This document shows, piece after piece, positions 1-64,000 of a stretch of 64,000 nt of DNA. Both the position numbers and the translations under genes were made by a program. The stretch lies in contig CAJXLV010000001.1 of the NCBI GenBank assembly GCA_913056185.1, forward strand, positions 62,001 to 126,000, read 5' to 3'. Numbering within the stretch: the stretch's first letter is position 1; each line of letters starts with the position of its first letter. The DNA comes from an uncultured Bacteroidota bacterium. Lineage in GTDB: Bacteria > Bacteroidota > Rhodothermia > Rhodothermales > Salinibacteraceae. The notes beneath the pieces are model-generated. The model saw only the letters and a list, made by a program, of their open reading frames with translations. It was not told where the DNA came from and ran no database searches.

Positions 1-318
1 GCAGACGTAACCCACGAGGTCCGTCGAGCCAAGTACGAAAGCGGACGCACCTGGCGCGAGGGAGGCGAAGAAGTTGGCATTCCAGGAAGCAATCTGTCGT
101 CGGGTCTCAACTTCAAAGATCCTAACCACAAGCTCAGTCGGCATCGCCTAGAGGCACTCGGACGCGCGTTTGACAGCGATGAGCTCGTCAATATCGCGAA
201 CGGAGAGATCCTCTGGGATCCAATTGTCGACATTGAGTACGTCGGGGAGAAAGAGGTGTACGATTTGTCCGTCCCTCCCCACTCCAATTTTGTCGCGTCG
301 GATGTGGTCATCCACAAT
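1..318 (+). other. Intein C-terminal region inside dnaE
   Basis: Protein-splicing element in frame with dnaE. The last 21 residues have the two conserved C-terminal intein blocks: block F-like VYDLSVPPHSNFVASD and block G-like VVIHN, then Ser as the +1 extein residue (TCG at 319). The final His-Asn pair (313-318) is the expected cyclising site. The junction falls just before MGKKK of the polymerase. The cyanobacterial split DnaE intein sits at a different place, before the FNKSH block, which is uninterrupted here. The 80 residues before block F (RTWREGGEEVGIPGSNLSSG and so on) look like a helical DNA-binding segment, but whether a homing endonuclease is present upstream cannot be seen. Confidence 0.9.
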
Positions 319-1713
319 TCGATGGGCAAGAAGAAGGACAAAATCATGAATCAGATGAAGGGGGAGTTCGTCGAGGGAGCGCGAGAGCGTGACGTTGACG
401 AAGATACCATCGAACATGTGTGGGAATTGATGGCCAAATTTTCGGGGTATGGCTTCAATAAATCTCATGCCGCGGCCTATTCGATCGTCGCCTACCGCAC
501 GGCCTACCTGAAGGCCCACTACCCGCCGGAGTTTATGGCGGCGGCGATGACCAACGAGATGGACAACACCGACAAGCTGTCGAAGGTGCTGGAGGAGGCA
601 CGGACGATGGGCCTGGAGGTGCTGCCCCCCTCTATCAACCGCAGCAGGGCGCACTTTACGGTCGAACAGGGCGAGGACGGCACGTACCGGGTCCGCTTCG
701 GCCTCGCCGCCATCAAAAACGCGGGCGCGACGGCGATCGACGCGCTCATCGAGGCGCGCGAAGAGCACGGCCCGTTCGACTCCATCTTCGACGTGGCAAA
801 AAACGTGGACCTGGGCACGGTCAATAAGCGCACGCTGGAGGCCTTGGCCCAGGCCGGGGCGCTCGACGACCTGGAGGGCCACCGCGCGCAGCTCATGGAG
901 ATCATGGACACGGCCGTGCGCTATGGCCAGAAGGTACAGCACGACCGCATGGCCGGGCAAAACTCGCTCTTTGGCAACGGCGATGCGGGCACGGAGGCCA
1001 TGCAGCCCGGCCTGCCCGACGTGGAAACATGGTCCAAGTCGCGGCGCCTGAAGGAGGAGCACGACGTGCTTGGGTTTTACGTCTCCGGCCACCCGCTCGA
1101 TGAGTACCGCGCCGAGGCCGATGCCTTCGCCACCGCCCACTTCGGCGAGCCCGACCAGCTGGAGACGATAATCGAGCAGGCGGCGAGCGGGGACGGTCGA
1201 TCCCGCGGCCCTGTGCGCACCTTCTGCGGCATCATCACCGACGTGGACCGCAACACCACCAAGTCCGGCAAGCCCATCGCGTTTGCCACCATCGAGGACT
1301 TTACCGGCCAGGGCGAGATGGTAATCTTTTCCAGCATCCTCGACCGCGTACAGCCCTACCTGCAGGTTGACAACGTCGTTCTCGCGAAGGGCAATGTGGA
1401 GGTGCGGGGCGGCACCGTGAAGGTGCTCGCGAAGGACATTAGCCCCATGTGGAAGGTGCGCGAGCAGATGGTGGACGAGGTGGTGCTCACCGTGGACCTC
1501 GAGCAGGTTGTGCCGGAGGCGCTTCGCACTTTCCAACAGCTCTGCGAGCACACCGATGGCACCTGCACGCTTTACTTCGACGTCGAGGCCCCCCAGCTCC
1601 GCGGCCAAGAACGCCTGCGCAGCCGGGCATACGTCGTGGAGCCCACGGCGGAATTTATGCGACACGCCCAACGCCTCTTTGGAGCGGACAGTATTTCGCT
1701 GAAGGGGCGATGA
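1..1713 (+). CDS. dnaE: DNA polymerase III alpha subunit, C-terminal part, with intein (5' end outside window)
   Basis: Replicative DNA polymerase catalytic subunit. The frame is open from base 1 to the TGA at 1711-1713. Codons 1-106 are the end of an intein and codons 107-570 the C-terminal extein. The extein starts SMGKKK, the conserved DnaE block, followed by GYGFNKSHAAAY and WLKAHYP-like YLKAHYPPEFMAA, as in bacterial DnaE. A helix-hairpin-helix region follows (about fragment residues 175-290), then an OB fold (TFCGIITDVDRNTTKSGK) and a C-terminal tail. Everything before the intein end, including the PHP domain and catalytic aspartates, lies upstream of the window. The next gene is on the other strand, so no operon can be read here. 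Confidence 0.95.
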   Translation, partial: ADVTHEVRRAKYESGRTWREGGEEVGIPGSNLSSGLNFKDPNHKLSRHRLEALGRAFDSDELVNIANGEILWDPIVDIEYVGEKEVYDLSVPPHSNFVASDVVIHNSMGKKKDKIMNQMKGEFVEGARERDVDEDTIEHVWELMAKFSGYGFNKSHAAAYSIVAYRTAYLKAHYPPEFMAAAMTNEMDNTDKLSKVLEEARTMGLEVLPPSINRSRAHFTVEQGEDGTYRVRFGLAAIKNAGATAIDALIEAREEHGPFDSIFDVAKNVDLGTVNKRTLEALAQAGALDDLEGHRAQLMEIMDTAVRYGQKVQHDRMAGQNSLFGNGDAGTEAMQPGLPDVETWSKSRRLKEEHDVLGFYVSGHPLDEYRAEADAFATAHFGEPDQLETIIEQAASGDGRSRGPVRTFCGIITDVDRNTTKSGKPIAFATIEDFTGQGEMVIFSSILDRVQPYLQVDNVVLAKGNVEVRGGTVKVLAKDISPMWKVREQMVDEVVLTVDLEQVVPEALRTFQQLCEHTDGTCTLYFDVEAPQLRGQERLRSRAYVVEPTAEFMRHAQRLFGADSISLKGR

Positions 1714-1963
1714 GAAACCGGGGGCAGCCTGCCGGAGGGAGCCTGCGCCACCGCACAGGAGCGCGACGGCCCTCGGAAGCCCCGACGCATCCACTCACGA
1801 TCTCCGACGTCCCCACAGCGCCGTCCCCACAGCGCCGCCTCCTCCCTACAGCCCGGCGGCGCGATTGCCCCTGTGCATCTCGTTGCAGAGGAGCAACGGC
1901 CTGGCCCCGGGCCGCTGCGCCCCACGCCCCCATGCTGGAACCCCTTCCAGCACACAACCTTCG

Positions 1964-2290
1964 TTAGTTATCAAGGAGAATAATGCGCGACGGAATGTAA
2001 GCATTGCCTTCCTGGATCGCTTCTACCCGCACGTCTTGGTCCACTTGAAGGGAATCGATCGGCATGGCCATGAAGCTTTTTAGGACCTCCGTCGTGTCGG
2101 TGAGGGTCAGGGTCACAGGCCCCGCCTCCCTCCCTGTGGCCGAGTCGGGAACGGCAATGGTCATGGAGGCACCTTCTGCGTTCATCTCCGAAATTGTACC
2201 AATGAAGCTCTGAGGCTCACTTGCTTGTTGGCCTCCACATCCAAAAATCAGAAGAGCGAAGACAAAAACCCAGGCGTTCGAAAAAGACAT
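1964..2290 (-). CDS. Small lipoprotein of unknown function
   Basis: 108-residue protein with a short N-terminal membrane segment ending in the lipobox LIFGC, so Cys18 is the likely lipidated residue. The mature part (about 90 residues) is predicted from its sequence to be mostly beta: SFIGTISEMNAEGASMTI, then VTLTLTDTTEVLKS, then a VDQDVRVEA stretch. This resembles small periplasmic OB-like proteins, but no family is recognised with confidence. It lies downstream of the BamA-like pair on the same strand, separated by 123 AT-rich bases that probably hold its own promoter. That stretch includes a 6-bp inverted repeat TTGAAT/ATTCAA. Confidence 0.7.
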   Translation of the reverse strand: MSFSNAWVFVFALLIFGCGGQQASEPQSFIGTISEMNAEGASMTIAVPDSATGREAGPVTLTLTDTTEVLKSFMAMPIDSLQVDQDVRVEAIQEGNAYIPSRIILLDN

Positions 2291-2413
2291 TGCAGGAGCG
2301 AGATTGATTTGTGTAGAGAGAGTACTTTACATGATGCCACTCCTTGAATAGAAATTCAATATCTAACCTCATTTATCTCTTTTTAAATTATTCACGAAAA
2401 GACCCACCGACGG

Positions 2414-4066
2414 CTATGGAGGGGAGGCCGCTCCCTTCCCCTCCCGCTCTACGCCCACCACGCGCCGGCGTCGTGTGCCCTCCGTGCCGTGCTGGCGTAG
2501 AAAAACATGCGTGGCGCCCATCGTGGGCGTGCGCAGGGTTGCGCGCAGGTGGGGGGCCGAATAGTCCACAATGGGCACCGCCTCCTGTGCCGTAGTATCC
2601 CGGTGCAGGACAGGGCTCAGGGTATCTGCCTGATTGTCGAACACTCGCCAGGTCACCGTACGACGGAGCGTGTCCGGGAAGCGCCTGTGCCTTGCCCATA
2701 GATCCGTAAAGGTGAGGCGCCCCTCCGCCACACGAAACCGGTCCAATCCGCCGCCCCACCTCAAGTACGCCGCACCGATGGCGTCGCGCCGAGCCATCAG
2801 GGCCTGCACCATATGACGTGCCACGGCTGGAGAGGAGTACCGGGCCGTGGCCACGATGGCCTGGAGATCCGCCCGCGAGAACGCGCAGATCTTCTTGGCG
2901 GCCCAGAACGCGTCGCCCGGGCGGGCGTGCTGGAAAGCAGGATTGGGCCACTCCGGACGCCACTGCCGGGGGGCAAACGACTTCGCCCCAAAGCGTCCCA
3001 CGGCCGGAGCGCCCAGCGAGTCCTCATCGGCCCACTCGCCTCCACTGAGACCGAGCGTTCCGATGCGCTCAACGACACGGCCGACCTCCAACACATGCTC
3101 GTGCCCCGACCAGGCCGGCTTGGGACGCGCACCGGCACTGCCAAGCGTGCGATGAAGATCGCGCAGGTAGTGTCGCACAAAGCGGCGTCCGTCTGTGCGC
3201 ACGCCCACATCGAGAGTGTGGCGCGGGCGCAACTTGCTGTGATGAATCCAGGCCGCGACCACGCGGAGCCCTCGCAGTTCGCGGCGGTGCTGATGCGGAA
3301 AGACATCGTTTGCATCGTCGGGCCGCGTCCCCCGAAAGCGGAACGGCCCGAGGCGTCGTGCAACGTGAGGAATACGCGTGATGAGGGTGCGGTACGTGCC
3401 GTCCGGGCGCTGCGCGGCTCGTGCCAGCACACTATCGATGGCGGAAGAGGCCGGCCCGTCCTGCGGCGCAGGCGCAAGGCGCCGCGGCTGAATGCGCCGC
3501 AGCCAGTGCTGAGGCACATTGTACCCCAGCGCATGCAGGAGGCGACTGCCAATCATGGCCGCACCGGTGGCCATCTCGGGATGGGCAGGCGCATCGAAGA
3601 GCAGTTGGAAGCGGCGGTCTGTTGCATCGCGGATGACGAGCCGGGGAAGGTCCCCGCGCGAGACGACCCCGGTCACACGCCACTGTGCCTGCAGCGACGG
3701 GGGCGGCTCCTGGTTGGGGCCGGTGCGCAGGGCCGCGCGCGTGCTCCCAAAGCGATAGTGGCGGTTGGTGTACCAGGAGGAATTGGGCACCCCGCCCACC
3801 GTGTTTTTGTTTTGAGCAGGCGTGGTGTACGTCCCCGGCACCGCAAAGCTACGGCGCAGAAACTCGAGGGGCCCAATGCGGGAGTTCGTCGCCCTCCGTT
3901 CCGGAAACGGCATGTCCAGACGGTCCGGGTCTTCCCACAGCGGATCATCCGCCAAAAACCGCTGCGCAGACGACGCGGCCGGCACCGCCCCCAGCACGAG
4001 GACGCACATCAGGCACCGCCCCACTGCCCACCGCCATGAGACACACACAAGGAACAATCGCACCAT
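2414..4066 (-). CDS. Secreted uncharacterised protein coupled to a BamA-like barrel
   Basis: 550 residues from the ATG at 4066. This start overlaps the stop of the preceding gene (TGATG) and gives a signal peptide running to about AASSAQ. A longer frame begins at 4102 but would bury the signal. The body contains a stretch like FDAPAHPEMATGAAMIGSRL followed by ALGYNVPQHW. Near residue 255 is DDANDVFPHQHRRELRGL and near residue 290 a DVGVRTDGRRFVRHYLRD segment. I know these blocks from an uncharacterised family often next to outer-membrane surface-antigen proteins; a kinase-like fold is possible but not shown. Tight coupling suggests it works with the upstream barrel. Confidence 0.75.
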   Translation of the reverse strand: MVRLFLVCVSWRWAVGRCLMCVLVLGAVPAASSAQRFLADDPLWEDPDRLDMPFPERRATNSRIGPLEFLRRSFAVPGTYTTPAQNKNTVGGVPNSSWYTNRHYRFGSTRAALRTGPNQEPPPSLQAQWRVTGVVSRGDLPRLVIRDATDRRFQLLFDAPAHPEMATGAAMIGSRLLHALGYNVPQHWLRRIQPRRLAPAPQDGPASSAIDSVLARAAQRPDGTYRTLITRIPHVARRLGPFRFRGTRPDDANDVFPHQHRRELRGLRVVAAWIHHSKLRPRHTLDVGVRTDGRRFVRHYLRDLHRTLGSAGARPKPAWSGHEHVLEVGRVVERIGTLGLSGGEWADEDSLGAPAVGRFGAKSFAPRQWRPEWPNPAFQHARPGDAFWAAKKICAFSRADLQAIVATARYSSPAVARHMVQALMARRDAIGAAYLRWGGGLDRFRVAEGRLTFTDLWARHRRFPDTLRRTVTWRVFDNQADTLSPVLHRDTTAQEAVPIVDYSAPHLRATLRTPTMGATHVFLRQHGTEGTRRRRVVGVEREGKGAASPP

Positions 4067-5436
4067 CAGAACAAGGAGCCCAGGTCCAGATGCAGCCTCC
4101 ATCCCTCCGCGCCGTGCGCAATGTCTGCGCGGCCGAGGGTCTTTCCATCGTTTCTGATTCGAAACCCGACCCCGTACCCCACCCGCGGGGCCTGCCGCAG
4201 CGTCTGCACGTCCGTAAACACATGCCCGGCGTCCCCAAACACAGCCATATCAAGCCAGTGCCACACCTGGCACCGCACCTCCGCATTCGCCAGGACCACG
4301 TTCCGGTCTCGAAAGCGGTTGGAGGCATAGCCCCGCAGCGACCGATCGCCCCCGATCGACTGCAGACGGTAGAAGGGCACGTGCGAGCCGGCCGCGCGCG
4401 TCAGGGAGGCAAACTGCCGAATAGAGACGCCGTGCAGCAGGTCTTCGCGAATGGGCAGAAACTCACGCACATCAAACGTCCAACGCGTAAAGCTCTGCCC
4501 CGGGTGGTTCACGGCCTGGTTGTGCGTGACCTCAGTCGCAAAGTAAAACCCCTGCGAGGCGCCCAGCGAGACGCCTCGAAGGCGCGGTTGCGTCGGTGCA
4601 AATCGATGACCGAAGGTCCGATCGTACGATGCGTCGCGGCTATCCACTTCGAAGAACGCCCCGACCAGGATGTAGTCCGGATTTGAGCGCCTCCCCAGGA
4701 CTCTCTCCCCAAACAGCTCGGGGACATTCGGCTCATCACCGTGGCCCGGCCCGTATCGATTTTGCTGATACGAGACATGGGTTCCCAGCAATACATCGGG
4801 GCCGAACCGCCGTCCCAAGAGCCCCCCGGCGACGGCCTGGTCGAGCCGAAATCCCGCCTTCGTATCCGCCTCGCTGTTGGGGCCAAGGCCGTAAAAGGTA
4901 TCACGGGGACGGTGTTGGTAGCGCACGTATGCGTACCCCACATACGAGCCGAGACGTCCGCCCACACGGGCACCCAGCCCATAATACCGGTGTATGCTCC
5001 CCAGCCCCTCTACCTCCGCCAGCCGACGCGGCCCCTGCCAGAACGGAGGTTCGTAGAGAATGCCGGCCGTGGTCCCCGCATTCCCCCCCAGGCCACCAAA
5101 CACAGGGTGGAAGCCCGAGACGTCGAGCTGGGGCAGGCGCAAGATGAGCCGGTGCGGCACCACCGCCCCCCCAATCTGCGACACTGTCGACACCACGCGC
5201 TCCAGTACGCCTGGCTGGGGCGGCGAGATCGTTTTTGCCTTCGCTCGGCGCTTCGCCCGCCACCGCGCCGCCCGGCTTGGGAGAGCTGCCGCCGGGCCCG
5301 CAGAATCGACCGCCGCCGTTTCCCGCTGGGCTTGTGCCCGCGCACAGGTGGCCCCTACCCACAGCAACACGCCTCCCCAAAGCACAATGCTGACCAGAGC
5401 AATCCGACGCACACACAGGCAGTCCATGAAAGACAA
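4066..5436 (-). CDS. BamA/TamA-type outer membrane beta-barrel (surface antigen family)
   Basis: 456 residues. The N-terminal membrane segment (about residues 10-35, ending ATCARAQA) is a signal peptide. The C-terminal half is a Bac_surface_Ag-type barrel with alternating aromatic and small residues, the turn block GGDRSLRGYASNRFRDRNVV and the terminal LHLDLGSLF, whose last Phe is the usual outer-membrane insertion signal. No POTRA repeats are evident before the barrel, so this is a stand-alone barrel rather than BamA itself. It is the first gene of a two-gene unit; its stop codon overlaps the start of the uncharacterised secreted protein. A role in surface assembly or export is inferred, not shown. 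Confidence 0.85.
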   Translation of the reverse strand: MSFMDCLCVRRIALVSIVLWGGVLLWVGATCARAQAQRETAAVDSAGPAAALPSRAARWRAKRRAKAKTISPPQPGVLERVVSTVSQIGGAVVPHRLILRLPQLDVSGFHPVFGGLGGNAGTTAGILYEPPFWQGPRRLAEVEGLGSIHRYYGLGARVGGRLGSYVGYAYVRYQHRPRDTFYGLGPNSEADTKAGFRLDQAVAGGLLGRRFGPDVLLGTHVSYQQNRYGPGHGDEPNVPELFGERVLGRRSNPDYILVGAFFEVDSRDASYDRTFGHRFAPTQPRLRGVSLGASQGFYFATEVTHNQAVNHPGQSFTRWTFDVREFLPIREDLLHGVSIRQFASLTRAAGSHVPFYRLQSIGGDRSLRGYASNRFRDRNVVLANAEVRCQVWHWLDMAVFGDAGHVFTDVQTLRQAPRVGYGVGFRIRNDGKTLGRADIAHGAEGWRLHLDLGSLF

Positions 5437-6117
5437 TGCCAGTGGGAGAAAAATTTAACTTCTCTCCCGGCGGTTCGAGGAGGCCCCTTCGGGAAAACGC
5501 CGGGAGGTTCTCCTGCGGGCGTTGCTGCCCTTGGCCCACGGGTCTGCCGGCCTGCCCGCGAGAGCCTTTCGGCGCTGCGCAGGTCCCATGATCTGATTGG
5601 CGGTCGCCGGGGGACCCCACTGCGGGTTGCACCGCATGTGCGGTCGTGAGGGAGGACCTCCCCCCTTGACTTCTCCCCCGGCCAACGCCGGAGGGGGGAC
5701 TGCTCCTTCACGCAACCTCAATACTCTAAAATCAGGAGTGTTTCGGGTTACCCAACGAGGAGAACCCCCGAACCAGCAGGTTCGCATCTCGGCTGAAGCC
5801 GGGCCCGTTTCTGCGCTGGGAGCGAAGCGACCGAGTGCTCCAGGAGTGCCCCTTGAACAGGCAGGAGATTCTGAATCAAGTTCAGAATAGTGGCGAAGTC
5901 ACAACGTGGGTTTTCGTAGGCTTGGGTTTTTGCAGGCCCCACATTTTGTCTGTACAAAAACACACCGACAAGGTTTTGCGACTGTGCAGGCCCGTGGAGC
6001 CGCCCCCAGCACCGGCCCCCTCCCGGCTGCCCGCCCCTCGCTCTCTTCTGGAACGCACGCCCGGTTGGACGGTGGAGTATTGCACACGCCAAATGCACAT
6101 CCACCGTCACCCGTGGC
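5437..6117 (+). other. 680-base non-coding region with hairpins
   Basis: No credible gene on either strand. It holds GC hairpins such as CCCCCGGCC/GGCCGGGGG-like arms around 5669-5696, just after a TTGAC pentamer, and a REP-like palindrome at 5868-5888. Between them a frame reads AEAGPVSALGAKRPSAPGVP and stops at 5890. This looks like the low-complexity tail of an IS200/IS605-type accessory protein, but the match is by impression only. The region separates two divergently transcribed units, so promoters for both should be here. Confidence 0.5.
5868..5888. repeat. REP-like palindrome
   Basis: Perfect 8-bp inverted repeat ATTCTGAA/TTCAGAAT around the loop TCAAG. It resembles the widespread bacterial REP-type hairpin with a CTGAA-N-CAAG-TTCAG core. 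Only one copy was seen in the window. Confidence 0.6.
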
Positions 6118-6840
6118 ATGCACCTCGCCCTGATCGATGCCTCACTCGGGACCTCCCGCCCGAAGCGCAACTTCCGGCGCGAGATCGAAGCCCCGCTCAC
6201 TGTGTACGATGTGAATGAGGGCGACCGCCCCCCGCCTGTGGGCAAAGCGCCCTCCACAGAGTCCGCCCCCTTCGATGCCGCGATCATCAGTGGCTCACAG
6301 TCGTCGGTCTACGACGACCATCGGCCCTGGATACAGGACCTGCGCTCGTGGGTGAGCGGCGCCCTCGCCGACGGGCTTCCAATTCTTGGCGTGTGCTGGG
6401 GGCACCAACTCCTTGCCCAGGTGCTGGGCGGCACGGTACGGGGCGGGACGTACGAACTCGGCTACGTCTCCGTGTGTCAGGAACAAGCCGATCCCCTCTG
6501 GGCCGGACTCCCGGACCCCTTCACGGCGTTTGCGACCCACTCGGACCACGTGGTGGAACTGCCGCCCGACGCCGACCTGCTGGCCAGCAACGAAACGGGG
6601 GTGCAAGCCTTTCGTCAAGATCACGCGTACGGGGTGCAATTTCACCCCGAATATGACCGCCACACCGCCCGGGCCATGATCCGCGCCAAGTCGCTTCCGG
6701 ACGAATCCCTCCAGGCCGCTCGCGACACATGCACGGACGAGAATGTCCGGGCCGCACAGACCACCACGCAGGTTCTCGACAACTTTCTCGCGCACGTGGT
6801 GTCGCCTCGCGCCTTCCCCTCCCCCACACCGAACGCCTGA
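6118..6840 (+). CDS. Class I glutamine amidotransferase
   Basis: 240 residues. This is the GMP-synthase-like glutaminase fold: ISGSQSSVYDD near residue 58, the nucleophile elbow GVCWGHQLLAQVLGG (Cys near residue 95), THSDHV and the His-Glu pair in QFHPEY near residue 180. Such stand-alone proteins hydrolyse glutamine, or glutamine-like side chains, and are often annotated as GMP synthase-related; the partner is unknown here. The elbow has Trp where most members have Leu or Tyr, a common variant. The C-terminal 20 residues are proline-rich and unconserved. The SWIM protein gene starts 7 bases downstream, so the two are probably cotranscribed. Confidence 0.85.
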   Translation: MHLALIDASLGTSRPKRNFRREIEAPLTVYDVNEGDRPPPVGKAPSTESAPFDAAIISGSQSSVYDDHRPWIQDLRSWVSGALADGLPILGVCWGHQLLAQVLGGTVRGGTYELGYVSVCQEQADPLWAGLPDPFTAFATHSDHVVELPPDADLLASNETGVQAFRQDHAYGVQFHPEYDRHTARAMIRAKSLPDESLQAARDTCTDENVRAAQTTTQVLDNFLAHVVSPRAFPSPTPNA

Positions 6841-6847
6841 CCCCTCC

Positions 6848-7288
6848 ATGGCCTTTCCGTCTCTCACGAAAGACGACATCCGCGCCCACACGGCAGGCGG
6901 GTCGTTCGAGCGTGGACAGCAATACCTCGCCGACGGAGCCGTGCAATCCCTCGACCAAACTGGCCCCCATACCCTGAAGGCCAGAGTCCACGGGAGCAAC
7001 ATCCACCCTTACGTGGTGCGCATCGAGTTCGACGCCGACGATGTGACCGCGGTCGAATGTACATGCCCGTACCACGGGGGGTCGTGGTGCAAACACATCG
7101 TGGCGGTGCTGCTCAACGTACTGGAACGCGATTCCCGCTCAACGAGCGAGCCGGCGGCCGTGGCCGATGTGGTGAGCGACTTGGACCGTGCACAACTGGT
7201 TGCTCTTCTGGAGCGGCTTGCGGAGCAGCACCCGTCCCTTCTCGAGACCCTGAAGACTGAACGCGATCACCTCTCGGAAGCGGAGTGA
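6848..7288 (+). CDS. Short SWIM zinc-finger protein
   Basis: 146 residues from the ATG at 6848. The SWIM signature CxCx(n)CxH is visible as ECTCPYHGGSWCKHIVAVLL around residues 68-87, preceded by a strand-rich block ending EFDADDVTAV. Known SWIM proteins in bacteria are often partners of SNF2 helicases or have long C-terminal extensions. This one has only a 55-residue helical tail, so it is a short form. Its job here is unknown; DNA or protein binding is the general role of the domain. It follows the amidotransferase by 7 bases and is followed by a strong hairpin between convergent genes. Confidence 0.8.
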   Translation: MAFPSLTKDDIRAHTAGGSFERGQQYLADGAVQSLDQTGPHTLKARVHGSNIHPYVVRIEFDADDVTAVECTCPYHGGSWCKHIVAVLLNVLERDSRSTSEPAAVADVVSDLDRAQLVALLERLAEQHPSLLETLKTERDHLSEAE

Positions 7289-7292
7289 CGAC

Positions 7293-7327
7293 TGCCAGCA
7301 CCCGTCTTAAAGACGGCACTCCTGGCA
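7293..7327. terminator. Hairpin between convergent genes
   Basis: Two stacked stems: TGCCAG/CTGGCA outside and CCGTCT/AGACGG inside, with a TAA loop. It lies 4 bases after the SWIM gene stop and before the 3' end of the opposite-strand oxidoreductase gene. No clear T-tract follows, so termination is inferred from position and symmetry. Confidence 0.5.
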
Positions 7328-7401
7328 CGCCTCCCAACGTCTCTATCACCTTTCTTCCCTCCTACGGGGCAGACCACGGGACAGAAGCCACGGGACAAAG
7401 G

Positions 7402-8619
7402 CTACGCAGAGGCCGCCTCGGCGCCGAAGAGCCTCGACCAGCTCGCCTGTCCCCACGCCGCCGGCGCGTACGTCCGGATCCACCGCCGGTCGATCCAGTG
7501 CTTGAGACGCAGGAGCCCAGAGTGCGCGACCCAGAGCGGCCCGGCCGTCCACACCGCCTCCTGCGCCCCCGTTGACAGAAGCAACGGCGCCACCGGGTAG
7601 GGCCGAAAGGCGGCCAAGTCCGACTCCGACGGCACGGCGCCCCGCGCAAGCCCCCGCACACTGCGCTCGAGATTGCGACGAAGCAGCGGCCCCTGCTTTA
7701 CCGCGTGTACCCCTACCTTGTCGAGATCGAGGCCCGGAATCGTAGCACAATCGCCAGCCGCAAAGATGCGGGGATGGGTAGGGGTGCGGAGGCTCGGCCC
7801 CACATGCAGAAAGCCACGCTCGTCCGTGGAGAGACCGCTTTCTCGCAGCAACGGTGCCCCCACAGCCCCAGTGGCCCACAGCACCGCATCGACGTCCATC
7901 GTCGCCCCCCCGTCGCGGCCCGAGACCATCTTCACCCGCGCCCCGTCGCCCACTGCGTCCACCGCGTCCACCGTCGTCTTCGTCCGGATCCGTGCCCCGC
8001 GCTCACGCAACAACTGCGCGGCGTAGGTCCGCATGCCGTCCGGAAAGCCCGGCAGGACCTGAGCGCTCTGCTCCACGAGCGTCAGGTCGAGGTCGCCCCC
8101 CCGGCCAGCCCCCGCGAAGCGTCCCGTTACGTTGAGTGCCACCTCCACGCCGGCTGCCCCACCCCCCACCACCGTAAGGGCGAGGCGCGCGCCCGGCGTG
8201 TCGAGCACGTGCTCAAGCCGTGGGGCAAGCGCCCGAATGCGATAGATGGGCTTGGTGCCCACCGCTGCCTCCGGCACCGCCGGATTTACACCCCCCACAT
8301 CCACGCCCAGCAGGTCATACGCATACTCGCCTCCGTCTTCGGTGCGTACGACTCGCGCGGCCGCATCGATTTCCGTTGCTTGCGCCGCCACGTGGGTCGC
8401 CCCGCCCCTATGTGCCAACCGACGCAGGTCGATTCGAATCTCGTCCAGGGCATACACGCCCCCCAGGTACTCCGGCACCATCCCGGAGTAGTAGAGCCAG
8501 CGCTGTGGGTCGATCAGGGTCACCTCCACGCCCGCCTCCGTCCATTCATGGGCGCGAGCAAGACTGGGCAGCATGGCGTGGCCGCCGCCAAGGAGAACAA
8601 GTCGCGTCGGGTCGGTCAT
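7402..8619 (-). CDS. FAD-dependent pyridine nucleotide-disulphide oxidoreductase (NDH-2-like, SelD-associated type)
   Basis: 405 residues. The Rossmann start RLVLLGGGHAMLPSLA binds FAD; TVVGGGAAGVEVALN near residue 145 is the second nucleotide-binding motif; FAAGDCATI near residue 295 is the C-terminal FAD motif. The arrangement (GGGHAM start, YYSGMVPEYLGG near residue 45) is that of the oxidoreductase often fused to or beside selenophosphate synthetase, although no selD is in this window. No redox Cys pair like that of SQR is seen. Its start overlaps the end of the frameshifted DUF2892 gene (ATGA). The operon has a TetR-type palindrome at 8957-8970, 71 bases before the first start codon. Confidence 0.85.
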   Translation of the reverse strand: MTDPTRLVLLGGGHAMLPSLARAHEWTEAGVEVTLIDPQRWLYYSGMVPEYLGGVYALDEIRIDLRRLAHRGGATHVAAQATEIDAAARVVRTEDGGEYAYDLLGVDVGGVNPAVPEAAVGTKPIYRIRALAPRLEHVLDTPGARLALTVVGGGAAGVEVALNVTGRFAGAGRGGDLDLTLVEQSAQVLPGFPDGMRTYAAQLLRERGARIRTKTTVDAVDAVGDGARVKMVSGRDGGATMDVDAVLWATGAVGAPLLRESGLSTDERGFLHVGPSLRTPTHPRIFAAGDCATIPGLDLDKVGVHAVKQGPLLRRNLERSVRGLARGAVPSESDLAAFRPYPVAPLLLSTGAQEAVWTAGPLWVAHSGLLRLKHWIDRRWIRTYAPAAWGQASWSRLFGAEAASA

Positions 8620-8886
8620 TGGAAAGCGCAGCTCGGAAGAAAAGTGCAGCTCGGAAACGGTGAGACTGTGGGCCGTGTGCCGAAGGGCTCAGAGCCCTGC
8701 TTACGGCGCGTCGACAGGCCCCCCGGCACGGAAAGCGGGCACGTGCCGAGAAAACTCGTCAGCAAAAACGCCACTGCGGCAAGGCCCAGCACGAGGACCG
8801 TGGGGCCCCCGATGGCTCCGGCCATGTACCGCCCCCCACACCACGAGCGGGACCAGCGTGCGAAGGGCACGATCGAGAGAACCCAT
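8616..8886 (-). pseudogene. DUF2892 (YgaP-like) membrane protein, frameshifted in a G6 run
   Basis: Reading from the ATG at 8886 gives MGSLDRALRTLVPLVVWG; the matching second half, GRYMAGAIGGPTVLVLGLAA then FLLTSFLGTCPLSVP and STRRK, is in another frame. The join is a run of six C on the plus strand (8832-8837); five would restore one frame through a typical DUF2892 protein with two membrane segments and the FCPL-like TCPL motif. The restored frame ends at 8616, overlapping the start of the oxidoreductase gene (ATGA). Whether the extra base is real, phase-variable or a sequencing error cannot be told from this sequence. An intact DUF2892 paralogue is at 16283-16540. Confidence 0.8.
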
Positions 8887-8956
8887 CTTTTGCCTCGTAG
8901 CACACAGGGGCCGAAAAAAACGACCCGCTCGGGGGAGGAGGCGCATGGAGGACGCA

Positions 8957-8970
8957 AGTGAACGATCACT
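8957..8970. promoter_or_regulatory. TetR-type operator 1
   Basis: AGTGA-ACGA-TCACT, a perfect 5-bp inverted repeat with a 4-base centre, 71 bases upstream of the minus-strand DUF2892 start. The same half-sites recur at 9109-9122 and 10061-10074 around the tetR gene. Confidence 0.7.
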
Positions 8971-9103
8971 CGCAGGTAGAAAGCCGGTGCCCCCGAAAAG
9001 TTCGCCGCCCGCCAGCGCTTTTGGGAGCCTTGTTACGAGGAGAGGGGGCAGATATGAACTTTCAACGAACCCCTGAACCCCGCAGAAGGGCGGGCATACC
9101 ACA

Positions 9104-9127
9104 GTGTGAGTGATTACTCACTTACAC
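9104..9127. promoter_or_regulatory. TetR-type operator 2
   Basis: Core AGTGA-TTAC-TCACT at 9109-9122, extended to 10-base arms GTGTGAGTGA and TCACTTACAC that match at 9 of 10 positions. It lies 38 bases before the fmdB start. It is the longest of the three sites and probably the main autoregulatory one for fmdB-tetR. Confidence 0.75.
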
Positions 9128-9164
9128 CTCCGAACACACTCTCGCACATACCTCTTTCGCCGAT

Positions 9165-9392
9165 ATGCCCACATACGCCTATCGCCGCGAGGACGGCACC
9201 ACCTTTGAGATTCGACAGCGGATTACGGAAGATGCTCTCGACGAATGCCCCGAGACAGGTCAGTCCGTCGAACGCATCATTACCGGAAGCCCCGGGGTTC
9301 TTCTCGACTCGGACAACAGTACGGATCGTAGTACGGACCGCGGTTCGGAGGCCAACAATGCATCGTGCTGCGGGCCGATGTGTGGCCTTTAG
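9165..9392 (+). CDS. FmdB-family small protein
   Basis: 75 residues starting MPTYAYRREDGTTFEIRQ, the FmdB/CxxC_CXXC_SSSS start. The family normally carries a zinc ribbon of two CxxC pairs; here the first pair is missing (RREDG in place of CxxCG), the second is only CPETG, and a cysteine-rich tail ASCCGPMCGL ends the protein. Zinc binding in the usual way is therefore doubtful. FmdB proteins are described as putative regulatory proteins with no settled function. The gene sits 46 bases before tetR and behind operator 2, so it is probably cotranscribed with the regulator. Confidence 0.75.
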   Translation: MPTYAYRREDGTTFEIRQRITEDALDECPETGQSVERIITGSPGVLLDSDNSTDRSTDRGSEANNASCCGPMCGL

Positions 9393-9438
9393 AAGATACG
9401 GCTTTTAGCCCTGTCCATTTTCTTACCGCCTCATTCTC

Positions 9439-10002
9439 ATGACCAAGCGAGACGCCATCTGCGAGACGGCCCTCACGCTCTTTGCTGAGAAGGGCATTGA
9501 GGCCACCACCACTCGCGAGATTGCCGAGAAGGCCGGCGCGGCCGAAGGCACCCTGTACCGGCATTTCGACAGCAAGGACGACCTCGCCCGCTGGCTCTAT
9601 CAGCGCTGCACGCGTCGACTCGAGGCGTCGCTCGTAGAGGCCACAGCGGACACGACGACCCCGGCCCAACGGCTGGAGGCACTCGTTCGGGGGGTGTTCG
9701 AGTTTTATGCCTCGAAGCCGGCGTCTTGCACCTACCTTCTTTCCTCCCGGCAGTCGGGCCTTGGAGGAGAGGACGAGGGAGAAAGCGCGCCGCCTCCTCT
9801 CCGCCTCTTCACCGACGCCCTGGAAAACGGCATCGCGCAAGGCACCTTCCGCAACACCTCGGCCTCCCTCGTCGCAGGATGGATTCTCGCAATGGTACAG
9901 CAGACCGTCCGCTCGCTCAAGGCCGATGCCCTGCCCATGGGCTCGCAGGTCGCCATCGACCGCACGGTCGACGCGTCCCTTCGCCTGGCCGCGTCGGCCT
10001 AA
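9439..10002 (+). CDS. TetR/AcrR family transcriptional regulator
   Basis: 187 residues. The N-terminal 50 residues are a TetR helix-turn-helix: ALTLFAEKGIEATTTREIAE, KAGAAEGTLYRHFDSKDDL. The C-terminal two thirds is helical and variable and should bind a ligand. It is followed 40 bases later by the tolC-MFP-RND efflux operon, the classic arrangement in which such a regulator represses a pump. Three copies of AGTGA-N4-TCACT surround it (8957, 9109, 10061), so it probably controls itself, the pump and the opposite-strand DUF2892/oxidoreductase operon. The inducer is unknown. Confidence 0.9.
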   Translation: MTKRDAICETALTLFAEKGIEATTTREIAEKAGAAEGTLYRHFDSKDDLARWLYQRCTRRLEASLVEATADTTTPAQRLEALVRGVFEFYASKPASCTYLLSSRQSGLGGEDEGESAPPPLRLFTDALENGIAQGTFRNTSASLVAGWILAMVQQTVRSLKADALPMGSQVAIDRTVDASLRLAASA

Positions 10003-10042
10003 TCTGCCGATCCTCCTTTTCGCAAACCGCCCTTCTGCTTTT

Positions 10043-11455
10043 ATGCGCCCCCCGATTGTGAGTGAACAATCACTTTTAGCGCGGCGCTCGTGTGCGCTGC
10101 TCACTGCCCTGCTCGTGCTGGGTGGGGCCTGGGTCCTGCCCGCTCCTGCGCAGACGCAGCCTGCCCCTTCGCTTCGCGCGGACACGACGGCCGTGCTCTC
10201 CCTTTCGGTGGACGACGCCCTGCGCCGGGCCCAGTCGCAGAGCTTTCCCGTCCGCTCCGCCGAGGCCCAGCGCCGCGCCGCCACGGCGCGCAAGCGCCAG
10301 TCGCTCGGGGTCTTCCTGCCCCAGGTCACCGCCCGGGAGCAGGCCCTCTTTACCACCGATCCCGTGAACGCCTTCGGCAGCACGCTGCGGCAGGAACGCT
10401 TCACGCAGGCGGACTTTGCGATCGATGCGCTCAACACTCCGGACCGGGTGGACCTCTACGGGACGCAGCTGGAGGTGCGGCAGCCCATTTTGAACCTGGA
10501 TGGCCTCTTCGAGCGTCGCGCCGCCGCCGATGCTGCGCGGGCCGCCGGCTACCGGGCCGAGCGCACCGAGGCGGTGGTGTCGTTTCGGGTGAAGAAGGGG
10601 TACTACGGACTGCTATTGGCAGAGCGGCAGGTCGGGGTGATCGATTCGGCCCTCGCCGCCGCCCGCGCCAACCGCGACCAGGCGCAGGCGCTTTTTGACG
10701 AGGGCATCATCAACCGGGCCGACCGGTTGGCCGCGGAGGTGCGCGTCTCGGAGCTGGAGAGCCAGCGCACCGAGGCGATGGCGCGGCGCGAGAACGCGGC
10801 CGATCAGCTGCGCTTCCTCATTGGCGTGGAGGAGGACGTGCGCATTGCGCCCACCGACTCGTTGGTGCGCGAGCCCGCGTCGGTCGGGCGCGTGTCGCTG
10901 CGGGCCGTCAACCAGCGCCGCTCCGACATGCGCGCCCTGCGGGCCCGGGCCGACGCCGCCCGTGAACAGACGCGATCGCGCTGGCTCGCCTTCGTGCCCA
11001 CCCTCAACGCCCAGGGCACGGCCGGCTGGTACGACGACACCCCCTTTGGCACCAATGGGCAGAGCTGGACGGCCGGCGTGTCGCTCTCGTGGAGCCTGTT
11101 CGAGGGCTTTCAGCAAATTGGGCGCGCGCAGGAGGCCGAGGCCAAGCAGCAGCGTGCCCAGGTGGCCCTGGAGCAGCAGGCCCTCCAGAACGAAGTCGAA
11201 CTCAGTGAAGCGCGGCGCGACCTGGAGTCGGCCCGCACTCGCATCACCCAGGCGCGGCGCGCCGTGGAGCAGGCGGAAGAGAGCCTGCGCATCCGGTCGG
11301 ACCGCTACGCCGAAGGGCTGGCCCGCACCACCGACCTGTTGCAGGCCGAGGCCACCCTTGCCGAACGGCGCCTCGCCTACCTCCGCGCCCTCTACCAGCA
11401 CAACGTCGCCGTCTACCGCCTCGAGCTGCTCACCGAGCAGTCGATGACCCGATAG
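10043..11455 (+). CDS. TolC-family outer membrane efflux protein
   Basis: 470 residues. The start at 10043 gives a signal peptide (SCALLTALLVLGG to PAPAQ, about residues 16-38); the frame stays open further upstream but overlaps tetR. Two OEP repeats follow, each with a long coiled-coil: LSVDDALRRAQSQSFPVRSA near residue 57, VKKGYYGLLLAERQVGVIDS, and in the second half LSWSLFEGFQQIGRAQEAEA. The protein would form the outer-membrane channel of the tripartite pump with the two following genes. Operator 3 covers codons 7-11, an unusual position inside the coding start. The membrane-fusion gene follows after about 50 bases. Confidence 0.9.
   Translation: MRPPIVSEQSLLARRSCALLTALLVLGGAWVLPAPAQTQPAPSLRADTTAVLSLSVDDALRRAQSQSFPVRSAEAQRRAATARKRQSLGVFLPQVTAREQALFTTDPVNAFGSTLRQERFTQADFAIDALNTPDRVDLYGTQLEVRQPILNLDGLFERRAAADAARAAGYRAERTEAVVSFRVKKGYYGLLLAERQVGVIDSALAAARANRDQAQALFDEGIINRADRLAAEVRVSELESQRTEAMARRENAADQLRFLIGVEEDVRIAPTDSLVREPASVGRVSLRAVNQRRSDMRALRARADAAREQTRSRWLAFVPTLNAQGTAGWYDDTPFGTNGQSWTAGVSLSWSLFEGFQQIGRAQEAEAKQQRAQVALEQQALQNEVELSEARRDLESARTRITQARRAVEQAEESLRIRSDRYAEGLARTTDLLQAEATLAERRLAYLRALYQHNVAVYRLELLTEQSMTR
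10061..10074. promoter_or_regulatory. TetR-type operator 3, inside the tolC start
   Basis: AGTGA-ACAA-TCACT, the third copy of the palindrome. It lies 18 bases inside the tolC coding start. A promoter must then overlap the end of tetR, with the operator acting as a downstream block, unless translation begins further downstream. Confidence 0.7.
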
Positions 11456-11503
11456 CCCTCCTTCCGTCTCCCCATGCCTGTGCACAATCCCTTTCCCGCA
11501 TCC

Positions 11504-12595
11504 ATGACTGCCCGCCTTTCCTTCGCCCTTCCCCTGATGCTGGCCGCCCTCGTCTCCGCGTGCGGCGGCGAGCCCCCCGCCCCGCCTGCCGACGAACTGG
11601 ACCCGGTGTCCGTAGAGACGGCGACCGCCACCGCCACGTCGGCGGCCCAGGCCGGCCGCTACAGCGGCACCATTCAGGGCACGCGCCGGGTGCCGCTCGC
11701 CACCAAAATGATGGGCACCGTCACGGAGCTCACGGTGGAGGAAGGCGACCGCGTGCAGCAGGGCGAGACGCTCGCCCGCATCCGCAGCCAGAACGTGCAG
11801 GCCCAGCGCCGCCAGGTACAGGCCCGCCTGCGCGAGGCCCGCGCCGCCCGCGACAACGCCGAGACGCAATTCAACCGCATCAAGGCGCTTCGCGAGAAGG
11901 ACAGCGCCACCGAACAGGAATTTGACAACGCCCAGACCGCCTACGAGCGGGCGCAGGCGCAGGTGGAGGCCCTCGAAAGCCGCCTTGCGGAGACCGAGGA
12001 CATGCTCACCTACGCGACCCTGGACGCCCCCATCAACGGCTACGTGGTGGAGAAGCGCTCGGAGGAAGGAGCCCTGGCGGCTCCCGGGCGGCCGCTGCTG
12101 GTTGTGGAGACGCTTGACGACCTGAAGGCCGTGGTGCAGGTGCCCGCGGAGGACGTCAACCGCTTCGCCGTCGGCGACAGCGCGACCGTCCTGATCGGTG
12201 CGGCCGGCAACGTGCAGCGCCGGGGCGTGGTCACGCAGGTGAACCCGTCCGGCAACGCCGTCAGCCGCCAGTTCACCGTGCAGGTGCGCCTTCCGCGCAT
12301 CGATTCGGACGAGGCGCCCGGCGCCACCGCCATCAAATCCGGCATGTACGCCGAGGTGCGGCACCAGACCGGCACCCGCTCGGCGCTCATGGTGCCCGAG
12401 ACGGCCCTCATTGAGCGGGGCCAGCTCACCGGCCTCTACGCCGTGAGTCGCGGCACCGCCCGCCTCCGCTGGGTACGCACCGGCACGCAGGAGGGACGCC
12501 GCGTGGAGGTGCTCTCGGGCCTGCGCCCGGGCGAGACCTACGTCGTAGACGCCACGCCCCGCATCGCAGACGGCCAGCCGGTTCGCTCGCAGTAG
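11504..12595 (+). CDS. RND periplasmic adaptor (membrane fusion) lipoprotein
   Basis: 363 residues from the ATG at 11504, which gives the clean lipoprotein signal SFALPLMLAALVSAC; another in-frame ATG is at 11474. Order of domains: lipoyl half (GTVTELTVEEGDRVQQGETL near residue 65), a helical hairpin rich in Arg/Glu/Gln (residues 90-165), the second lipoyl half (ATLDAPINGYVVEKRSEEGA), a beta barrel and a membrane-proximal domain ending LSGLRPGETYVVDA. This is the HlyD/AcrA-type adaptor joining the inner-membrane pump to TolC. It is the middle gene of the three-gene efflux operon, 54 bases before the pump gene. Confidence 0.92.
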   Translation: MTARLSFALPLMLAALVSACGGEPPAPPADELDPVSVETATATATSAAQAGRYSGTIQGTRRVPLATKMMGTVTELTVEEGDRVQQGETLARIRSQNVQAQRRQVQARLREARAARDNAETQFNRIKALREKDSATEQEFDNAQTAYERAQAQVEALESRLAETEDMLTYATLDAPINGYVVEKRSEEGALAAPGRPLLVVETLDDLKAVVQVPAEDVNRFAVGDSATVLIGAAGNVQRRGVVTQVNPSGNAVSRQFTVQVRLPRIDSDEAPGATAIKSGMYAEVRHQTGTRSALMVPETALIERGQLTGLYAVSRGTARLRWVRTGTQEGRRVEVLSGLRPGETYVVDATPRIADGQPVRSQ

Positions 12596-12649
12596 CCCCC
12601 GTCTCCCCTTCAGCGCCGCCCTTTTCCGCACAGCTTTTCGCACGTTCCT

Positions 12650-15600
12650 ATGGCTACCGCCTCTGGCATCGCGGGCCGCATCGCCCGCGGATTTATCAAT
12701 AGCAAGCTCACCCCGCTGCTCATGGCCGCCTTCCTCGGCATCGGGCTCTACAGCGCCTGGATGACGCCGAAGGAGGAGGACCCGCAGATTGAGGTTCCCA
12801 TGGTCGATATTGGCGTGCGCTACCCGGGCGCCACCCCGGAGGAGGTCAAAAGCCGCGTGGCGCAGCCCCTGGAGCGCATCGCCTCCAACATTCAGGGCGT
12901 CGAGTACGTCTACTCCACGTCGCTGCCCGGGCGGGCCATGGTGTCGGTGCGCTACTACGTGGGCGAGGACCCCGAGCGGAGCATGGTGAAGCTGTACGAG
13001 GAGATTCTCAAGAACATGGACCAGATGCCCGAGCGGGCCAGTCCGCCCCTGCTCAAGAGCCGCTCGGTGGACGACGTGCCGGTTCTCACGCTCACGCTCC
13101 ACAGCGACACCACGGGCGGCTACCAGTTGCGGCGGCTGGGGGAAGAGATGGCCTCGGACCTGAAGAAAACCGACGGGGTGGCGGACGTAGAGGTGCACGG
13201 GGGGCGCTCCCGCCAGGTCCGCGTCACGCTTCAGCCGAGCCGGGTGGCCGCCTATCAGCTGGACCCGCCCGCCATTGCGCGCCAGCTGCAGGCCGCCAAC
13301 CAGCAGACCGACGCGGGGACGTTTGAGCGGCAAGACACGTCGTACCTCGTGGAGACGGGGGGCTTTCTCACCTCCGCGGACGCGGTGCGCAATCTTGTGG
13401 TAGGGATGCACCGCGGCAGTCCGGTGTACCTGAAGCAGGTGGCCACGGTGACCGACGGCCCCGAGGAGCCGGACAAGTACGTCTCGTTCGGGTACGGCGC
13501 GGGGCACCACGCGGAGGATGCCGCGGCCTCGGGCCTGCAGCCCGCCGTTACGGTCTCTGTGGCCAAGCGCAGTGGGCGCGACGCCATGACCATTGCCGAA
13601 CGCTCGCTCACCAAGCTGGAGAGCCTCCAGAAAACGCTGATTCCCGAGAGCGTAGAGGTGACCACGACTCGCAACTACGGCCTTACGGCCTCGGAGAAGG
13701 TGAGCGAACTGCTGCTGCACCTGCTCGCCGCCATCCTGGCCGTCACCTTCGTGGTCAGCCTGGCCATGGGCTGGCGCGGCGGGCTCGTGGTGTTTCTCTC
13801 GGTGCCCATTAGCTTCGCGCTGACGCTGTTCGTCTACTACTTCTTTGGCTACACGCTGAACCGCATCACCCTCTTCGCGCTCATCTTCGTGACGGGGATT
13901 GTGGTGGACGACTCCATCATCGTGGCGGAGAACATTGAGCGGCACTTTCAGATGGGGCGGCTGCCCAAGCTGCAGTCGGCCCTGGCGGCGGTGGACGAGG
14001 TGGGCAACCCCACCATCCTGGCCACCCTCACGGTCATTGCCGCCGTGCTGCCGATGGCGTTCGTCTCGGGCCTCATGGGCCCGTACATGAGCCCCATGCC
14101 CATCGGGGCGTCGGTGGCCATGGGCTTTTCATTGGTCGTGGCGCTCGTCATCACGCCCTACCTGGCGTTCCGGCTCATCGCCTCGGGCGAGGACGACGAG
14201 GAGAACGGGGAGGAGTACAGCCTCGAGAACACGCTCATCTATCGCGCCTATGCCGCCACCATCGAGCCGCTGCTCGACAGCCCCTGGAAGCGGTGGACCT
14301 TTATCGGCGGCACCACGGTGCTGCTCCTCGGGTCCGTATCGCTCTTCTACTTCCGCGTGGTCACGGTGAAGATGCTGCCGTTCGACGACAAGAACGAGTT
14401 CCAGGTCATCGTGAACATGCCGGAGGGCACGCCGCTGGAGCGCACCAACGCCACGCTGCGCGACCTCTCGGCCTACCTGATGGACCGGCCCGTGGTGACC
14501 GACGTGCAGACGTACGCCGGCGACGCGGCCCCGGTCAACCTGAACGGCCTCGTGCGCCACTACGACATGCGCTCGGCCCCGCACCAGGGCGACATTCAGG
14601 TGAACCTGCGCGCCGCCCACCACCGCACCCGCCAGAGCCACGCCATCGCCAAGTCGATGCGCGACTCCCTACAGGCGATTGGCGACGAGCACAACGCCGT
14701 CGTCAAGATCGCCGAGGTGCCGCCCGGGCCGCCCGTCCGCGCCACGCTCGTGGCCGAGATCTACGGGCCGGACGTGGAGACGCAGCGCGCCCTGGCCGAC
14801 AGTGTGCGGCAGGCCTTCGAGGCCACCGAGGGGGTGGTGGACGTGGACTGGCGCGTAGAGGCCGACCAGACGAAGTACACCTTCGAGGTGAACAAAGAAA
14901 AAGCCATGCGCGCCGGGGTGCCCACCGCCCGCATCACCAAAACCATGCGCATGGCCCTCGACGGGCAGGACGTGACGACCCTCCATCAACCGGATGAGCG
15001 CTCCCCCGTGGGCGTGCATCTGCGGCTGGGACAGGATCACCGCTCCAGCCTGGCCGACCTGAAGAACGTGCACGTGCAGTCGCAGTCCGGCGCGGCCCTC
15101 CCCGTCGCGGACCTCGTGACGGTGAAGAAGGGCGTGCGCGACAAGCAGATCGACCGCAAGAACCAGCAGCGCGTCATCTACGTGCTCGGCAACGTGGCCG
15201 GGGCCATCGAGAGCCCGGTCTACGGCATGCTCGACATGCAGGAGCGCCTCGACGCGATCGACGCCCCGCCCGGCTACTCGTTCAACCAGCTCTACACCGC
15301 GCAGCCCCAAACCGATACCGACTACGCGCTGAAGTGGGACGGTGAGTGGCGCATTACCTACAAGGTGTTTCGCGACCTGGGCATTGCGTTCGCGGCCGTA
15401 CTGCTGATCATCTATATCCTCATCGTGGGGTGGTTTCAGGACCTTACGGTGCCGCTGGTGATGATGGTGGCCATCCCGCTGTCGCTCATCGGCATTGTGG
15501 TGGGCCACTGGCTCCTGGATGCCTTCTTCACCGCCACCTCCATGATCGGGTTCATTGCGTTAGCCGGCATTATGGTGCGCAACTCGGTCTTGTTAATTGA

Positions 15601-15877
15601 CTTTGTCAACATCCGGCTCGACGACGGGGCGCCCCTGCGGCAAGCGGTCATTGAGGCCGGGGCGGTGCGCACGCGCCCCATTCTGCTGACGGCCGGAACG
15701 GTCGTGATCGGGGCGTCGGTGATTCTCTTCGACCCGATCTTCCAGGGGCTGGCCATCTCCCTGATCGGGGGCGCCATCGCGTCTACGGCGCTCACGCTCC
15801 TGATCGTGCCGCTCATTCACTACATGATCGAGCGGCGCCTGCTCGACGACCCGGCCACCGGGGACGCCTCCGCATAA
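12650..15877 (+). CDS. RND efflux pump, inner membrane permease (AcrB family)
   Basis: 1075 residues, the normal RND length. Twelve membrane segments in two halves with two large periplasmic loops; early block YPGATPEEVKSRVAQPLERI; TM4 carries the paired acidic residues in GIVVDDSIIVAENIERHF that relay protons. The second half ends in ALAGIMVRNSVLLIDFVNIR and APLRQAVIEAGAVRTRPILL. It exchanges protons for an exported substrate. The substrate cannot be read from sequence. Neighbouring DUF2892, PII-like and sulfur genes hint at a reactive-sulfur or metal context, which is inference only. Confidence 0.93.
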   Translation: MATASGIAGRIARGFINSKLTPLLMAAFLGIGLYSAWMTPKEEDPQIEVPMVDIGVRYPGATPEEVKSRVAQPLERIASNIQGVEYVYSTSLPGRAMVSVRYYVGEDPERSMVKLYEEILKNMDQMPERASPPLLKSRSVDDVPVLTLTLHSDTTGGYQLRRLGEEMASDLKKTDGVADVEVHGGRSRQVRVTLQPSRVAAYQLDPPAIARQLQAANQQTDAGTFERQDTSYLVETGGFLTSADAVRNLVVGMHRGSPVYLKQVATVTDGPEEPDKYVSFGYGAGHHAEDAAASGLQPAVTVSVAKRSGRDAMTIAERSLTKLESLQKTLIPESVEVTTTRNYGLTASEKVSELLLHLLAAILAVTFVVSLAMGWRGGLVVFLSVPISFALTLFVYYFFGYTLNRITLFALIFVTGIVVDDSIIVAENIERHFQMGRLPKLQSALAAVDEVGNPTILATLTVIAAVLPMAFVSGLMGPYMSPMPIGASVAMGFSLVVALVITPYLAFRLIASGEDDEENGEEYSLENTLIYRAYAATIEPLLDSPWKRWTFIGGTTVLLLGSVSLFYFRVVTVKMLPFDDKNEFQVIVNMPEGTPLERTNATLRDLSAYLMDRPVVTDVQTYAGDAAPVNLNGLVRHYDMRSAPHQGDIQVNLRAAHHRTRQSHAIAKSMRDSLQAIGDEHNAVVKIAEVPPGPPVRATLVAEIYGPDVETQRALADSVRQAFEATEGVVDVDWRVEADQTKYTFEVNKEKAMRAGVPTARITKTMRMALDGQDVTTLHQPDERSPVGVHLRLGQDHRSSLADLKNVHVQSQSGAALPVADLVTVKKGVRDKQIDRKNQQRVIYVLGNVAGAIESPVYGMLDMQERLDAIDAPPGYSFNQLYTAQPQTDTDYALKWDGEWRITYKVFRDLGIAFAAVLLIIYILIVGWFQDLTVPLVMMVAIPLSLIGIVVGHWLLDAFFTATSMIGFIALAGIMVRNSVLLIDFVNIRLDDGAPLRQAVIEAGAVRTRPILLTAGTVVIGASVILFDPIFQGLAISLIGGAIASTALTLLIVPLIHYMIERRLLDDPATGDASA

Positions 15878-15921
15878 CCGCTGGCCCTCACTGCTTCCTG
15901 GACTGACTCTTCGCCCTCCCC

Positions 15922-16236
15922 ATGAAACTCGTCGCCATCATGAGCCTCGATACCTACCGCAGCGACCTGCATGCGCTGCTGCGGGAGCGCAAGATCGAGG
16001 TCTTCAGCGAACTCGACATCGAAGGCTACCACCAGGCGTCCAACGGCGGCGAGGTGAATCCCTCGCCCGGCTGGTTCCGCGGCGGCACCCCGCCCACCGA
16101 CTCGACGCTCACGTGGGCCTTTCTCGACAACGACCAGGCCGCGCAGCTCCTCGACGCCATCGGCGATTTCAACGAACGCCGCGACCTGGAGCGCCCCGTC
16201 CGCGCCTTTCAGATGAGCGTGGACCGGGCGGTGTAG
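15922..16236 (+). CDS. Small PII-like (ferredoxin-like fold) protein
   Basis: 104 residues starting MKLVAIMSLDTYRSDLHALL, the beta-alpha start common in PII-related proteins, followed by KIEVFSELDIEGYHQ and ending in a helix and strand (RRDLERPVRAFQMSVD). Similar short proteins lie behind RND pumps of the Cus/Acr type and are thought to bind small ligands or metals. It is 44 bases downstream of the RND gene and so probably part of the efflux operon. It lacks the long T-loop of true GlnB, so a nitrogen role is unlikely. Confidence 0.6.
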   Translation: MKLVAIMSLDTYRSDLHALLRERKIEVFSELDIEGYHQASNGGEVNPSPGWFRGGTPPTDSTLTWAFLDNDQAAQLLDAIGDFNERRDLERPVRAFQMSVDRAV

Positions 16237-16282
16237 CTGCCCTCCCTTTTTCGTTCTCCCCCTCACTGCTCCTCTCCTCGTC

Positions 16283-16540
16283 ATGGCCACGACTGCAAAC
16301 CCTACGACCTCAACCGACTCTCCCGACGAACCGACGACGGGCGTTTGCCGCGTCCCTTCCCCGCAAGAAAAGCTCGTGCGCGTGCTCGCCGGCACCGTCT
16401 CGCTGACCGGCCTGGGCCTTGGCTTCTTCGTGAGCCCCTGGTGGTACCTCCTCACGGTCTTTGCCGGACTTAATGTCATCCAGAGTGCCTTCACGGGCTT
16501 CTGCCCGCCGGAAATTGTGTACCGCTGGCTCAACCGGTAG
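16283..16540 (+). CDS. DUF2892 (YgaP transmembrane-domain-like) protein
   Basis: 85 residues. After a soluble 30-residue start come two membrane segments: VRVLAGTVSLTGLGLGFFVS and WWYLLTVFAGLNVIQSAFTG, then the family motif FCPPEIVYRWL. In YgaP this module anchors a rhodanese domain to the inner membrane; here it is alone. It lies 46 bases after the PII-like gene and is probably the last gene of the TetR-controlled operon. It is an intact relative of the frameshifted DUF2892 gene at 8616-8886, so both arms of the TetR regulon encode this domain. Confidence 0.85.
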   Translation: MATTANPTTSTDSPDEPTTGVCRVPSPQEKLVRVLAGTVSLTGLGLGFFVSPWWYLLTVFAGLNVIQSAFTGFCPPEIVYRWLNR

Positions 16541-16569
16541 CACGGTGCGGGCAGGGCCGACATTCTGGT

Positions 16570-16589
16570 ACACAGTGCGTATGCTGTGT
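16570..16589. promoter_or_regulatory. Inverted repeat before the ZIP transporter
   Basis: ACACAG-N8-CTGTGT, a perfect 6-bp inverted repeat, 56 bases before the start codon of the ZIP gene. Position and symmetry fit an operator for a metal regulator, but no regulator gene is adjacent. Confidence 0.4.
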
Positions 16590-16645
16590 GGATACGGGCG
16601 GCGTGTCCGCCCGCTCGTTTCTATTGGCACGGCCCTGCCCGGCTC

Positions 16646-17392
16646 ATGGTTGAGATAAGCGTATGGAGCGTCGTGGGGGCGGCGGGAATCACCGCCGTCG
16701 CTACCGGACTTGGCGCCCTTCCGTTTCTGTTCGTGCACCGGTTTAGCGACTGGTGGCTCGGGGTGTTCAACGCGGGGGCGGGCGGCCTCATGCTGGCCGC
16801 CAGCCACAGCCTCATCGCCGAGGGCTCGGCGCTGAGCGTGGGGCGCACGCTCGGCGGCCTTCTGGTGGGGCTCGTCCTCGTTGTGCTGGCGAACATGCTC
16901 ATCGGGCGGCAGGGCGAGCACGACGTGGCCGACCTGGCCGGGGCCGATGCGAAAAAGGCTCTGCTCATCCTGGGCGTCATGACGGCGCACTCCTTCGCCG
17001 AAGGGGTGGGCGTGGGCGTTTCGTTCGGCGGCGGCAACGAGCTGGGCCTCTTTATCACCGCGGCGATTGCGGTGCACAACATTCCGGAGGGGCTCGCCAT
17101 CAGCCTCGTGCTCGTGCCCCGTGGCACCTCCGTCTGGAAGGCCGCCGGATGGAGCATCTTCACGAGCCTGCCCCAGCCGCTCATGGCACTTCCTGCCTTC
17201 CTGTTCGTGCTGGTGTTTGCGCCGTTCTTGCCCGTGGGGCTGGGCCTGGCCGCCGGGGCGATGCTCTGGATGGTGTTCGCGGAGCTGATCCCGGACGCCC
17301 TGAAAACGGCTTCCGGCCCCACGGTGGGCACGTCCGCTACGCTCGCCTTCGCCGCGCTCTTCGCCTTCCAGCACTTTGTGCTTCACGTCTGA
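16646..17392 (+). CDS. ZIP-family divalent metal transporter
   Basis: 248 residues from the ATG at 16646; an upstream in-frame ATG at 16586 adds a non-membrane stretch and would overlap the inverted repeat. About eight membrane segments. The two metal-site helices are clear: AHSFAEGVGVGVSFGG and AVHNIPEGLAISLVLVP, with His, Asn and Glu ligands characteristic of ZIP/GufA-type transporters. It brings zinc or another divalent metal into the cytoplasm. A metal regulator could act at 16570-16589. The second RND gene starts 58 bases downstream and may be cotranscribed. Confidence 0.9.
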   Translation: MVEISVWSVVGAAGITAVATGLGALPFLFVHRFSDWWLGVFNAGAGGLMLAASHSLIAEGSALSVGRTLGGLLVGLVLVVLANMLIGRQGEHDVADLAGADAKKALLILGVMTAHSFAEGVGVGVSFGGGNELGLFITAAIAVHNIPEGLAISLVLVPRGTSVWKAAGWSIFTSLPQPLMALPAFLFVLVFAPFLPVGLGLAAGAMLWMVFAELIPDALKTASGPTVGTSATLAFAALFAFQHFVLHV

Positions 17393-17450
17393 CCGTCGGT
17401 CCTGCCTCCGCCGCTCGCGCTCTCTCCTCCTTGCTCCTCTCGCCGCCTGA

Positions 17451-20400
17451 ATGAACCGCCTTGTCGACTGGTTCGCGCGCAACGGCGTGGCGGCCAACTT
17501 GCTGATGCTTTTGCTGCTTCTGGGCGGGGCGGGGGCGGCAAGCATGGTGGTCCAGGAGAACTTTCCCGAATTCAGCCTCGACGCGGTGGAGGTGCGCGTG
17601 CGCTACCCCGGCGCCTCGCCCACGGACGTGGAGGACGCGATCGTGCGCCGCATCGAAGACCGCGTGGAGGGCGTGGAGGGCATCGACCGCCTCCTGGCGA
17701 CGGCGGCGGAGAATGTGGGCGTGGTGACGGTGGAGCTCAATCGGGGCACCGACCTGTCCCGCGCCCGCACCGACATCACGTCTGAAGTGGACCGCATCAC
17801 GGCCTTCCCGGAGGCCGCCGAGGAGCCGGTGATCACGGAAGTGACCAGCCGCGAGCAGGTGCTGCAGGTGGCGCTGCACGGTGATGCGTCGCTTCGCGTC
17901 CTGAAAGACCTTGCCCAAGAGGCCGAAAATGCCCTTGCCCGCACGCCGCAGATCTCGTTCGTCCGCGTCGATGGGGTGCCCGACGAGGAGATCTCGATTG
18001 AGGTGTCCCGCAACGCGCTCCGCAGGTACGGCCTGACGCTCGGAACCGTCGCGCAGCGGGTCCGCTCGGGCAGCCTCGATCTGCCCGGCGGCAGCATCGA
18101 AACCTCGGGCGAAGAGATCACGGTCCGTACCGAGGGACAGAACTACACGGCGCCGGAGTTTGAGAAGCTGATTCTGCGGAGCCGCAGCGACGGTGCCACC
18201 GTGCGCGTCGGCGACGTGGCGACGGTGGTGGACGGCTTTGACTCAAACTCGGACCTCATCACGCGCTTCGATGGCGCGCCTGCGGTGCTGCTCACTGTCT
18301 TCCGCACGGGCGACGAGCAGGCCCTCGACGTGGAGGCGGCGGTCAAGCGCTACCTCAACACGGAGCTCCGCCCCTCGCTGCCCCGCGGCATCGAGGCCAC
18401 CGTCTGGCGCAACAGTGCCGACAACCTGCGCACGCGCCTCGACATCATGATTGAGAACGGCCTGCTGGGGCTGGTGCTGGTGCTGGTGGTGCTCACGCTC
18501 TTTCTGGCCCCGCGCAAGGCGTTCTGGACCGCTTCCGGCATCTTCCTCGCGTTCGTCGGCGCGTTCATCCTGATGCAGCAGCTGGGCGTGTCGATCAACA
18601 TGCTGTCGGTGTTCGGCTTCATCATCGCGATGGGGATTGCCGTGGACGACGCGATCGTGGTGGTGGACAACGTCTACACCGAGCAGGAGCGCAGCGGGGC
18701 ACCGCTGGAGGCTGCCGTGCGGGGCACGCAGCGGGTGGCGACACCGGTGATCTTTGCGGTGCTCACCACCATCGCCGCGTTCACGCCGCTGCTCTTCGTG
18801 CGCGGCACAATCGGAAAATTTCTGGGCGACGTGCCGCTGGTGGTGATTTTTATCCTGGTGGTGTCGCTGGTGGAGGTGCTCTTGATCCTGCCGTCGCACC
18901 TGTCGCACAGTGGGCCGGGCGGCGCCCCCACCACGACCGCCGGGCGTCTGCTGGCGCGGGCGCGGGACGGGGTGAGCGATGGACTGGAGGCGTTCGTGGA
19001 CGGGCCGCTCACGACGGGCCTCCGCTTCGCGACGCGCCACTATGGCGTTACGCTGATAGGCGGCGTGGCGCTGCTGGTGGTGACGTTCAGCCTCGTGGCG
19101 AACGGGTACGTCAAGAACGAATTCTTCCCCAGCATTCCGGGGAACGTTGTGACGGCGCAGCTGGAGATGCCACCCGGCACCAACGCGCAGGCCACCGCCC
19201 GCATGGCTCAACGGCTGCGGACGAACGGCCTCGCAGCGCTGCGAGACCTGGAGGACCAGTCGGGCGAGCGTCTGCTCGAAACAACGTACACGACGGTGGG
19301 CCGCCAGCCGGTGGCCTCCGGCGGGCGCACGCAGGCCGGCTTTACGGCCCAGCGGCCCAACGTGGCGGAGGTCAGCATCGAAATGGTCGACGCGGAGGCG
19401 CGGTCGGTCCCGTCCCCCCGTCTGGAAGAAGCGTGGCGGGACGCAGTGGGCACGCCCGCCGGGGTGGAGTCGCTCGCCTTTGCCAGCAGCGCCGGCGGGC
19501 CGGGCGGGGCACCGGTCTCCGTGCAGCTCTTTGCGCCGACCGTCGACCAGATGACCCGCGCTGCGGCGGTGGTCGCAGACACGCTCCGGCGGTACGAGGG
19601 CGTGGTGGACGTGACGAGCGATTGGGAGCAGAAACAAGAGCTGGAGCTTCGCCTCAAGCCGTCGGCCCGCTCGCTCGGGCTCACGCTGGACGACCTGGCC
19701 CGGCAGGCGCGGGCGGGCTTTTTCGGGGTCGAGTCGTACCGGCTGCAGCGGGGACCGGACGAGGTGCGCGTCTACGTGCGCCTCCCCGCCGAGGAGCGCA
19801 ACGCCGTGGCGGACCTGCGCGAGTACCGCATTCGGACGCCGGAGGGGGCCGCGGTGCCGCTCGAAGAGGTGGCCACCGTGACGCTCGGCACCGGGCCCAC
19901 CCAGATTCAGCGACAGGACAGCCGCCGCGTGGTGACGGTGACGGCCGACGTGAATGCCGCCGTGACCACCGGCGGCGAAGCCACCGCCCGCCTCCAGCGA
20001 GCGACGCTGCCGGCCCTGCAGGCCCGAATGCCCGCGCTCGACGTCCAGTTCGGCGGGCAGCGACGGGAGCAGCGAAAGGCGCAGGGCTCGCTTCAGGTGG
20101 GCTTCCTGCTCGCCCTGTTCGCCATCTACGGACTGCTGGCCATTCCCTTTCGGTCGTACGTGCAACCACTCATCATCATGGCCACCATTCCGTTCGCGTG
20201 GATCGGGGCGCTGTGGGGACACTTCGTGCTCGGCTACAACCTCATCATGCCCAGCCTCTTCGGCATCGTGGGGCTCAGCGGGGTCATCGTGAACGACGCG
20301 CTGGTGATGATCGATTTTGCCAATGAAGAGCGGGAGCGGGGCGCCTCCTGGCGCGAGGCGCTCGTCCACGCCGGGCAGGTGCGCTTCCGCCCCATCCTGC

Positions 20401-20594
20401 TCACGTCGCTCACCACCTTCTTTGGGCTCGCGCCCTTCATCCTGGAGCGGAGCGTAGAAGCGCAGTTCCTGGTGCCGATGGCCATTAGCCTGGGCGGCGG
20501 CATTCTGCTGGGCACGGCCATCCTCATGCTCATCGTGCCCGCCCTCGCCACGCTGCAGCGCGACGTGGCGGCGGGCGTCCGGTCCGTGTTCTGA
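17451..20594 (+). CDS. RND efflux permease, second copy
   Basis: 1047 residues with the RND topology: N-terminal segment ANLLMLLLLLGGAGAASMVV, the periplasmic block VRYPGASPTDVEDAIVRRIE, the TM4 acidic pair in MGIAVDDAIVVVDNVYTE, and the C-terminal LSGVIVNDALVMIDFANEE. It is only distantly similar to the 12650-15877 pump, and there is no adaptor or TolC gene next to it. It may share the upstream ones or belong to the adaptor-independent hydrophobe/amphiphile branch. The stop overlaps a possible start of the DsrE gene (TGATG), though a better start for that gene lies 93 bases on. Confidence 0.9.
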   Translation: MNRLVDWFARNGVAANLLMLLLLLGGAGAASMVVQENFPEFSLDAVEVRVRYPGASPTDVEDAIVRRIEDRVEGVEGIDRLLATAAENVGVVTVELNRGTDLSRARTDITSEVDRITAFPEAAEEPVITEVTSREQVLQVALHGDASLRVLKDLAQEAENALARTPQISFVRVDGVPDEEISIEVSRNALRRYGLTLGTVAQRVRSGSLDLPGGSIETSGEEITVRTEGQNYTAPEFEKLILRSRSDGATVRVGDVATVVDGFDSNSDLITRFDGAPAVLLTVFRTGDEQALDVEAAVKRYLNTELRPSLPRGIEATVWRNSADNLRTRLDIMIENGLLGLVLVLVVLTLFLAPRKAFWTASGIFLAFVGAFILMQQLGVSINMLSVFGFIIAMGIAVDDAIVVVDNVYTEQERSGAPLEAAVRGTQRVATPVIFAVLTTIAAFTPLLFVRGTIGKFLGDVPLVVIFILVVSLVEVLLILPSHLSHSGPGGAPTTTAGRLLARARDGVSDGLEAFVDGPLTTGLRFATRHYGVTLIGGVALLVVTFSLVANGYVKNEFFPSIPGNVVTAQLEMPPGTNAQATARMAQRLRTNGLAALRDLEDQSGERLLETTYTTVGRQPVASGGRTQAGFTAQRPNVAEVSIEMVDAEARSVPSPRLEEAWRDAVGTPAGVESLAFASSAGGPGGAPVSVQLFAPTVDQMTRAAAVVADTLRRYEGVVDVTSDWEQKQELELRLKPSARSLGLTLDDLARQARAGFFGVESYRLQRGPDEVRVYVRLPAEERNAVADLREYRIRTPEGAAVPLEEVATVTLGTGPTQIQRQDSRRVVTVTADVNAAVTTGGEATARLQRATLPALQARMPALDVQFGGQRREQRKAQGSLQVGFLLALFAIYGLLAIPFRSYVQPLIIMATIPFAWIGALWGHFVLGYNLIMPSLFGIVGLSGVIVNDALVMIDFANEERERGASWREALVHAGQVRFRPILLTSLTTFFGLAPFILERSVEAQFLVPMAISLGGGILLGTAILMLIVPALATLQRDVAAGVRSVF

Positions 20595-20686
20595 TGTCGT
20601 GCCCCTGCCTCCCGACCGTCACTGCCGAGGCACACGGCGGTGTGCCTCAAGCCTTGTGGATTGTCTCATCGATTTTCTGGACTCCT

Positions 20687-21184
20687 ATGCCATTTGACTG
20701 CTTGCACGCTCTCATCCGTCGTCGCGCCGGTGCCCTCCTGCTGCTCGCTGCGGCCCTTCTGCTGCCGCTGGGCGCACAGGCGCAGCCCACCACCGCCCCG
20801 CCCGATCCTCCCAGCCCGCCCACCAAACTCAGTGCCGAGGACGCTCCCCGCACCGCCTACCTCGTCCGCAGTGCCGACATGCTGCCGGTGGTGCTCATGA
20901 GCGCACGCACCTCGCTAACCGGCGAGGCCGACGGCTTTGAGGCCGCCGCGGCCGACGTGGTGGTCGTAGGACCCGCGGTGAAGGGCCTCGTGCACAACAG
21001 CAAGCACGCCGAGGCCCTCCAAAACAGTCTCGACACCGGGGTTCGCGTCGTGGCCTGTGGGCTCGCTATGGAGAAGATGGGCGTGGCCACCGGCGATCTC
21101 CTCGACGGCATCGACACCGCCCCAAACGGCTTCCACGAGCTGTTTCGGCTGGAAGCACAGGGCTACGTGACGCTACAGCTGTAG
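20687..21184 (+). CDS. Secreted DsrE-family protein
   Basis: 165 residues from the ATG at 20687, giving a signal peptide (AGALLLLAAALLLPLGAQAQ). The mature part has the DsrE fold pattern: MLPVVLMSARTSLTGEADGF, VVVVGPAVKGLVHN, then TGVRVVACGLAMEKMGV with a Cys at the position used for sulfur transfer in many family members. A longer form would start at 20594, overlapping the RND stop, but would hide the signal. DsrE proteins handle sulfane sulfur; periplasmic export is unusual and suggests handling of external or periplasmic sulfur. The MBL-rhodanese, TauE/SafE and SQR genes nearby support this. Confidence 0.75.
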   Translation: MPFDCLHALIRRRAGALLLLAAALLLPLGAQAQPTTAPPDPPSPPTKLSAEDAPRTAYLVRSADMLPVVLMSARTSLTGEADGFEAAAADVVVVGPAVKGLVHNSKHAEALQNSLDTGVRVVACGLAMEKMGVATGDLLDGIDTAPNGFHELFRLEAQGYVTLQL

Positions 21185-21222
21185 TCGCGAACCCGCCCGT
21201 GGGGGCTCCCTCGGCCCGGTCG

Positions 21223-21840
21223 TCATCCCGTCTTCCGCCATACCACGCGGACGGTGGCGGCCGGGCCGCTGTGGTGAGGGCCTTCGTCGAGCACCGGCGT
21301 CTCCGCCGACAGCCTCTCGATGCCGTCCGCGGCAAAGTGCTCGCGCAGCTCATCGGCCGTCACCATCATGTCCACCTCGGGCGGCCCGCCACTGGTGTAG
21401 CCGTCCGTCCGTTGCTCCGGGCGAAACCATTCGGCCACGAGCAGCCCGCCAGGGCGCAGGCACTGCTGGATGAGCCGGTAAAAGGCCGGGCGTTCGTCGG
21501 GCGGCAGGTGGAGGAAGGTCGTCACCACCGCGTCCCAGGTCCGGTCCGGCGTCCAGGAGCGCACGTCGGCGTGAAGGGGATCAACGGTCACGCTCGCCGC
21601 GTCGGCGAGACGGCGCGTTTTGGCAAGGCCTTCGGTGGAGTAGTCGAGGGCCGTCACGGCGTGCCCCTGCCGGGCAAGGTGGACGGCATTTCGGCCCTCT
21701 CCCGCCCCCAGCGTCAGCACAGCGGGCGCGTCCGGCAGCCACGCCTCGGCCGCGGCCGCCACGAATTGATTGGGCGCCTCGCCGTACACAAACTCCTCTG
21801 CGGCGAAGCGATCGTTCCAGAACTGAGCAGGTTTGGGCAT
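21223..21840 (-). CDS. SAM-dependent methyltransferase (class I)
   Basis: 205 residues. The SAM-binding motif I reads VLTLGAGEGRNAVHLARQGH near residue 40, followed by VTALDYSTEGLAKTRRLA, the acidic end of strand beta2, and WDAVVTTFLHLPPDER (motif IV-like). The start MPKPAQFWNDRFAAEEFVYG is typical of the tellurite-resistance/thiopurine-methyltransferase-like group. These methylate small molecules, often reactive or toxic ones; the substrate here is unknown. It is convergent with the DsrE gene, 38 bases apart. Confidence 0.85.
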   Translation of the reverse strand: MPKPAQFWNDRFAAEEFVYGEAPNQFVAAAAEAWLPDAPAVLTLGAGEGRNAVHLARQGHAVTALDYSTEGLAKTRRLADAASVTVDPLHADVRSWTPDRTWDAVVTTFLHLPPDERPAFYRLIQQCLRPGGLLVAEWFRPEQRTDGYTSGGPPEVDMMVTADELREHFAADGIERLSAETPVLDEGPHHSGPAATVRVVWRKTG

Positions 21841-21991
21841 CGGAGGGGGGAATCGTGGTGTTAGAACCTATGGACGTGCAGTCCGGAAAGCGGTGAGGGC
21901 CTACGCACGCAGGCGACGGGAGCAGACGACCCGGTCGTTCTCCGCGTTGCCCCCGAGGCATTCAGGAGAAGCGCCTCGCCGGGGCGGTTGG

Positions 21992-22759
21992 TTAGTCTTC
22001 TGTGAGGACCGTGGTGGCCATGCCCATATTGACACGTCCCGCGTCCTGCGCCGTCACCCGAAGGTGAGTGGCGCCGCCCTCGGGCACAGCGATCGTGCCG
22101 TCGTACTCGCTGGTGGTGCCGGCGTAGGAGAGCGGCGCCTCGGCCACGACGGCCCCGTCGCGGAGCAGCTGTGCACGGATGGCATACCGGTTGGAGTCCC
22201 ACAGGCCGCCCGGCTCCGTGGGACAGCCGCACATCATCTGGACGCGGGCCCGCACGTCGAGGGACGTGCCGGGTGCGGCCGTGCGGCTGTTGGGGGCCAG
22301 CACCTCTACGATAAAGCCGTGCAGCGTAAGCGTTACGCCCTCACCCGTCACGTCCGCGCCCGGCATCAGAAGCATCGTCTTGGAGGCGGTTTGCTGGGCC
22401 TGCGGGTAGTCGAGCGGGCCGCGCGCCGTGATTTTGACGGGAGTGGGGCCCGCAAGCTGCAGGAGTGCCTCGTACTTTGCGGCCCCCGGCGCCTCGTAGA
22501 TGGAAGCCCCGCGCTCGTGAGCCTGCCGCATGATCTTGTCGGTGCTCCCCGAGTCGCCCGTCTGGCGCCCTTCGGCCAGCACCTCTCCGGTCTCGGCGTG
22601 CGCAATGGTGATGTGCGCCCCGCCCACGGGGTCCTGCACCAGCTTGGCATCGTTGGACACGGCCCGCACCACCACGGTGGTGGGCACGGCGTCCTGGGCC
22701 GCGGCAGGGCCCAAAAGCAGCAGGGCAAACAATGCAAATACGCTCGTGCGACGAAGCAT
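21992..22759 (-). CDS. Secreted protein of unknown function
   Basis: 255 residues from the ATG at 22759, giving the signal peptide RTSVFALFALLLLGPAAAQ; the frame is open to 22807. Two beta-rich halves: TTVVVRAVSNDAKLVQDPVG near residue 28 with ITIAHAETGEVLAEG, and the C-terminal VEVLAPNSRTAAPGTSLDVR with MMCGCPTEPGGLWDSNRYAI. The pattern of short strands suggests immunoglobulin-like domains in the periplasm or on the surface. The CGC motif may form a disulfide. I do not recognise a family. It is transcribed divergently from the SDR gene. Confidence 0.65.
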   Translation of the reverse strand: MLRRTSVFALFALLLLGPAAAQDAVPTTVVVRAVSNDAKLVQDPVGGAHITIAHAETGEVLAEGRQTGDSGSTDKIMRQAHERGASIYEAPGAAKYEALLQLAGPTPVKITARGPLDYPQAQQTASKTMLLMPGADVTGEGVTLTLHGFIVEVLAPNSRTAAPGTSLDVRARVQMMCGCPTEPGGLWDSNRYAIRAQLLRDGAVVAEAPLSYAGTTSEYDGTIAVPEGGATHLRVTAQDAGRVNMGMATTVLTED

Positions 22760-22967
22760 AGACCCAGTGTGGAAAAGCTTGGAACCATGGCGAAATTCCG
22801 TACTCATTTATTGTATCTCCGTGGGCCTCGACCGATCCCGCGCCGGGCCAGGGGCAACACGCTCCAAGGATTCATTACAACAATGCCGGAAAAATTCCTA
22901 CAGCGGCTCCGTTGGCAAACGGGTACACTCTTGAGTAGATGTTCTTCTGACAACTGTGACACCACTT

Positions 22968-23723
22968 ATGGGACGCGTAGATGGAAAGACCGCACTGGTC
23001 ACCGGCGCCGCACACGGCATTGGTCGCACCGCTGCCCGCATGCTCGCGGAGGAAGGGGCCGCCGTGGCCCTGACGGATGTAGACGCGGACGCCGGTGCCG
23101 AGGCCGCCGCAGACATCCGAGCGGACGGAGGCGAAGCGACCTTCTACGAGCACGACGTGACCGCAGAGGACGACTGGAGGGACGTGGTGACGGACGTGCA
23201 CGCCGCAATGGGCGGCCCGACCGTCCTGGTCAACAATGCCGGCATTTACCAGATTGCACCACTCGACGAGATGAGCGTCGAGGACTGGCGAACGTTGATG
23301 GACATCAATGTCACGGGGGTCTTTCTCGGAATGAAGCACTGTACGCCCCTGATGGAAGAAGCCGGCACCGGCTCGGTCATCAACGTCTCGTCTGTGGCGG
23401 GGCTGATCGGGCTCGCCGGGCATGCGTGCTACGGCGCCAGCAAGGGCGCGGTGCGTACCATGACCAAGGACGCGGCCATTGAGCTTGCCGAGGCGGGCGT
23501 GCGGGTCAACTCCATCCACCCCGCCTACATCGACACCCAAATGGCCGACTACGGCGCGGACATGCAGGGGGCCACGAAGGAAGAGTTGGATGCCATGCAC
23601 CCCATCGGTCATATGGGAGAGCCGGAGGATGTCGGCTACGCCATTCTCTACCTCGCCTCTGACGAGTCCTCGTTCACCACCGGTGCCGAACTGGTGATGG
23701 ACGGCGGCCTGACGGCGCAGTGA
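22968..23723 (+). CDS. Short-chain dehydrogenase/reductase (SDR)
   Basis: 251 residues from the ATG at 22968 (an in-frame ATG at 22956 adds four residues). Classical SDR features in order: TGAAHGIGRTAARMLAEEG (TGxxxGxG cofactor motif), NNAGIYQ (NNAG), the catalytic Ser in INVSSVAG, and YGASK (YxxxK). The Asp after the second strand (ALTDVDADAG) favours NAD(H). The C-terminal ASDESSFTTGAELVMDGG is conserved. Substrate unknown. It is a paralogue of the frameshifted SDR at 39084-39850; both begin MGRVDGKTA. The gene stands 59 bases before a universal stress protein gene. Confidence 0.92.
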   Translation: MGRVDGKTALVTGAAHGIGRTAARMLAEEGAAVALTDVDADAGAEAAADIRADGGEATFYEHDVTAEDDWRDVVTDVHAAMGGPTVLVNNAGIYQIAPLDEMSVEDWRTLMDINVTGVFLGMKHCTPLMEEAGTGSVINVSSVAGLIGLAGHACYGASKGAVRTMTKDAAIELAEAGVRVNSIHPAYIDTQMADYGADMQGATKEELDAMHPIGHMGEPEDVGYAILYLASDESSFTTGAELVMDGGLTAQ

Positions 23724-23782
23724 CGCCGCGGGCACCTGTCCCTCTGCCTCTCACGTGCTCGTCCACAACGCTTGTCGTTCCT

Positions 23783-24724
23783 ATGCTGTCGATCGATCGT
23801 ATCTTGTTTCCCACCGACCTGTCGGAGGGAGCAGCCCGTGCGTTTCCACAAGCCGCCCACCTGGCCGAGTGGCACAATGCGAACCTGCACCTCTTGAACG
23901 TGACGGGCCGACACCGCCACGACTACGAAGAGACCAAGGCTCATTTTCCGCTCTCCACCGATGCACTGAGCAAATGGATGGCGCCCGCCGGGGCCGTCCC
24001 GGATAGTGACCAGTGGCCGGACCTCGAGGCCCTCTCGTGTACACAGGTGCAGGTAGAGGGAGCGGTCCCTGCCGAGCGCATCTGTGACTACGCGGAGGCC
24101 GAAGACATCGACCTCATTGTGATGGGCACCCACGGCCGCCGCGGGGTGGATCGCATGCTGTTTGGGAGTGTGACCGAAGAGGTGGTCCGCGAAGCTCCTT
24201 GCCCTGCCTTCACGGTTCGCACAGAAGCGGATGCCGCCCCCAGCCAGGCGGTGCGTCGGGTGCTCGCCCCGGTCGATTTCTCGGAGGCCTCGGAGACGGC
24301 GGTGCGGCATGCCCGCGAGATTGCCCTCACGTACGGCGCCGAGATCGACCTCCTCCACGTGGTCGAGGAGCCGTTTTACCCCTCTGCCTACGGCTACGAC
24401 CCCTCGGCCTTCCCCACCGGTGAGGTGCTGGACAACGTAGAGGCGCAACTCGGCGACATGGCACGCGAGATGGTCGGGTACGAGCACGCCATGATTGAGG
24501 CACGCACCGGCGATCCGGCCCGCGAAATTCTGGCGTATACCGAGGAGAAGGCAGTAGACCTGATCGTGATTGCGACGCACGGCCGCACCGGCCTCAATCG
24601 CATGCTCATGGGCAGCGTGGCAGAGCGCGTCCTGCGCCGCGCCCCCACTCCGGTCTTCATCGTAAAGCCCGACCGCAAATCACTGCTGCCCACTCCCGCC
24701 GCTGAGACGCAGGCCGGCGAGTGA
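23783..24724 (+). CDS. Universal stress protein, two UspA domains
   Basis: 313 residues from the ATG at 23783. Two UspA modules: the first starts SIDRILFPTDLSEGAARAFP and ends with DLIVMGTHGRRGVDRMLFGS, the second starts RVLAPVDFSEASETAVRHAR and ends DLIVIATHGRTGLNRMLMGS. Both carry the G-x2-G-x9-G-(S) ATP-binding pattern, so nucleotide binding is likely in both halves. Tandem USP proteins are stress-induced and cytoplasmic. It follows the SDR gene by 59 bases on the same strand. Confidence 0.92.
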   Translation: MLSIDRILFPTDLSEGAARAFPQAAHLAEWHNANLHLLNVTGRHRHDYEETKAHFPLSTDALSKWMAPAGAVPDSDQWPDLEALSCTQVQVEGAVPAERICDYAEAEDIDLIVMGTHGRRGVDRMLFGSVTEEVVREAPCPAFTVRTEADAAPSQAVRRVLAPVDFSEASETAVRHAREIALTYGAEIDLLHVVEEPFYPSAYGYDPSAFPTGEVLDNVEAQLGDMAREMVGYEHAMIEARTGDPAREILAYTEEKAVDLIVIATHGRTGLNRMLMGSVAERVLRRAPTPVFIVKPDRKSLLPTPAAETQAGE

Positions 24725-25072
24725 GCCCTTGTCGTCGCGAGGCGCCACCGGCCAGCCCCGCACGAAAACGCCTGGAGAGGGGCCCCTCCCCCGAGACGCA
24801 AACGGGGCACGCCTACGCATCGCTCGCCTGAACATGCGGCCTGCGATGGCCCGCCCCCCTACAACCTCGTGCCCGGAACCCCACGCCCTGCGTGCTGGTA
24901 CGAGTAACGAGTCTTGCACATGTTATGACATGAAGCTACAAACCGGCACGTGGGACGATTGCCGTTGCCCCGCTCGGTGCGGTGCGTCTCTTCCGCTATG
25001 CGTCTCCTCCGTCGTGCGAAGCGACTCGCGGCCCCGTGCTGGTCGCCCCTCTCCCCCAAACCCTCCAGTGCC
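24725..25072 (+). other. 348-base intergenic region with a palindrome
   Basis: No gene seen. It holds the perfect inverted repeat CATGT-TATG-ACATG at 24919-24932, about 140 bases before the MBL-rhodanese start, in an AT-richer patch (GTCTTGCAC upstream) that could be a promoter. An operator for a sulfur-responsive regulator is a possibility only. Confidence 0.4.
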
Positions 25073-26527
25073 ATGCTGTTCCGACAGATTTTCGACGAGA
25101 AGCTCGCGCAATACGCCTACCTCATTGGCTGTCAGGCCACCGGGGAGGCAATACTGATTGACCCGGAGCGCGACATTGACCAGTACCTCGACCTCGCCGA
25201 AGAAGAGGGGGTCGAGATTGTCGCGGTCGCCGAGACGCACATCCACGCCGACTTCCTCTCCGGCGCCCGCGAGTTTGCCGAGCGCTTCGACACAACGCTC
25301 TACCTCTCGGACGAGGGCACCGACGACTGGAAGTACGAGTGGGCCCAGGCGCCAAAAGTCTCGGGCGGCTCCTACGACGTGGAGTGGCTCTACGACGGCG
25401 ACACGGTTTCCATCGGCCACGTGGACCTAACGGCCCTTCACACGCCCGGCCATACGCCGGAGCACCTCTCGTTTATGGTGACGGATCGGGGCGGCGGGGC
25501 GGACCAGGCCATGGGCATTGCCACGGGCGACTTCATGTTCGTGGGCGACCTCGGCCGGCCCGACCTCCTCGAATCGGCGGCCAAGGTGGAAGGCGCCATG
25601 GACCCCTCCGCCCGCACCCTGTACGATTCGGTGCAGCGCTTCTTTGAGCTGCCGGATCACCTGCAGGTGTGGCCTGCCCACGGCGCCGGCTCTGCCTGCG
25701 GCAAGGCCCTCGGCGCGGTGCCCCAGTCCACCCTCGGGTACGAGAAACAATTCAACCCGATGGTCGACGCCGCCCGCAAGGACAAGGATACCTTCGTGGA
25801 TGCCATTCTGGAGGACCAGCCGGAGCCGCAAATCTACTTCGCCCGCATGAAGCGGGACAACAAAGAAGGCGCCCCCGTCCTGGGCCAGCTGCCCTCGCCC
25901 CGCGAGCTTACGGTTCGCGAACTGAAGACCCTTACGCAGGACGACGAGGCGCTCATCGTGGACACGCGGCTGGACCGCTCCGCCTACATGGCGCACCACA
26001 TCCCCGGATCCCTCTACGCACCGATGGACAACACCTTCAACACGGTGGTTGGCTCGCTGGTGGAGGATGAAACCACGCCCATCTACCTGATCATCGACGA
26101 AGGGGACGTGGAGGAGGCCGTGCGGGATCTGGTGCGCATCGGGTACGACAACGTGCAGGGCTTCGCGGAGATCGACACGCTTCAGCGCTACTTCCTGGAC
26201 GACGGCCCGGTCGACTCCATTGACGAGATCACGTTTGAGGAGGTCGACGCGCTCCGCCACGAGCCCGATACGGTCGTGCTGGACGTGCGCTATCGCTCGG
26301 AGTACGAGGAGGATGGCCTGACAGACGCCCTGAACGCCTCGTATACCCGCATGCCCGAGTATGAACAGGACCTGCCTTCAGACCAGACGATGCTGGTTCA
26401 TTGTGCCACGGGGCGACGGGCCGCATCCGCATCGTCGTTCCTCCAGCGTACGGGGCACACGGTGAAGTACGTGAACGACCACTTCGACGACTACGTAGCC
26501 GCCACGAAGGAGGCCGTCGCTGCGTAG
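25073..26527 (+). CDS. MBL-fold persulfide dioxygenase-like enzyme with two rhodanese domains
   Basis: 484 residues from the ATG at 25073. The metallo-beta-lactamase domain (1-250) has AETHIHADFLSGAREF, TPGHTPEHLS and TGDFMFVGDLGRPDLL, the iron ligands of the ETHE1/persulfide dioxygenase class. Rhodanese domain 1 (about 275-375) has VDTRLDRSAYMAHHIPGS but Ile-Ile-Asp-Glu where the active Cys loop should be, so it is probably inactive. Domain 2 (about 385-480) ends in VHCATGRRAASAS with the active Cys. It oxidises GSH- or thiol-bound persulfide to sulfite in the cytoplasm. The TauE/SafE gene 103 bases downstream could export that sulfite. Confidence 0.9.
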   Translation: MLFRQIFDEKLAQYAYLIGCQATGEAILIDPERDIDQYLDLAEEEGVEIVAVAETHIHADFLSGAREFAERFDTTLYLSDEGTDDWKYEWAQAPKVSGGSYDVEWLYDGDTVSIGHVDLTALHTPGHTPEHLSFMVTDRGGGADQAMGIATGDFMFVGDLGRPDLLESAAKVEGAMDPSARTLYDSVQRFFELPDHLQVWPAHGAGSACGKALGAVPQSTLGYEKQFNPMVDAARKDKDTFVDAILEDQPEPQIYFARMKRDNKEGAPVLGQLPSPRELTVRELKTLTQDDEALIVDTRLDRSAYMAHHIPGSLYAPMDNTFNTVVGSLVEDETTPIYLIIDEGDVEEAVRDLVRIGYDNVQGFAEIDTLQRYFLDDGPVDSIDEITFEEVDALRHEPDTVVLDVRYRSEYEEDGLTDALNASYTRMPEYEQDLPSDQTMLVHCATGRRAASASSFLQRTGHTVKYVNDHFDDYVAATKEAVAA

Positions 26528-26630
26528 GTCCGTGCGGACGCGGGGGGCCGGGGATGTCTCCGCTTCCTCGGCCCTCTGACTTCGCGTCCCCCGTGGGTTC
26601 CGATCGCTTCCTCTGTAACACCCCACCTGT

Positions 26631-27395
26631 ATGTATTCGGTTTGGCTCGGCGCGTTGGCCGTTGGTCTCGTTCTTGGACTGCTCGGCTCCGGCGGCTCAA
26701 TCCTCACGGTGCCGGTGCTCGTGTACCTCGTGGGCGAGCCCAACAAGCTTGCCATCGCCGAGTCGCTGGGCATCGTGACCCTCATCAGCCTCGTGGGCGC
26801 CATGCCGTTTGCCTATCGGGGACAGGTGGACTGGCGCAGCGTGGGCCTCTTTGGGGCGCCGGGCATGGCCGGGGCGTACCTGGGGGCCTACCTGTCAAAG
26901 TTTATGCCGGGCACGCTCCAGTTGGCCATCTTTGCGGCGGTGATGCTCCTGGCCGCGATGATGATGTTTCGCCGCACGGTGCCGGGCTCCCGCGAGGATG
27001 GGGTGCGGGCGTACTGGAAGGTCATGCTCGACGGGCTGGGCGTGGGCGTACTGACGGGGCTGGTGGGCGTGGGCGGCGGATTTTTGATTGTGCCTGCGCT
27101 GGTGCTGCTCGGTGGCCTGCCCATGCACCTGGCCATCGGGACGAGCCTTTTCATCATCTCCATCAAGAGCATCAGCGGCTTCGTCAAGTACATCGACGTG
27201 CTGGGCGAGGCCGGGCTGTCGATTCACTGGGACCTGGTCCTGATCTTTTCGCTCATCGGCATCGTGGGTAGCTTTGTGGGCGGGCGCATCGGGGCCTACG
27301 TCCCCCAGGCCCGTCTGAAGCGCGGGTTTGCCGTCTTCCTCGTCCTCATGGGCCTCATCATCCTCGGGCAGAACGTGGCGGCCATGCTGGGGTGA
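26631..27395 (+). CDS. TauE/SafE (TSUP) family sulfite/organosulfur exporter
   Basis: 254 residues, about eight membrane segments. The N-terminal repeat has GLVLGLLGSGGSILTVPVLV and the second GVLTGLVGVGGGFLIVPALV, the duplicated glycine-rich helix of the TSUP family. It lies downstream of the MBL-rhodanese gene in the same direction, so export of sulfite made by that enzyme is the natural inference; sulfolactate or other small anions are alternatives. The 190 bases after it contain the 13-bp tandem repeats and then the convergent ccoI gene. Confidence 0.9.
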   Translation: MYSVWLGALAVGLVLGLLGSGGSILTVPVLVYLVGEPNKLAIAESLGIVTLISLVGAMPFAYRGQVDWRSVGLFGAPGMAGAYLGAYLSKFMPGTLQLAIFAAVMLLAAMMMFRRTVPGSREDGVRAYWKVMLDGLGVGVLTGLVGVGGGFLIVPALVLLGGLPMHLAIGTSLFIISIKSISGFVKYIDVLGEAGLSIHWDLVLIFSLIGIVGSFVGGRIGAYVPQARLKRGFAVFLVLMGLIILGQNVAAMLG

Positions 27396-27496
27396 GCGCG
27401 GCGGGTTCGTTGTTGGGGCTCCGGAACCCGACGGACGCGCCGGCGGGAGTGGAGCACACTCGGGCACGGGGCCGCACGGAGGCCTCCGCCCCCACA

Positions 27497-27570
27497 GCAC
27501 AGACGCCGAGCACAGACGCCGAGCACAGACACGCGGCGCAGCAGCGCGGCGCAGCAGCGCGGCGCAGCAA
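27497..27570 (+). repeat. Two short tandem repeat arrays, both with 13-bp units
   Basis: Unit GCACAGACGCCGA is repeated about 2.5 times from 27497 to 27530; unit CGCGGCGCAGCAG is repeated three times from 27532 to 27570 (last base differs). They lie between two convergent genes. No function can be stated. Confidence 0.75.
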
Positions 27571-27584
27571 AGGCCGCGCCGTGG

Positions 27585-29696
<2,112 letters not shown>

Positions 29697-29781
29697 CGGG
29701 GAGAATCGTCGACTGAGAACCGGAAATCGTGGTCGCGCTCGCTGTCACGCAACGCGAGCGGATGAGCGTGCGGCCCGCCGT

Positions 29782-30552
29782 TTATCGCGGGACCCCGTCG
29801 GATCGGGGCGGGGCGGCACGGGCCACAAGCCGGTCGTACAGCACCTGCCCCACCGTCTGCGCGTCCGCGGCGGCATTGTCTCCGGACGGGACGGCCTGAT
29901 TCCCCGACTGCTGCAGCTCCTCGGCCGACCACGGATCGGCGCGCCCCTCCGTGTCGGAGCGCACCGCCGCCACCTCATCGGCCGTCACCTCCCCGTAGTC
30001 GTTGGCCCACGACTGCCGCACGTGCGTAATGACCGCCGCAATCTCGCGATCGCTCAGGATGGTACCCCAGGCCGGCATGTTGCCGTTGTAGGTCTCCCCC
30101 TGTACCACCACCTCTCCCTGCATCCCGTGCAACAGGATGCGGATGATTTGGCCCTTGTTCTCTACCCAGCTCGTGTTCACGAGGGTGGGAAACGCCCCCG
30201 AGACGCCCTGCCCGTTGGACTGGTGGCAGCTCGCACAGCGGGCGCTATACACCTGCGAGCCGCTGACCGGCTCCGGCTCGGGCGGCCCCGCCCGCTGTGC
30301 CACCGGCTCCGGCGACTGGAGCCAGGGATCGGGGCTGAAGTCGCCAATAAACACCCCGAGGTAGAACGTACTGAACAGCAGAACGCCGAAGATAAGAATC
30401 CAGAGCCACATCTGCGGCGGCTCCCCCCCCTCGGGCGGCAGGGGCTCCTCGCGGAACAGAGGCCGCAGCATGTCGACCGGCTCGGGCGAGCGGTCGGGGC
30501 TGGCGGAAGACTCGGCGCCGGAATCGGACGGAGAAGGTGTGTCGTCGGCCAT
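29782..30552 (-). CDS. ccoP: cbb3 oxidase monohaem cytochrome c subunit (CcoP-like)
   Basis: 256 residues. A Pro/Glu-rich N-terminus, one membrane segment (WLWILIFGVLLFSTFYLGVF, residues 50-69), then one cytochrome c domain with CASCH near residue 107 and a distal Met in NGNMPAWG. Usual CcoP proteins carry two haems; only one CxxCH is present here, so electrons probably pass in one step fewer. The tail after residue 190 is acidic and disordered. It follows ccoO by 54 bases in the cbb3 operon. It sits in the inner membrane with the haem facing the periplasm. Confidence 0.85.
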   Translation of the reverse strand: MADDTPSPSDSGAESSASPDRSPEPVDMLRPLFREEPLPPEGGEPPQMWLWILIFGVLLFSTFYLGVFIGDFSPDPWLQSPEPVAQRAGPPEPEPVSGSQVYSARCASCHQSNGQGVSGAFPTLVNTSWVENKGQIIRILLHGMQGEVVVQGETYNGNMPAWGTILSDREIAAVITHVRQSWANDYGEVTADEVAAVRSDTEGRADPWSAEELQQSGNQAVPSGDNAAADAQTVGQVLYDRLVARAAPPRSDGVPR

Positions 30553-30606
30553 GGGGACAGTGGGAAGCTCAGAGAAGCACCGTGCGCGGCGGGCGCTGTG
30601 GGGCCA

Positions 30607-31215
30607 TCAGTTGGAGGCCCCCTGCGCCCCCCCATCGTTGATCGGTTCAAGCTTCAGAGTCATGAGGTAGTCGTAGAGGGCAAGGGCGTCTTCGGTGGCC
30701 ACCACCACGCTGTCGCCCGGCGGCGCGTAGTCCGCACTGAGGGGCACGGTGACCTCAGAGGCCATCACGTTCGACTTCTTCTTGACCTCGAACAGGTACG
30801 GATACGCGGGCATCACCGAGCCGGGGCTGACCGACCGGGGCTGGTAGAGGTGCGCCAGGTGCCAATCGCGGCTGGGCTGGCGGCTGGCAATGTCGTGGAG
30901 GTCCGGGCCGGTGCGCATCGTACCGAGCTGGTGCGTCTCGTCGTACACGTAGTCGCCAGGCCGAGACCCGCGGGGCCCCCATCCGCGCTTCAGATCCGAC
31001 CCAAAGCCCTCCGGCCGCACCTGCTGGCTGTGGCAGTAAATGCACCCCTCTCGCAGGTACACCTCTCGGCCCAGCTGCTCGTCGTAGGTGTAGTCGGCAG
31101 TGCCGGGCGTTGGCTCAATCGCAGAAAGCTGCATGCGCGGCAGCAGCGTAAGCGCCGTAAAGCTCATCGCGATGGCCGCAAAGGCGCCCAGAAAGACGAG
31201 AGCGATCCGAGTCAT
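30607..31215 (-). CDS. ccoO: cbb3 oxidase subunit II (monohaem cytochrome c)
   Basis: 202 residues. One N-terminal membrane segment (ALVFLGAFAAIAMSFTALTL), then the CcoO domain: LGREVYLREGCIYCHSQQVR (CIYCH haem site), WGPRGSRPGDYVYDETHQLG, RTGPDLHDIASRQPSRDWHL and SVMPAYPYLFEVK with the distal Met. All these are textbook CcoO/FixO blocks. The subunit passes electrons to CcoN. It starts 42 bases after ccoN stops. Confidence 0.95.
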   Translation of the reverse strand: MTRIALVFLGAFAAIAMSFTALTLLPRMQLSAIEPTPGTADYTYDEQLGREVYLREGCIYCHSQQVRPEGFGSDLKRGWGPRGSRPGDYVYDETHQLGTMRTGPDLHDIASRQPSRDWHLAHLYQPRSVSPGSVMPAYPYLFEVKKKSNVMASEVTVPLSADYAPPGDSVVVATEDALALYDYLMTLKLEPINDGGAQGASN

Positions 31216-31257
31216 TGTGGAAGAGGATCGTGGGACATAAACGATGCAGGGCAGGCG

Positions 31258-32787
31258 CTACCGGTCTTCTTGGCTCGTCGCTTCTTCGCCCGTCGATGGA
31301 ACGCGGGCGGAGCGGGTTCCGTCGCCCCCCACATGCGCGAAGGTGCCCTCCGGCACAGGGTGGAAGTAGGTCGGCCCCTCCGGCCGCTCTCCACTGCGGG
31401 TCACAATCCGCGCAAGCAGATACGCAAAGACGAGGTGCCCAATCGTCATGAGCGTGCCGGAGACCGACCGCACGATGAGCCAGGGCTTCGTATCGTCCAC
31501 AATTTCCAGGAACGCCACGTCGGGATCGAGCAGCTGAAAGCCCTGGATGACGCCGCCGATGGTGAGGGCGGTAAAGTAGGCCCCAATGCCCAGGCCCGTC
31601 GTCCAGAAGTGAAGGCTGACGAGACGCTTGCTGCCCCACTCCCAGTCCGTCACCCGCGGCATGATGTAGTAGATGGCCCCGAACGCAATCATCGTCGCAA
31701 AGGCGTAAACGCCCAGGTGCGAGTGCGCGATGGTGTAGTGCGTGAAGTGGGTCACCTCCTGCCAGTACCGGAACGACTGCAGCGAGCCCTGCAGGCTGAC
31801 GGCCGTGTAGCTCATGGCGCCAAACACCACAAACCGCAGCGTGGGGCTGTACTTTAGCTTCTCGAAGTGGCCCACCACGGTGAGGTGGTGGTTCACCGCC
31901 ACCACGATGACCGGAATAATCATCATGGCGCTGAACACGATGGACACCGTCGCCACCCACTGCGGCACCGGTCCGCCGACCAGGTGGTGCACGCCGGCCC
32001 AGTTGTAGAAGAGCGCGAGCGTCCAGAAGCCGAGGTAGGACAGGTGGTAGCTGTGCACCGGCCGGCCGATGACCTTCGGGATAAAGTAGTACGCCGCGGC
32101 CAGGCCCGGCGGGGTAATCCAGAGCCCCAGAATGTTATGGGCGTACCACCAGTTGGCCGTCGCCTCGGGGATGCCGCTGTAGATGGGCAGCAGAATGGCC
32201 ACCACCAGCAGCGGCCCCCACAGGATGGCCGCGCCGAGGTACCAGACCGAAATGTAGAGGTGGCGCGCGTGGCGCTCCCAGAGTGTCTGGATGAACGACG
32301 CCACCACCAGCAGCATGGCCGGGACGATGAACGCAAACGCCACGTACGGCATTTCCACCCATTCGATGGCCCGCGAGTAGCCCGCCAGAATGCCGATGGT
32401 ACCCACCAGCACCCCCAGGTTCCAGAGCGCCGCGCTCAGCAGCAACATCCACTGCCCCCGCAGCCGCGTTTTCAAAAGCCGCGCCCAGAGCCACGCGCTC
32501 ACCCCCACGCCCGCCATCGAAATCCAGCCGTAGATCATCGTGTTCAGATGCGCAGGCCGCACCCGCCCGAAGGTGAGCCACGCCTGCTGCGTCCACCAGT
32601 CGGGAAACTGAAACTTGAAGCTGGCGATGAGGGCCAGCAGCGAGCCGATGACGAGCCACGCCGTGGCGCTCACGACGAACGCAACGACCGGCCCTCGGGC
32701 AGAGGCATCAACGACCTGGCGCCAGTCAGCGTCCGCACTCGCGTCGGCAACGTCCGGGGGCACGGCAGGGGAGGCATCCTCAGGCAT
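31258..32787 (-). CDS. ccoN: cbb3-type cytochrome c oxidase, catalytic subunit I
   Basis: 509 residues with about twelve membrane segments. Haem b and CuB ligands are visible: RVRPAHLNTMIYGW (low-spin haem His), YNWAGVHHLVGGP, VVAVNHHLT and HFTHYTIAHSHLGVY. This is the haem-copper oxidase subunit that reduces O2 to water with high affinity and pumps protons. The C-terminal 40 residues are soluble. It is the core of the minus-strand operon; the ccoS gene ends 30 bases before it. Confidence 0.95.
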   Translation of the reverse strand: MPEDASPAVPPDVADASADADWRQVVDASARGPVVAFVVSATAWLVIGSLLALIASFKFQFPDWWTQQAWLTFGRVRPAHLNTMIYGWISMAGVGVSAWLWARLLKTRLRGQWMLLLSAALWNLGVLVGTIGILAGYSRAIEWVEMPYVAFAFIVPAMLLVVASFIQTLWERHARHLYISVWYLGAAILWGPLLVVAILLPIYSGIPEATANWWYAHNILGLWITPPGLAAAYYFIPKVIGRPVHSYHLSYLGFWTLALFYNWAGVHHLVGGPVPQWVATVSIVFSAMMIIPVIVVAVNHHLTVVGHFEKLKYSPTLRFVVFGAMSYTAVSLQGSLQSFRYWQEVTHFTHYTIAHSHLGVYAFATMIAFGAIYYIMPRVTDWEWGSKRLVSLHFWTTGLGIGAYFTALTIGGVIQGFQLLDPDVAFLEIVDDTKPWLIVRSVSGTLMTIGHLVFAYLLARIVTRSGERPEGPTYFHPVPEGTFAHVGGDGTRSARVPSTGEEATSQEDR

Positions 32788-32817
32788 GAACAGGCAGCGT
32801 GCGTTGGTAGAAAAAGG

Positions 32818-33039
32818 TCAAGCGCGCGAAGACGGCGGGGGGTCCGCGGGGCCCCCTGATTCCTGAAACCACTGGTCCTGCGGCTCCCCCACCGGCTCGT
32901 CTTCGTCGAAGATGGCATAGGCCCCGGATCTCAGGTTATCGAAGGCCCCTTCTCGAAAGGCGTAAAACAGCACCGACAAGGTGAGGGCGGCCCCCACCAC
33001 CAGCACCACCAAAATGGTAACGAGCGGCGTGTAGCTCAT
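32818..33039 (-). CDS. ccoS: cbb3 oxidase assembly protein CcoS
   Basis: 73 residues from the ATG at 33039, which overlaps the stop of the upstream small gene (ATGA). One membrane segment (TPLVTILVVLVVGAALTLSV), then FYAFREGAFDNLRSGAYAIF and an acidic DEDEP, the pattern of CcoS: a segment ending in an aromatic/basic turn, then a short acidic tail. CcoS is needed for cofactor insertion into CcoN in known systems. An alternative reading is a CcoQ-like subunit. Confidence 0.75.
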   Translation of the reverse strand: MSYTPLVTILVVLVVGAALTLSVLFYAFREGAFDNLRSGAYAIFDEDEPVGEPQDQWFQESGGPADPPPSSRA

Positions 33040-33266
33040 GTGGTGCACCTGCGAATGACGAGAAACGGCGAGACGGCATCGGAGGACGGCGGGCGCTCCA
33101 CGCGAACAACGGCCTGTGCGGAGGAACTTGCCTCCTTCCCCGTGCGCTTCCCTGTGTCTCGGAGAACGAAATAGTACATCGCCCCCAGTAGCAGCGACGC
33201 CGCCAGAAAAAGCGCGAGCACAAGCCCCGCCGTGGCCCGCTCAACGTCGAATTGGGGATCAGACAT
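33036..33266 (-). CDS. Small single-span membrane protein, first gene of the cbb3 operon
   Basis: 76 residues from the ATG at 33266. A short acidic start, one membrane segment (ATAGLVLALFLAASLLLGAM) and a basic then mixed tail. It overlaps ccoS by four bases, so it is surely translated with the cbb3 genes. I do not recognise the family; a CcoQ- or CcoH-like accessory role is inferred from position. It is preceded by a hairpin at 33270-33287 just before the start codon. Confidence 0.65.
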   Translation of the reverse strand: MSDPQFDVERATAGLVLALFLAASLLLGAMYYFVLRDTGKRTGKEASSSAQAVVRVERPPSSDAVSPFLVIRRCTT

Positions 33267-33660
33267 GGGAACACACGGCTTTGTGTTGCTACTACTTGTA
33301 CTTACAGGTGCCAACCAATATATAGAACACAGGATCCGGCGAGAGACGGCCGGACGGGGATCCTCTTTTGGTTCTTCATGCCCAGATCACTCCCCATACC
33401 TGGGGTCACTCTCCATGCTCGGCTTGCACGCCCGGCCCATCCGTCCTTGGAGACCGGCCCGAAGGCCCCCTGGGCGAAAAAAGTTGCCTCGTGTAGAAAA
33501 CAAGAGTACGAGAGACGGCCGCTCACAGGCGTGGGAGAAAAACCCGTCGAATGACCCAAAATGTTCTGATGCGTGTCCGGACTGGGCTCCTGGCAACGAG
33601 CACGATGTGAGCCGTATTTTGTTTTCCTCGCCTCCTTTCTTGTCCGCTGCTTCCTGTCCG
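33267..33660. other. 394-base divergent promoter region
   Basis: No gene on either strand. It separates the cbb3 operon (minus) from the haem-lipoprotein gene (plus). On the minus strand, TATATATTGG about 45-55 bases upstream of the first start codon is a possible promoter core. Nothing else convincing is seen. Confidence 0.4.
33270..33287. promoter_or_regulatory. Inverted repeat before the cbb3 operon start
   Basis: AACACA-N6-TGTGTT, perfect 6-bp arms, immediately before the first start codon on the minus strand. It could be an operator or an mRNA hairpin that hides the ribosome site. Confidence 0.35.
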
Positions 33661-34272
33661 ATGCACCGACTGTCGTCCCTCCTTCTCGCTGCCGGCATCA
33701 CCGCCGTCCTGGCCGGGTGTGGCCGCTCTCCCTCCGGCGCTTCGTCGACGCCCCCCGATTCCGTCAGGCAGAAGGTGGAAACGTCCATCGCGGCCCTCAA
33801 CGAAATGCGTGAGTCGCTCGCTGCCACCATCGGCACATCCACCGTCGACAAGAGCACCTTCAAACGCGTGTGCAAACCTGTGGGCATGCGCGCGAAGCAG
33901 ATTGGGGCCACGAACGGCTGGACCGTGCAGCAGCTCGCCAAGAAGTATCGCAATCCGGCCCACCAGCTCGATCCCGAGGCACGCCGTCTCTACGAGGAAT
34001 TTGCCTCCTCCCCCGAGCTCACCGAGCGCTGGATCCGCACGACCCGCAACGGCCGCCCCGGCTGGCGCTACGCGCGCCGCATCCCCGTGCGGTCTACCTG
34101 CCTCTCCTGCCACGGCCCCAAGGAAGACCGGCCCGCCTTTGTCAAAAAGGGCTATCCCAAGGATCGCGCCTACGGCTTTGAGGTGGGCGATGTGCGCGGC
34201 ATCTACGCCGTTTTTGTGCCCACTTCCGCCCCGATCGATACCGCGAATGCCGCCCTCCCCGCCGTCCACTGA
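33661..34272 (+). CDS. DUF3365-type haem-binding lipoprotein
   Basis: 203 residues from the ATG at 33661. Lipoprotein signal SLLLAAGITAVLAGC (Cys20), a helical region, then IRTTRNGRPGWRYARRIPVR and the haem motif CLSCHGPKEDRP near residue 147. The C-terminal GYPKDRAYGFEVGDVRGIY is the conserved DUF3365/Tll0287-like end. It is a monohaem c-type cytochrome anchored in the periplasm, possibly a redox sensor or electron carrier. It is divergent from the cbb3 operon and precedes the DUF1641 and SQR genes, so it may carry electrons between them. Confidence 0.85.
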   Translation: MHRLSSLLLAAGITAVLAGCGRSPSGASSTPPDSVRQKVETSIAALNEMRESLAATIGTSTVDKSTFKRVCKPVGMRAKQIGATNGWTVQQLAKKYRNPAHQLDPEARRLYEEFASSPELTERWIRTTRNGRPGWRYARRIPVRSTCLSCHGPKEDRPAFVKKGYPKDRAYGFEVGDVRGIYAVFVPTSAPIDTANAALPAVH

Positions 34273-34386
34273 GCCCTCACTGCAACATTTGCAACGGAAT
34301 TGAAACACGTGCGAGAGTTGTAAATACAGGTCCTTACGAACTGGAAACTCCTCTCCGTCTTCCGCCGATCACACATCCCCGGGCCC

Positions 34387-35310
34387 ATGGAGCACCGCCC
34401 CCAGACAGATGGCGCAAACGCCCTGGAAAAGCGCTTACAAAACCCCGCAACCCGCGAGAAGCTGACGCATCTCCTCGACCGGCTCGATACCATCGAGGAA
34501 GCCCTCGATACGCTCGAGCGGCTGGAGCAACAGATGCCGGCCCTCCTCCAGACCACGGCCGATGTGGTGGACGAAGAGCTCACGCGAGCGGCGGACCGCG
34601 GGGTCGTGCTCGATGAGCGTGCCGGGGAGGCCCTGCACCTCGCCGAAGCGCTGACGGAGCCGGAGACGGTGGAGGTGCTCACCGCCCTGATCGACCGCCT
34701 CGACCGGCTGGAACAGCTGGCCGCCCTCGCCGAGGAGCTGCCCGACGCGGCAAGGGTCACGGTCGATACCATCGACGACGCCCTGACCCGTGCGGCCGAC
34801 CGAGGCGTCGTGGTGGACGAGCGCGCCCGGGAGGGGCTCCGGCTGTTGGAAGCGCTCACCGACCCCGAGACGGCCGCGGCCCTGGAGAACATTCTGGACC
34901 GATCCGAACAGCTCGACGAACTTACGGCCCTGGCGGAAGACGCGCCCGCCGTCATTGCCACCGTCGTGGACATTCTCGACGCCGAATACGCCCGTGCTGC
35001 CGCGCAGGGCTACGACCCGGAGCGCACTCTGCGCCAGGCCTTTGGCGCCCTCAGCCGTCTTGGCGAGCTGTTTCGCACCGACGAGTTTGAGGCCCTGCTC
35101 GATTCTGGGGTGCTCGATCCCCAGGCCCTGCAGGTGGTGGGCAGCCTCGGTTCCGCACTCGTCGACACCCAGAAAGAAGCCAGCCGCGGCGATACGCCCA
35201 CCCAGGGCGTCTTCGGGCTTCTCGGGGCCCTCCGCGACCCCGACGTGCAGCGAGCCGTCGGCTTCATCACCACACTCGCCAAAAAATTCGGCCGCAACCT
35301 GCGTGCGTAG
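34387..35310 (+). CDS. DUF1641 protein with three internal repeats
   Basis: 307 residues, highly acidic and helical. Three tandem units of about 65-70 residues: 24-94, 95-162 and 163-226. Each has a helix DRLDxxEx, a strand-like linker, then ADRGVVLDERAGEAL or ADRGVVVDERAREGL, then LTEPET or LTDPET; the third is diverged. The C-terminal part (GVFGLLGALRDPDVQRAVGF) is the DUF1641 signature. DUF1641 genes commonly sit beside SQR-type oxidoreductases, as here (75 bases before the SQR gene), so it is probably a soluble partner of that enzyme. The molecular role is not known. Confidence 0.8.
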   Translation: MEHRPQTDGANALEKRLQNPATREKLTHLLDRLDTIEEALDTLERLEQQMPALLQTTADVVDEELTRAADRGVVLDERAGEALHLAEALTEPETVEVLTALIDRLDRLEQLAALAEELPDAARVTVDTIDDALTRAADRGVVVDERAREGLRLLEALTDPETAAALENILDRSEQLDELTALAEDAPAVIATVVDILDAEYARAAAQGYDPERTLRQAFGALSRLGELFRTDEFEALLDSGVLDPQALQVVGSLGSALVDTQKEASRGDTPTQGVFGLLGALRDPDVQRAVGFITTLAKKFGRNLRA

Positions 35311-35384
35311 CGGCCTCATTCCGTTCCCCCAGTTGTCCCCCTGTTCTCTCTCCAACGTCCTCCTCTCAACCACGCCCCAGACCC

Positions 35385-36584
35385 ATGACCGACTCGCACC
35401 ACGTTCTCATCGTTGGCGGCGGCACCGCCGGCCTTACCGTTGCCTCGCAGCTGCTGGAGCGCGACGATCCCCCGGAGGTGGCCATCCTCGACCCCGCCGA
35501 CACGCACTATTACCAACCCCTTTGGACGCTCATCGGCGCCGGGGTCTTTCCAAAAGAAGAATCGGCCCGGCCCATGGGCGAGGTGATACCGCGCGGGGCC
35601 ACCTGGATCCAAGACCGCGCCGTGGAGCTGGACCCCGATAACAACGCCGTTGCCACCGCGGCCGGCGACACCTACGGCTACGACTACCTCGTGATGGCGG
35701 CCGGGATTCAAATCAACTGGGACGGCATTCCGGGCCTCGCCGAGTCGGTGGGACGGCCCGAGACGGGAGTGGTCAGCAACTACAGCTACGACACCTGCGA
35801 GACCACCTGGGACGCCCTCCAGCAGTTTCCCAAAGGCGGCACCGCCCTCTTCACCGAGCCCACCACGGGCGTTAAGTGCGGCGGCGCGCCCCAGAAAATC
35901 ATGTATCTGGCCGACGAGGCCTTCCGCCGACAGGGCGTGCGCGACGGCAGCCGCATCGCCTTCATGAAGGCCAAGGGCGCCTTGTTCTCGTCGAAGCCCT
36001 ACGAGGAAACGCTCTACGACGTGGTGGAGCGTAAAGGCATCGAGGTCAACCTGAACACGGAGCTGACGGAGATTCGGCCGGACGCAAAGGAGGCGGTGTT
36101 CAAGAACCTGGATACGGAGGAGAGCAGGACCGTTCAGTACGACCTGCTCCACGCCGTGCCGCCGATGAGCGCGCCCGACTTCATTGCGCAGAGCCCCCTC
36201 GCAAACGAGGAGGGCTGGGTGGAGGTCGACGCCGGCACGCTGCAGCACACCCGCTACGACAACGTCTTCGGGATCGGCGACAACTCCAGCCTCCCCACCT
36301 CCAAGACGGGCGCGGCCATCCGCAAGCAGGCGCCGGTGCTGGTGGACCACCTAACGGCGACGATGCACCACACTACGCCGATCAACGGCACGTACAACGG
36401 CTACACCTCCTGCCCCCTCGTCACGGGCTACGGCAAGTTGGTGCTCGCGGAGTTTGACTACGACAAGGAGCCGCAGGAAAGCTTCCCGTTCGACCAGACG
36501 CAGGAGCGCTACAGCATGTACGCGCTGAAGGCGTACGGCCTGCCGCGCATGTACTGGAACGGCATGTTGAAAGGGCGCATGTAG
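35385..36584 (+). CDS. sqr: Sulfide:quinone oxidoreductase, type II-like
   Basis: 399 residues. FAD motif VLIVGGGTAGLTVASQLLER at the start; THYYQPLWTLIGAGVF near residue 44 is a typical SQR block. Two candidate redox cysteines: Cys165 in TTGVKCGGAPQK and Cys343 in YTSCPLVTGYGK, both in contexts seen in the SQR type II/SQRDL group. FGIGDNSSLPTSKTG is the second FAD motif. The C-terminus FDQTQERYSMYALKAYGLPR should hold the membrane-associating region. It oxidises sulfide to persulfide or sulfane sulfur and reduces quinone, on the inner membrane. DUF1641 is directly upstream. Confidence 0.9.
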   Translation: MTDSHHVLIVGGGTAGLTVASQLLERDDPPEVAILDPADTHYYQPLWTLIGAGVFPKEESARPMGEVIPRGATWIQDRAVELDPDNNAVATAAGDTYGYDYLVMAAGIQINWDGIPGLAESVGRPETGVVSNYSYDTCETTWDALQQFPKGGTALFTEPTTGVKCGGAPQKIMYLADEAFRRQGVRDGSRIAFMKAKGALFSSKPYEETLYDVVERKGIEVNLNTELTEIRPDAKEAVFKNLDTEESRTVQYDLLHAVPPMSAPDFIAQSPLANEEGWVEVDAGTLQHTRYDNVFGIGDNSSLPTSKTGAAIRKQAPVLVDHLTATMHHTTPINGTYNGYTSCPLVTGYGKLVLAEFDYDKEPQESFPFDQTQERYSMYALKAYGLPRMYWNGMLKGRM

Positions 36585-36599
36585 TCCCCCGTGCCGAGC

Positions 36600-36626
36600 G
36601 CCCGGGGCCGGTTACGCGCCCCGGGC
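36600..36626. terminator. GC hairpin between convergent genes
   Basis: Perfect 9-bp arms GCCCGGGGC/GCCCCGGGC around CGGTTACGC-type loop sequence. The stop codon of the minus-strand GntR gene lies in the loop. It serves as a bidirectional end between sqr and the GntR gene; no T-tract is seen. Confidence 0.5.
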
Positions 36627-37421
36627 CTCCGGGTCTTCGGCAAACACCGGTTCAAACTCGCGCAGCGGCATGCCGTGCTCGGCCGCACTGCGCCGTTCCG
36701 GGTCGCGGGCCAGTTCCAGTTCATAGGCCACGCGGTCGCTCCGGTAGTAGCGCCGCTGGAAGTAGACGCGCTTGTCTCCTTCCGTCAGCGACAGGCGCTC
36801 AATCAGGAGCAGCGCTTCTCCCTCCGCCACCCCGAGCGCCTCTGCCACCGCCGCATCGGCGTTGGCCGCTGTAATTCGGTACTGCCCCCGCAGTACCGGA
36901 ATGTCGTACTCCGTCTCCAGAATGTGGTAGATTGTTTCCCGCTCCAGGTCGTGCCCCTCCAGGAGTTGGGCATAGAACATGGGCAGCCAGGTGCGGTCGT
37001 ACGCCACCGGGCGCCCGTCGCCGAGGCGGAGGCGGTCGAGCCGCATCACCTTCTGATCATCCGTCTGCAGCTGCACAGCCACGAGAGACGGGGGCGTTTC
37101 GGGGGCCCGGTGCCGCACCTCCGACGACGCAGTCAGGCCGGCCTGTGCCATGTCCTGTGCAAAATCCGTCAGGCGCACCAGCCCCTGCGCCGCCCGACGC
37201 TCCTTTACGAACGACCCCAGGCCCTGCCGGCGGTAGATGTAGTCCTCGTTCTCCAGGGTTTGCAGGGCCCGGCGCACCGTCACGCGGCTTACGTCAAAGC
37301 GCGCGCCGAGCTGCTTTTCGGAGGGCAGCTTCTCGTCAACCTCGTACCCCCCCTCCTCAATTTTCTCGCGCAGCCAGTCACTGATCTGTTCGTGGCGGGG
37401 ACGTCCCGATTCCAGCTCCAT
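36612..37421 (-). CDS. GntR-family regulator (HutC/UTRA type)
   Basis: 269 residues from the ATG at 37421; the frame is open further upstream without a signal of coding. The winged helix occupies residues 1-75: ISDWLREKIEEGGYEVDEKL, PSEKQLGARFDVSRVTVRRA, LENEDYIYRRQGLGSFV. The C-terminal UTRA domain (about 95-250) has LLLIERLSLTEGDKRVYFQR. It senses a small ligand and represses or activates nearby genes. It lies between two SQR-type genes, so sulfur or quinone metabolism is a likely target. A GTTATAAC palindrome is at 37479-37486. Confidence 0.88.
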   Translation of the reverse strand: MELESGRPRHEQISDWLREKIEEGGYEVDEKLPSEKQLGARFDVSRVTVRRALQTLENEDYIYRRQGLGSFVKERRAAQGLVRLTDFAQDMAQAGLTASSEVRHRAPETPPSLVAVQLQTDDQKVMRLDRLRLGDGRPVAYDRTWLPMFYAQLLEGHDLERETIYHILETEYDIPVLRGQYRITAANADAAVAEALGVAEGEALLLIERLSLTEGDKRVYFQRRYYRSDRVAYELELARDPERRSAAEHGMPLREFEPVFAEDPEARGA

Positions 37422-37450
37422 GACGTCTCGTCGTTGGTGGGAAGACAAAT

Positions 37451-37486
37451 GCCCCGCAGTGCTACGGGGCCTTGTGTAGTTATAAC
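37451..37486. promoter_or_regulatory. Palindrome and hairpin before the GntR gene
   Basis: GTTATAAC (37479-37486) is a perfect 8-bp palindrome 58 bases before the GntR start, in an AT-rich patch. Between it and the start codon is a 6-bp hairpin GCCCCG/CGGGGC at 37451-37470. Autoregulation is plausible but not shown. Confidence 0.35.
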
Positions 37487-37710
37487 AGGTAAAGACAGGA
37501 TTTGAGTTCCACGTTCCTGTTGTTCTGGCCTCATCAGAACATTTGCCCCCCGAACCTGACTGGTTTTTTCTGCCTGGTGGAAGCACTCATTACTGACCAG
37601 GCCGTCATTCGTTTGCCGTATCCTGAAATTCCTTGGGCGCCCCCTCGTGTCGGAGCGCAAGGCCGCCCTCGGATTCGTTGCGTCCTGGCATGCCCCTCTC
37701 GCTCGCTGCC

Positions 37711-38985
37711 ATGCCCACGTCTCCGCACATTCTCGTTCTCGGCTGTAACTTTGCCGGCCTCACGACGGCCCGCTACATTCGCGCGTTCGCGGGCGACGAG
37801 GTCGACATTACCTGCGTCGACCGGACTCCGTACCTCACGTTTGTCCCCAACATCCCCCTGGAGGTGTGGCACAACAACAATCCCGCCGAAGAGCTGCACC
37901 TGCCGTTCGTGAAGTTCCTGGACCGGGACGACATTCGGTTCATCCACGCAGAGGTGCAGGGGATTGACGTAGACGGGCGGTCGGTGGAGTACACGCCGGT
38001 CGAGCGCTCCGGCTCGGCCGCCGAGTCGGTAGGGTACGATTTCCTCGTAATTGCGCTGGGCAACAACCTGGCGTTCGAAGAGATCGAGGGCTTTGCCGAG
38101 CACGGCCACACCCTCACCGACACCTACTACGGCGAAAAGCTCCGACGCTACCTGCACGAGGGCGGGTACAAAGGCGGGCCCATCGCTGTCGGCTCCGACC
38201 GGTTCGTGCAGGGACACCACCCCGACCTGCCGCTTCTTCCGGAAGCTAAGGCGGCGTGCGAGGGGCCGCCCGTCGAGATTGCGTTCTCGATGGCCCACTG
38301 GCTGGAGAAGCACGAGATGGGGGACGCACGCTCGATTACGCTCTTTACGCCGGCCGAGGTGATCGCCGAGGACGCCGGGGAGAAGATCCTCGACGAGCTG
38401 CTGCCGATGGTGGAAGACCTGGGATTCGGCTATCGCGCCGACACGGAAGGCATCGAGCGTCTCTACGAGGACGGCATTGAGTTCGAGGACGGAAGCAGCG
38501 TGGAGGCGGAGCTGAAAATCATCTTCCCCAACTGGACGGCCCACGACGTGGTGAAGGACCTTCCCATCACGGACGACCAGGGCTTCGTCGTGACCGGCCT
38601 CCAGATGCGCAATCCGGACTACCCGGAGGTCTTTGCCGTCGGCGACGCGGCGTCCGTCACTGTGCCCAAGCTCGGCTCGCTGGGCCACAAAGAGGCGGAG
38701 ATCTGCGCCCAGATGCTGGGGCGGGCGGCCGGGGCACACGAGCCCGACGAGCCGATCCCGTCGCTGGAGCCGGAGGTCATCTGCATGGGCGACATGGGCG
38801 GGCGCAAGGGGTTCTACATGCACACGAACGAGTGGTGGGGCGGCGACACGAGCATCCTCAAGATTGGCTATACGCCGCACGCGCTCAAGATGGGATTTAA
38901 GACGATCTACTACACCACCGGCGGCAAGGTGCCCACGTGGGGCCTGCCGCTCTCGGAGTTCGTGGGGGACCACGCACTGGTGTGA
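37711..38985 (+). CDS. SQR-like FAD-dependent sulfide:quinone oxidoreductase family enzyme
   Basis: 424 residues from the ATG at 37711 (an in-frame ATG at 37690 is possible). FAD motif HILVLGCNFAGLTTARYIRA, VDRTPYLTFVPNIPLE, DFLVIALGNNLAFEEIEG and VFAVGDAASVTVPKLG. Candidate active cysteines: AACEGPPVEIAFSMAHWLEK, whose placement matches the ACYGP block of type I SQRs, and VICMGDMGG near residue 357. The C-terminus is amphipathic (YTPHALKMGFKTIYYTTG) and should bind the membrane. Divergent from GntR. Sulfide oxidation is likely, but related flavocytochrome c or other quinone reductases are alternatives. Confidence 0.82.
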   Translation: MPTSPHILVLGCNFAGLTTARYIRAFAGDEVDITCVDRTPYLTFVPNIPLEVWHNNNPAEELHLPFVKFLDRDDIRFIHAEVQGIDVDGRSVEYTPVERSGSAAESVGYDFLVIALGNNLAFEEIEGFAEHGHTLTDTYYGEKLRRYLHEGGYKGGPIAVGSDRFVQGHHPDLPLLPEAKAACEGPPVEIAFSMAHWLEKHEMGDARSITLFTPAEVIAEDAGEKILDELLPMVEDLGFGYRADTEGIERLYEDGIEFEDGSSVEAELKIIFPNWTAHDVVKDLPITDDQGFVVTGLQMRNPDYPEVFAVGDAASVTVPKLGSLGHKEAEICAQMLGRAAGAHEPDEPIPSLEPEVICMGDMGGRKGFYMHTNEWWGGDTSILKIGYTPHALKMGFKTIYYTTGGKVPTWGLPLSEFVGDHALV

Positions 38986-39083
38986 CCCAACGCCCGCCAC
39001 TTCCTACATCAAATACAGTGTAGGGACGCCTCGCCATGCGCCCCTGCACGATCATCATTTCTCACGGACCAATAAACGTTTCC

Positions 39084-39850
39084 ATGGGACGCGTAGACGG
39101 AAAAACTGCGATTGTAACGGGTGGTGCCCTGGGCATCGGCAAAGCCACCGCCGAACGGCTGGCCGGGGAAGGAGCGCAGGTGGCTGTGACGGACCTGAAG
39201 GACGACGAAGGCGCGTCGGTCGTGACGGACATCGAGGCCGTGGGGGGCACCGCCCGCTACTGGCACATGGACGTGAGCGACGAGGACGAAGTGAAGCGCG
39301 TCTTCGACGAGGTGGCGGACGCATTCGGGGGCATCGACGTGCTCGTGAACAACGCCGGCATCTCCGGCCCCGACAAGCCGACCCACGAGCTCACGGAGGC
39401 GGAGTGGGACGAAGTGATGGCGGTAAATGAGAAGGGCGTGTTCTTCTGCACGAAGCACGCCATTCCCTACATGCAGGAGGCCGGCGGGGGGAGCATCATC
39501 ACCCTCTCCTCCATCTATGGACTCATCAGCGCGCCCGACATTCCGCCCTACCACGCCTCGAAGGGCGCCGTGCGTCTGATGACGAAGACGGACGCGCTGG
39601 AGTACGCAGAGGACGACATTCGTGTCAACTCGGTGCACCCCGGCTTCATCTGGACGCCCCTTGTGGAGGAGTACCTGAGCGGGAAGGGCGACGTGGAGAA
39701 GGGCCGCGAGCAATTGGACGAACTGCCCCCCTCGGCCACGTCGGCGAACCAAGAGACATCGCCGACGGCATCCTCTACCTGGCGTCCGACGAGTCGAAGT
39801 TCGTGACCGGCTCGGAGCTCGTCATCGACGGCGGATACACCGCACGGTAG
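39084..39850 (+). pseudogene. Short-chain dehydrogenase (SDR), frameshifted in a C6 run
   Basis: Starts MGRVDGKTAIVTGGALGIGK, has NNAGISG, the Ser in ITLSSIYG and YHASK. The frame is good to LDELPP; at the run of six C (39726-39731) it shifts, and the expected end LGHVGEPRDIADGILYLASD then ESKFVTGSELVIDGGYTAR continues in the next frame to TAG at 39848. One more C would restore a 255-residue SDR. As read, translation ends early at 39806 with an unrelated tail. Pseudogene, phase-variable gene or sequencing error cannot be told apart. Paralogue of the SDR at 22968-23723. Confidence 0.85.
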
Positions 39851-39918
39851 ACGCCCCCGGCGTTCCGAATCGCTCGTCTTTGCTTGCTGCCTCTCCCCTG
39901 CTTCAGGGTCTGTCCCCT

Positions 39919-40056
39919 CGTGACGCGTGAGGAGTGAAACGTAAAGAGTGAGGCGTGTAGAAGAACGCACGAGGGAGTAGAGGGGCAGGGGCGATTCCCC
40001 TTCCTGTCGCGTCGCCATGCCTCACGTTTCACGCATCACGCCATCACGCATCACAC
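39919..40056. repeat. Heptameric foldback island A
   Basis: Left arm 39919-39960 is six 7-nt units: CGTGACG, CGTGAGG, AGTGAAA, CGTAAAG, AGTGAGG, CGTGTAG. Right arm 40021-40056 is CTCACGT, TTCACGC, ATCACGC, an 8-nt unit and ATCACAC, the reverse-complement theme. The arms can pair imperfectly across 60 bases. It lies just before the PEP synthase start. Confidence 0.8.
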
Positions 40057-40097
40057 CTTCCTCCCACCCCCACGATCCTCAACACAAGCCTGCAGTG

Positions 40098-42511
40098 ATG
40101 ATGAGTGACACAGCCGTTGCCAAAAAGCAAACGTACGTCCGCCGGTTCGACACGCTCAGCAACGAGGACGTGCCCCTCGTGGGCGGCAAGAATGCCTCCC
40201 TCGGCGAGATGATCGGCGCGTTGAAGGACGAAGGCATCCGTGTGCCCGATGGGTTTGCCACCACCGCCGACGCCTACTGGCACTACCTGACGGTCAACGA
40301 CCTGAAGGACGAGATCTGGGCCCATCTGGAGGCGCTGTCGGACGGCGAGCAGTCGCTTGGCGACACCGGCGCCGCCATCCGCGAGCTGATTCGTCACGGC
40401 ACCATGCCCTCCGACATGGAAACGGCCATTCGGGATGCCTACCACGCGCTCAGTGCAGCGGACGATGCCGACGCCACTGATGTTGCGGCGCGCAGCAGCG
40501 CCACTGCCGAGGACCTCCCCGAAGCCAGCTTCGCCGGGCAGCAGGAGAGCTTTTTGAACGTGCGCGGCGACGAGGCGGTGCTGGAGGCCTGCAAGAAGTG
40601 CTTTGCGTCCCTCTTCACGAACCGCGCGATCACGTACCGAGAAGAAAAGGGATTTGACCACATGCAGGTGGCCCTGTCGGTCGGCATCCAGAAGATGGTG
40701 CGGGCGGACAAAGCGGGCGTGATGTTTACCATCGACACCGAGAGCGGCTTTCCCGACAACGCCATTATCAATGCCGGGTGGGGGCTCGGGGAAACGGTGG
40801 TGAAGGGCACCATCAACCCGGACCAGTACACGGTCTACAAGCCGTTCCTGGACGACGACTCGCTCACGCCCATCGTGGGCAAGATGAAGGGCGACAAGGC
40901 CCAGAAAATCGTGTACGCCGACGGGGACGGCGAGCCCACGAAGACGGTCGAGACGACTGAAGAAGAACGCAAATCCTTCGTCTTGTCCGACGACGAGATT
41001 CTCACGCTGGCGCGATGGGGGGCGCGGATTGAGGAGCACTACGACCGCCCCATGGACATCGAGTGGGCGCGCGACGGGGAAACCGAAGAGCTGTTCATCT
41101 TGCAGGCCCGCCCCGAGACGGTGCAGTCGCGGCGGGCGGCGAGCGCGCTGCGCACGTACCGGCTTCAGGAAACGGGTGAGCGGCTGGTGACCGGCCTCAG
41201 CATTGGGCAGTCGATTGCGGAAGGCGAGGTGCAGCTCATCCATAGCGCCGATGAGATCGATGAATTTGAGGAGGGCGGCATCCTGGTGACGGAAATGACG
41301 GATCCGGACTGGGGGCCCATCCTGAAAAAGGCCGCGGGCATTGTCACCAATCACGGCGGCCGCACCTCCCACGCCGCCATCGTGAGCCGGGAGCTCGGCA
41401 TCCCGGCGGTCATCGGCACCGGAAACGCGACCGAGACGCTTACCGACGGGCAGGAGGTCACGCTGTCGTGCGTAGAGGGCACCGACGGGTACGTCTACGA
41501 GGGGCTGCTGGACTACGAGACGGACGACCTGGACCTCGAGGCCCTACCGGACACGGACACGAACATCATGCTCAACGTAGCGAGCCCCGCCGCGGCCCTC
41601 ACCTGGTGGCGGCTGCCGGTGGAGGGCATCGGCCTGGCCCGCATGGAGTACCTCGTCAACAACGTGATCCAGGTGCACCCGATGGCCCTGGTTGCCTTTG
41701 ACCAGGTCGCGGACGAGTCCGCGCGGGACCGCATCGAGGCATTGACGCGAGGCTACGACGAGAAGGGCGAGTACTTTGTGGACCAGCTCTCGCAGGGCAT
41801 CGGCGCCATTGCCGCGGCCCAACACCCGCACCCCGTGATTGTGCGCCTCAGCGACTTTAAGACGAACGAGTACGCCGACCTCGTGGGCGGGCAGGCCTTC
41901 GAGCCGCACGAGGAGAACCCGATGCTGGGCTGGCGGGGCGCCTCGCGCTACTACAGCGACGCCTACCGCAAGGGGTTCGCCCTGGAGTGCCGCGCCCTCA
42001 AGCGGGTGCGCGAGACAATGGGCTTCACGAACGTCGTCCTCATGATTCCCTTCTGCCGCACGCCGCAGGAGGCGGATCGGGTGCTGGAGGTGATGGCCGA
42101 AAACGGCCTGAAGCGCGGCGAGAACGGGCTTGAGGTGTACGTCATGGCCGAGATCCCGTCGAATGTGCTTCAGGCCGACGAATTCGCCGAGCGGTTCGAC
42201 GGCTTCTCCATCGGCACCAACGACCTGACGCAGCTCGTCCTGGGCGTGGGACGCGACGCCGAGCGGCTCGCGCATCTGTTCGACGAGCGCACTCCCTCCG
42301 TCAAGCGGATGGTGAAGGCGCTTATCGATCAAGCCCACGCTGATGGCCGCCCGGTGGGCATCTGTGGGCAGGCCCCCAGCGACCACCCCGACTTCGCCGA
42401 GTTTCTGGTGGAGGCGGGCATCGACTCGATCTCGGTGATTCCGGACAGTGTGGCCGATGTGATTCAGCACGTGGCCGAAGCCGAGACGCGGAAGCGCGAA
42501 TCGACGAATTG

Positions 42512-42512
<1 letters not shown>
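40098..42512 (+). CDS. ppsA: Phosphoenolpyruvate synthase (pyruvate, water dikinase)
   Basis: 804 residues from ATG at 40098 (the next codon is also ATG); the frame is open from 40017 through the repeat island, so that earlier ATG is unlikely. Domains: N-terminal ATP-grasp (NASLGEMIGALKDEGIRVPDG, then AARSSATAEDLPEASFAGQQ), central phosphohistidine domain with GGRTSHAAIVSRELGIPAVI (His near residue 425), C-terminal PEP/pyruvate TIM barrel with GFSIGTNDLTQLVLGVGRD and the catalytic Cys in GICGQAPSD. It makes PEP from pyruvate, ATP and water for gluconeogenesis. It stands alone between two foldback islands, upstream of the ATPase operon. Confidence 0.95.
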
Positions 42513-44437
<1,925 letters not shown>

Positions 44438-44488
44438 AGCGCATGGGACGCGCGGGGACGCGGAGATGGAGGAAAAAGCGAGGCGGGA

Positions 44489-44580
44489 TGCGTGAGGAAT
44501 GATGCGTGAGGAGTGAAGCGTGAGGAGTGAGGATCACGGCTGAAGTCACGAATCACGGGTCACGCATCACTCTCCACACG
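44489..44580. repeat. Heptameric foldback island C
   Basis: Left arm 44489-44530: TGCGTGA, GGAATGA, TGCGTGA, GGAGTGA, AGCGTGA, GGAGTGA. Right arm 44545-44579: GTCACGA, ATCACGG, GTCACGC, ATCACTC, TCCACAC. The arms are reverse complements in theme and keep 7-nt phase. It lies between atpC and the atpQ/I gene. Confidence 0.85.
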
Positions 44581-44629
44581 TCAACATGAGAATTAGAGGC
44601 AGGCCCCCCTCAAGTGAGGCATTGGACCC

Positions 44630-44926
44630 ATGGAGGAGAGCGACCCCGAACAGCGCGAGCAATTCGCCGAGAAGATTCGGTCGAAGGAGACGCGGAAGCA
44701 GCGGGCGCGGGACGAGCCGGAACGGGGCATTTTGTTCGGGATGGGCATGTTCGGGCTGGTAGGCTGGTCGGTGGCCATTCCCACACTGTTGCTGCTGGCG
44801 CTGGGCATCTGGATCGACGCTCGGGTCGACAGCCGGTATTCCTGGACGCTGATGCTCCTGGTCCTGGGCATTGGGCTGGGCTGCCTGAATGCGTGGTACT
44901 GGGTTCGCGAAGAAAGCCGCCGATAG
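44630..44926 (+). CDS. N-ATPase AtpQ/AtpI-like membrane protein
   Basis: 98 residues. A basic, charged N-terminus (REQFAEKIRSKETRKQRARD), then two membrane segments (GLVGWSVAIPTLLLLALGIW and TLMLLVLGIGLGCLNAWYW). This is the AtpI/AtpQ pattern found as an accessory gene in ATP synthase operons, with a role in c-ring assembly or Mg2+ handling. In N-ATPase operons AtpQ normally comes just before AtpR; here an antiporter gene lies between, starting 5 bases after this stop. Confidence 0.82.
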   Translation: MEESDPEQREQFAEKIRSKETRKQRARDEPERGILFGMGMFGLVGWSVAIPTLLLLALGIWIDARVDSRYSWTLMLLVLGIGLGCLNAWYWVREESRR

Positions 44927-44931
44927 ACCTC

Positions 44932-46152
44932 ATGGAAAGCGCCCACACGATCCACATTTTGGTGCTCGGGGTCATGATCGTGCTGGTGCTCTTGTTGCGC
45001 CCCGCCCTCGACCACATCGGCGTGCCGCCGCTGGTGGGATACTTCGTGCTCGGGTTTGCTCTGCGCCTTGCCGATGCCCAGTGGTCGCTCCTGGATGCGA
45101 CGGGCCACGAGATCTTCGCATTTTTGGGCTCGGTCGGCATCGTGGTGCTGCTGTTTCGCGTGGGGCTGGAGAGCGACCTGCCGGGGCTCGTGGAGCGACT
45201 GCCTCCGGCCAGCCTGGTGTGGGGGAGCAATGTGGCGATCTCGGGCGGGGTGGGCTACGGGGCCGCCGCATATGGACTGGGATGGCCCCTCGTGCCCAGT
45301 CTCTTCGTCGGCGTGGCGCTCACGGCTACAAGTGTGGGAGTCGCGGTGGCTCTGTGGGACGAGGCCAATCTGCTCAAGACGGACGACGGCGAACTCATGC
45401 TGGACGTGGCGGAGCTGGACGATGTCTCGGGCGTCGTGCTGATGGGCGTTTTGTTCACCCTCGCTCCCGTCTTCCATGCGAATCCGGCAGCTTCGCTCAT
45501 TCCCCTTGCGGCTCAGACATTGGGCGGCTTTGCGCTCAAGTTTGCGGCGTTTACGGCTGGGTGCATCGCGGTTTCGTTGTACGTGGAGGAGCCCCTTACG
45601 GCGTTCTTCGAGCAGATCCAGCGTTGGCCCGGCACAATCATGGTGGTCCTCGGCACCGGGATGGTGGTGGCGGCTATTGCCAGCCTGCTCGGCTTCTCTC
45701 TCGCCATCGGGGCCTTCTTCGCCGGCCTCATCTTCAGCCGAGACCCAAAAGCGGTGAAGATGGAGACGTCGTTCAACGCGTTCTATCCCCTCTTTGCTGC
45801 GTTCTTTTTCATCGACATCGGCCGGCGGATAGACCCAACAGCACTGGAAAGCGCGCTGGGACCGGCTCTGGTCTTGCTGGCCGCGGCTGTGCTCGGCAAA
45901 GGACTGGGCGTTCTGTTGCCGGCCCTGGCCCTCACCCGCAGCTCGGGCGCACTGCTGCTGAGCCTCAGCCTTGTGCCCCGCGCCGAGATTATGCTCATCA
46001 TCATGCAACGGGGCCTCGACCTGGGTCCATGGGCCGTTCCGCCCGAGCTGTTTGCCCAAATGGTGCTTGTCTCTGCCGGGACAATGCTGCTGGTACCGCC
46101 CCTCGTCCGTCCTCTTTTCTCGCATCTGCCCTCTCCCCCCAATCCGCTGTGA
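44932..46152 (+). CDS. CPA2-family cation/proton antiporter inside the ATPase operon
   Basis: 406 residues from the ATG at 44932, with about 12 membrane segments. VPPLVGYFVLGFALRLADAQ and GIVVLLFRVGLESDLPGLVE are the family's N-terminal blocks. The double-Asp motif is ELDDVSGVVLMG near residue 162, where CPA2 exchangers bind the cation and protons; DD is linked with electrogenic exchange. SLVPRAEIMLIIMQRGLDLG is the conserved C-terminal region. It starts 5 bases after atpQ/I and its stop overlaps the GTG of atpR, so it is part of the operon. Sodium/proton exchange is inferred; potassium is possible. Confidence 0.92.
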   Translation: MESAHTIHILVLGVMIVLVLLLRPALDHIGVPPLVGYFVLGFALRLADAQWSLLDATGHEIFAFLGSVGIVVLLFRVGLESDLPGLVERLPPASLVWGSNVAISGGVGYGAAAYGLGWPLVPSLFVGVALTATSVGVAVALWDEANLLKTDDGELMLDVAELDDVSGVVLMGVLFTLAPVFHANPAASLIPLAAQTLGGFALKFAAFTAGCIAVSLYVEEPLTAFFEQIQRWPGTIMVVLGTGMVVAAIASLLGFSLAIGAFFAGLIFSRDPKAVKMETSFNAFYPLFAAFFFIDIGRRIDPTALESALGPALVLLAAAVLGKGLGVLLPALALTRSSGALLLSLSLVPRAEIMLIIMQRGLDLGPWAVPPELFAQMVLVSAGTMLLVPPLVRPLFSHLPSPPNPL

Positions 46153-46460
46153 TCTCCTGGCCCGCTGCTCTTTTTGCCTTGTTGGTTGGCGCCATTCTGG
46201 GCCTCGGCTACTTTGGCGGCCTCTGGCTTACTGTGCACTGGGTGGCTCACCGGGGCGGCTCTGCCACACTCCTCCTGGGCAGCTTCGTGGCCCGCACAAT
46301 CCTGGCCCTGGGCGGCTTTTTGCTTCTGCTGCGGTGGACGGCGCGCTGGGAGCTGCTCGCGCTCGCCCTGCTGGGGTTTGTTGCCCTGCGCACCCTGCTG
46401 CTGCGACGCTGGGGCCTGAAGCCCTCTTCTGGATCCGTTCCCTCTCGTCATGGAAATTAG
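46149..46460 (+). CDS. atpR: N-ATPase AtpR membrane protein
   Basis: 103 residues from GTG at 46149, which overlaps the antiporter stop (GTGA). Three membrane segments: ALFALLVGAILGLGYFGGLW, LLLGSFVARTILALGGFLLL and ELLALALLGFVALRTLLLRR. Conserved basic residues lie at the membrane ends. AtpR is found only in N-ATPase operons and is thought to help c-ring assembly with AtpQ. Its 3' end overlaps atpB by 11 bases. The translated length and topology fit the family. Confidence 0.85.
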   Translation: MISWPAALFALLVGAILGLGYFGGLWLTVHWVAHRGGSATLLLGSFVARTILALGGFLLLLRWTARWELLALALLGFVALRTLLLRRWGLKPSSGSVPSRHGN

Positions 46461-47169
46461 CCCCGATCAAATTGTCTACTGGGAGTGGGGTGTCGTCACC
46501 ATCAACGCCACCCTTGTCTTCTCGTGGGTGGTGATGGCGGTGCTCGCGGGCGGGGCGTGGCTCGTGACGCGAACGCTGACTGCGGGGCCGTCTCTCTCTC
46601 GCTGGCAGAACCTGCTGGAGGTGGTGGTGGAGGGGATCCTCGACCAGATCGAGGCGGCCAGCCTGCAAAATCCCCGGCGCTACCTGCCGTTCGTGGGGAC
46701 GCTCTTCCTCTTCATCGTCACGTGCAACGTGCTCGACATTGTGCCCGGGTTTGAGCCGCCCACGGCGTCCCTCACGACGCCCGCTGCGCTCGCGCTCTGC
46801 GTCTTTGTCGCGGTGCCGGTCTACGGCGTCATGAATCGGGGCGCAAAAGGCTACTTCACGCACTACGTGCGGCCCACCGCCTTCATGCTCCCCTTCAACA
46901 TCATCGGCGAGGTGTCGCGCACTGTCGCCCTGGCGATCCGCCTCTTTGGCAACATCATGAGCGGCAACCTGATCGCGGCCATCCTGCTGAGCCTGGCACC
47001 GCTGTTCTTCCCGGCCGTCATGCAGGCGTTCGGCCTGCTGATCGGCGTCATCCAGGCGTACGTGTTTGCCGTGCTGGCGCTGGTCTACATCTCCTCGGGG
47101 GCCCGCGTGCAGCAGGAGGGCACCCCCGCCGACGCCCCCACGGACGAGACGAGCGTGCAAGCATCATGA
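46450..47169 (+). CDS. atpB: N-type ATP synthase subunit a
   Basis: 239 residues, five or six membrane segments. The essential Arg of the half-channel is in RTVALAIRLFGNIMSGNLIA. FVGTLFLFIVTCNVLDIVPG and FGLLIGVIQAYVFAVLALVY are the family's other conserved blocks. It forms the ion path next to the c-ring. Its start overlaps the end of atpR. Confidence 0.94.
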   Translation: MEISPDQIVYWEWGVVTINATLVFSWVVMAVLAGGAWLVTRTLTAGPSLSRWQNLLEVVVEGILDQIEAASLQNPRRYLPFVGTLFLFIVTCNVLDIVPGFEPPTASLTTPAALALCVFVAVPVYGVMNRGAKGYFTHYVRPTAFMLPFNIIGEVSRTVALAIRLFGNIMSGNLIAAILLSLAPLFFPAVMQAFGLLIGVIQAYVFAVLALVYISSGARVQQEGTPADAPTDETSVQAS

Positions 47170-47284
47170 TGGGTGTCCTCACACCTGCGGCTCCGCGTGG
47201 GGCCCCAAACACGCCGGAAGGCCCACACGCCAATGCAGCAAGTCACACTCCGCTGCCTCACTTTCCATCCCTCCACAGACTGAC

Positions 47285-47554
47285 ATGGACGACATAAGCT
47301 TGATTGGCATGGTGTCGATCATCGTTGCCGGGTTTACCATTGCCATCGGCTCCATCGGGCCGGCGCTCGGCGAAGGGCGTGCGCTCTCGCAGGCGCTCAA
47401 CGCGATGGCCCAGCAGCCCGACGAGGCCGACACCATCACCCGCACCCTCTTCGTCGGACTGGCCATGGTGGAGTCAACGGCCATCTACTGCTTCGTCGTG
47501 GCCCTCATCGTCATCTTCGCGAACCCGTTCTGGGACTACGTGATCGGTGTCTGA
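47285..47554 (+). CDS. atpE: N-type ATP synthase subunit c, with sodium-site residues
   Basis: 89 residues from the ATG at 47285; two membrane helices. Helix 1 contains GPALGEGRALSQAL: a Glu stands where Na+-type c subunits have Gln. Helix 2 has VESTAIY, in which Glu, Ser, Thr and Tyr (ES-T-x-x-Y) match the Na+-binding set known from Ilyobacter-type rings. Two carboxylates per hairpin are typical of N-ATPase c subunits. This supports Na+ rather than H+ transport, by family knowledge. The gene is flanked by gaps of 115 and 178 bases, the second holding island D. Confidence 0.93.
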   Translation: MDDISLIGMVSIIVAGFTIAIGSIGPALGEGRALSQALNAMAQQPDEADTITRTLFVGLAMVESTAIYCFVVALIVIFANPFWDYVIGV

Positions 47555-47600
47555 TCATCCGATCGTCTCGGAAGGATTCCGCACAAGTGTGCTTAACCCG

Positions 47601-47728
47601 CACGGTGAAGCCTGGTCCGTATTTCGTGTTGCGTATTGCGTAACGACCGGGATTGCTCACTTCACCTGCTTCACCGTGACATGCCGAAATACGGAATACG
47701 AGATACGCAATACGAGATACGCAATACA
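47601..47728. repeat. Heptameric foldback island D
   Basis: Outer 11-bp perfect inverted repeat CACGGTGAAGC (47601) and GCTTCACCGTG (47668). Left heptads at 47618-47645: CGTATTT, CGTGTTG, CGTATTG, CGTAACG. Right heptads at 47687-47728: AAATACG, GAATACG, AGATACG, CAATACG, AGATACG, CAATACA. The arms are complementary in theme. It lies between atpE and atpF. Confidence 0.85.
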
Positions 47729-47732
47729 GAAC

Positions 47733-48560
47733 ATGCAGATTGACTGGTTCACATTCGGCGCCCAGATCGTCAATTTCCTGCTCCTGATTGGGCTCCTCAA
47801 GCGGTTCCTCTACGGCCCCATCCTGGAGGCGATGGACGCGCGGGAGGCGCGCATCGCATCGCGGCTGGCAGACGCCCGCGAGAAGCAGCAGGAGGCGCAG
47901 GCCGAAAAAGAGACGTACCAGTCCCTGCAGGCAGACCTCGAGGAGGCGCGGACGCAGGCCCTGGCCGAGGCCGAACAGGAGGCGCAGGCGCGGCGGCAGG
48001 AGTTGCTCCACGAGGCCCGCGAGGAGGTCGCGCACCTGGAGCGAGAGTGGCGCGAGGCCCTGGAGCGGGAGCGCGAGTCGTTTCTGCGCGAGCTCTCGGA
48101 GCGGGCGGTCGCGGAAACGATTGCCGTGGCTCGGCGCGCCCTCCGCGACCTGGCCGACGTCGACCTTGAGGAGCAGGCCGTCGAGGTCTTTCTGGAACGG
48201 CTCCGGACGCTCACCGAACAGGAGCGCACGGCGCTGACGGAGGCGCTCCGAAGCAACGACCACGGCGCCGGGGTCCACAGTGCCTTCGCCCTGTCGGAGG
48301 CCCATCAGGCCCAGATCCGCGAGCACCTGGACGAGCAGCTGGGGGGGAAATCCGACGTGGCCTTCGACACCGACGCCGAGGTGGGCTTTGGGGTGGAACT
48401 GCGGGTGGGGGAACGGAAGGTGGCCTGGAGCCTCGACAGCTACCTCGACGCCCTGAAGGCCCGCGTCCGCGAGCGCCTCGACGCGGAGCTGCGGAAGGCC
48501 TCCCCCGAGGGCGCGGACGCCCCCGTTGGCCCGCCCGGATCGACGAACGAAGAATCGTGA
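47733..48560 (+). CDS. atpF: N-type ATP synthase subunit b (long form)
   Basis: 275 residues from the ATG at 47733, right after the foldback island. One membrane segment ([20 protein letters not shown]), then about 170 residues of charged coiled coil ([20 protein letters not shown]) and a globular C-terminal part ending [18 protein letters not shown]. Standard b subunits are near 160 residues; the extra part probably replaces delta, which is absent from the operon, as in other N-ATPases. It forms the peripheral stalk. Confidence 0.9.
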
Positions 48561-48652
48561 CGACGACGGTCGGCGGACGGCGGAGAAGACCGTATCGCTG
48601 CGGCCTGCCGGCTGCCGTCCGCCATCCACGAACACACCGGGGCCGTTCCCAA

Positions 48653-50236
48653 ATGACTCACGAGACGCCGATGAACCGAGACCGTCTCAACACCGATCCA
48701 ACCCCCAAAATTACAGCGTGGCTCGACACCACGTTCGATGTCCTGGCCACGGCGCGGGAGCACGCGCCCCCCGGCCCGGTCGTGGAAGAGGTGGGCACAG
48801 TGACCCATGTGGGGGAGGGCATTGCTCGGGTGCGGGGCCTTCCGTCCGTCCAATCGGAGGAACTGGTGCGGTTTGAGGGCGGCGTGCGGGGGATGGCGTT
48901 CAACCTGGACCCGGACACGGTGGGCGTCATCCTGCTGGACGAGAGCGAGCGACTGGAGGCGGGCGACGAGGTGCAACGAACAGGGCGCATCTTGGACGTG
49001 CCCGTGGGCCCGGAGCTGCTCGGCCGCGTCGTCGACGCCCTCGGCCGCCCCCTCGACGAGCAGGGCGCCGTTCGGGCCGGGGAGCGGTGGCCGGTGGAGC
49101 GCGAGGCGCCTCCCATCATGGCGCGCGCCCCGGTGGAGACGCCCCTGCAGACGGGCCTCAAGGTGGTCGACGCCCTCATCCCCATTGGCCGCGGGCAGCG
49201 CGAACTCATCCTGGGGGACCGCCAGACCGGCAAGACGGCCGTGGCGCTCGACACCATCCTCCACCAGCACGACACGGAGGTCCTCTGCGTCTACTGCGCG
49301 GTGGGCCAGCGAAATTCCGCCGTCGCCTCCGTCATTGCCGACCTGCGCGAGCACGACGCCCTCGACTACACCACCGTTGTCGTGGCGAGCGGCGAGGGGC
49401 CGCCCGGCCTCCAATTCGTCGCCCCCTACGCCGCCACCTCCATCGCCGAGTCGTTCATGGCGCAGGGACGCGATGCCCTCGTGGTGTACGACGACCTCAC
49501 GCGCCACGCCCGCGCCTACCGCGAGCTGTCGCTTCTCCTGCGCCGCCCGCCGGGCCGCGAGGCCTTTCCCGGCGACATCTTCTACATCCACTCGCGCCTC
49601 CTGGAACGCTCCACCCACCTGAAGGACGAGCACGGCGGGGGCTCGCTCACAGCCCTGCCCATCGTGGAGACGGAGGCGCAGAACATCTCGGCCTACATCC
49701 CCACGAACCTCATCTCGATTACCGACGGGCAGATTTTTCTGTCGCCGACCCTCTTCCAGAAGGGCGTGCTCCCGGCCGTCGACGTGGGGCGCTCGGTGTC
49801 GCGGGTGGGCGGCAAGGCGCAACGTCCGGCCTACCGGGCGCTCACCGGCGAGCTCCGGCTCTCGTACTCGCAATTTCAGGAGCTGGAGGCCTTTGCCCGG
49901 TTTGGCACGCGGCTCGACGAAGAGACGCGCGAGACCCTCCGCCGCGGCCGTCGGGTCCGGGAGGTGCTGAAACAGCCGCAATACGCCCCCCTTCCCGTCG
50001 CCGAGCAGGTGGCCGTCCTCCTCGCCACCACCGAAGGGCTGTTCGACGCGCTCGAGCCCGAGCAGGTGGGCGAGGCCGAACGGCGCGTCCGCGACGCCAT
50101 CCGCGAGGCGCACCCGGCCCTGTGCGACAAGATCCACGACGGCACGAACCTGACGGACGAAGACCGGGCGGCCCTGCTGGAGACGGCACGCGAGGCCCTC
50201 AACCCAATAACCGAGCCCACCGATGCAGACGCTTGA
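48653..50236 (+). CDS. atpA: N-type ATP synthase alpha subunit
   Basis: 527 residues from the ATG at 48653. A GTG at 48557 overlapping the b stop is another start, giving 559 residues with an odd Arg-rich leader. Features: [17 protein letters not shown], Walker [34 protein letters not shown] and SRLLERS (the alpha block). Non-catalytic nucleotide-binding partner of beta. It ends overlapping atpG by 14 bases. The extein-like order b-alpha-gamma without delta is the N-ATPase layout. Confidence 0.93.
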
Positions 50237-51107
50237 GACGCTCCGCCGCCAGATCAACAGCACCGAGAGCCTGCACTCGGTCGTGCGCACCATGAAGGTG
50301 CTGTCGATGACCAGCATCCGGCAGTGCGAGGCCGCCGTCGAGTCGCTCTCCGACTACTACCGAACGGTGCGGCTGGGCCTGCGGATTGCCCTCCGCCACC
50401 GCCCGCGCGAGGGACGCGTACTCCCCACCACCGCCACGGGCCGCCAGGGCGTGATTGTGTTCGGCTCGGCGTGGGGCATGTGCGGGCGCTTCAACGAAAC
50501 CCTGGCAGCGCACGCGACGGAGCGGCTCGGGGAGGCGCAGCGCCCGCGGACGGTGCTCGTGCTCGGGGAGTACGTGGGGGACGCCCTGGAGGCGGAGGGC
50601 CTTGCGCCCAACCTGCAGGCGGCGGGCCCGGAGTCGGTGGAGGGCATCACGGCCCGCGTGCAGGAGCTGCTCATCACCATCGAGCAGTGGCGGCTGGACG
50701 AGCAGATCGACCGGGTGCTGCTCTTCTACAACCAGTCCACGCCCGGCGCCGGCTACGCCCCGACGACGCAGCGCCTGCTGCCCCTCGATAACGAGTGGCT
50801 TGCTCAGCTGGAGCATGAGGACTGGCCCACCCGCATGGCCCCCACCTTTCGGGGCGATTGGGAGACGCTGTTCGCGTCGCTGGTGCGGCAGTACTTTTTT
50901 GTGTCCCTCTACCGCGCATGTGCAGAGTCGCTGGCCAGCGAGCACGCAAGCCGCCTGGCGGCGATGCAAATGGCCGAGGACAACGTGCAGGAGCGGCTCG
51001 ACGACCTCCAGGGGCGATTCCACCGCACGCGCCAAAACGCCATCACCGAAGAGCTGCTCGACATTACGTCCGGCTTCGAGGCGCTGCGGACCGAAGACAC
51101 GGCGTAG
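50223..51107 (+). CDS. atpG: N-type ATP synthase gamma subunit
   Basis: 294 residues. N-terminal helix [20 protein letters not shown] and C-terminal helix [20 protein letters not shown] form the rotating coiled coil; the middle Rossmann-like domain has [20 protein letters not shown]. Slightly diverged from F-type gamma (GSAWGMCG instead of GSDRGLCG), as in N-ATPases. It is the last gene of the operon. It overlaps the atpA end. Confidence 0.92.
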
Positions 51108-51285
51108 CCTCCCTGCGCTCCGGAGGCGTTACGGAGACGGAAAAGTCGCGCCCAAGCCGGCCCACACGGGACACTTCCAGGGGATGGAGGACGTTGGGCG
51201 TCTTCCGCTGCCGATTGGGCTGCTATCGAGCAGCGGCACGCCCTCACAGTCGCATGTCCTCTTCGTCCCGCCACTCCTCCCCACC

Positions 51286-51429
51286 ATGGTTCTGGGTCTT
51301 GTCAGCCTCTTCGGCATCGTCGGTGCCGTCGCGCTTATCTTCGCACTGGGATTCGGTCTTCTGTATCTGCTCTGGACTCTCCTGCAACCGCCCGATCCCC
51401 CCGCCGACGGCTCGACGGACAACGCGTGA
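51286..51429 (+). CDS. Very short membrane protein
   Basis: 47 residues: one membrane segment GIVGAVALIFALGFGLLYLL with an acidic, proline-rich tail. It lies 178 bases after atpG. Nothing is known; reality is plausible because the segment is clean and the codon use is ordinary. Confidence 0.4.
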   Translation: MVLGLVSLFGIVGAVALIFALGFGLLYLLWTLLQPPDPPADGSTDNA

Positions 51430-51436
51430 CTCCTCT

Positions 51437-51652
51437 CTACTGCTTCGATGGAGGAGACCGCCCCTGGTGCGACGCCGCGAGGTAGTACCACGCAAAGCCG
51501 CCCGCCACGACAACGACGCCAAGTGCCAGCCCCACTCCTTCCGCCGGCGTCGTGCGCGGCATTGTCGTCACCCGCGGCAGCACAATCAGGCCGCCCACAA
51601 ACAAGACGAATGAGAAAATCGCCACGCCAAAGAATTCCAGAAAAAGCTTCAT
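51437..51652 (-). CDS. Small two-span membrane protein
   Basis: 71 residues from ATG at 51652. Two membrane segments: FFGVAIFSFVLFVGGLIVLP and VGLALGVVVVAGGFAWYYLA, with a short basic tail. Family not recognised. Convergent with the preceding 47-residue gene. Confidence 0.55.
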   Translation of the reverse strand: MKLFLEFFGVAIFSFVLFVGGLIVLPRVTTMPRTTPAEGVGLALGVVVVAGGFAWYYLAASHQGRSPPSKQ

Positions 51653-51699
51653 TGGGAAGCAGTGGGGCCAGCGGAACGGGCACGTAGGGGCGAAGCGCC

Positions 51700-52020
51700 T
51701 CACTCGGACTCCGCCGCCTCTTCGGGCAGTATCTGAACGCCCTGACGGGCCAGCTCCATGCTGTGCTCGTCCGCAATACGGTCCAGGGCGAGGCCAATGA
51801 GTTCCTCCGCCTCGTCCGGATCGACGGTCGCAGGCACGTAGACCGGAAGTACGCTTTCGGTCTCGTGCTCCACATCTCCCACCTCCGCCATGCCCACCCC
51901 CGTAATCACCTGTCCATACTCTTCGCCCGTCCGGTGCACGTGCGCTTCAACTGTTTCGTACACCTGATCCAGAAACGCATCGGGGCCTTCCAGCAAAAAT
52001 GTACGCTCTTGCGCATCCAT
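51700..52020 (-). CDS. Hypothetical protein
   Basis: 106 residues from ATG at 52020 (a GTG start at 52038 is possible). Acidic, mixed alpha/beta: RTFLLEGPDAFLDQVYETVE and PVYVPATVDPDEAEELIGLA then LDRIADEHSMELARQGVQIL. No signal or membrane segment; likely cytoplasmic. Family not recognised. It is 48 bases upstream of the 71-residue membrane protein gene on the same strand. Confidence 0.6.
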   Translation of the reverse strand: MDAQERTFLLEGPDAFLDQVYETVEAHVHRTGEEYGQVITGVGMAEVGDVEHETESVLPVYVPATVDPDEAEELIGLALDRIADEHSMELARQGVQILPEEAAESE

Positions 52021-52038
52021 AAAACCTGAGAGGCTCAC

Positions 52039-52443
52039 GTGAGGAGAACATACCAGCGGAAAAGATAGACAGTGAGCGGCGGTGCGGGCGTAATAGAATA
52101 GGCGCCTTGTCCCATGGGCGTTTTCTGGATCGTGCGCCCTCTACTCTCGGAAAGGCACCCCCAGACGCTCTTTCCATCTCAAATGCCCCACCCCAAGGAG
52201 AATTCCGCACGTCGGCACCGGGGCCGATTGGCCTCTTCCGATGTTTTTCTCCCGACTCTTCCTTCCCGGTATTCCCGAGGAGACCCCGCGGCTCTTTTGG
52301 GGCGAGACTGCCAGACGGAGCGCCCCCGTCCTGCGCCGATGGATGAGGCCCTGTGCCGCCTCCCCTCTCATCTTATGCAGCGTCCCTGAACAGCCAGGGA
52401 ACGATGGCCTCCACTGTCCGCGGCACGCTCCCTTCTCCTCCTG
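52039..52443. other. 405-base region without a credible gene
   Basis: Only short, low-quality frames occur here. It separates the minus-strand hypothetical gene from the plus-strand Lon-like gene, so promoters for both are expected. No repeat or hairpin stood out. Confidence 0.4.
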
Positions 52444-54855
52444 ATGGCCGACCCAAGCCTCGACGCTGGCCTGTCCCCCGACGCGCTGTATCGCCCTGCG
52501 GCCTCGGTCCCGTTCCCCGACGCCCCCCCAGACGGCATCGATCCGCTCTTGGGGCAGGGACGGGCGGAAGAGGCTCTGCGTGTGGGCGTGGGCATGAGCG
52601 CCCCGGGGTACAACGTGTTTGCCCTCGGCCCGTCTGAGACCGACAAATCCACCCTCGTACGCCGCCTTCTGGAACGAGAGGCCGAGCAAAAAGCCCCGCC
52701 GGCCGACTGGTGCTATGTCTTCAACTTCGAGCAGCCGCAGGCCCCTCAGGCCCTTCGCCTGCCCGCCGGGCAGGGCCGCGCCCTCCAGGCCGATATGGAG
52801 CAGTTCGTCGACGATTTGCAGACGGGACTCGCGGCGGCGTTTGAGAGCGAAGAGTACCAGACCCGCCGGCAGTTGGTCGTCGAGGCGTTTCAGGAGGAGC
52901 ACCAGCAGGCCCTGTCGGCCCTCCACGACAAAGCTGAGGAGCATGGACTGGCCTTCCTGCACACGCCCACCGGCTTTTTGTTTGCCCCCCTGCGGGACGG
53001 GCAGGTCCTGTCGCCGGACGAGATCAGTGCCCTCCCGCAGGAGGAGCAGGATCGTCTCCAGGCGGCCGTGGAAACGCTCCAGGAGGAGCTGCTTCATATC
53101 TTGCGGGGCGTGCCCGCCCATCAGCGCCAGATGAGCGAACAGCTCCGCGACCTCAACCGGGATGTCGCGCGCTATGCCGTCGAGGATCTCATTGGCACTC
53201 TTCGCACCCGGTACACTTCTCATGCGGCGATCCAATCCTACCTGGACGCGGTAGAGGCGGACATTGTAAAAAACATCACCGATCTGCTGCCGCAAATCCT
53301 GGGGCAACCGACCGGCCCCGAGCCATCACTGCGCGGCGGGCTCCAGCGCTACACCGTCAACCCCCTGGTGACACACGAGCAGGGCAACGGGGCCCCCGTC
53401 GTCTATGAAGACCGCCCGTCGCTCCGGCAGCTGGTGGGGCGTACGGAGCACCGAATCGAAGACGGTGTGCTGACCACAGACTTTACGCTGATTCGCAGAG
53501 GTGCGCTCCACCGCGCCAACGGGGGCTACCTGATGCTCGATGCACGCCGCGTCTTGCAGCAGCCCTTCGCCTGGGAGGCGCTCAAGCGCATCCTACGTGC
53601 CGGTGAGATTCGCATCCAATCCCCCTACGAAGACGTCGGCCTCGTCAGCACGGTCTCCCTCGAGCCGGAGCCCATCCCGCTCGACGTGAAGGTAGTACTG
53701 GTGGGCGACCGCTGGCTCTACTACGTACTGCAAGCCCTGGACCCCGAGTTCGACGAGCTGTTCCGCGTGGAGGCCGACTTTGAGGATGAGATCGACCGGA
53801 CGGCCCACACCGAGCAGCAGTACGCGCAGCTGTTGCGGCACCTGGCCCACCGGGCCGACCTGCGCCCCCTCCAGCCCCACGCCCTCGCCCGCCTCGTGGA
53901 GCACAGCGCCCGCCTCGCCGGCCGGGCCAACAAACTTTCGATGGAGATCGACACGATGCGTGAGATCACGCGGGAAGCGGATTTTTGGGCCGGGGAGCAC
54001 GGCCGCGACACCATCGAGCAGGCGGATGTGGACCGGGCCCTGGAGGCGCGCCGCACCCGCGCCGGGCGGCTTCGCGAACGCACGCACGAGCACATTCTCG
54101 AAGAGACCCTTTTCATCGATACCACCGGGACGGTGGTCGGCCAAATCAACGGGCTGTCGGTTCTGGAGGTCGGACGCGATGCGTTCGGGCGGCCCCACCG
54201 CATCACGGCCCGCGTGCACATCGGCACCGGCACGGTGGTCGACATTGAGCGGGAGGTGGAGCTGGGCGGCCCCATCCACTCCAAGGGCGTGATGATTCTG
54301 TCCGGCTTCTTGGGGGCGCGGTACGCCACAGAGCACCCCCTGTCGCTCACTGCCAGCCTCGTCTTTGAGCAGTCGTACGGCGGTGTGGAGGGGGACAGCG
54401 CATCCTCGGCCGAGCTCTACGCCCTGCTCTCGGCCATCGCCGAGGTGCCGCTCGCGCAGTCGATAGCCGTCACCGGTTCGGTCAACCAGCACGGCGAGGT
54501 GCAGCCGATCGGCGGTGTCAACGAAAAAATCGAGGGCTTCTTTGACGTCTGTGCCGCCCGCGGCCTCACTGGCGAACACGGCGTGCTCATCCCTCGCGCC
54601 AATATGGACGACTTGATGCTCCGCCCTCCGGTTCGGGATGCGGTCCGTGCCGGAGAGTTTCACGTGTACCCGGTGGCAACCATCGATGCGGGCATGGAAC
54701 GCCTGACGGGCCAGGCGATGGGCACGCGGCGCGACGATGGCACGTACCCGCCGGGGTCGATCAACGAGCGCGTGGCACACCGCCTCGAGCACTTCGCGGA
54801 GGAGCGCGCCGAATTTCAAATGCAGGCCAATGGACAGGAAGCGTCTGTGTCTTGA
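52444..54855 (+). CDS. Lon-like ATP-dependent protease
   Basis: 803 residues of the AAA_32/Lon_C class. The ATPase part has NVFALGPSETDKSTLVRRLL (Walker A, with Asp where the last Gly is expected) and RANGGYLMLDARRVLQQPFA (Walker B-like). A long helical insert spans about 130-280. The protease domain ends with GDSASSAELYALLSAIAEVP (catalytic Ser) and GGVNEKIEGFFDVC (catalytic Lys). It degrades damaged or regulatory proteins in the cytoplasm. The altered P-loop raises the question of how it uses ATP. Confidence 0.9.
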   Translation: MADPSLDAGLSPDALYRPAASVPFPDAPPDGIDPLLGQGRAEEALRVGVGMSAPGYNVFALGPSETDKSTLVRRLLEREAEQKAPPADWCYVFNFEQPQAPQALRLPAGQGRALQADMEQFVDDLQTGLAAAFESEEYQTRRQLVVEAFQEEHQQALSALHDKAEEHGLAFLHTPTGFLFAPLRDGQVLSPDEISALPQEEQDRLQAAVETLQEELLHILRGVPAHQRQMSEQLRDLNRDVARYAVEDLIGTLRTRYTSHAAIQSYLDAVEADIVKNITDLLPQILGQPTGPEPSLRGGLQRYTVNPLVTHEQGNGAPVVYEDRPSLRQLVGRTEHRIEDGVLTTDFTLIRRGALHRANGGYLMLDARRVLQQPFAWEALKRILRAGEIRIQSPYEDVGLVSTVSLEPEPIPLDVKVVLVGDRWLYYVLQALDPEFDELFRVEADFEDEIDRTAHTEQQYAQLLRHLAHRADLRPLQPHALARLVEHSARLAGRANKLSMEIDTMREITREADFWAGEHGRDTIEQADVDRALEARRTRAGRLRERTHEHILEETLFIDTTGTVVGQINGLSVLEVGRDAFGRPHRITARVHIGTGTVVDIEREVELGGPIHSKGVMILSGFLGARYATEHPLSLTASLVFEQSYGGVEGDSASSAELYALLSAIAEVPLAQSIAVTGSVNQHGEVQPIGGVNEKIEGFFDVCAARGLTGEHGVLIPRANMDDLMLRPPVRDAVRAGEFHVYPVATIDAGMERLTGQAMGTRRDDGTYPPGSINERVAHRLEHFAEERAEFQMQANGQEASVS

Positions 54856-54875
54856 GTCGGCACTGGCACACAGCG

Positions 54876-55448
54876 TCACTTGCGTACTTGCTCATTCTTC
54901 AATGCCTGCGAGGTGGGCAGCGGTCGCAGCATGCCCCCGCGGCTGGTACGGATCTCTTCGACCGTGATGAAGGCAGCAGGCGCCACCGACTCGATGCGCT
55001 CCGCGACCGCACTGGCATGTCGCCGTGCCACGACGACATTCAGCACCGTCACCGGCCCCGACCGCCCGCGGCCCTCCATCTCCGTTACGGCGTAGCCCTC
55101 CTCCCGCAGCAGCTGCGCTGCCGCCCTGCCAGTGCCCTCTGGCGCCGGCAGGATGGCGCGCACAACGACACGCCCCAGGGCCAGCGCCCGCTCAACCGAC
55201 ACCCCCACGTATGTCCCCATCGCAAACCCACCGGCGTATCCCGCTAAGTGATACGGGGACGACAGGTGCTGCATCGCATTCCCAACGGCCACCACCCAAA
55301 TGAGCACCTCTACGAACCCGACCGCCGCGGCTCCTCCCCGCCGGCCACGCATCATCAACAGAATACGCACGGCTCCCATCGATACATCCACAATGCGCAT
55401 CGCAAAAATGAGAAGTGGGCCGTAGGGCAACGCAAACCAGACGTCCAT
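54876..55448 (-). CDS. DUF2179 (UPF0316-like) membrane protein
   Basis: 190 residues from ATG at 55448. Three membrane segments in the first 95 residues (YGPLLIFAMRIVDVSMGAVR, VGFVEVLIWVVAVGNAMQHL, YAGGFAMGTYVGVSVERALA), then a soluble DUF2179 domain with LLREEGYAVTEMEGRGRSGP and VVARRHASAVAERIESVAPA. The fold resembles YitT-type C-terminal domains that may bind nucleotides. Function unknown. Convergent with the protease gene, 20 bases apart. Confidence 0.8.
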   Translation of the reverse strand: MDVWFALPYGPLLIFAMRIVDVSMGAVRILLMMRGRRGGAAAVGFVEVLIWVVAVGNAMQHLSSPYHLAGYAGGFAMGTYVGVSVERALALGRVVVRAILPAPEGTGRAAAQLLREEGYAVTEMEGRGRSGPVTVLNVVVARRHASAVAERIESVAPAAFITVEEIRTSRGGMLRPLPTSQALKNEQVRK

Positions 55449-55596
55449 AAGGCGGCGGTGGCTCAATAAGAGAATATGCAGGCCGTCCACTCGTGCACCG
55501 ACTGGAGGGACAGCCTGCGTGCGCGTGCTCGTCACCGGCCCCTCCCGGCTTTAGAATGATCATTCCTCGGCTCTACTCATCTCGCGTCGGCTTCTC

Positions 55597-56613
55597 ATGC
55601 CCCACGCCTTTTCCATCCCCACCGGCGCCCGCAAACGCCTCGGGACCACCGTAAGGGCCCTGCATCAGCCCGCCGCGTATCCGGGCAATGAGGCCCCCGA
55701 AGAGGCCATCGAAACCCACATGGCGTGGGTCTTTCTCACCTCTTCCCACGCCTATAAGCTCAAAAAGCCGATCCAAGACCGCCTCATTGATTACCACACG
55801 GCTGCCGACCGGCGCCGCGCCTGCCGGACCGAAGTGGCGCTCAACCGCCGCCTGGCAGCTCCGGTGTACCTCGGCACCGTCCCCGTGGCCCACACCACGC
55901 GCGGCCTTCGGGTTGGCGGCACCGGCCCGCCTGTAGACTGGCTTGTAAAAATGCGTCGGCTGCCACGTGCGCAAATGCTGGATGTCCGTATTCGGCACGG
56001 GCGCGTCCAGCGGGCCCGGGTTCACGCTCTCGCCGCCCTGCTCACCCGCTTCTACCGGGCCGCCCGCCCCGCACACTGGTCCCAGGCCGAGTATCGCGGC
56101 CGCCTTCTGGCCAACCTCACCGCCAAACGCACCTCCCTGCAACATCCTCGCTACCGCCTTCCCCCGCGCCTTCTTCGATCAGTCGCCCAGGCTCAGCTCC
56201 GCTGGCTCCGCACACACGTCGCTCACCTGGAGGCCCGTGCCCCTCGTGTCGTCGATGCCCACGGCGACCTGCGGCCGGAGCACGTCTGCCTCACCTCCCC
56301 GCCCCTGGTGATCGACTGTCTCGAGTTCAACCGCACGCTCCGCCTGCTCGATCCCCTCTCCGAGCTTGCCTTCCTGAGCCTGGAGTGCCGCCGCCTTGGG
56401 GCTGCGTGGATCGGCCCGGCGCTGATCGCCTCTTACCGCCAACGGAGCGGCGACGATGCCCCGGGCCGCCTCATTTCCTTCTACGAAAGCTACCACGCCA
56501 CCGTCCGCGCCGCCATTGCCGTGTGGCACCTGGATGACGACACCCCCCCCGACGCCGCGCGGTGGCGCCGCCAGGCCATCACCTACCTGCGCCTGGCCCG
56601 AGACCGGCTGTAG
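55597..56613 (+). CDS. Aminoglycoside-phosphotransferase-like kinase
   Basis: 338 residues. Kinase features: SHAYKLKKPIQDRLIDY with the ATP-binding Lys, catalytic loop VVDAHGDLRPEHVCLTSP (HGD), then LVIDCLEFN with the Mg-binding Asp. It matches the kinase half of the two-domain COG2187 proteins but lacks the C-terminal P-loop part. Substrate unknown; calling it an antibiotic-resistance enzyme would be unsupported. Convergent with the PRPP synthetase gene. Confidence 0.8.
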   Translation: MPHAFSIPTGARKRLGTTVRALHQPAAYPGNEAPEEAIETHMAWVFLTSSHAYKLKKPIQDRLIDYHTAADRRRACRTEVALNRRLAAPVYLGTVPVAHTTRGLRVGGTGPPVDWLVKMRRLPRAQMLDVRIRHGRVQRARVHALAALLTRFYRAARPAHWSQAEYRGRLLANLTAKRTSLQHPRYRLPPRLLRSVAQAQLRWLRTHVAHLEARAPRVVDAHGDLRPEHVCLTSPPLVIDCLEFNRTLRLLDPLSELAFLSLECRRLGAAWIGPALIASYRQRSGDDAPGRLISFYESYHATVRAAIAVWHLDDDTPPDAARWRRQAITYLRLARDRL

Positions 56614-56618
56614 CACCC

Positions 56619-56650
56619 GGCTCACGGAGGCGCCGGCTCACGGAGGCGCC
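56619..56650 (+). repeat. 16-bp tandem duplication at two gene ends
   Basis: GGCTCACGGAGGCGCC occurs twice in a row between convergent genes. The second copy contains the stop codon of the PRPP synthetase gene (minus strand), the first carries the same sequence again outside the gene. Confidence 0.7.
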
Positions 56651-57666
56651 TGCACACTCGTAAACTCAATGATCGAGCCGTTCGTGTGCAACCGCTGAAT
56701 CGTCGCTGCAAGGAGCGGCGCACACCCGAGCCGATCGATCCCGCGCACGTCTCCCCCGCCTGCCTTTTTGTGGTGAAGAGCTGGCCGTACCGTATCGGTG
56801 ATCACCACCCGGTCGACGTCCGCCTCAGACAATGGGTCCCCCGCCGTGTCCGAAAACACCCCGTGCGTAGCGGCCGCGTAGACGGCACCCGCCCCCCGCT
56901 CGCGACAGGCCGCCGCCGCTCCCGCCAGCGTGGTGCCCGTGCTAATCAGGTCGTCGAGAACGACCGCCACGCGCCCCTCCATCGCCCCCACCACCGTTCC
57001 GCCCCACACAACGCCTCCACTGCGAAATTTTTCGACGAAGGCGAGCGCAACCGATCGGCCCAACCGCCGCTCCAGGTCCTGCCGAAAGCGCTCAGCCCGC
57101 TTCACCCCGCCGGCATCTGGCGACACCACCACCGCCTGGCGCGCCCCAATGCGGGGAGCGAGCGCATCCACAAACAGCGGCGCGGCCGTAAGTGCAATTG
57201 TAGGGACGCGAAAGGCATTCTCGTAGGCAGACGGGTTGTGCACATCCACGGCCACCACCCGGTCGAGGCCCGCCGTCTCCAGATGCTGCGCAAGGTATCG
57301 CAGCGACACAGGATCCCGAGGTTTCGTACGTCGGTCCTTGCGGGCATAGCTGAGGTAGGGGGCAAGCAGCGTTAGGCGGTCGGCCCCTGCATCGCGGAGG
57401 GCCGACAGAAAGAAAAACACCCGCATCAGCTTATCATTGACCGACAGGTCCGCTTCGCTGTAGAGCGACTGGACCACAAATACGTCTCGGCCGCGGACGG
57501 CTTGCAGCGGCCGGATTTTGTGCTCTCCATCCACAAAATCGCGCTCCTCGTGCGCCCCGGGCTCCACGCCCAGGGCCCTGCACACCTCCTCCAGGAGGGC
57601 GCGCCCGCTGTCCAGCGCAAACACCGCCGCGTGGTGATCCTCCGGAAGTTCAGCGTCGAACGCCAT
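56638..57666 (-). CDS. prs: Ribose-phosphate pyrophosphokinase (PRPP synthetase)
   Basis: 342 residues from ATG at 57666 (a GTG at 57681 is also in frame). LLAPYLSYARKDRRTKPRDP is the flexible-loop/ATP block of PRPP synthetases; VVAVDVHNPSAYENAF and VVVSPDAGGVKRAERFRQDL follow; the PRPP-binding loop is VAVVLDDLISTGTTLAGAAA. The N-terminal 35 residues are unlike standard Prs and the Ser/Glu spacing suggests a divergent clade. It makes PRPP from ribose 5-phosphate and ATP. It is next to a phosphoribosyltransferase gene on the same strand. Confidence 0.88.
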   Translation of the reverse strand: MAFDAELPEDHHAAVFALDSGRALLEEVCRALGVEPGAHEERDFVDGEHKIRPLQAVRGRDVFVVQSLYSEADLSVNDKLMRVFFFLSALRDAGADRLTLLAPYLSYARKDRRTKPRDPVSLRYLAQHLETAGLDRVVAVDVHNPSAYENAFRVPTIALTAAPLFVDALAPRIGARQAVVVSPDAGGVKRAERFRQDLERRLGRSVALAFVEKFRSGGVVWGGTVVGAMEGRVAVVLDDLISTGTTLAGAAAACRERGAGAVYAAATHGVFSDTAGDPLSEADVDRVVITDTVRPALHHKKAGGGDVRGIDRLGCAPLLAATIQRLHTNGSIIEFTSVQAPP

Positions 57667-57749
57667 ATCAAAGGGAGACACTTGGACCTTGAAACTGTCG
57701 CAGGGAACCGAGACTGTCGCCGGGAACTCGGGATGTTAGCGTGAGGCCC

Positions 57750-58370
57750 TCAGTCGCGGAGCGCCTCGATCACCGCCGCATCCGTCACCTCGCCAAACTC
57801 TACAAACGCCTGCCCCACAGCCGTGAACGCGCGAGGCGTCTCGAGGCACACCACCGCGTCCGCCTCCGTGCGCAGCGCCTCCACAGTCTTCGGCGGCGCT
57901 ACGCCCATCGCCGCAACCAGGTGCCGGGGCTGCTCCTGCCGCACCGTGTGCAGGGCGGCCGTCATGGTCGCCCCCGTGGCGCCCCCATCGTCAACGACGA
58001 TCACCGTACGGCCCTCTGGGCTAATGGCCTCCCGGCCGGGCGTGTAGGTCTTTCGGCGCCGCTGGAGGATCTGGCGTTGCGTCTCGGCCTCGCGCCGGAC
58101 GTAGTCCTCCTGCGCGCCCACGGCCTGGGCCTGCTCGTGGATGAAGACCGCCCCGTGCTCGCTCACCGCCCCAATGGCAAGCTCCGGATTGTCCGGGGCG
58201 CCCAGCTTGTGCACGAGCACCACGTCGAGCTCCCCCCCAAGCGCATCGGCCACGATTTTGCCCATCGGCACGCCGCCCCGCGGAATGGCCAGCACAAGCG
58301 GATGCGTCCCTGCGTACGACTGCAGGCGCTCGGCCAACTGATGGGCCGCCTGTTCACGGTTGGCAAACAT
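57750..58370 (-). CDS. Phosphoribosyltransferase-family protein
   Basis: 206 residues. PRPP-binding loop in TVIVVDDGGATGATMTAALH (DDGxATG); N-terminal LAIPRGGVPMGKIVADALGG and VVLVHKLGAPDNPELAIGAV are typical of the stand-alone PRTase family with EAETQRQILQRRR in the middle. Base or ligand specificity unknown. 83 bases from the PRPP synthetase gene, in the same direction, so PRPP supply and use may be linked. Confidence 0.85.
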   Translation of the reverse strand: MFANREQAAHQLAERLQSYAGTHPLVLAIPRGGVPMGKIVADALGGELDVVLVHKLGAPDNPELAIGAVSEHGAVFIHEQAQAVGAQEDYVRREAETQRQILQRRRKTYTPGREAISPEGRTVIVVDDGGATGATMTAALHTVRQEQPRHLVAAMGVAPPKTVEALRTEADAVVCLETPRAFTAVGQAFVEFGEVTDAAVIEALRD

Positions 58371-58409
58371 GGGAAGGCTGCGTCACATCCAAGAGGGCGC
58401 GCGAAGGAA

Positions 58410-58428
58410 GGCCCCGGGGATTGGGGCC
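58410..58428. terminator. Possible terminator after the debranching-enzyme gene
   Basis: GGCCCC-N7-GGGGCC hairpin about 50 bases past the stop of the minus-strand gene at 58479, followed on that strand by TTCCTTC. Weak: no long T-tract. Confidence 0.3.
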
Positions 58429-58478
58429 TGATCGAATGATCGCAGGGACATCTTGAGGCCTCGTTCGTTGTGGCCGTG

Positions 58479-60695
58479 TCACTTGAGCACCGCCACCTTG
58501 GCCGTGCCCTCGCGGTGCGCAATACGGACCCCTACATCCTGCTCGTAGCGCGTGATGAGCAGAGTGAGGCGGCTGTCGCGCACCCGCAGATCGTCAATGC
58601 GGAGCTGTTCCAGGTAAGGCGGCAGGTACGGATCGTGAAAGCGCACCTCATTGTCGACGCCGTTCACCTCCAGCCCCAGGCAGGCCCGCAGGCACAAGAG
58701 CGGAGTGGCCGCGGCCCAGGCCTGAGGCACGCAAGCCTGTGGGTACAGCGTAGGGCCTTCGTCGGCACGCCGCGAAAAGCCGCAGAACAGCTCCGGAAGG
58801 CGGTGTAGATCCATGTACTGTGACGCCTCGAACAGCCCCGCCATGAGGGTTGCCGCCTGCTTGCGATAGCCGTACCGTCCCAGCCCCGCCGCCGCAAGAG
58901 CCGTGTCGTGCGGCCACACCGAGCCGTTGTGATACGACATCGGGTTGTAACGCGCTTCCGTAGAAGCCACTGTGCGCAGGCCCCAGCCCGTGTAGCTGTG
59001 CTCGTTCAGGAGCGTCTCAGCTGTGCGGCGGGCGTGGGAGGGCCGTGCAATCCCCGAAAAGAGGCAGTGGGCAGCGTTGGAGGTACGCACGCGGCACGGC
59101 TGGTTGTCGCCGTCCAGCGCCAGGGCATAGGTCGAGAGGTTGTCGCACCAAAACGTCTCGGCAAACTGGGTGGCCAGCTGCTGGGCCTCTCCCTTCAAGG
59201 CACGCGCCCGGTCGGTATGTCCGAGAAGGTGGGCCATCCGGGCAGCAGCTGTTTTTGCGGCGTAGACGTATCCCTGCACCTCACACAGCGCAATGGGGCC
59301 CATCGCCGGGCGTCCATCCGCATGAAAGACCGAATCGTTGGAGTCCTTCCAGCCCTGATGCACCAGGCCCTGTTCGGAACGCCGTTCGTACTCCACAAAG
59401 CCGTCTCCATCCAGATCGCCGTACTGGTCGATCCAGGCAAGAGCCCGCTCAACGTGAGGCCATAGCGACTGCACGGCGGCGCGGTCGCCCGTGCGCCGGT
59501 AGTAAGCGCCCGCGAGCATGACAAAAAGTGGCGTCACGTCCACCGAGCCGTAGTACCGGTCGAACGGCACCTCACCAAGGGCTGCCATCTCGCCCGCCCG
59601 CGTTTCGTGGAGGATTTTGCCAGGCTCGGCATCGCGTGCATCGTTGGTCGCCTCCGCCTGCAGCGCCGCCAGGCACTGCAGCACGCCCCGCGCCACATCC
59701 GGGCTAAACCAGAGGCACTGATACGCCGTGAGGATGCCGTCGCGCCCAAACGGAGTGCTAAACCAGGGCACACCGGCGTACGGGTACACGCCGTGGGGCG
59801 TCTCGGTCTGGAGCATATGCAGATCGGCGAGGGAGCGGCTCAGCCACCCGTTGAACTGCTCGTTGGAGGTAGACAGCTGCGGCTCGGCCTGGCGCGCCGA
59901 CTGGAGCGCCTGCGTGGCTGTTGTGGCGGCAGTGTCGTACCGCAGCGAAGCGTCTTCCACCTCGCCCGCGCCTTCCACCTCGCCCGCGCCTTCCATCTCG
60001 CCCGCGCCTTCCATCTCGCAGGTGACCGTCCACTCCAACTCGACCGCCGCCTTCGACTCCAGGGCCACCTCGTACGCGGCGGTTCTGTCGCTCAGCGCAA
60101 CCGGGGCGGACGCAAAGCGAACGTGGGTGCGCCGGAGCCGATCGTCGAGCCCTTCGTACACGAACACGAGCTCCTCGGCCGCCGCGTGCGGTGCATGCCG
60201 GTGCCCACGGCGCGTACGCGTCTCGCCACGCACCTCAAAAATGTCCGCGAAGTCCGCCCCAAAAGCCAGGCGCACCGGAAAGCGAACCGAGACATCGCTG
60301 TAATTGTGGATGCGGACGCGGGTGTAGCAGGTGGCCTCCCACAACACCTGTGCGCGATGCACGTGCAGAGCGCCTTGTGGAATTGCCACCGCCCCCTCTC
60401 GGTCCACGTCCGCATTCGTCAGGTCCACCGCAAGCAGCGCATTGTCCCTGCGAATTGCAGAGCTAAGGAGCTTTAAGGGCTCATCGTCCCCCAGCTGGAG
60501 CGTCATGCAGGACAAAAACCGCGTGTCTTTGTGAAACAGCCCAAACTCTGTACGGCCGTCCCCATCAATGTCCCCCCTCCGGTCGAATACGGCAAAGGTA
60601 TCTTCGTGCTTGAGTACACGCGTGCGCTCATCGACCCGCGCGTCGGTGGTGTGAATGTAGTGCTGAGCAGAGGCTGCAGAAGAGACGTCGGACAT
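58479..60695 (-). CDS. Glycogen-debranching-type glycoside hydrolase (GH-type (alpha/alpha)6)
   Basis: 738 residues. The N-terminal GDE_N_bis domain (1-210) begins TFAVFDRRGDIDGDGRTEFG and has FHKDTRFLSCMTLQL. The catalytic (alpha/alpha)6 part has GVPWFSTPFGRDGILTAYQC, then DLDGDGFVEYERRSEQGLVH, WKDSNDSVFHADGRPAMGPI and VWPHDTALAAAGLGRYGYRK. This is the amylo-alpha-1,6-glucosidase-related group; trehalose- or glucosylglycerate-type substrates are possible. A Glu/Gly-rich insert made of 6-residue repeats (EMEGAG) lies near residue 230. Upstream of the phosphoribosyltransferase gene. Confidence 0.88.
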   Translation of the reverse strand: MSDVSSAASAQHYIHTTDARVDERTRVLKHEDTFAVFDRRGDIDGDGRTEFGLFHKDTRFLSCMTLQLGDDEPLKLLSSAIRRDNALLAVDLTNADVDREGAVAIPQGALHVHRAQVLWEATCYTRVRIHNYSDVSVRFPVRLAFGADFADIFEVRGETRTRRGHRHAPHAAAEELVFVYEGLDDRLRRTHVRFASAPVALSDRTAAYEVALESKAAVELEWTVTCEMEGAGEMEGAGEVEGAGEVEDASLRYDTAATTATQALQSARQAEPQLSTSNEQFNGWLSRSLADLHMLQTETPHGVYPYAGVPWFSTPFGRDGILTAYQCLWFSPDVARGVLQCLAALQAEATNDARDAEPGKILHETRAGEMAALGEVPFDRYYGSVDVTPLFVMLAGAYYRRTGDRAAVQSLWPHVERALAWIDQYGDLDGDGFVEYERRSEQGLVHQGWKDSNDSVFHADGRPAMGPIALCEVQGYVYAAKTAAARMAHLLGHTDRARALKGEAQQLATQFAETFWCDNLSTYALALDGDNQPCRVRTSNAAHCLFSGIARPSHARRTAETLLNEHSYTGWGLRTVASTEARYNPMSYHNGSVWPHDTALAAAGLGRYGYRKQAATLMAGLFEASQYMDLHRLPELFCGFSRRADEGPTLYPQACVPQAWAAATPLLCLRACLGLEVNGVDNEVRFHDPYLPPYLEQLRIDDLRVRDSRLTLLITRYEQDVGVRIAHREGTAKVAVLK
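59954..60020 (-). repeat. 18-bp tandem repeat inside the debranching-enzyme gene
   Basis: Three full and one partial copies of an 18-bp unit; on the minus strand each codes EMEGAG or EVEGAG. The repeat keeps the reading frame, so the insert can change length by six residues at a time. Copies are nearly identical, which suggests recent expansion. Confidence 0.85.
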
Positions 60696-60727
60696 AAGAG
60701 GAAGGCCGCAGGAGCAGGGATGCGAAC

Positions 60728-61816
60728 TCAGGACGGGGAGCCGGGAGGAGACGAATCATGCACCTCTTCTGCCCCGCCCACAGAAGGCACAGACGCGGAG
60801 ACGAGGTGCCGATAGGCGCGCAAGTACGCACGCGCCATTCGCTCCACCTGGAAGCGCTCCTCGAAGTAAGCCCGGCATGCGCGGCGCTCGATCTGGTCGA
60901 TTCGGCGGACCGCGCGCACAGCCTCCGCCCGGGACGAGACAACCGCCCCGATGCGTTCATCGGCGAGGACCTCGGGTACGGAGCCGCGGCGGTAGGCGAT
61001 GACGGGCGTGCCGCACGCCAGCGCCTCAATCATCACCAGGCCGAACGGCTCCGGCCAGTCGATGGGAAACAACAAGGCGGCTGCGCCCCCGAGGAGGGCT
61101 TCTTTTTCGGCCTCTCCAATCTCCCCGAGGTACTCGACAAAAGAGGCCTTCATCAGCGGCTCAATCTCGCTCGCAAAGTAGTCCTGGTCGACCGGGTCCA
61201 CCTTGGCCGCGATTTTGAGCGGGCGGTCCGTTGCCTGTGCGATGTCGATGGCGCGGTCGACCCGTTTTTCGGGAGAGATGCGGCCCAGGAAGGCAAGGTA
61301 GCCGTCGGATGTGGGCCGGAAGCGGTACAGGGAAGGCGGCAATCCGTGGTAGACCGTGGCTTGCCAGTTGGCCCCGCGCAAGGGCCGGCGCTGGGCATCG
61401 GAGATCGAGACCACAGGCATGTCGTCATACTCGTGGTACAGGGGGCGGAGCTCGGGGAGGTCAAGGCGGCCGTGCAGGGTGGTGACGTGCGGGGTATTCT
61501 GCCGTCGTGAGACAGGGTAGTGCAGATAATCGATGTGAAAGTGCACCACATCGAACTGGTCGGCGCGGCGGTAGACCTCTTCGATCAGGAGGAGGTGCGG
61601 CGCCATCGTGTCCACTGCTTCGTCGTGAAGACGGAGCGACCGGTCGCTTCCCTTCACCAAACGGGCAGTCGTGTCAGAATCGCCACTCGCAAAGAGCGTC
61701 ACGTCGTGGCCCTGCCGCACCAACTCTTCGGTAAGGTAGGAGACCACGCGTTCTGTCCCGCCGTATTGATGCGGCGGAACGCTTTCGTGAAGCGGGGCGA
61801 CTTGAGCAATGCGCAT
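60728..61816 (-). CDS. Glycosyltransferase family 4
   Basis: 362 residues from ATG at 61816 (GTG at 61828 possible). N-terminal MRIAQVAPLHESVPPHQYGG with TERVV, the GT4 donor-site Gly-rich start; C-terminal half has YLAFLGRISPEKRVDRAIDI, then FPIDWPEPFGLVMIEALACG and TPVIAYRRGSVPEV (the EPFGL..EA motif). It transfers a sugar, nucleotide-activated, in the cytoplasm. The acceptor is unknown. It lies next to the debranching-type gene, and compatible-solute or glycan synthesis is possible. The frame remains good to 60728. Confidence 0.88.
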   Translation of the reverse strand: MRIAQVAPLHESVPPHQYGGTERVVSYLTEELVRQGHDVTLFASGDSDTTARLVKGSDRSLRLHDEAVDTMAPHLLLIEEVYRRADQFDVVHFHIDYLHYPVSRRQNTPHVTTLHGRLDLPELRPLYHEYDDMPVVSISDAQRRPLRGANWQATVYHGLPPSLYRFRPTSDGYLAFLGRISPEKRVDRAIDIAQATDRPLKIAAKVDPVDQDYFASEIEPLMKASFVEYLGEIGEAEKEALLGGAAALLFPIDWPEPFGLVMIEALACGTPVIAYRRGSVPEVLADERIGAVVSSRAEAVRAVRRIDQIERRACRAYFEERFQVERMARAYLRAYRHLVSASVPSVGGAEEVHDSSPPGSPS

Positions 61817-61965
61817 GGGGGCTGGCACACGGGGAAAAGGTGGCGAACGTCAACTGGACTGGGAGCGTTGGGGCGCTTCATGAAGTGCTAAGGCATGGAC
61901 GATGCGCGGGGGAGCAGTCCCCTGGCCTCAAGGAACTCGGGATCCGCTTTCGGCCGGGGGAGACA

Positions 61966-62184
61966 TCAACGATCGACCGCCTCCGCCTCGTCCAACGCGT
62001 CCATCCAGCCGCGGCGCCAGTCCCGCCACTTCGCAGGCGCCTGCTCCGCCTCGTAGGGATTGTCGCCACGATCCAGATCGCGCTGGTACGCGCTCCACCC
62101 CTCTTCGTACGCCGGAGAGGTTTCGAGATCGTTGGCAGACTCGGGACGGGAGGAGGAATGGGAGGGGCGTGGATCGGAGGACAT
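61966..62184 (-). CDS. RMF/CrpP-like small protein
   Basis: 72 residues from ATG at 62184. The C-terminal half has SPAYEEGWSAYQRDLDRGDN, then PYEAEQAPAKWRDWRRGWMD. This is the pattern of ribosome modulation factor-like proteins: a helix with aromatic/Gly, an NPY motif and a W..GW end. RMF dimerises ribosomes in stationary phase; relatives (CrpP) do other things. Assignment is by motif only. The N-terminal 25 residues are Ser/Pro-rich. Upstream of it is a separate outer-membrane gene on the same strand. Confidence 0.55.
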   Translation of the reverse strand: MSSDPRPSHSSSRPESANDLETSPAYEEGWSAYQRDLDRGDNPYEAEQAPAKWRDWRRGWMDALDEAEAVDR

Positions 62185-62293
62185 GGGATCTGTAGGGCTG
62201 TAGGAAACGAGAGCACGTAAGAAGCATCTGAAATCGCGACGGCGTTTGGGGCGAGAACAAGGCGGTGGGGGCGTCGACGCAGCGGCCCTGTGC

Positions 62294-64000
62294 TTACCAC
62301 CCCGGCACGAGCCCCACCCCCACAACCCCGCTCTTGTCCGGTCGCTGGAAGGGACGCGCATAGAACACCTCGATGACCGCCGCGCCGAAGAGGTTCATGC
62401 GGGCACTGATGCCGGTGCTGACCACAGGCACACGGTCGGCCGTGTCCGTGGCCCACTCCCACACCGGCGGATCGTCCGCCGTCCAGGCGACTCCTCCATC
62501 CACGAATGCGGACAGCTCTGTGGGGAGGAACGGGACGTGGAGGAGGCCGAACCGCTCGGTGCCGAGCAGAGGGACGCGCAGTTCCAGGCCTGCCACCGCC
62601 ACGCGGGTGCCGATGAGCCGATCCAGCGGCGCGCACGCCTGCAGGTCCTCGCCCCCGGCAACGCACTCCTCCGGGTCAAACGAATAAAAGCTGTACCCCC
62701 GCACGTAGCTCGGCTCGAAGGAGTATCCGAGGTATTCTTCCGAAAAGACATCCCCCTCGCTTGCTCCGTAGTTGCCAATGTGGAGCAGCCGCCCCGCCAC
62801 CGTTAGCGGCCCGGCGCGGAGATAGCGGCGTACATCCGCCAGGACCGTGGCGTAGCGGGCGTCTCCAAGGGTCGCCCCAACCTCGAACCGGGAGCGACCG
62901 CCCTGAACGGGCGACGTAAATCCGAACTGCGAGTAGTCGACGACGTACGCCGCGGCGCTCTGTGAGAGGTAGAGGGGATCGGGCGCATCCAGCGACCGTT
63001 CGTCACGCCGCACGCCGCCGCTTGGATAGAGATAGTAGTCGCGCACGGTCGCATCGAAGCCGTAACGAACGAGGCTTGTCTGCGCCTCGACGCGACGGGT
63101 GCGCTGCAAAGGGTACCGCCCGAGAAGGCTGAATTGGTCGGCAAAAATGCGCTCTTCAATCTCGCGGTACAGCACCGTTTGCTGGCCCGTGGCGGGATCC
63201 ACCGCTCGCCGCGAGGCTCCCCGGAGGGTGAGGTACGGAATGTGCGCCAGCTGGGCGCCGTAGTTTAATCGTTGCGCCCGATTCACGTACGTGATTTGTC
63301 CGCCCAGGTCCTGAAACGTGCCATTGGCGAGGGCTTCGATGGAGAGGGCATGCGCGCCGAGCATATCGCTGAAATAGAACCCAATGCTTCCGCCCAGCCG
63401 CGTGCCCATCCCGCCCCCTACCGCGACCCCAATGGTGGGGGGCGCGATGGCGTCGAGTTGGAGGCGGGGACGGTAGGCCCGCACGTCCCCGTACTCGTCC
63501 TCCGGCAATCCTGCCGTGGCCGACTGCAGGGCCTGCTCCACGCGACCGCCCCCCGTCCACGGCGGCAGTACGCCAGCCTGGGGCACCGCCTCCGCCCCCA
63601 GCCGCATGGTGTCCCTCTTTGCCTCGGCCGCCGGACGCGATCCCGAATCGGCCGGCGCCCCTGTCTCCCCCTGTCGCACACGCTCCGCGAGTTCCTGCGG
63701 CGAGAGAGTCATCACCGAGTACGCATTGTCCGAAAAGACCGAAAAGGCCATGCGTCCGCTCCGCGCCGCCACCGAAAGGGCGGGCGACAACGACGTAAAG
63801 CCGCTCACGCCGGTTTGGAGGGCCGTAATGCGGGCGGCACGGCCGGAGGCAAGGTCCAGGTGATAAACATCCTTGAAGCCGTCGTGGGTGCTGATGAAGT
63901 AGAGCCCCGCCCCATCGGGGGCAAACTGCGGGTTGTACTGCGCCCCGCGGGGAAACGGACGGCGCACCTCCACAGCCCCGCTTTCCACGTCCATGAGGGC
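62294..64000 (-). CDS. TolB-like beta-propeller fused to an outer-membrane barrel (5' end outside window)
   Basis: Open to the window edge; 568 codons seen. The N-terminal part has PD40-type propeller blades: AQYNPQFAPDGAGLYFISTH, DVYHLDLASGRAARITALQT, SVFSDNAYSVMTLSPQE. After a linker of 80 residues a barrel follows with aromatic-alternating strands: GGMGTRLGGSIGFYFSDMLG, YSFEPSYVRGYSFYSFDPEE, FLPTELSAFVDGGVAWTADD, and it ends GVVGVGLVPGW with a terminal Trp. A propeller and a BamA-like barrel in one chain suggests a surface or secretion role. Its start lies beyond base 64000. Confidence 0.85.
   Translation of the reverse strand, partial: ALMDVESGAVEVRRPFPRGAQYNPQFAPDGAGLYFISTHDGFKDVYHLDLASGRAARITALQTGVSGFTSLSPALSVAARSGRMAFSVFSDNAYSVMTLSPQELAERVRQGETGAPADSGSRPAAEAKRDTMRLGAEAVPQAGVLPPWTGGGRVEQALQSATAGLPEDEYGDVRAYRPRLQLDAIAPPTIGVAVGGGMGTRLGGSIGFYFSDMLGAHALSIEALANGTFQDLGGQITYVNRAQRLNYGAQLAHIPYLTLRGASRRAVDPATGQQTVLYREIEERIFADQFSLLGRYPLQRTRRVEAQTSLVRYGFDATVRDYYLYPSGGVRRDERSLDAPDPLYLSQSAAAYVVDYSQFGFTSPVQGGRSRFEVGATLGDARYATVLADVRRYLRAGPLTVAGRLLHIGNYGASEGDVFSEEYLGYSFEPSYVRGYSFYSFDPEECVAGGEDLQACAPLDRLIGTRVAVAGLELRVPLLGTERFGLLHVPFLPTELSAFVDGGVAWTADDPPVWEWATDTADRVPVVSTGISARMNLFGAAVIEVFYARPFQRPDKSGVVGVGLVPGW

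Follow-up and report, generated by a model that had tools for sequence, protein, structure and literature searches.

The N-type (alternate F-type) ATPase operon at 42616-51107 on the + strand of the window (the whole stretch of 64,000 nucleotides that was analysed) is complete and carries a gene for a CPA2-type cation/proton antiporter of 406 residues between atpQ and atpR. The location of an antiporter gene inside the N-ATPase operon, described in the first-pass annotation, could be confirmed, and the arrangement is a new operon variant assembled from known families. Judged from the encoded residues, the operon probably encodes a sodium-extrusion module with two engines, a reading that we hold with modest confidence.

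The antiporter gene within the N-ATPase operon

All nine N-ATPase genes were identified around the antiporter gene, in the order atpD, C, Q, antiporter, R, B, E, F, A, G. The features of the region are as follows.

40017..42512, + strand: phosphoenolpyruvate synthase gene, a conserved neighbour and not a subunit, directly upstream of the operon (TIGR01418, 1117 bits, cut-off 739.75)
42616..44043, + strand: atpD, N-ATPase beta subunit (TIGR03305, 769.9 bits, cut-off 752)
44036..44437, + strand: atpC, epsilon subunit, overlapping atpD by 8 nt (TIGR03166, 140.8 bits, cut-off 100.1)
44438..44629, no strand: gap of 192 nt between atpC and atpQ, holding a 14-nt repeat three times in tandem (from the sequence and its repeats)
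44630..44926, + strand: atpQ, AtpZ/ATPase gene 1 (TIGR02230, 121.2 bits, cut-off 46.7; PF09527)
44932..46152, + strand: CPA2-type cation/proton antiporter, 406 aa (PF00999, E 1.5e-36, residues 18-396)
46149..46460, + strand: atpR, with a GTG start within the final codons of the antiporter gene (PF12966, 51.5 bits, cut-off 26)
46450..47169, + strand: atpB, subunit a (TIGR03306, 329.8 bits, cut-off 302.1)
47285..47554, + strand: atpE, subunit c, with a sodium-type motif (TIGR03322, 152.2 bits, cut-off 130.85)
47733..48560, + strand: atpF, b subunit with a delta-like C-terminal part (TIGR03321 and OSCP matches, which run from 47724; ATG at 47733)
48653..50236, + strand: atpA, alpha subunit (TIGR03324, 836.8 bits, cut-off 750.5)
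50223..51107, + strand: atpG, gamma subunit (TIGR03323, 330.3 bits, cut-off 282.35)

The NCBIfam cut-offs for alternate F1F0 enzymes were passed by seven subunits (beta, epsilon, a, c, b, alpha and gamma). AtpQ also passed its NCBIfam cut-off and AtpR that of Pfam; against TIGR03165, AtpR scored 51.2 bits, slightly below the cut-off of 55.5. The order beta-epsilon-Q-R-a-c-b(delta)-alpha-gamma is kept, save for the extra gene that separates Q from R. Dibrova et al. in 2010 are said to have given the N-ATPase operon as atpDCQRBEFAG. The window operon shares all nine genes and their order with that operon and differs from it in the antiporter gene that follows atpQ. In the order given in excerpts of two publications, R likewise comes directly after Q (PMC8620254, PMC9927469), as the first-pass annotation had stated.

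Open reading frame, PF00999 match and junctions all agree with the earlier description of a complete gene with tight spacing and an overlapping stop and start, and the segment to which it had been assigned, 44630-46460, runs exactly from atpQ through atpR. In the window, 5 nt separate the end of atpQ from the start of the antiporter gene, and the TGA stop of the antiporter gene and the GTG start of atpR share the four nucleotides GTGA (46149-46152). From this overlap, the antiporter gene and atpR would be expected to be co-translated. A scan of the operon for promoters and terminators was uninformative, with 0 promoter-like sequences against 0.7 in shuffles and 4 terminator-like sequences against 4.3. 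A phosphoenolpyruvate synthase gene was also found upstream of 11 of 34 other N-ATPase operons, a count in which some contigs end too early, and upstream of an operon of Acaryochloris.

Predicted ions of the antiporter and the rotor

Among solved proteins, NapA from Thermus thermophilus (4bwz, 5bz2, 5bz3) is closest to the antiporter by sequence; the match covers nearly the full length, and its E-value was 1e-18 when the antiporter sequence was used by itself. A profile built from eight relatives gave 8.9e-40 for NapA against 9.2e-20 for KefC (8bxg), which belongs to the same CPA2 superfamily. D163-D164 of the antiporter align with D156-D157 of NapA and K323 with K305, and the unwound-helix motif ATSV (residues 132-135) is in register. 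The residues correspond to a NapA-like signature, with a non-polar residue at position 4 (V135), a residue other than Glu at position 5 (V159), the aspartates D163-D164 at positions 6 and 7 and K323 at position 8. According to excerpts of the study by Masrati et al., Asp at position 6 and Lys at position 8 mark electrogenic clades, whereas in CPA2 Na+ selectivity is linked to a non-polar residue at position 4 (PMC6181914). For KefC, a QD motif, a Thr at the position of NapA's Val and RCK domains are reported in the text available (PMC11150392). These Kef-like features of K+/H+ exchangers were not found in the window protein, which has DD and not QD and Val and not Thr, and for which a domain search reported no RCK/TrkA_N domain; against TIGR00932 it scored 109 bits, below the cut-off of 238.3. 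With the DD pair, K323 and the Val at position 4, the protein thus reads as a predicted electrogenic Na+/H+ antiporter.

The likeness to NapA is distant in sequence. The window gene sits inside an ATPase operon, and its product has an extra conserved acid next to the two aspartates, E161, at a position that is Val in NapA. An AlphaFold2 model made from a two-sequence alignment reached a mean pLDDT of 33.9, too low for the model to be used. Two PF00999 genes were found in the 94%-complete genome, the antiporter gene and one that carries a TrkA_N domain.

A different cation is an improbable alternative: Na+ or H+ would be moved by the N-ATPase, and the antiporter would exchange K+ (or another cation) for H+ and so keep charge, volume or pH in balance. 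In favour of this are the kinship of the subfamily with KefC as well (E 9.2e-20), a stand-alone relative that lies some 1.8 kb from trkH in a genome of the same genus (L066), and the uncertainty of ion calls made from motifs. Val at position 4 and Asp at position 6 are, however, the Na+-type and electrogenic states, and not the QD and Thr of KefC, and the RCK domain that is part of KefC was not reported here.

The sodium-site residues that the first-pass annotation had assigned to subunit c are present as two carboxylates, a Glu in helix 1 (GPALGEG) and the ESTAIY motif in helix 2 (VESTAIY). A two-carboxylate Na+ c-ring motif was solved in Fusobacterium, as far as the available text goes (PMC3692424), and an 'ESTxxY' domain is cited for N-ATPases in an excerpt of another paper (PMC6688271). 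The full motif is common to 17 of 17 operons of the class, with or without the antiporter. As 14 class operons without an antiporter also have it, the presence of the antiporter does not track the predicted rotor ion. The N-ATPase does not need the antiporter, because 14 of 17 class operons have none in the operon.

Calls of ions from residues can fail, because the N-ATPase of Burkholderia pseudomallei, with two carboxylates and predicted to be Na+-coupled, is yet reported to be H+-selective in the parts of the paper at hand (PMC5376962). In its subunit c, the glutamate is followed by Thr62-Met63 (same excerpts), and the full motif may matter for the choice of ion. The earlier proposal that the exchanger serves the same ion as the ATPase is plausible, because the binding-site motif of the antiporter is Na+-type and electrogenic. 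Na+-type motifs in both proteins speak for this proposal, and the occurrence of the c motif in the 14 operons without an antiporter qualifies it.

A second F-type alpha gene was found elsewhere in the genome (G000:C25; 53% identity over residues 45-525, with alpha alone examined), and this suggests that the N-ATPase is an enzyme additional to a conventional one. It bears on another reading, in which a sodium cycle would serve ATP synthesis: the antiporter would convert the respiratory proton gradient to a Na+ gradient, and the N-type enzyme would be a Na+-driven synthase. The Na+-type c motif combined with the electrogenic Na+-type motif of the antiporter fits this cycle, and the enzyme of Aphanothece is reported, in an abstract, to make ATP from a Na+ gradient. 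We nevertheless consider it unlikely, given the second alpha gene, the presumption that N-ATPases are pumps in the available text of one survey (PMC11738941), and the ring of 17 c subunits in B. pseudomallei, with an ion-to-ATP ratio of 5.7, which its authors read, in the text at hand, as that of a pump (PMC5376962).

Recurrence and history of the antiporter

N-ATPases were located via AtpR (PF12966), and the survey covers N-ATPases that carry an AtpR match. Matches were obtained in 30 of 394 sampled genomes of the phylum, 29 of them above the family cut-off, and in 18 of 244 genomes of the class, 17 of them above it. The union above the cut-off comprised 35 operons (17 in the class, 18 outside), which were all compared by synteny; for G227, atpD to atpB alone was recovered. 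Two matches below the AtpR cut-off for which no atp genes were found, G173 (22.6 bits, internal stop) and G471 (23 bits), were dropped before counting.

A survey of this kind had been proposed with the first-pass annotation. The slot between atpQ and atpR holds the antiporter in 3 of the 35 phylum operons (the window, G005 and G145) but is vacant in 32, and all three cases fall in the class (3/17, against 0/18 outside it). The antiporter of G005, a MAG of the same genus, is 74-75% identical to that of the window; its contig starts inside the antiporter gene and atpQ is not visible. That of G145 (locus L051), from another family, is 43-44% identical. In the other 32 operons atpQ and atpB are 298-490 nt apart, which is space for atpR alone; with the antiporter the distance is 1527 nt in the window and 1525 nt in G145. 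The insertion is not general among close relatives: it is missing from the operons of G026, G016 and G022, and G009 carries a relative of the gene outside its operon. Such relatives are one half of what the first-pass annotation, together with separate transcription of the antiporter, would have taken as a refutation.

A fourth case was found in another phylum, on plasmid pMB02 of Acaryochloris sp. 'Moss Beach', where an annotated N-ATPase operon has the antiporter in the identical slot and ppsA upstream. The antiporter gene and atpR overlap in all four cases, by 4 nt in the window, L045 and L083 (Acaryochloris) and by 17 nt, with the start chosen, in L051. Where atpQ is visible (three cases), the antiporter gene follows it after 5 nt or 4 nt or, in Acaryochloris, overlaps it by 8 nt. 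The Acaryochloris alpha gene is spread over three frames, and therefore this operon may be broken or misassembled.

Phyla beyond that of the window were sampled via plasmids only. A tblastn search with subunit a gave 78 records, and nine plasmid loci were inspected (9/78), eight reached through the subunit-a match and the Acaryochloris locus through the antiporter match. One of the nine N-ATPase loci contains the antiporter, which is absent from the annotated genes of the eight others inspected. One further plasmid that was inspected has an antiporter gene that is unrelated. The antiporter gave matches to 274 records of the plasmid collection and, among the 60 listed, only pMB02 exceeds 27% identity (45.3%); a reverse search with the Acaryochloris protein gave one further plasmid record, matched over 23% of the query.

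Relatives of the antiporter are sparse. A threshold of E 1e-30 gave them in 7 of the 394 genomes sampled from the phylum; at E 1e-40, 1 of 92 genomes of the family of G145 has one, namely G145 itself. A scan of contigs with the antiporter, whose sensitivity is limited to close relatives, gave 28 stretches that fit the peptide pattern and one true relative (L002); MAG record CAJXKO010000075.1 was found in this close-relative scan.

An ATPase tree was built from five subunits of 27 operons: all 17 class operons, 5 taken from the 18 elsewhere in the phylum, and 5 plasmid operons. Those with the antiporter occupy three places on it, each adjoining operons that do not have the gene. A single clade of antiporter-bearing operons was rejected (AU p 4e-61), and three changes are needed on the tree. 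The trait was not clustered on the ATPase tree beyond shuffled labels, as 71 of 500 shuffles were as low.

A tree of 11 antiporter proteins places the four from operons in one group with those of G009 and G004, apart from five stand-alone proteins (support 100/99); the internal order of the group is unresolved, and the program flagged L069, L051 and L083 for long branches and L051 and L083 for odd composition. In G009 the gene lies about 1.7 kb downstream of atpG, past a universal-stress gene on the opposite strand, and G004 has an antiporter of the group and no AtpR match. The operon antiporters by themselves as one clade were unsupported: two changes are required, one change occurs in 6% of bootstrap trees, and 32 of 500 shuffles were as low. 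Among 148 relatives, atpR is present in 4 of the 5 genomes that have an antiporter of the group and in 5 of the 143 that have none (Fisher p 3e-5, uncorrected for kinship and with the group defined after the tree). One antiporter lineage thus has a tie to N-ATPase loci. This tie may stem from an ancestral gene that was lost many times, or from transfer of the gene from operon to operon into the same slot. One slot, one antiporter lineage and three ATPase lineages form an unusual pattern of operon evolution.

The insertion is more than chance, because the copy in the same genus is conserved and the slot is filled in another family and on a cyanobacterial plasmid. The comparison of the window and G005 antiporters gave a dN/dS of ~0.14, that of purifying selection, with a dS of 1.31 that is near saturation. 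This dS, and that of atpR (1.15), lie above the 0.32-0.71 of the four other genes compared between these two operons, and GC3 is lower in the antiporter gene (0.79) and atpR (0.74) than in the other subunits (0.84-0.93). The higher dS and lower GC3 may reflect a different history or weaker codon selection. By pairwise identities atpQ tracks the host group, which counters an exchange of this flanking gene along with the antiporter, and atpR evolves too fast to judge.

The lower GC3 could also be that of a passenger, an independently useful antiporter gene caught in the operon and functionally unconnected to the ATPase. Its patchy distribution (3/35), the existence of stand-alone relatives and a trait that is unclustered on the ATPase tree beyond shuffles would be in keeping with this. 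The identical slot in three operon lineages, the origin of the antiporters in one well-supported group, the overlapping junctions and the purifying selection argue against it, and make a passenger quite improbable.

Proposed sodium extrusion and comparison with known systems

In the two-engine module that we favour, an N-type rotary ATPase with a Na+-type c-ring would expel Na+ at the expense of ATP, and the embedded NapA-like antiporter would expel Na+ at the expense of the proton gradient, probably with two H+ entering per Na+ leaving. The overlapping stop and start would couple translation of atpR to that of the antiporter, so that both would be made together. For an antiporter that exchanges 2 H+ for 1 Na+, export is favoured if the sum of the membrane potential and two times the pH gradient is larger than the chemical gradient of Na+. 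Because of this condition, the antiporter and the ATPase as a pair would cover energized and energy-poor states: under strong respiration the sodium gradient would be held by the antiporter, and when respiration is weak, with ATP or stored carbon available, by the N-ATPase.

A more far-reaching idea, which we put forward tentatively and think rather unlikely, is that one antiporter lineage has the site flanked by atpQ and atpR as its recurrent docking point, and that its product and the N-ATPase would form a coupled Na+/H+ transducer. The antiporter would then perhaps be an accessory part of the complex, and proton-motive force, sodium-motive force and ATP would be interconverted via one unit that is made together.

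Whether N-ATPases work on Na+ or H+, and as pumps or synthases, is still debated. As genomic evidence, an ATPase and a Na+-predicted antiporter in one operon point to a sodium role in those hosts, and they offer a simple test system; in a few bacteria a single message may make both ion-transport machines. The operon of Aphanothece halophytica is reported to have nine genes and no antiporter. The N-type operon of Picosynechococcus PCC 7002 is also without an antiporter. The N-type operons of Aphanothece and Acaryochloris are thought to aid salt tolerance, according to excerpts of one paper, in which an antiporter in the A. marina operon is not mentioned (PMC8949462).

In the ProAD survey, as far as its available text goes, an N-type locus is recognized by a pair of N-specific genes that separates epsilon from a (PMC11738941), which is a search rule and not a biochemical definition. 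The window locus does not fit this rule, because three genes (atpQ, the antiporter gene and atpR) lie there instead of two, and the same holds for other loci of this kind. The words antiporter and exchanger are absent from the main text of that survey, in the version available (PMC11738941). The first-pass annotation had not known the arrangement as described. This stands for the literature searched, seen in part and outside Dibrova 2010, Soontharapirakkul 2011 and supplements, which holds no description of an antiporter within an N-ATPase operon; as a singular case it does not stand, since the arrangement recurs in the phylum operons and on one plasmid counted above. The arrangement is already sequenced and annotated in a public plasmid record, if not discussed.

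Upstream of the operon, the window contains a gene cluster for a cbb3-type oxidase, genes resembling sulfide-quinone reductase, one universal stress gene and the phosphoenolpyruvate synthase gene. The median pI of 30 hand-picked window proteins is 5.1, rather acidic, as in salt-adapted cells, and the host might be a halophile similar to Salinibacter. This gene content and the acidic proteins loosely support a sodium setting that alternates between energized and energy-poor.

Genes upstream of the N-ATPase

In the window, the N-ATPase is preceded by a phosphoenolpyruvate (PEP) synthase gene, ppsA. The same gene was identified upstream of the N-ATPase in 11 of the 34 other operons examined from the phylum and on pMB02, a plasmid of Acaryochloris sp. 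'Moss Beach' (loci L047, L049, L052-L055, L057, L058, L083, L089-L091, with L083 being the plasmid). In the stretches retrieved around the remaining operons (genomes G145, G401, G026, G016, G022 and G005, and the operon group f27), no match to PEP synthase was found, though the stretches of G005 and G022 are truncated at contig ends.

Features of the window:
23720-24724, two-domain universal stress protein, upstream of the N-ATPase
40017-42512, phosphoenolpyruvate synthase gene, upstream of the N-ATPase
44480-44530, GCGTGAGGAGTGA-like repeats; also at 39924, 42579 and 44553

In G145, in contrast to the window, genes for a chaperonin (Cpn60) and a cation P-type ATPase (L051, 872-5252) precede the antiporter-bearing N-ATPase in place of PEP synthase. 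In the window, the region further upstream (23720-38985) contains a cluster for a cbb3-type oxidase together with a copper-type P-type ATPase. It also holds a gene for a TauE-type permease and two sulfide-quinone-reductase-like genes, both scoring below the cut-off of the sulfide-quinone-reductase model.

Short repeats around ppsA and the operon

Short GCGTGAGGAGTGA-like repeats are located near the start of ppsA, ahead of atpD and in the atpC-atpQ interval. When up to 3 mismatches were allowed, 15 matches were found in the window compared to 7.2 expected, and 15 was reached in 1 of 100 shuffles.

An incompletely matched N-ATPase operon and an alpha gene in three frames

In genome G227 (L064), the 19-kb stretch gave matches to atpD, C, Q, R and B of the N-ATPase but none to atpE, F, A and G. 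The N-ATPase alpha gene of pMB02 (L083, 13511-14907) is distributed across three reading frames with no annotation listed, which reflects a broken gene or else errors in the sequencing.

Subunit c variation within the phylum

At the helix-1 site of subunit c, Gln replaces Glu in four N-ATPases (L058, L063, L081 and L082), and EST is replaced by ESV or ESI in every one of the 16 c subunits (atpE genes) read from f27. Because of these substitutions, the ion specificity predicted from sequence may not be uniform for N-ATPases inside the phylum.
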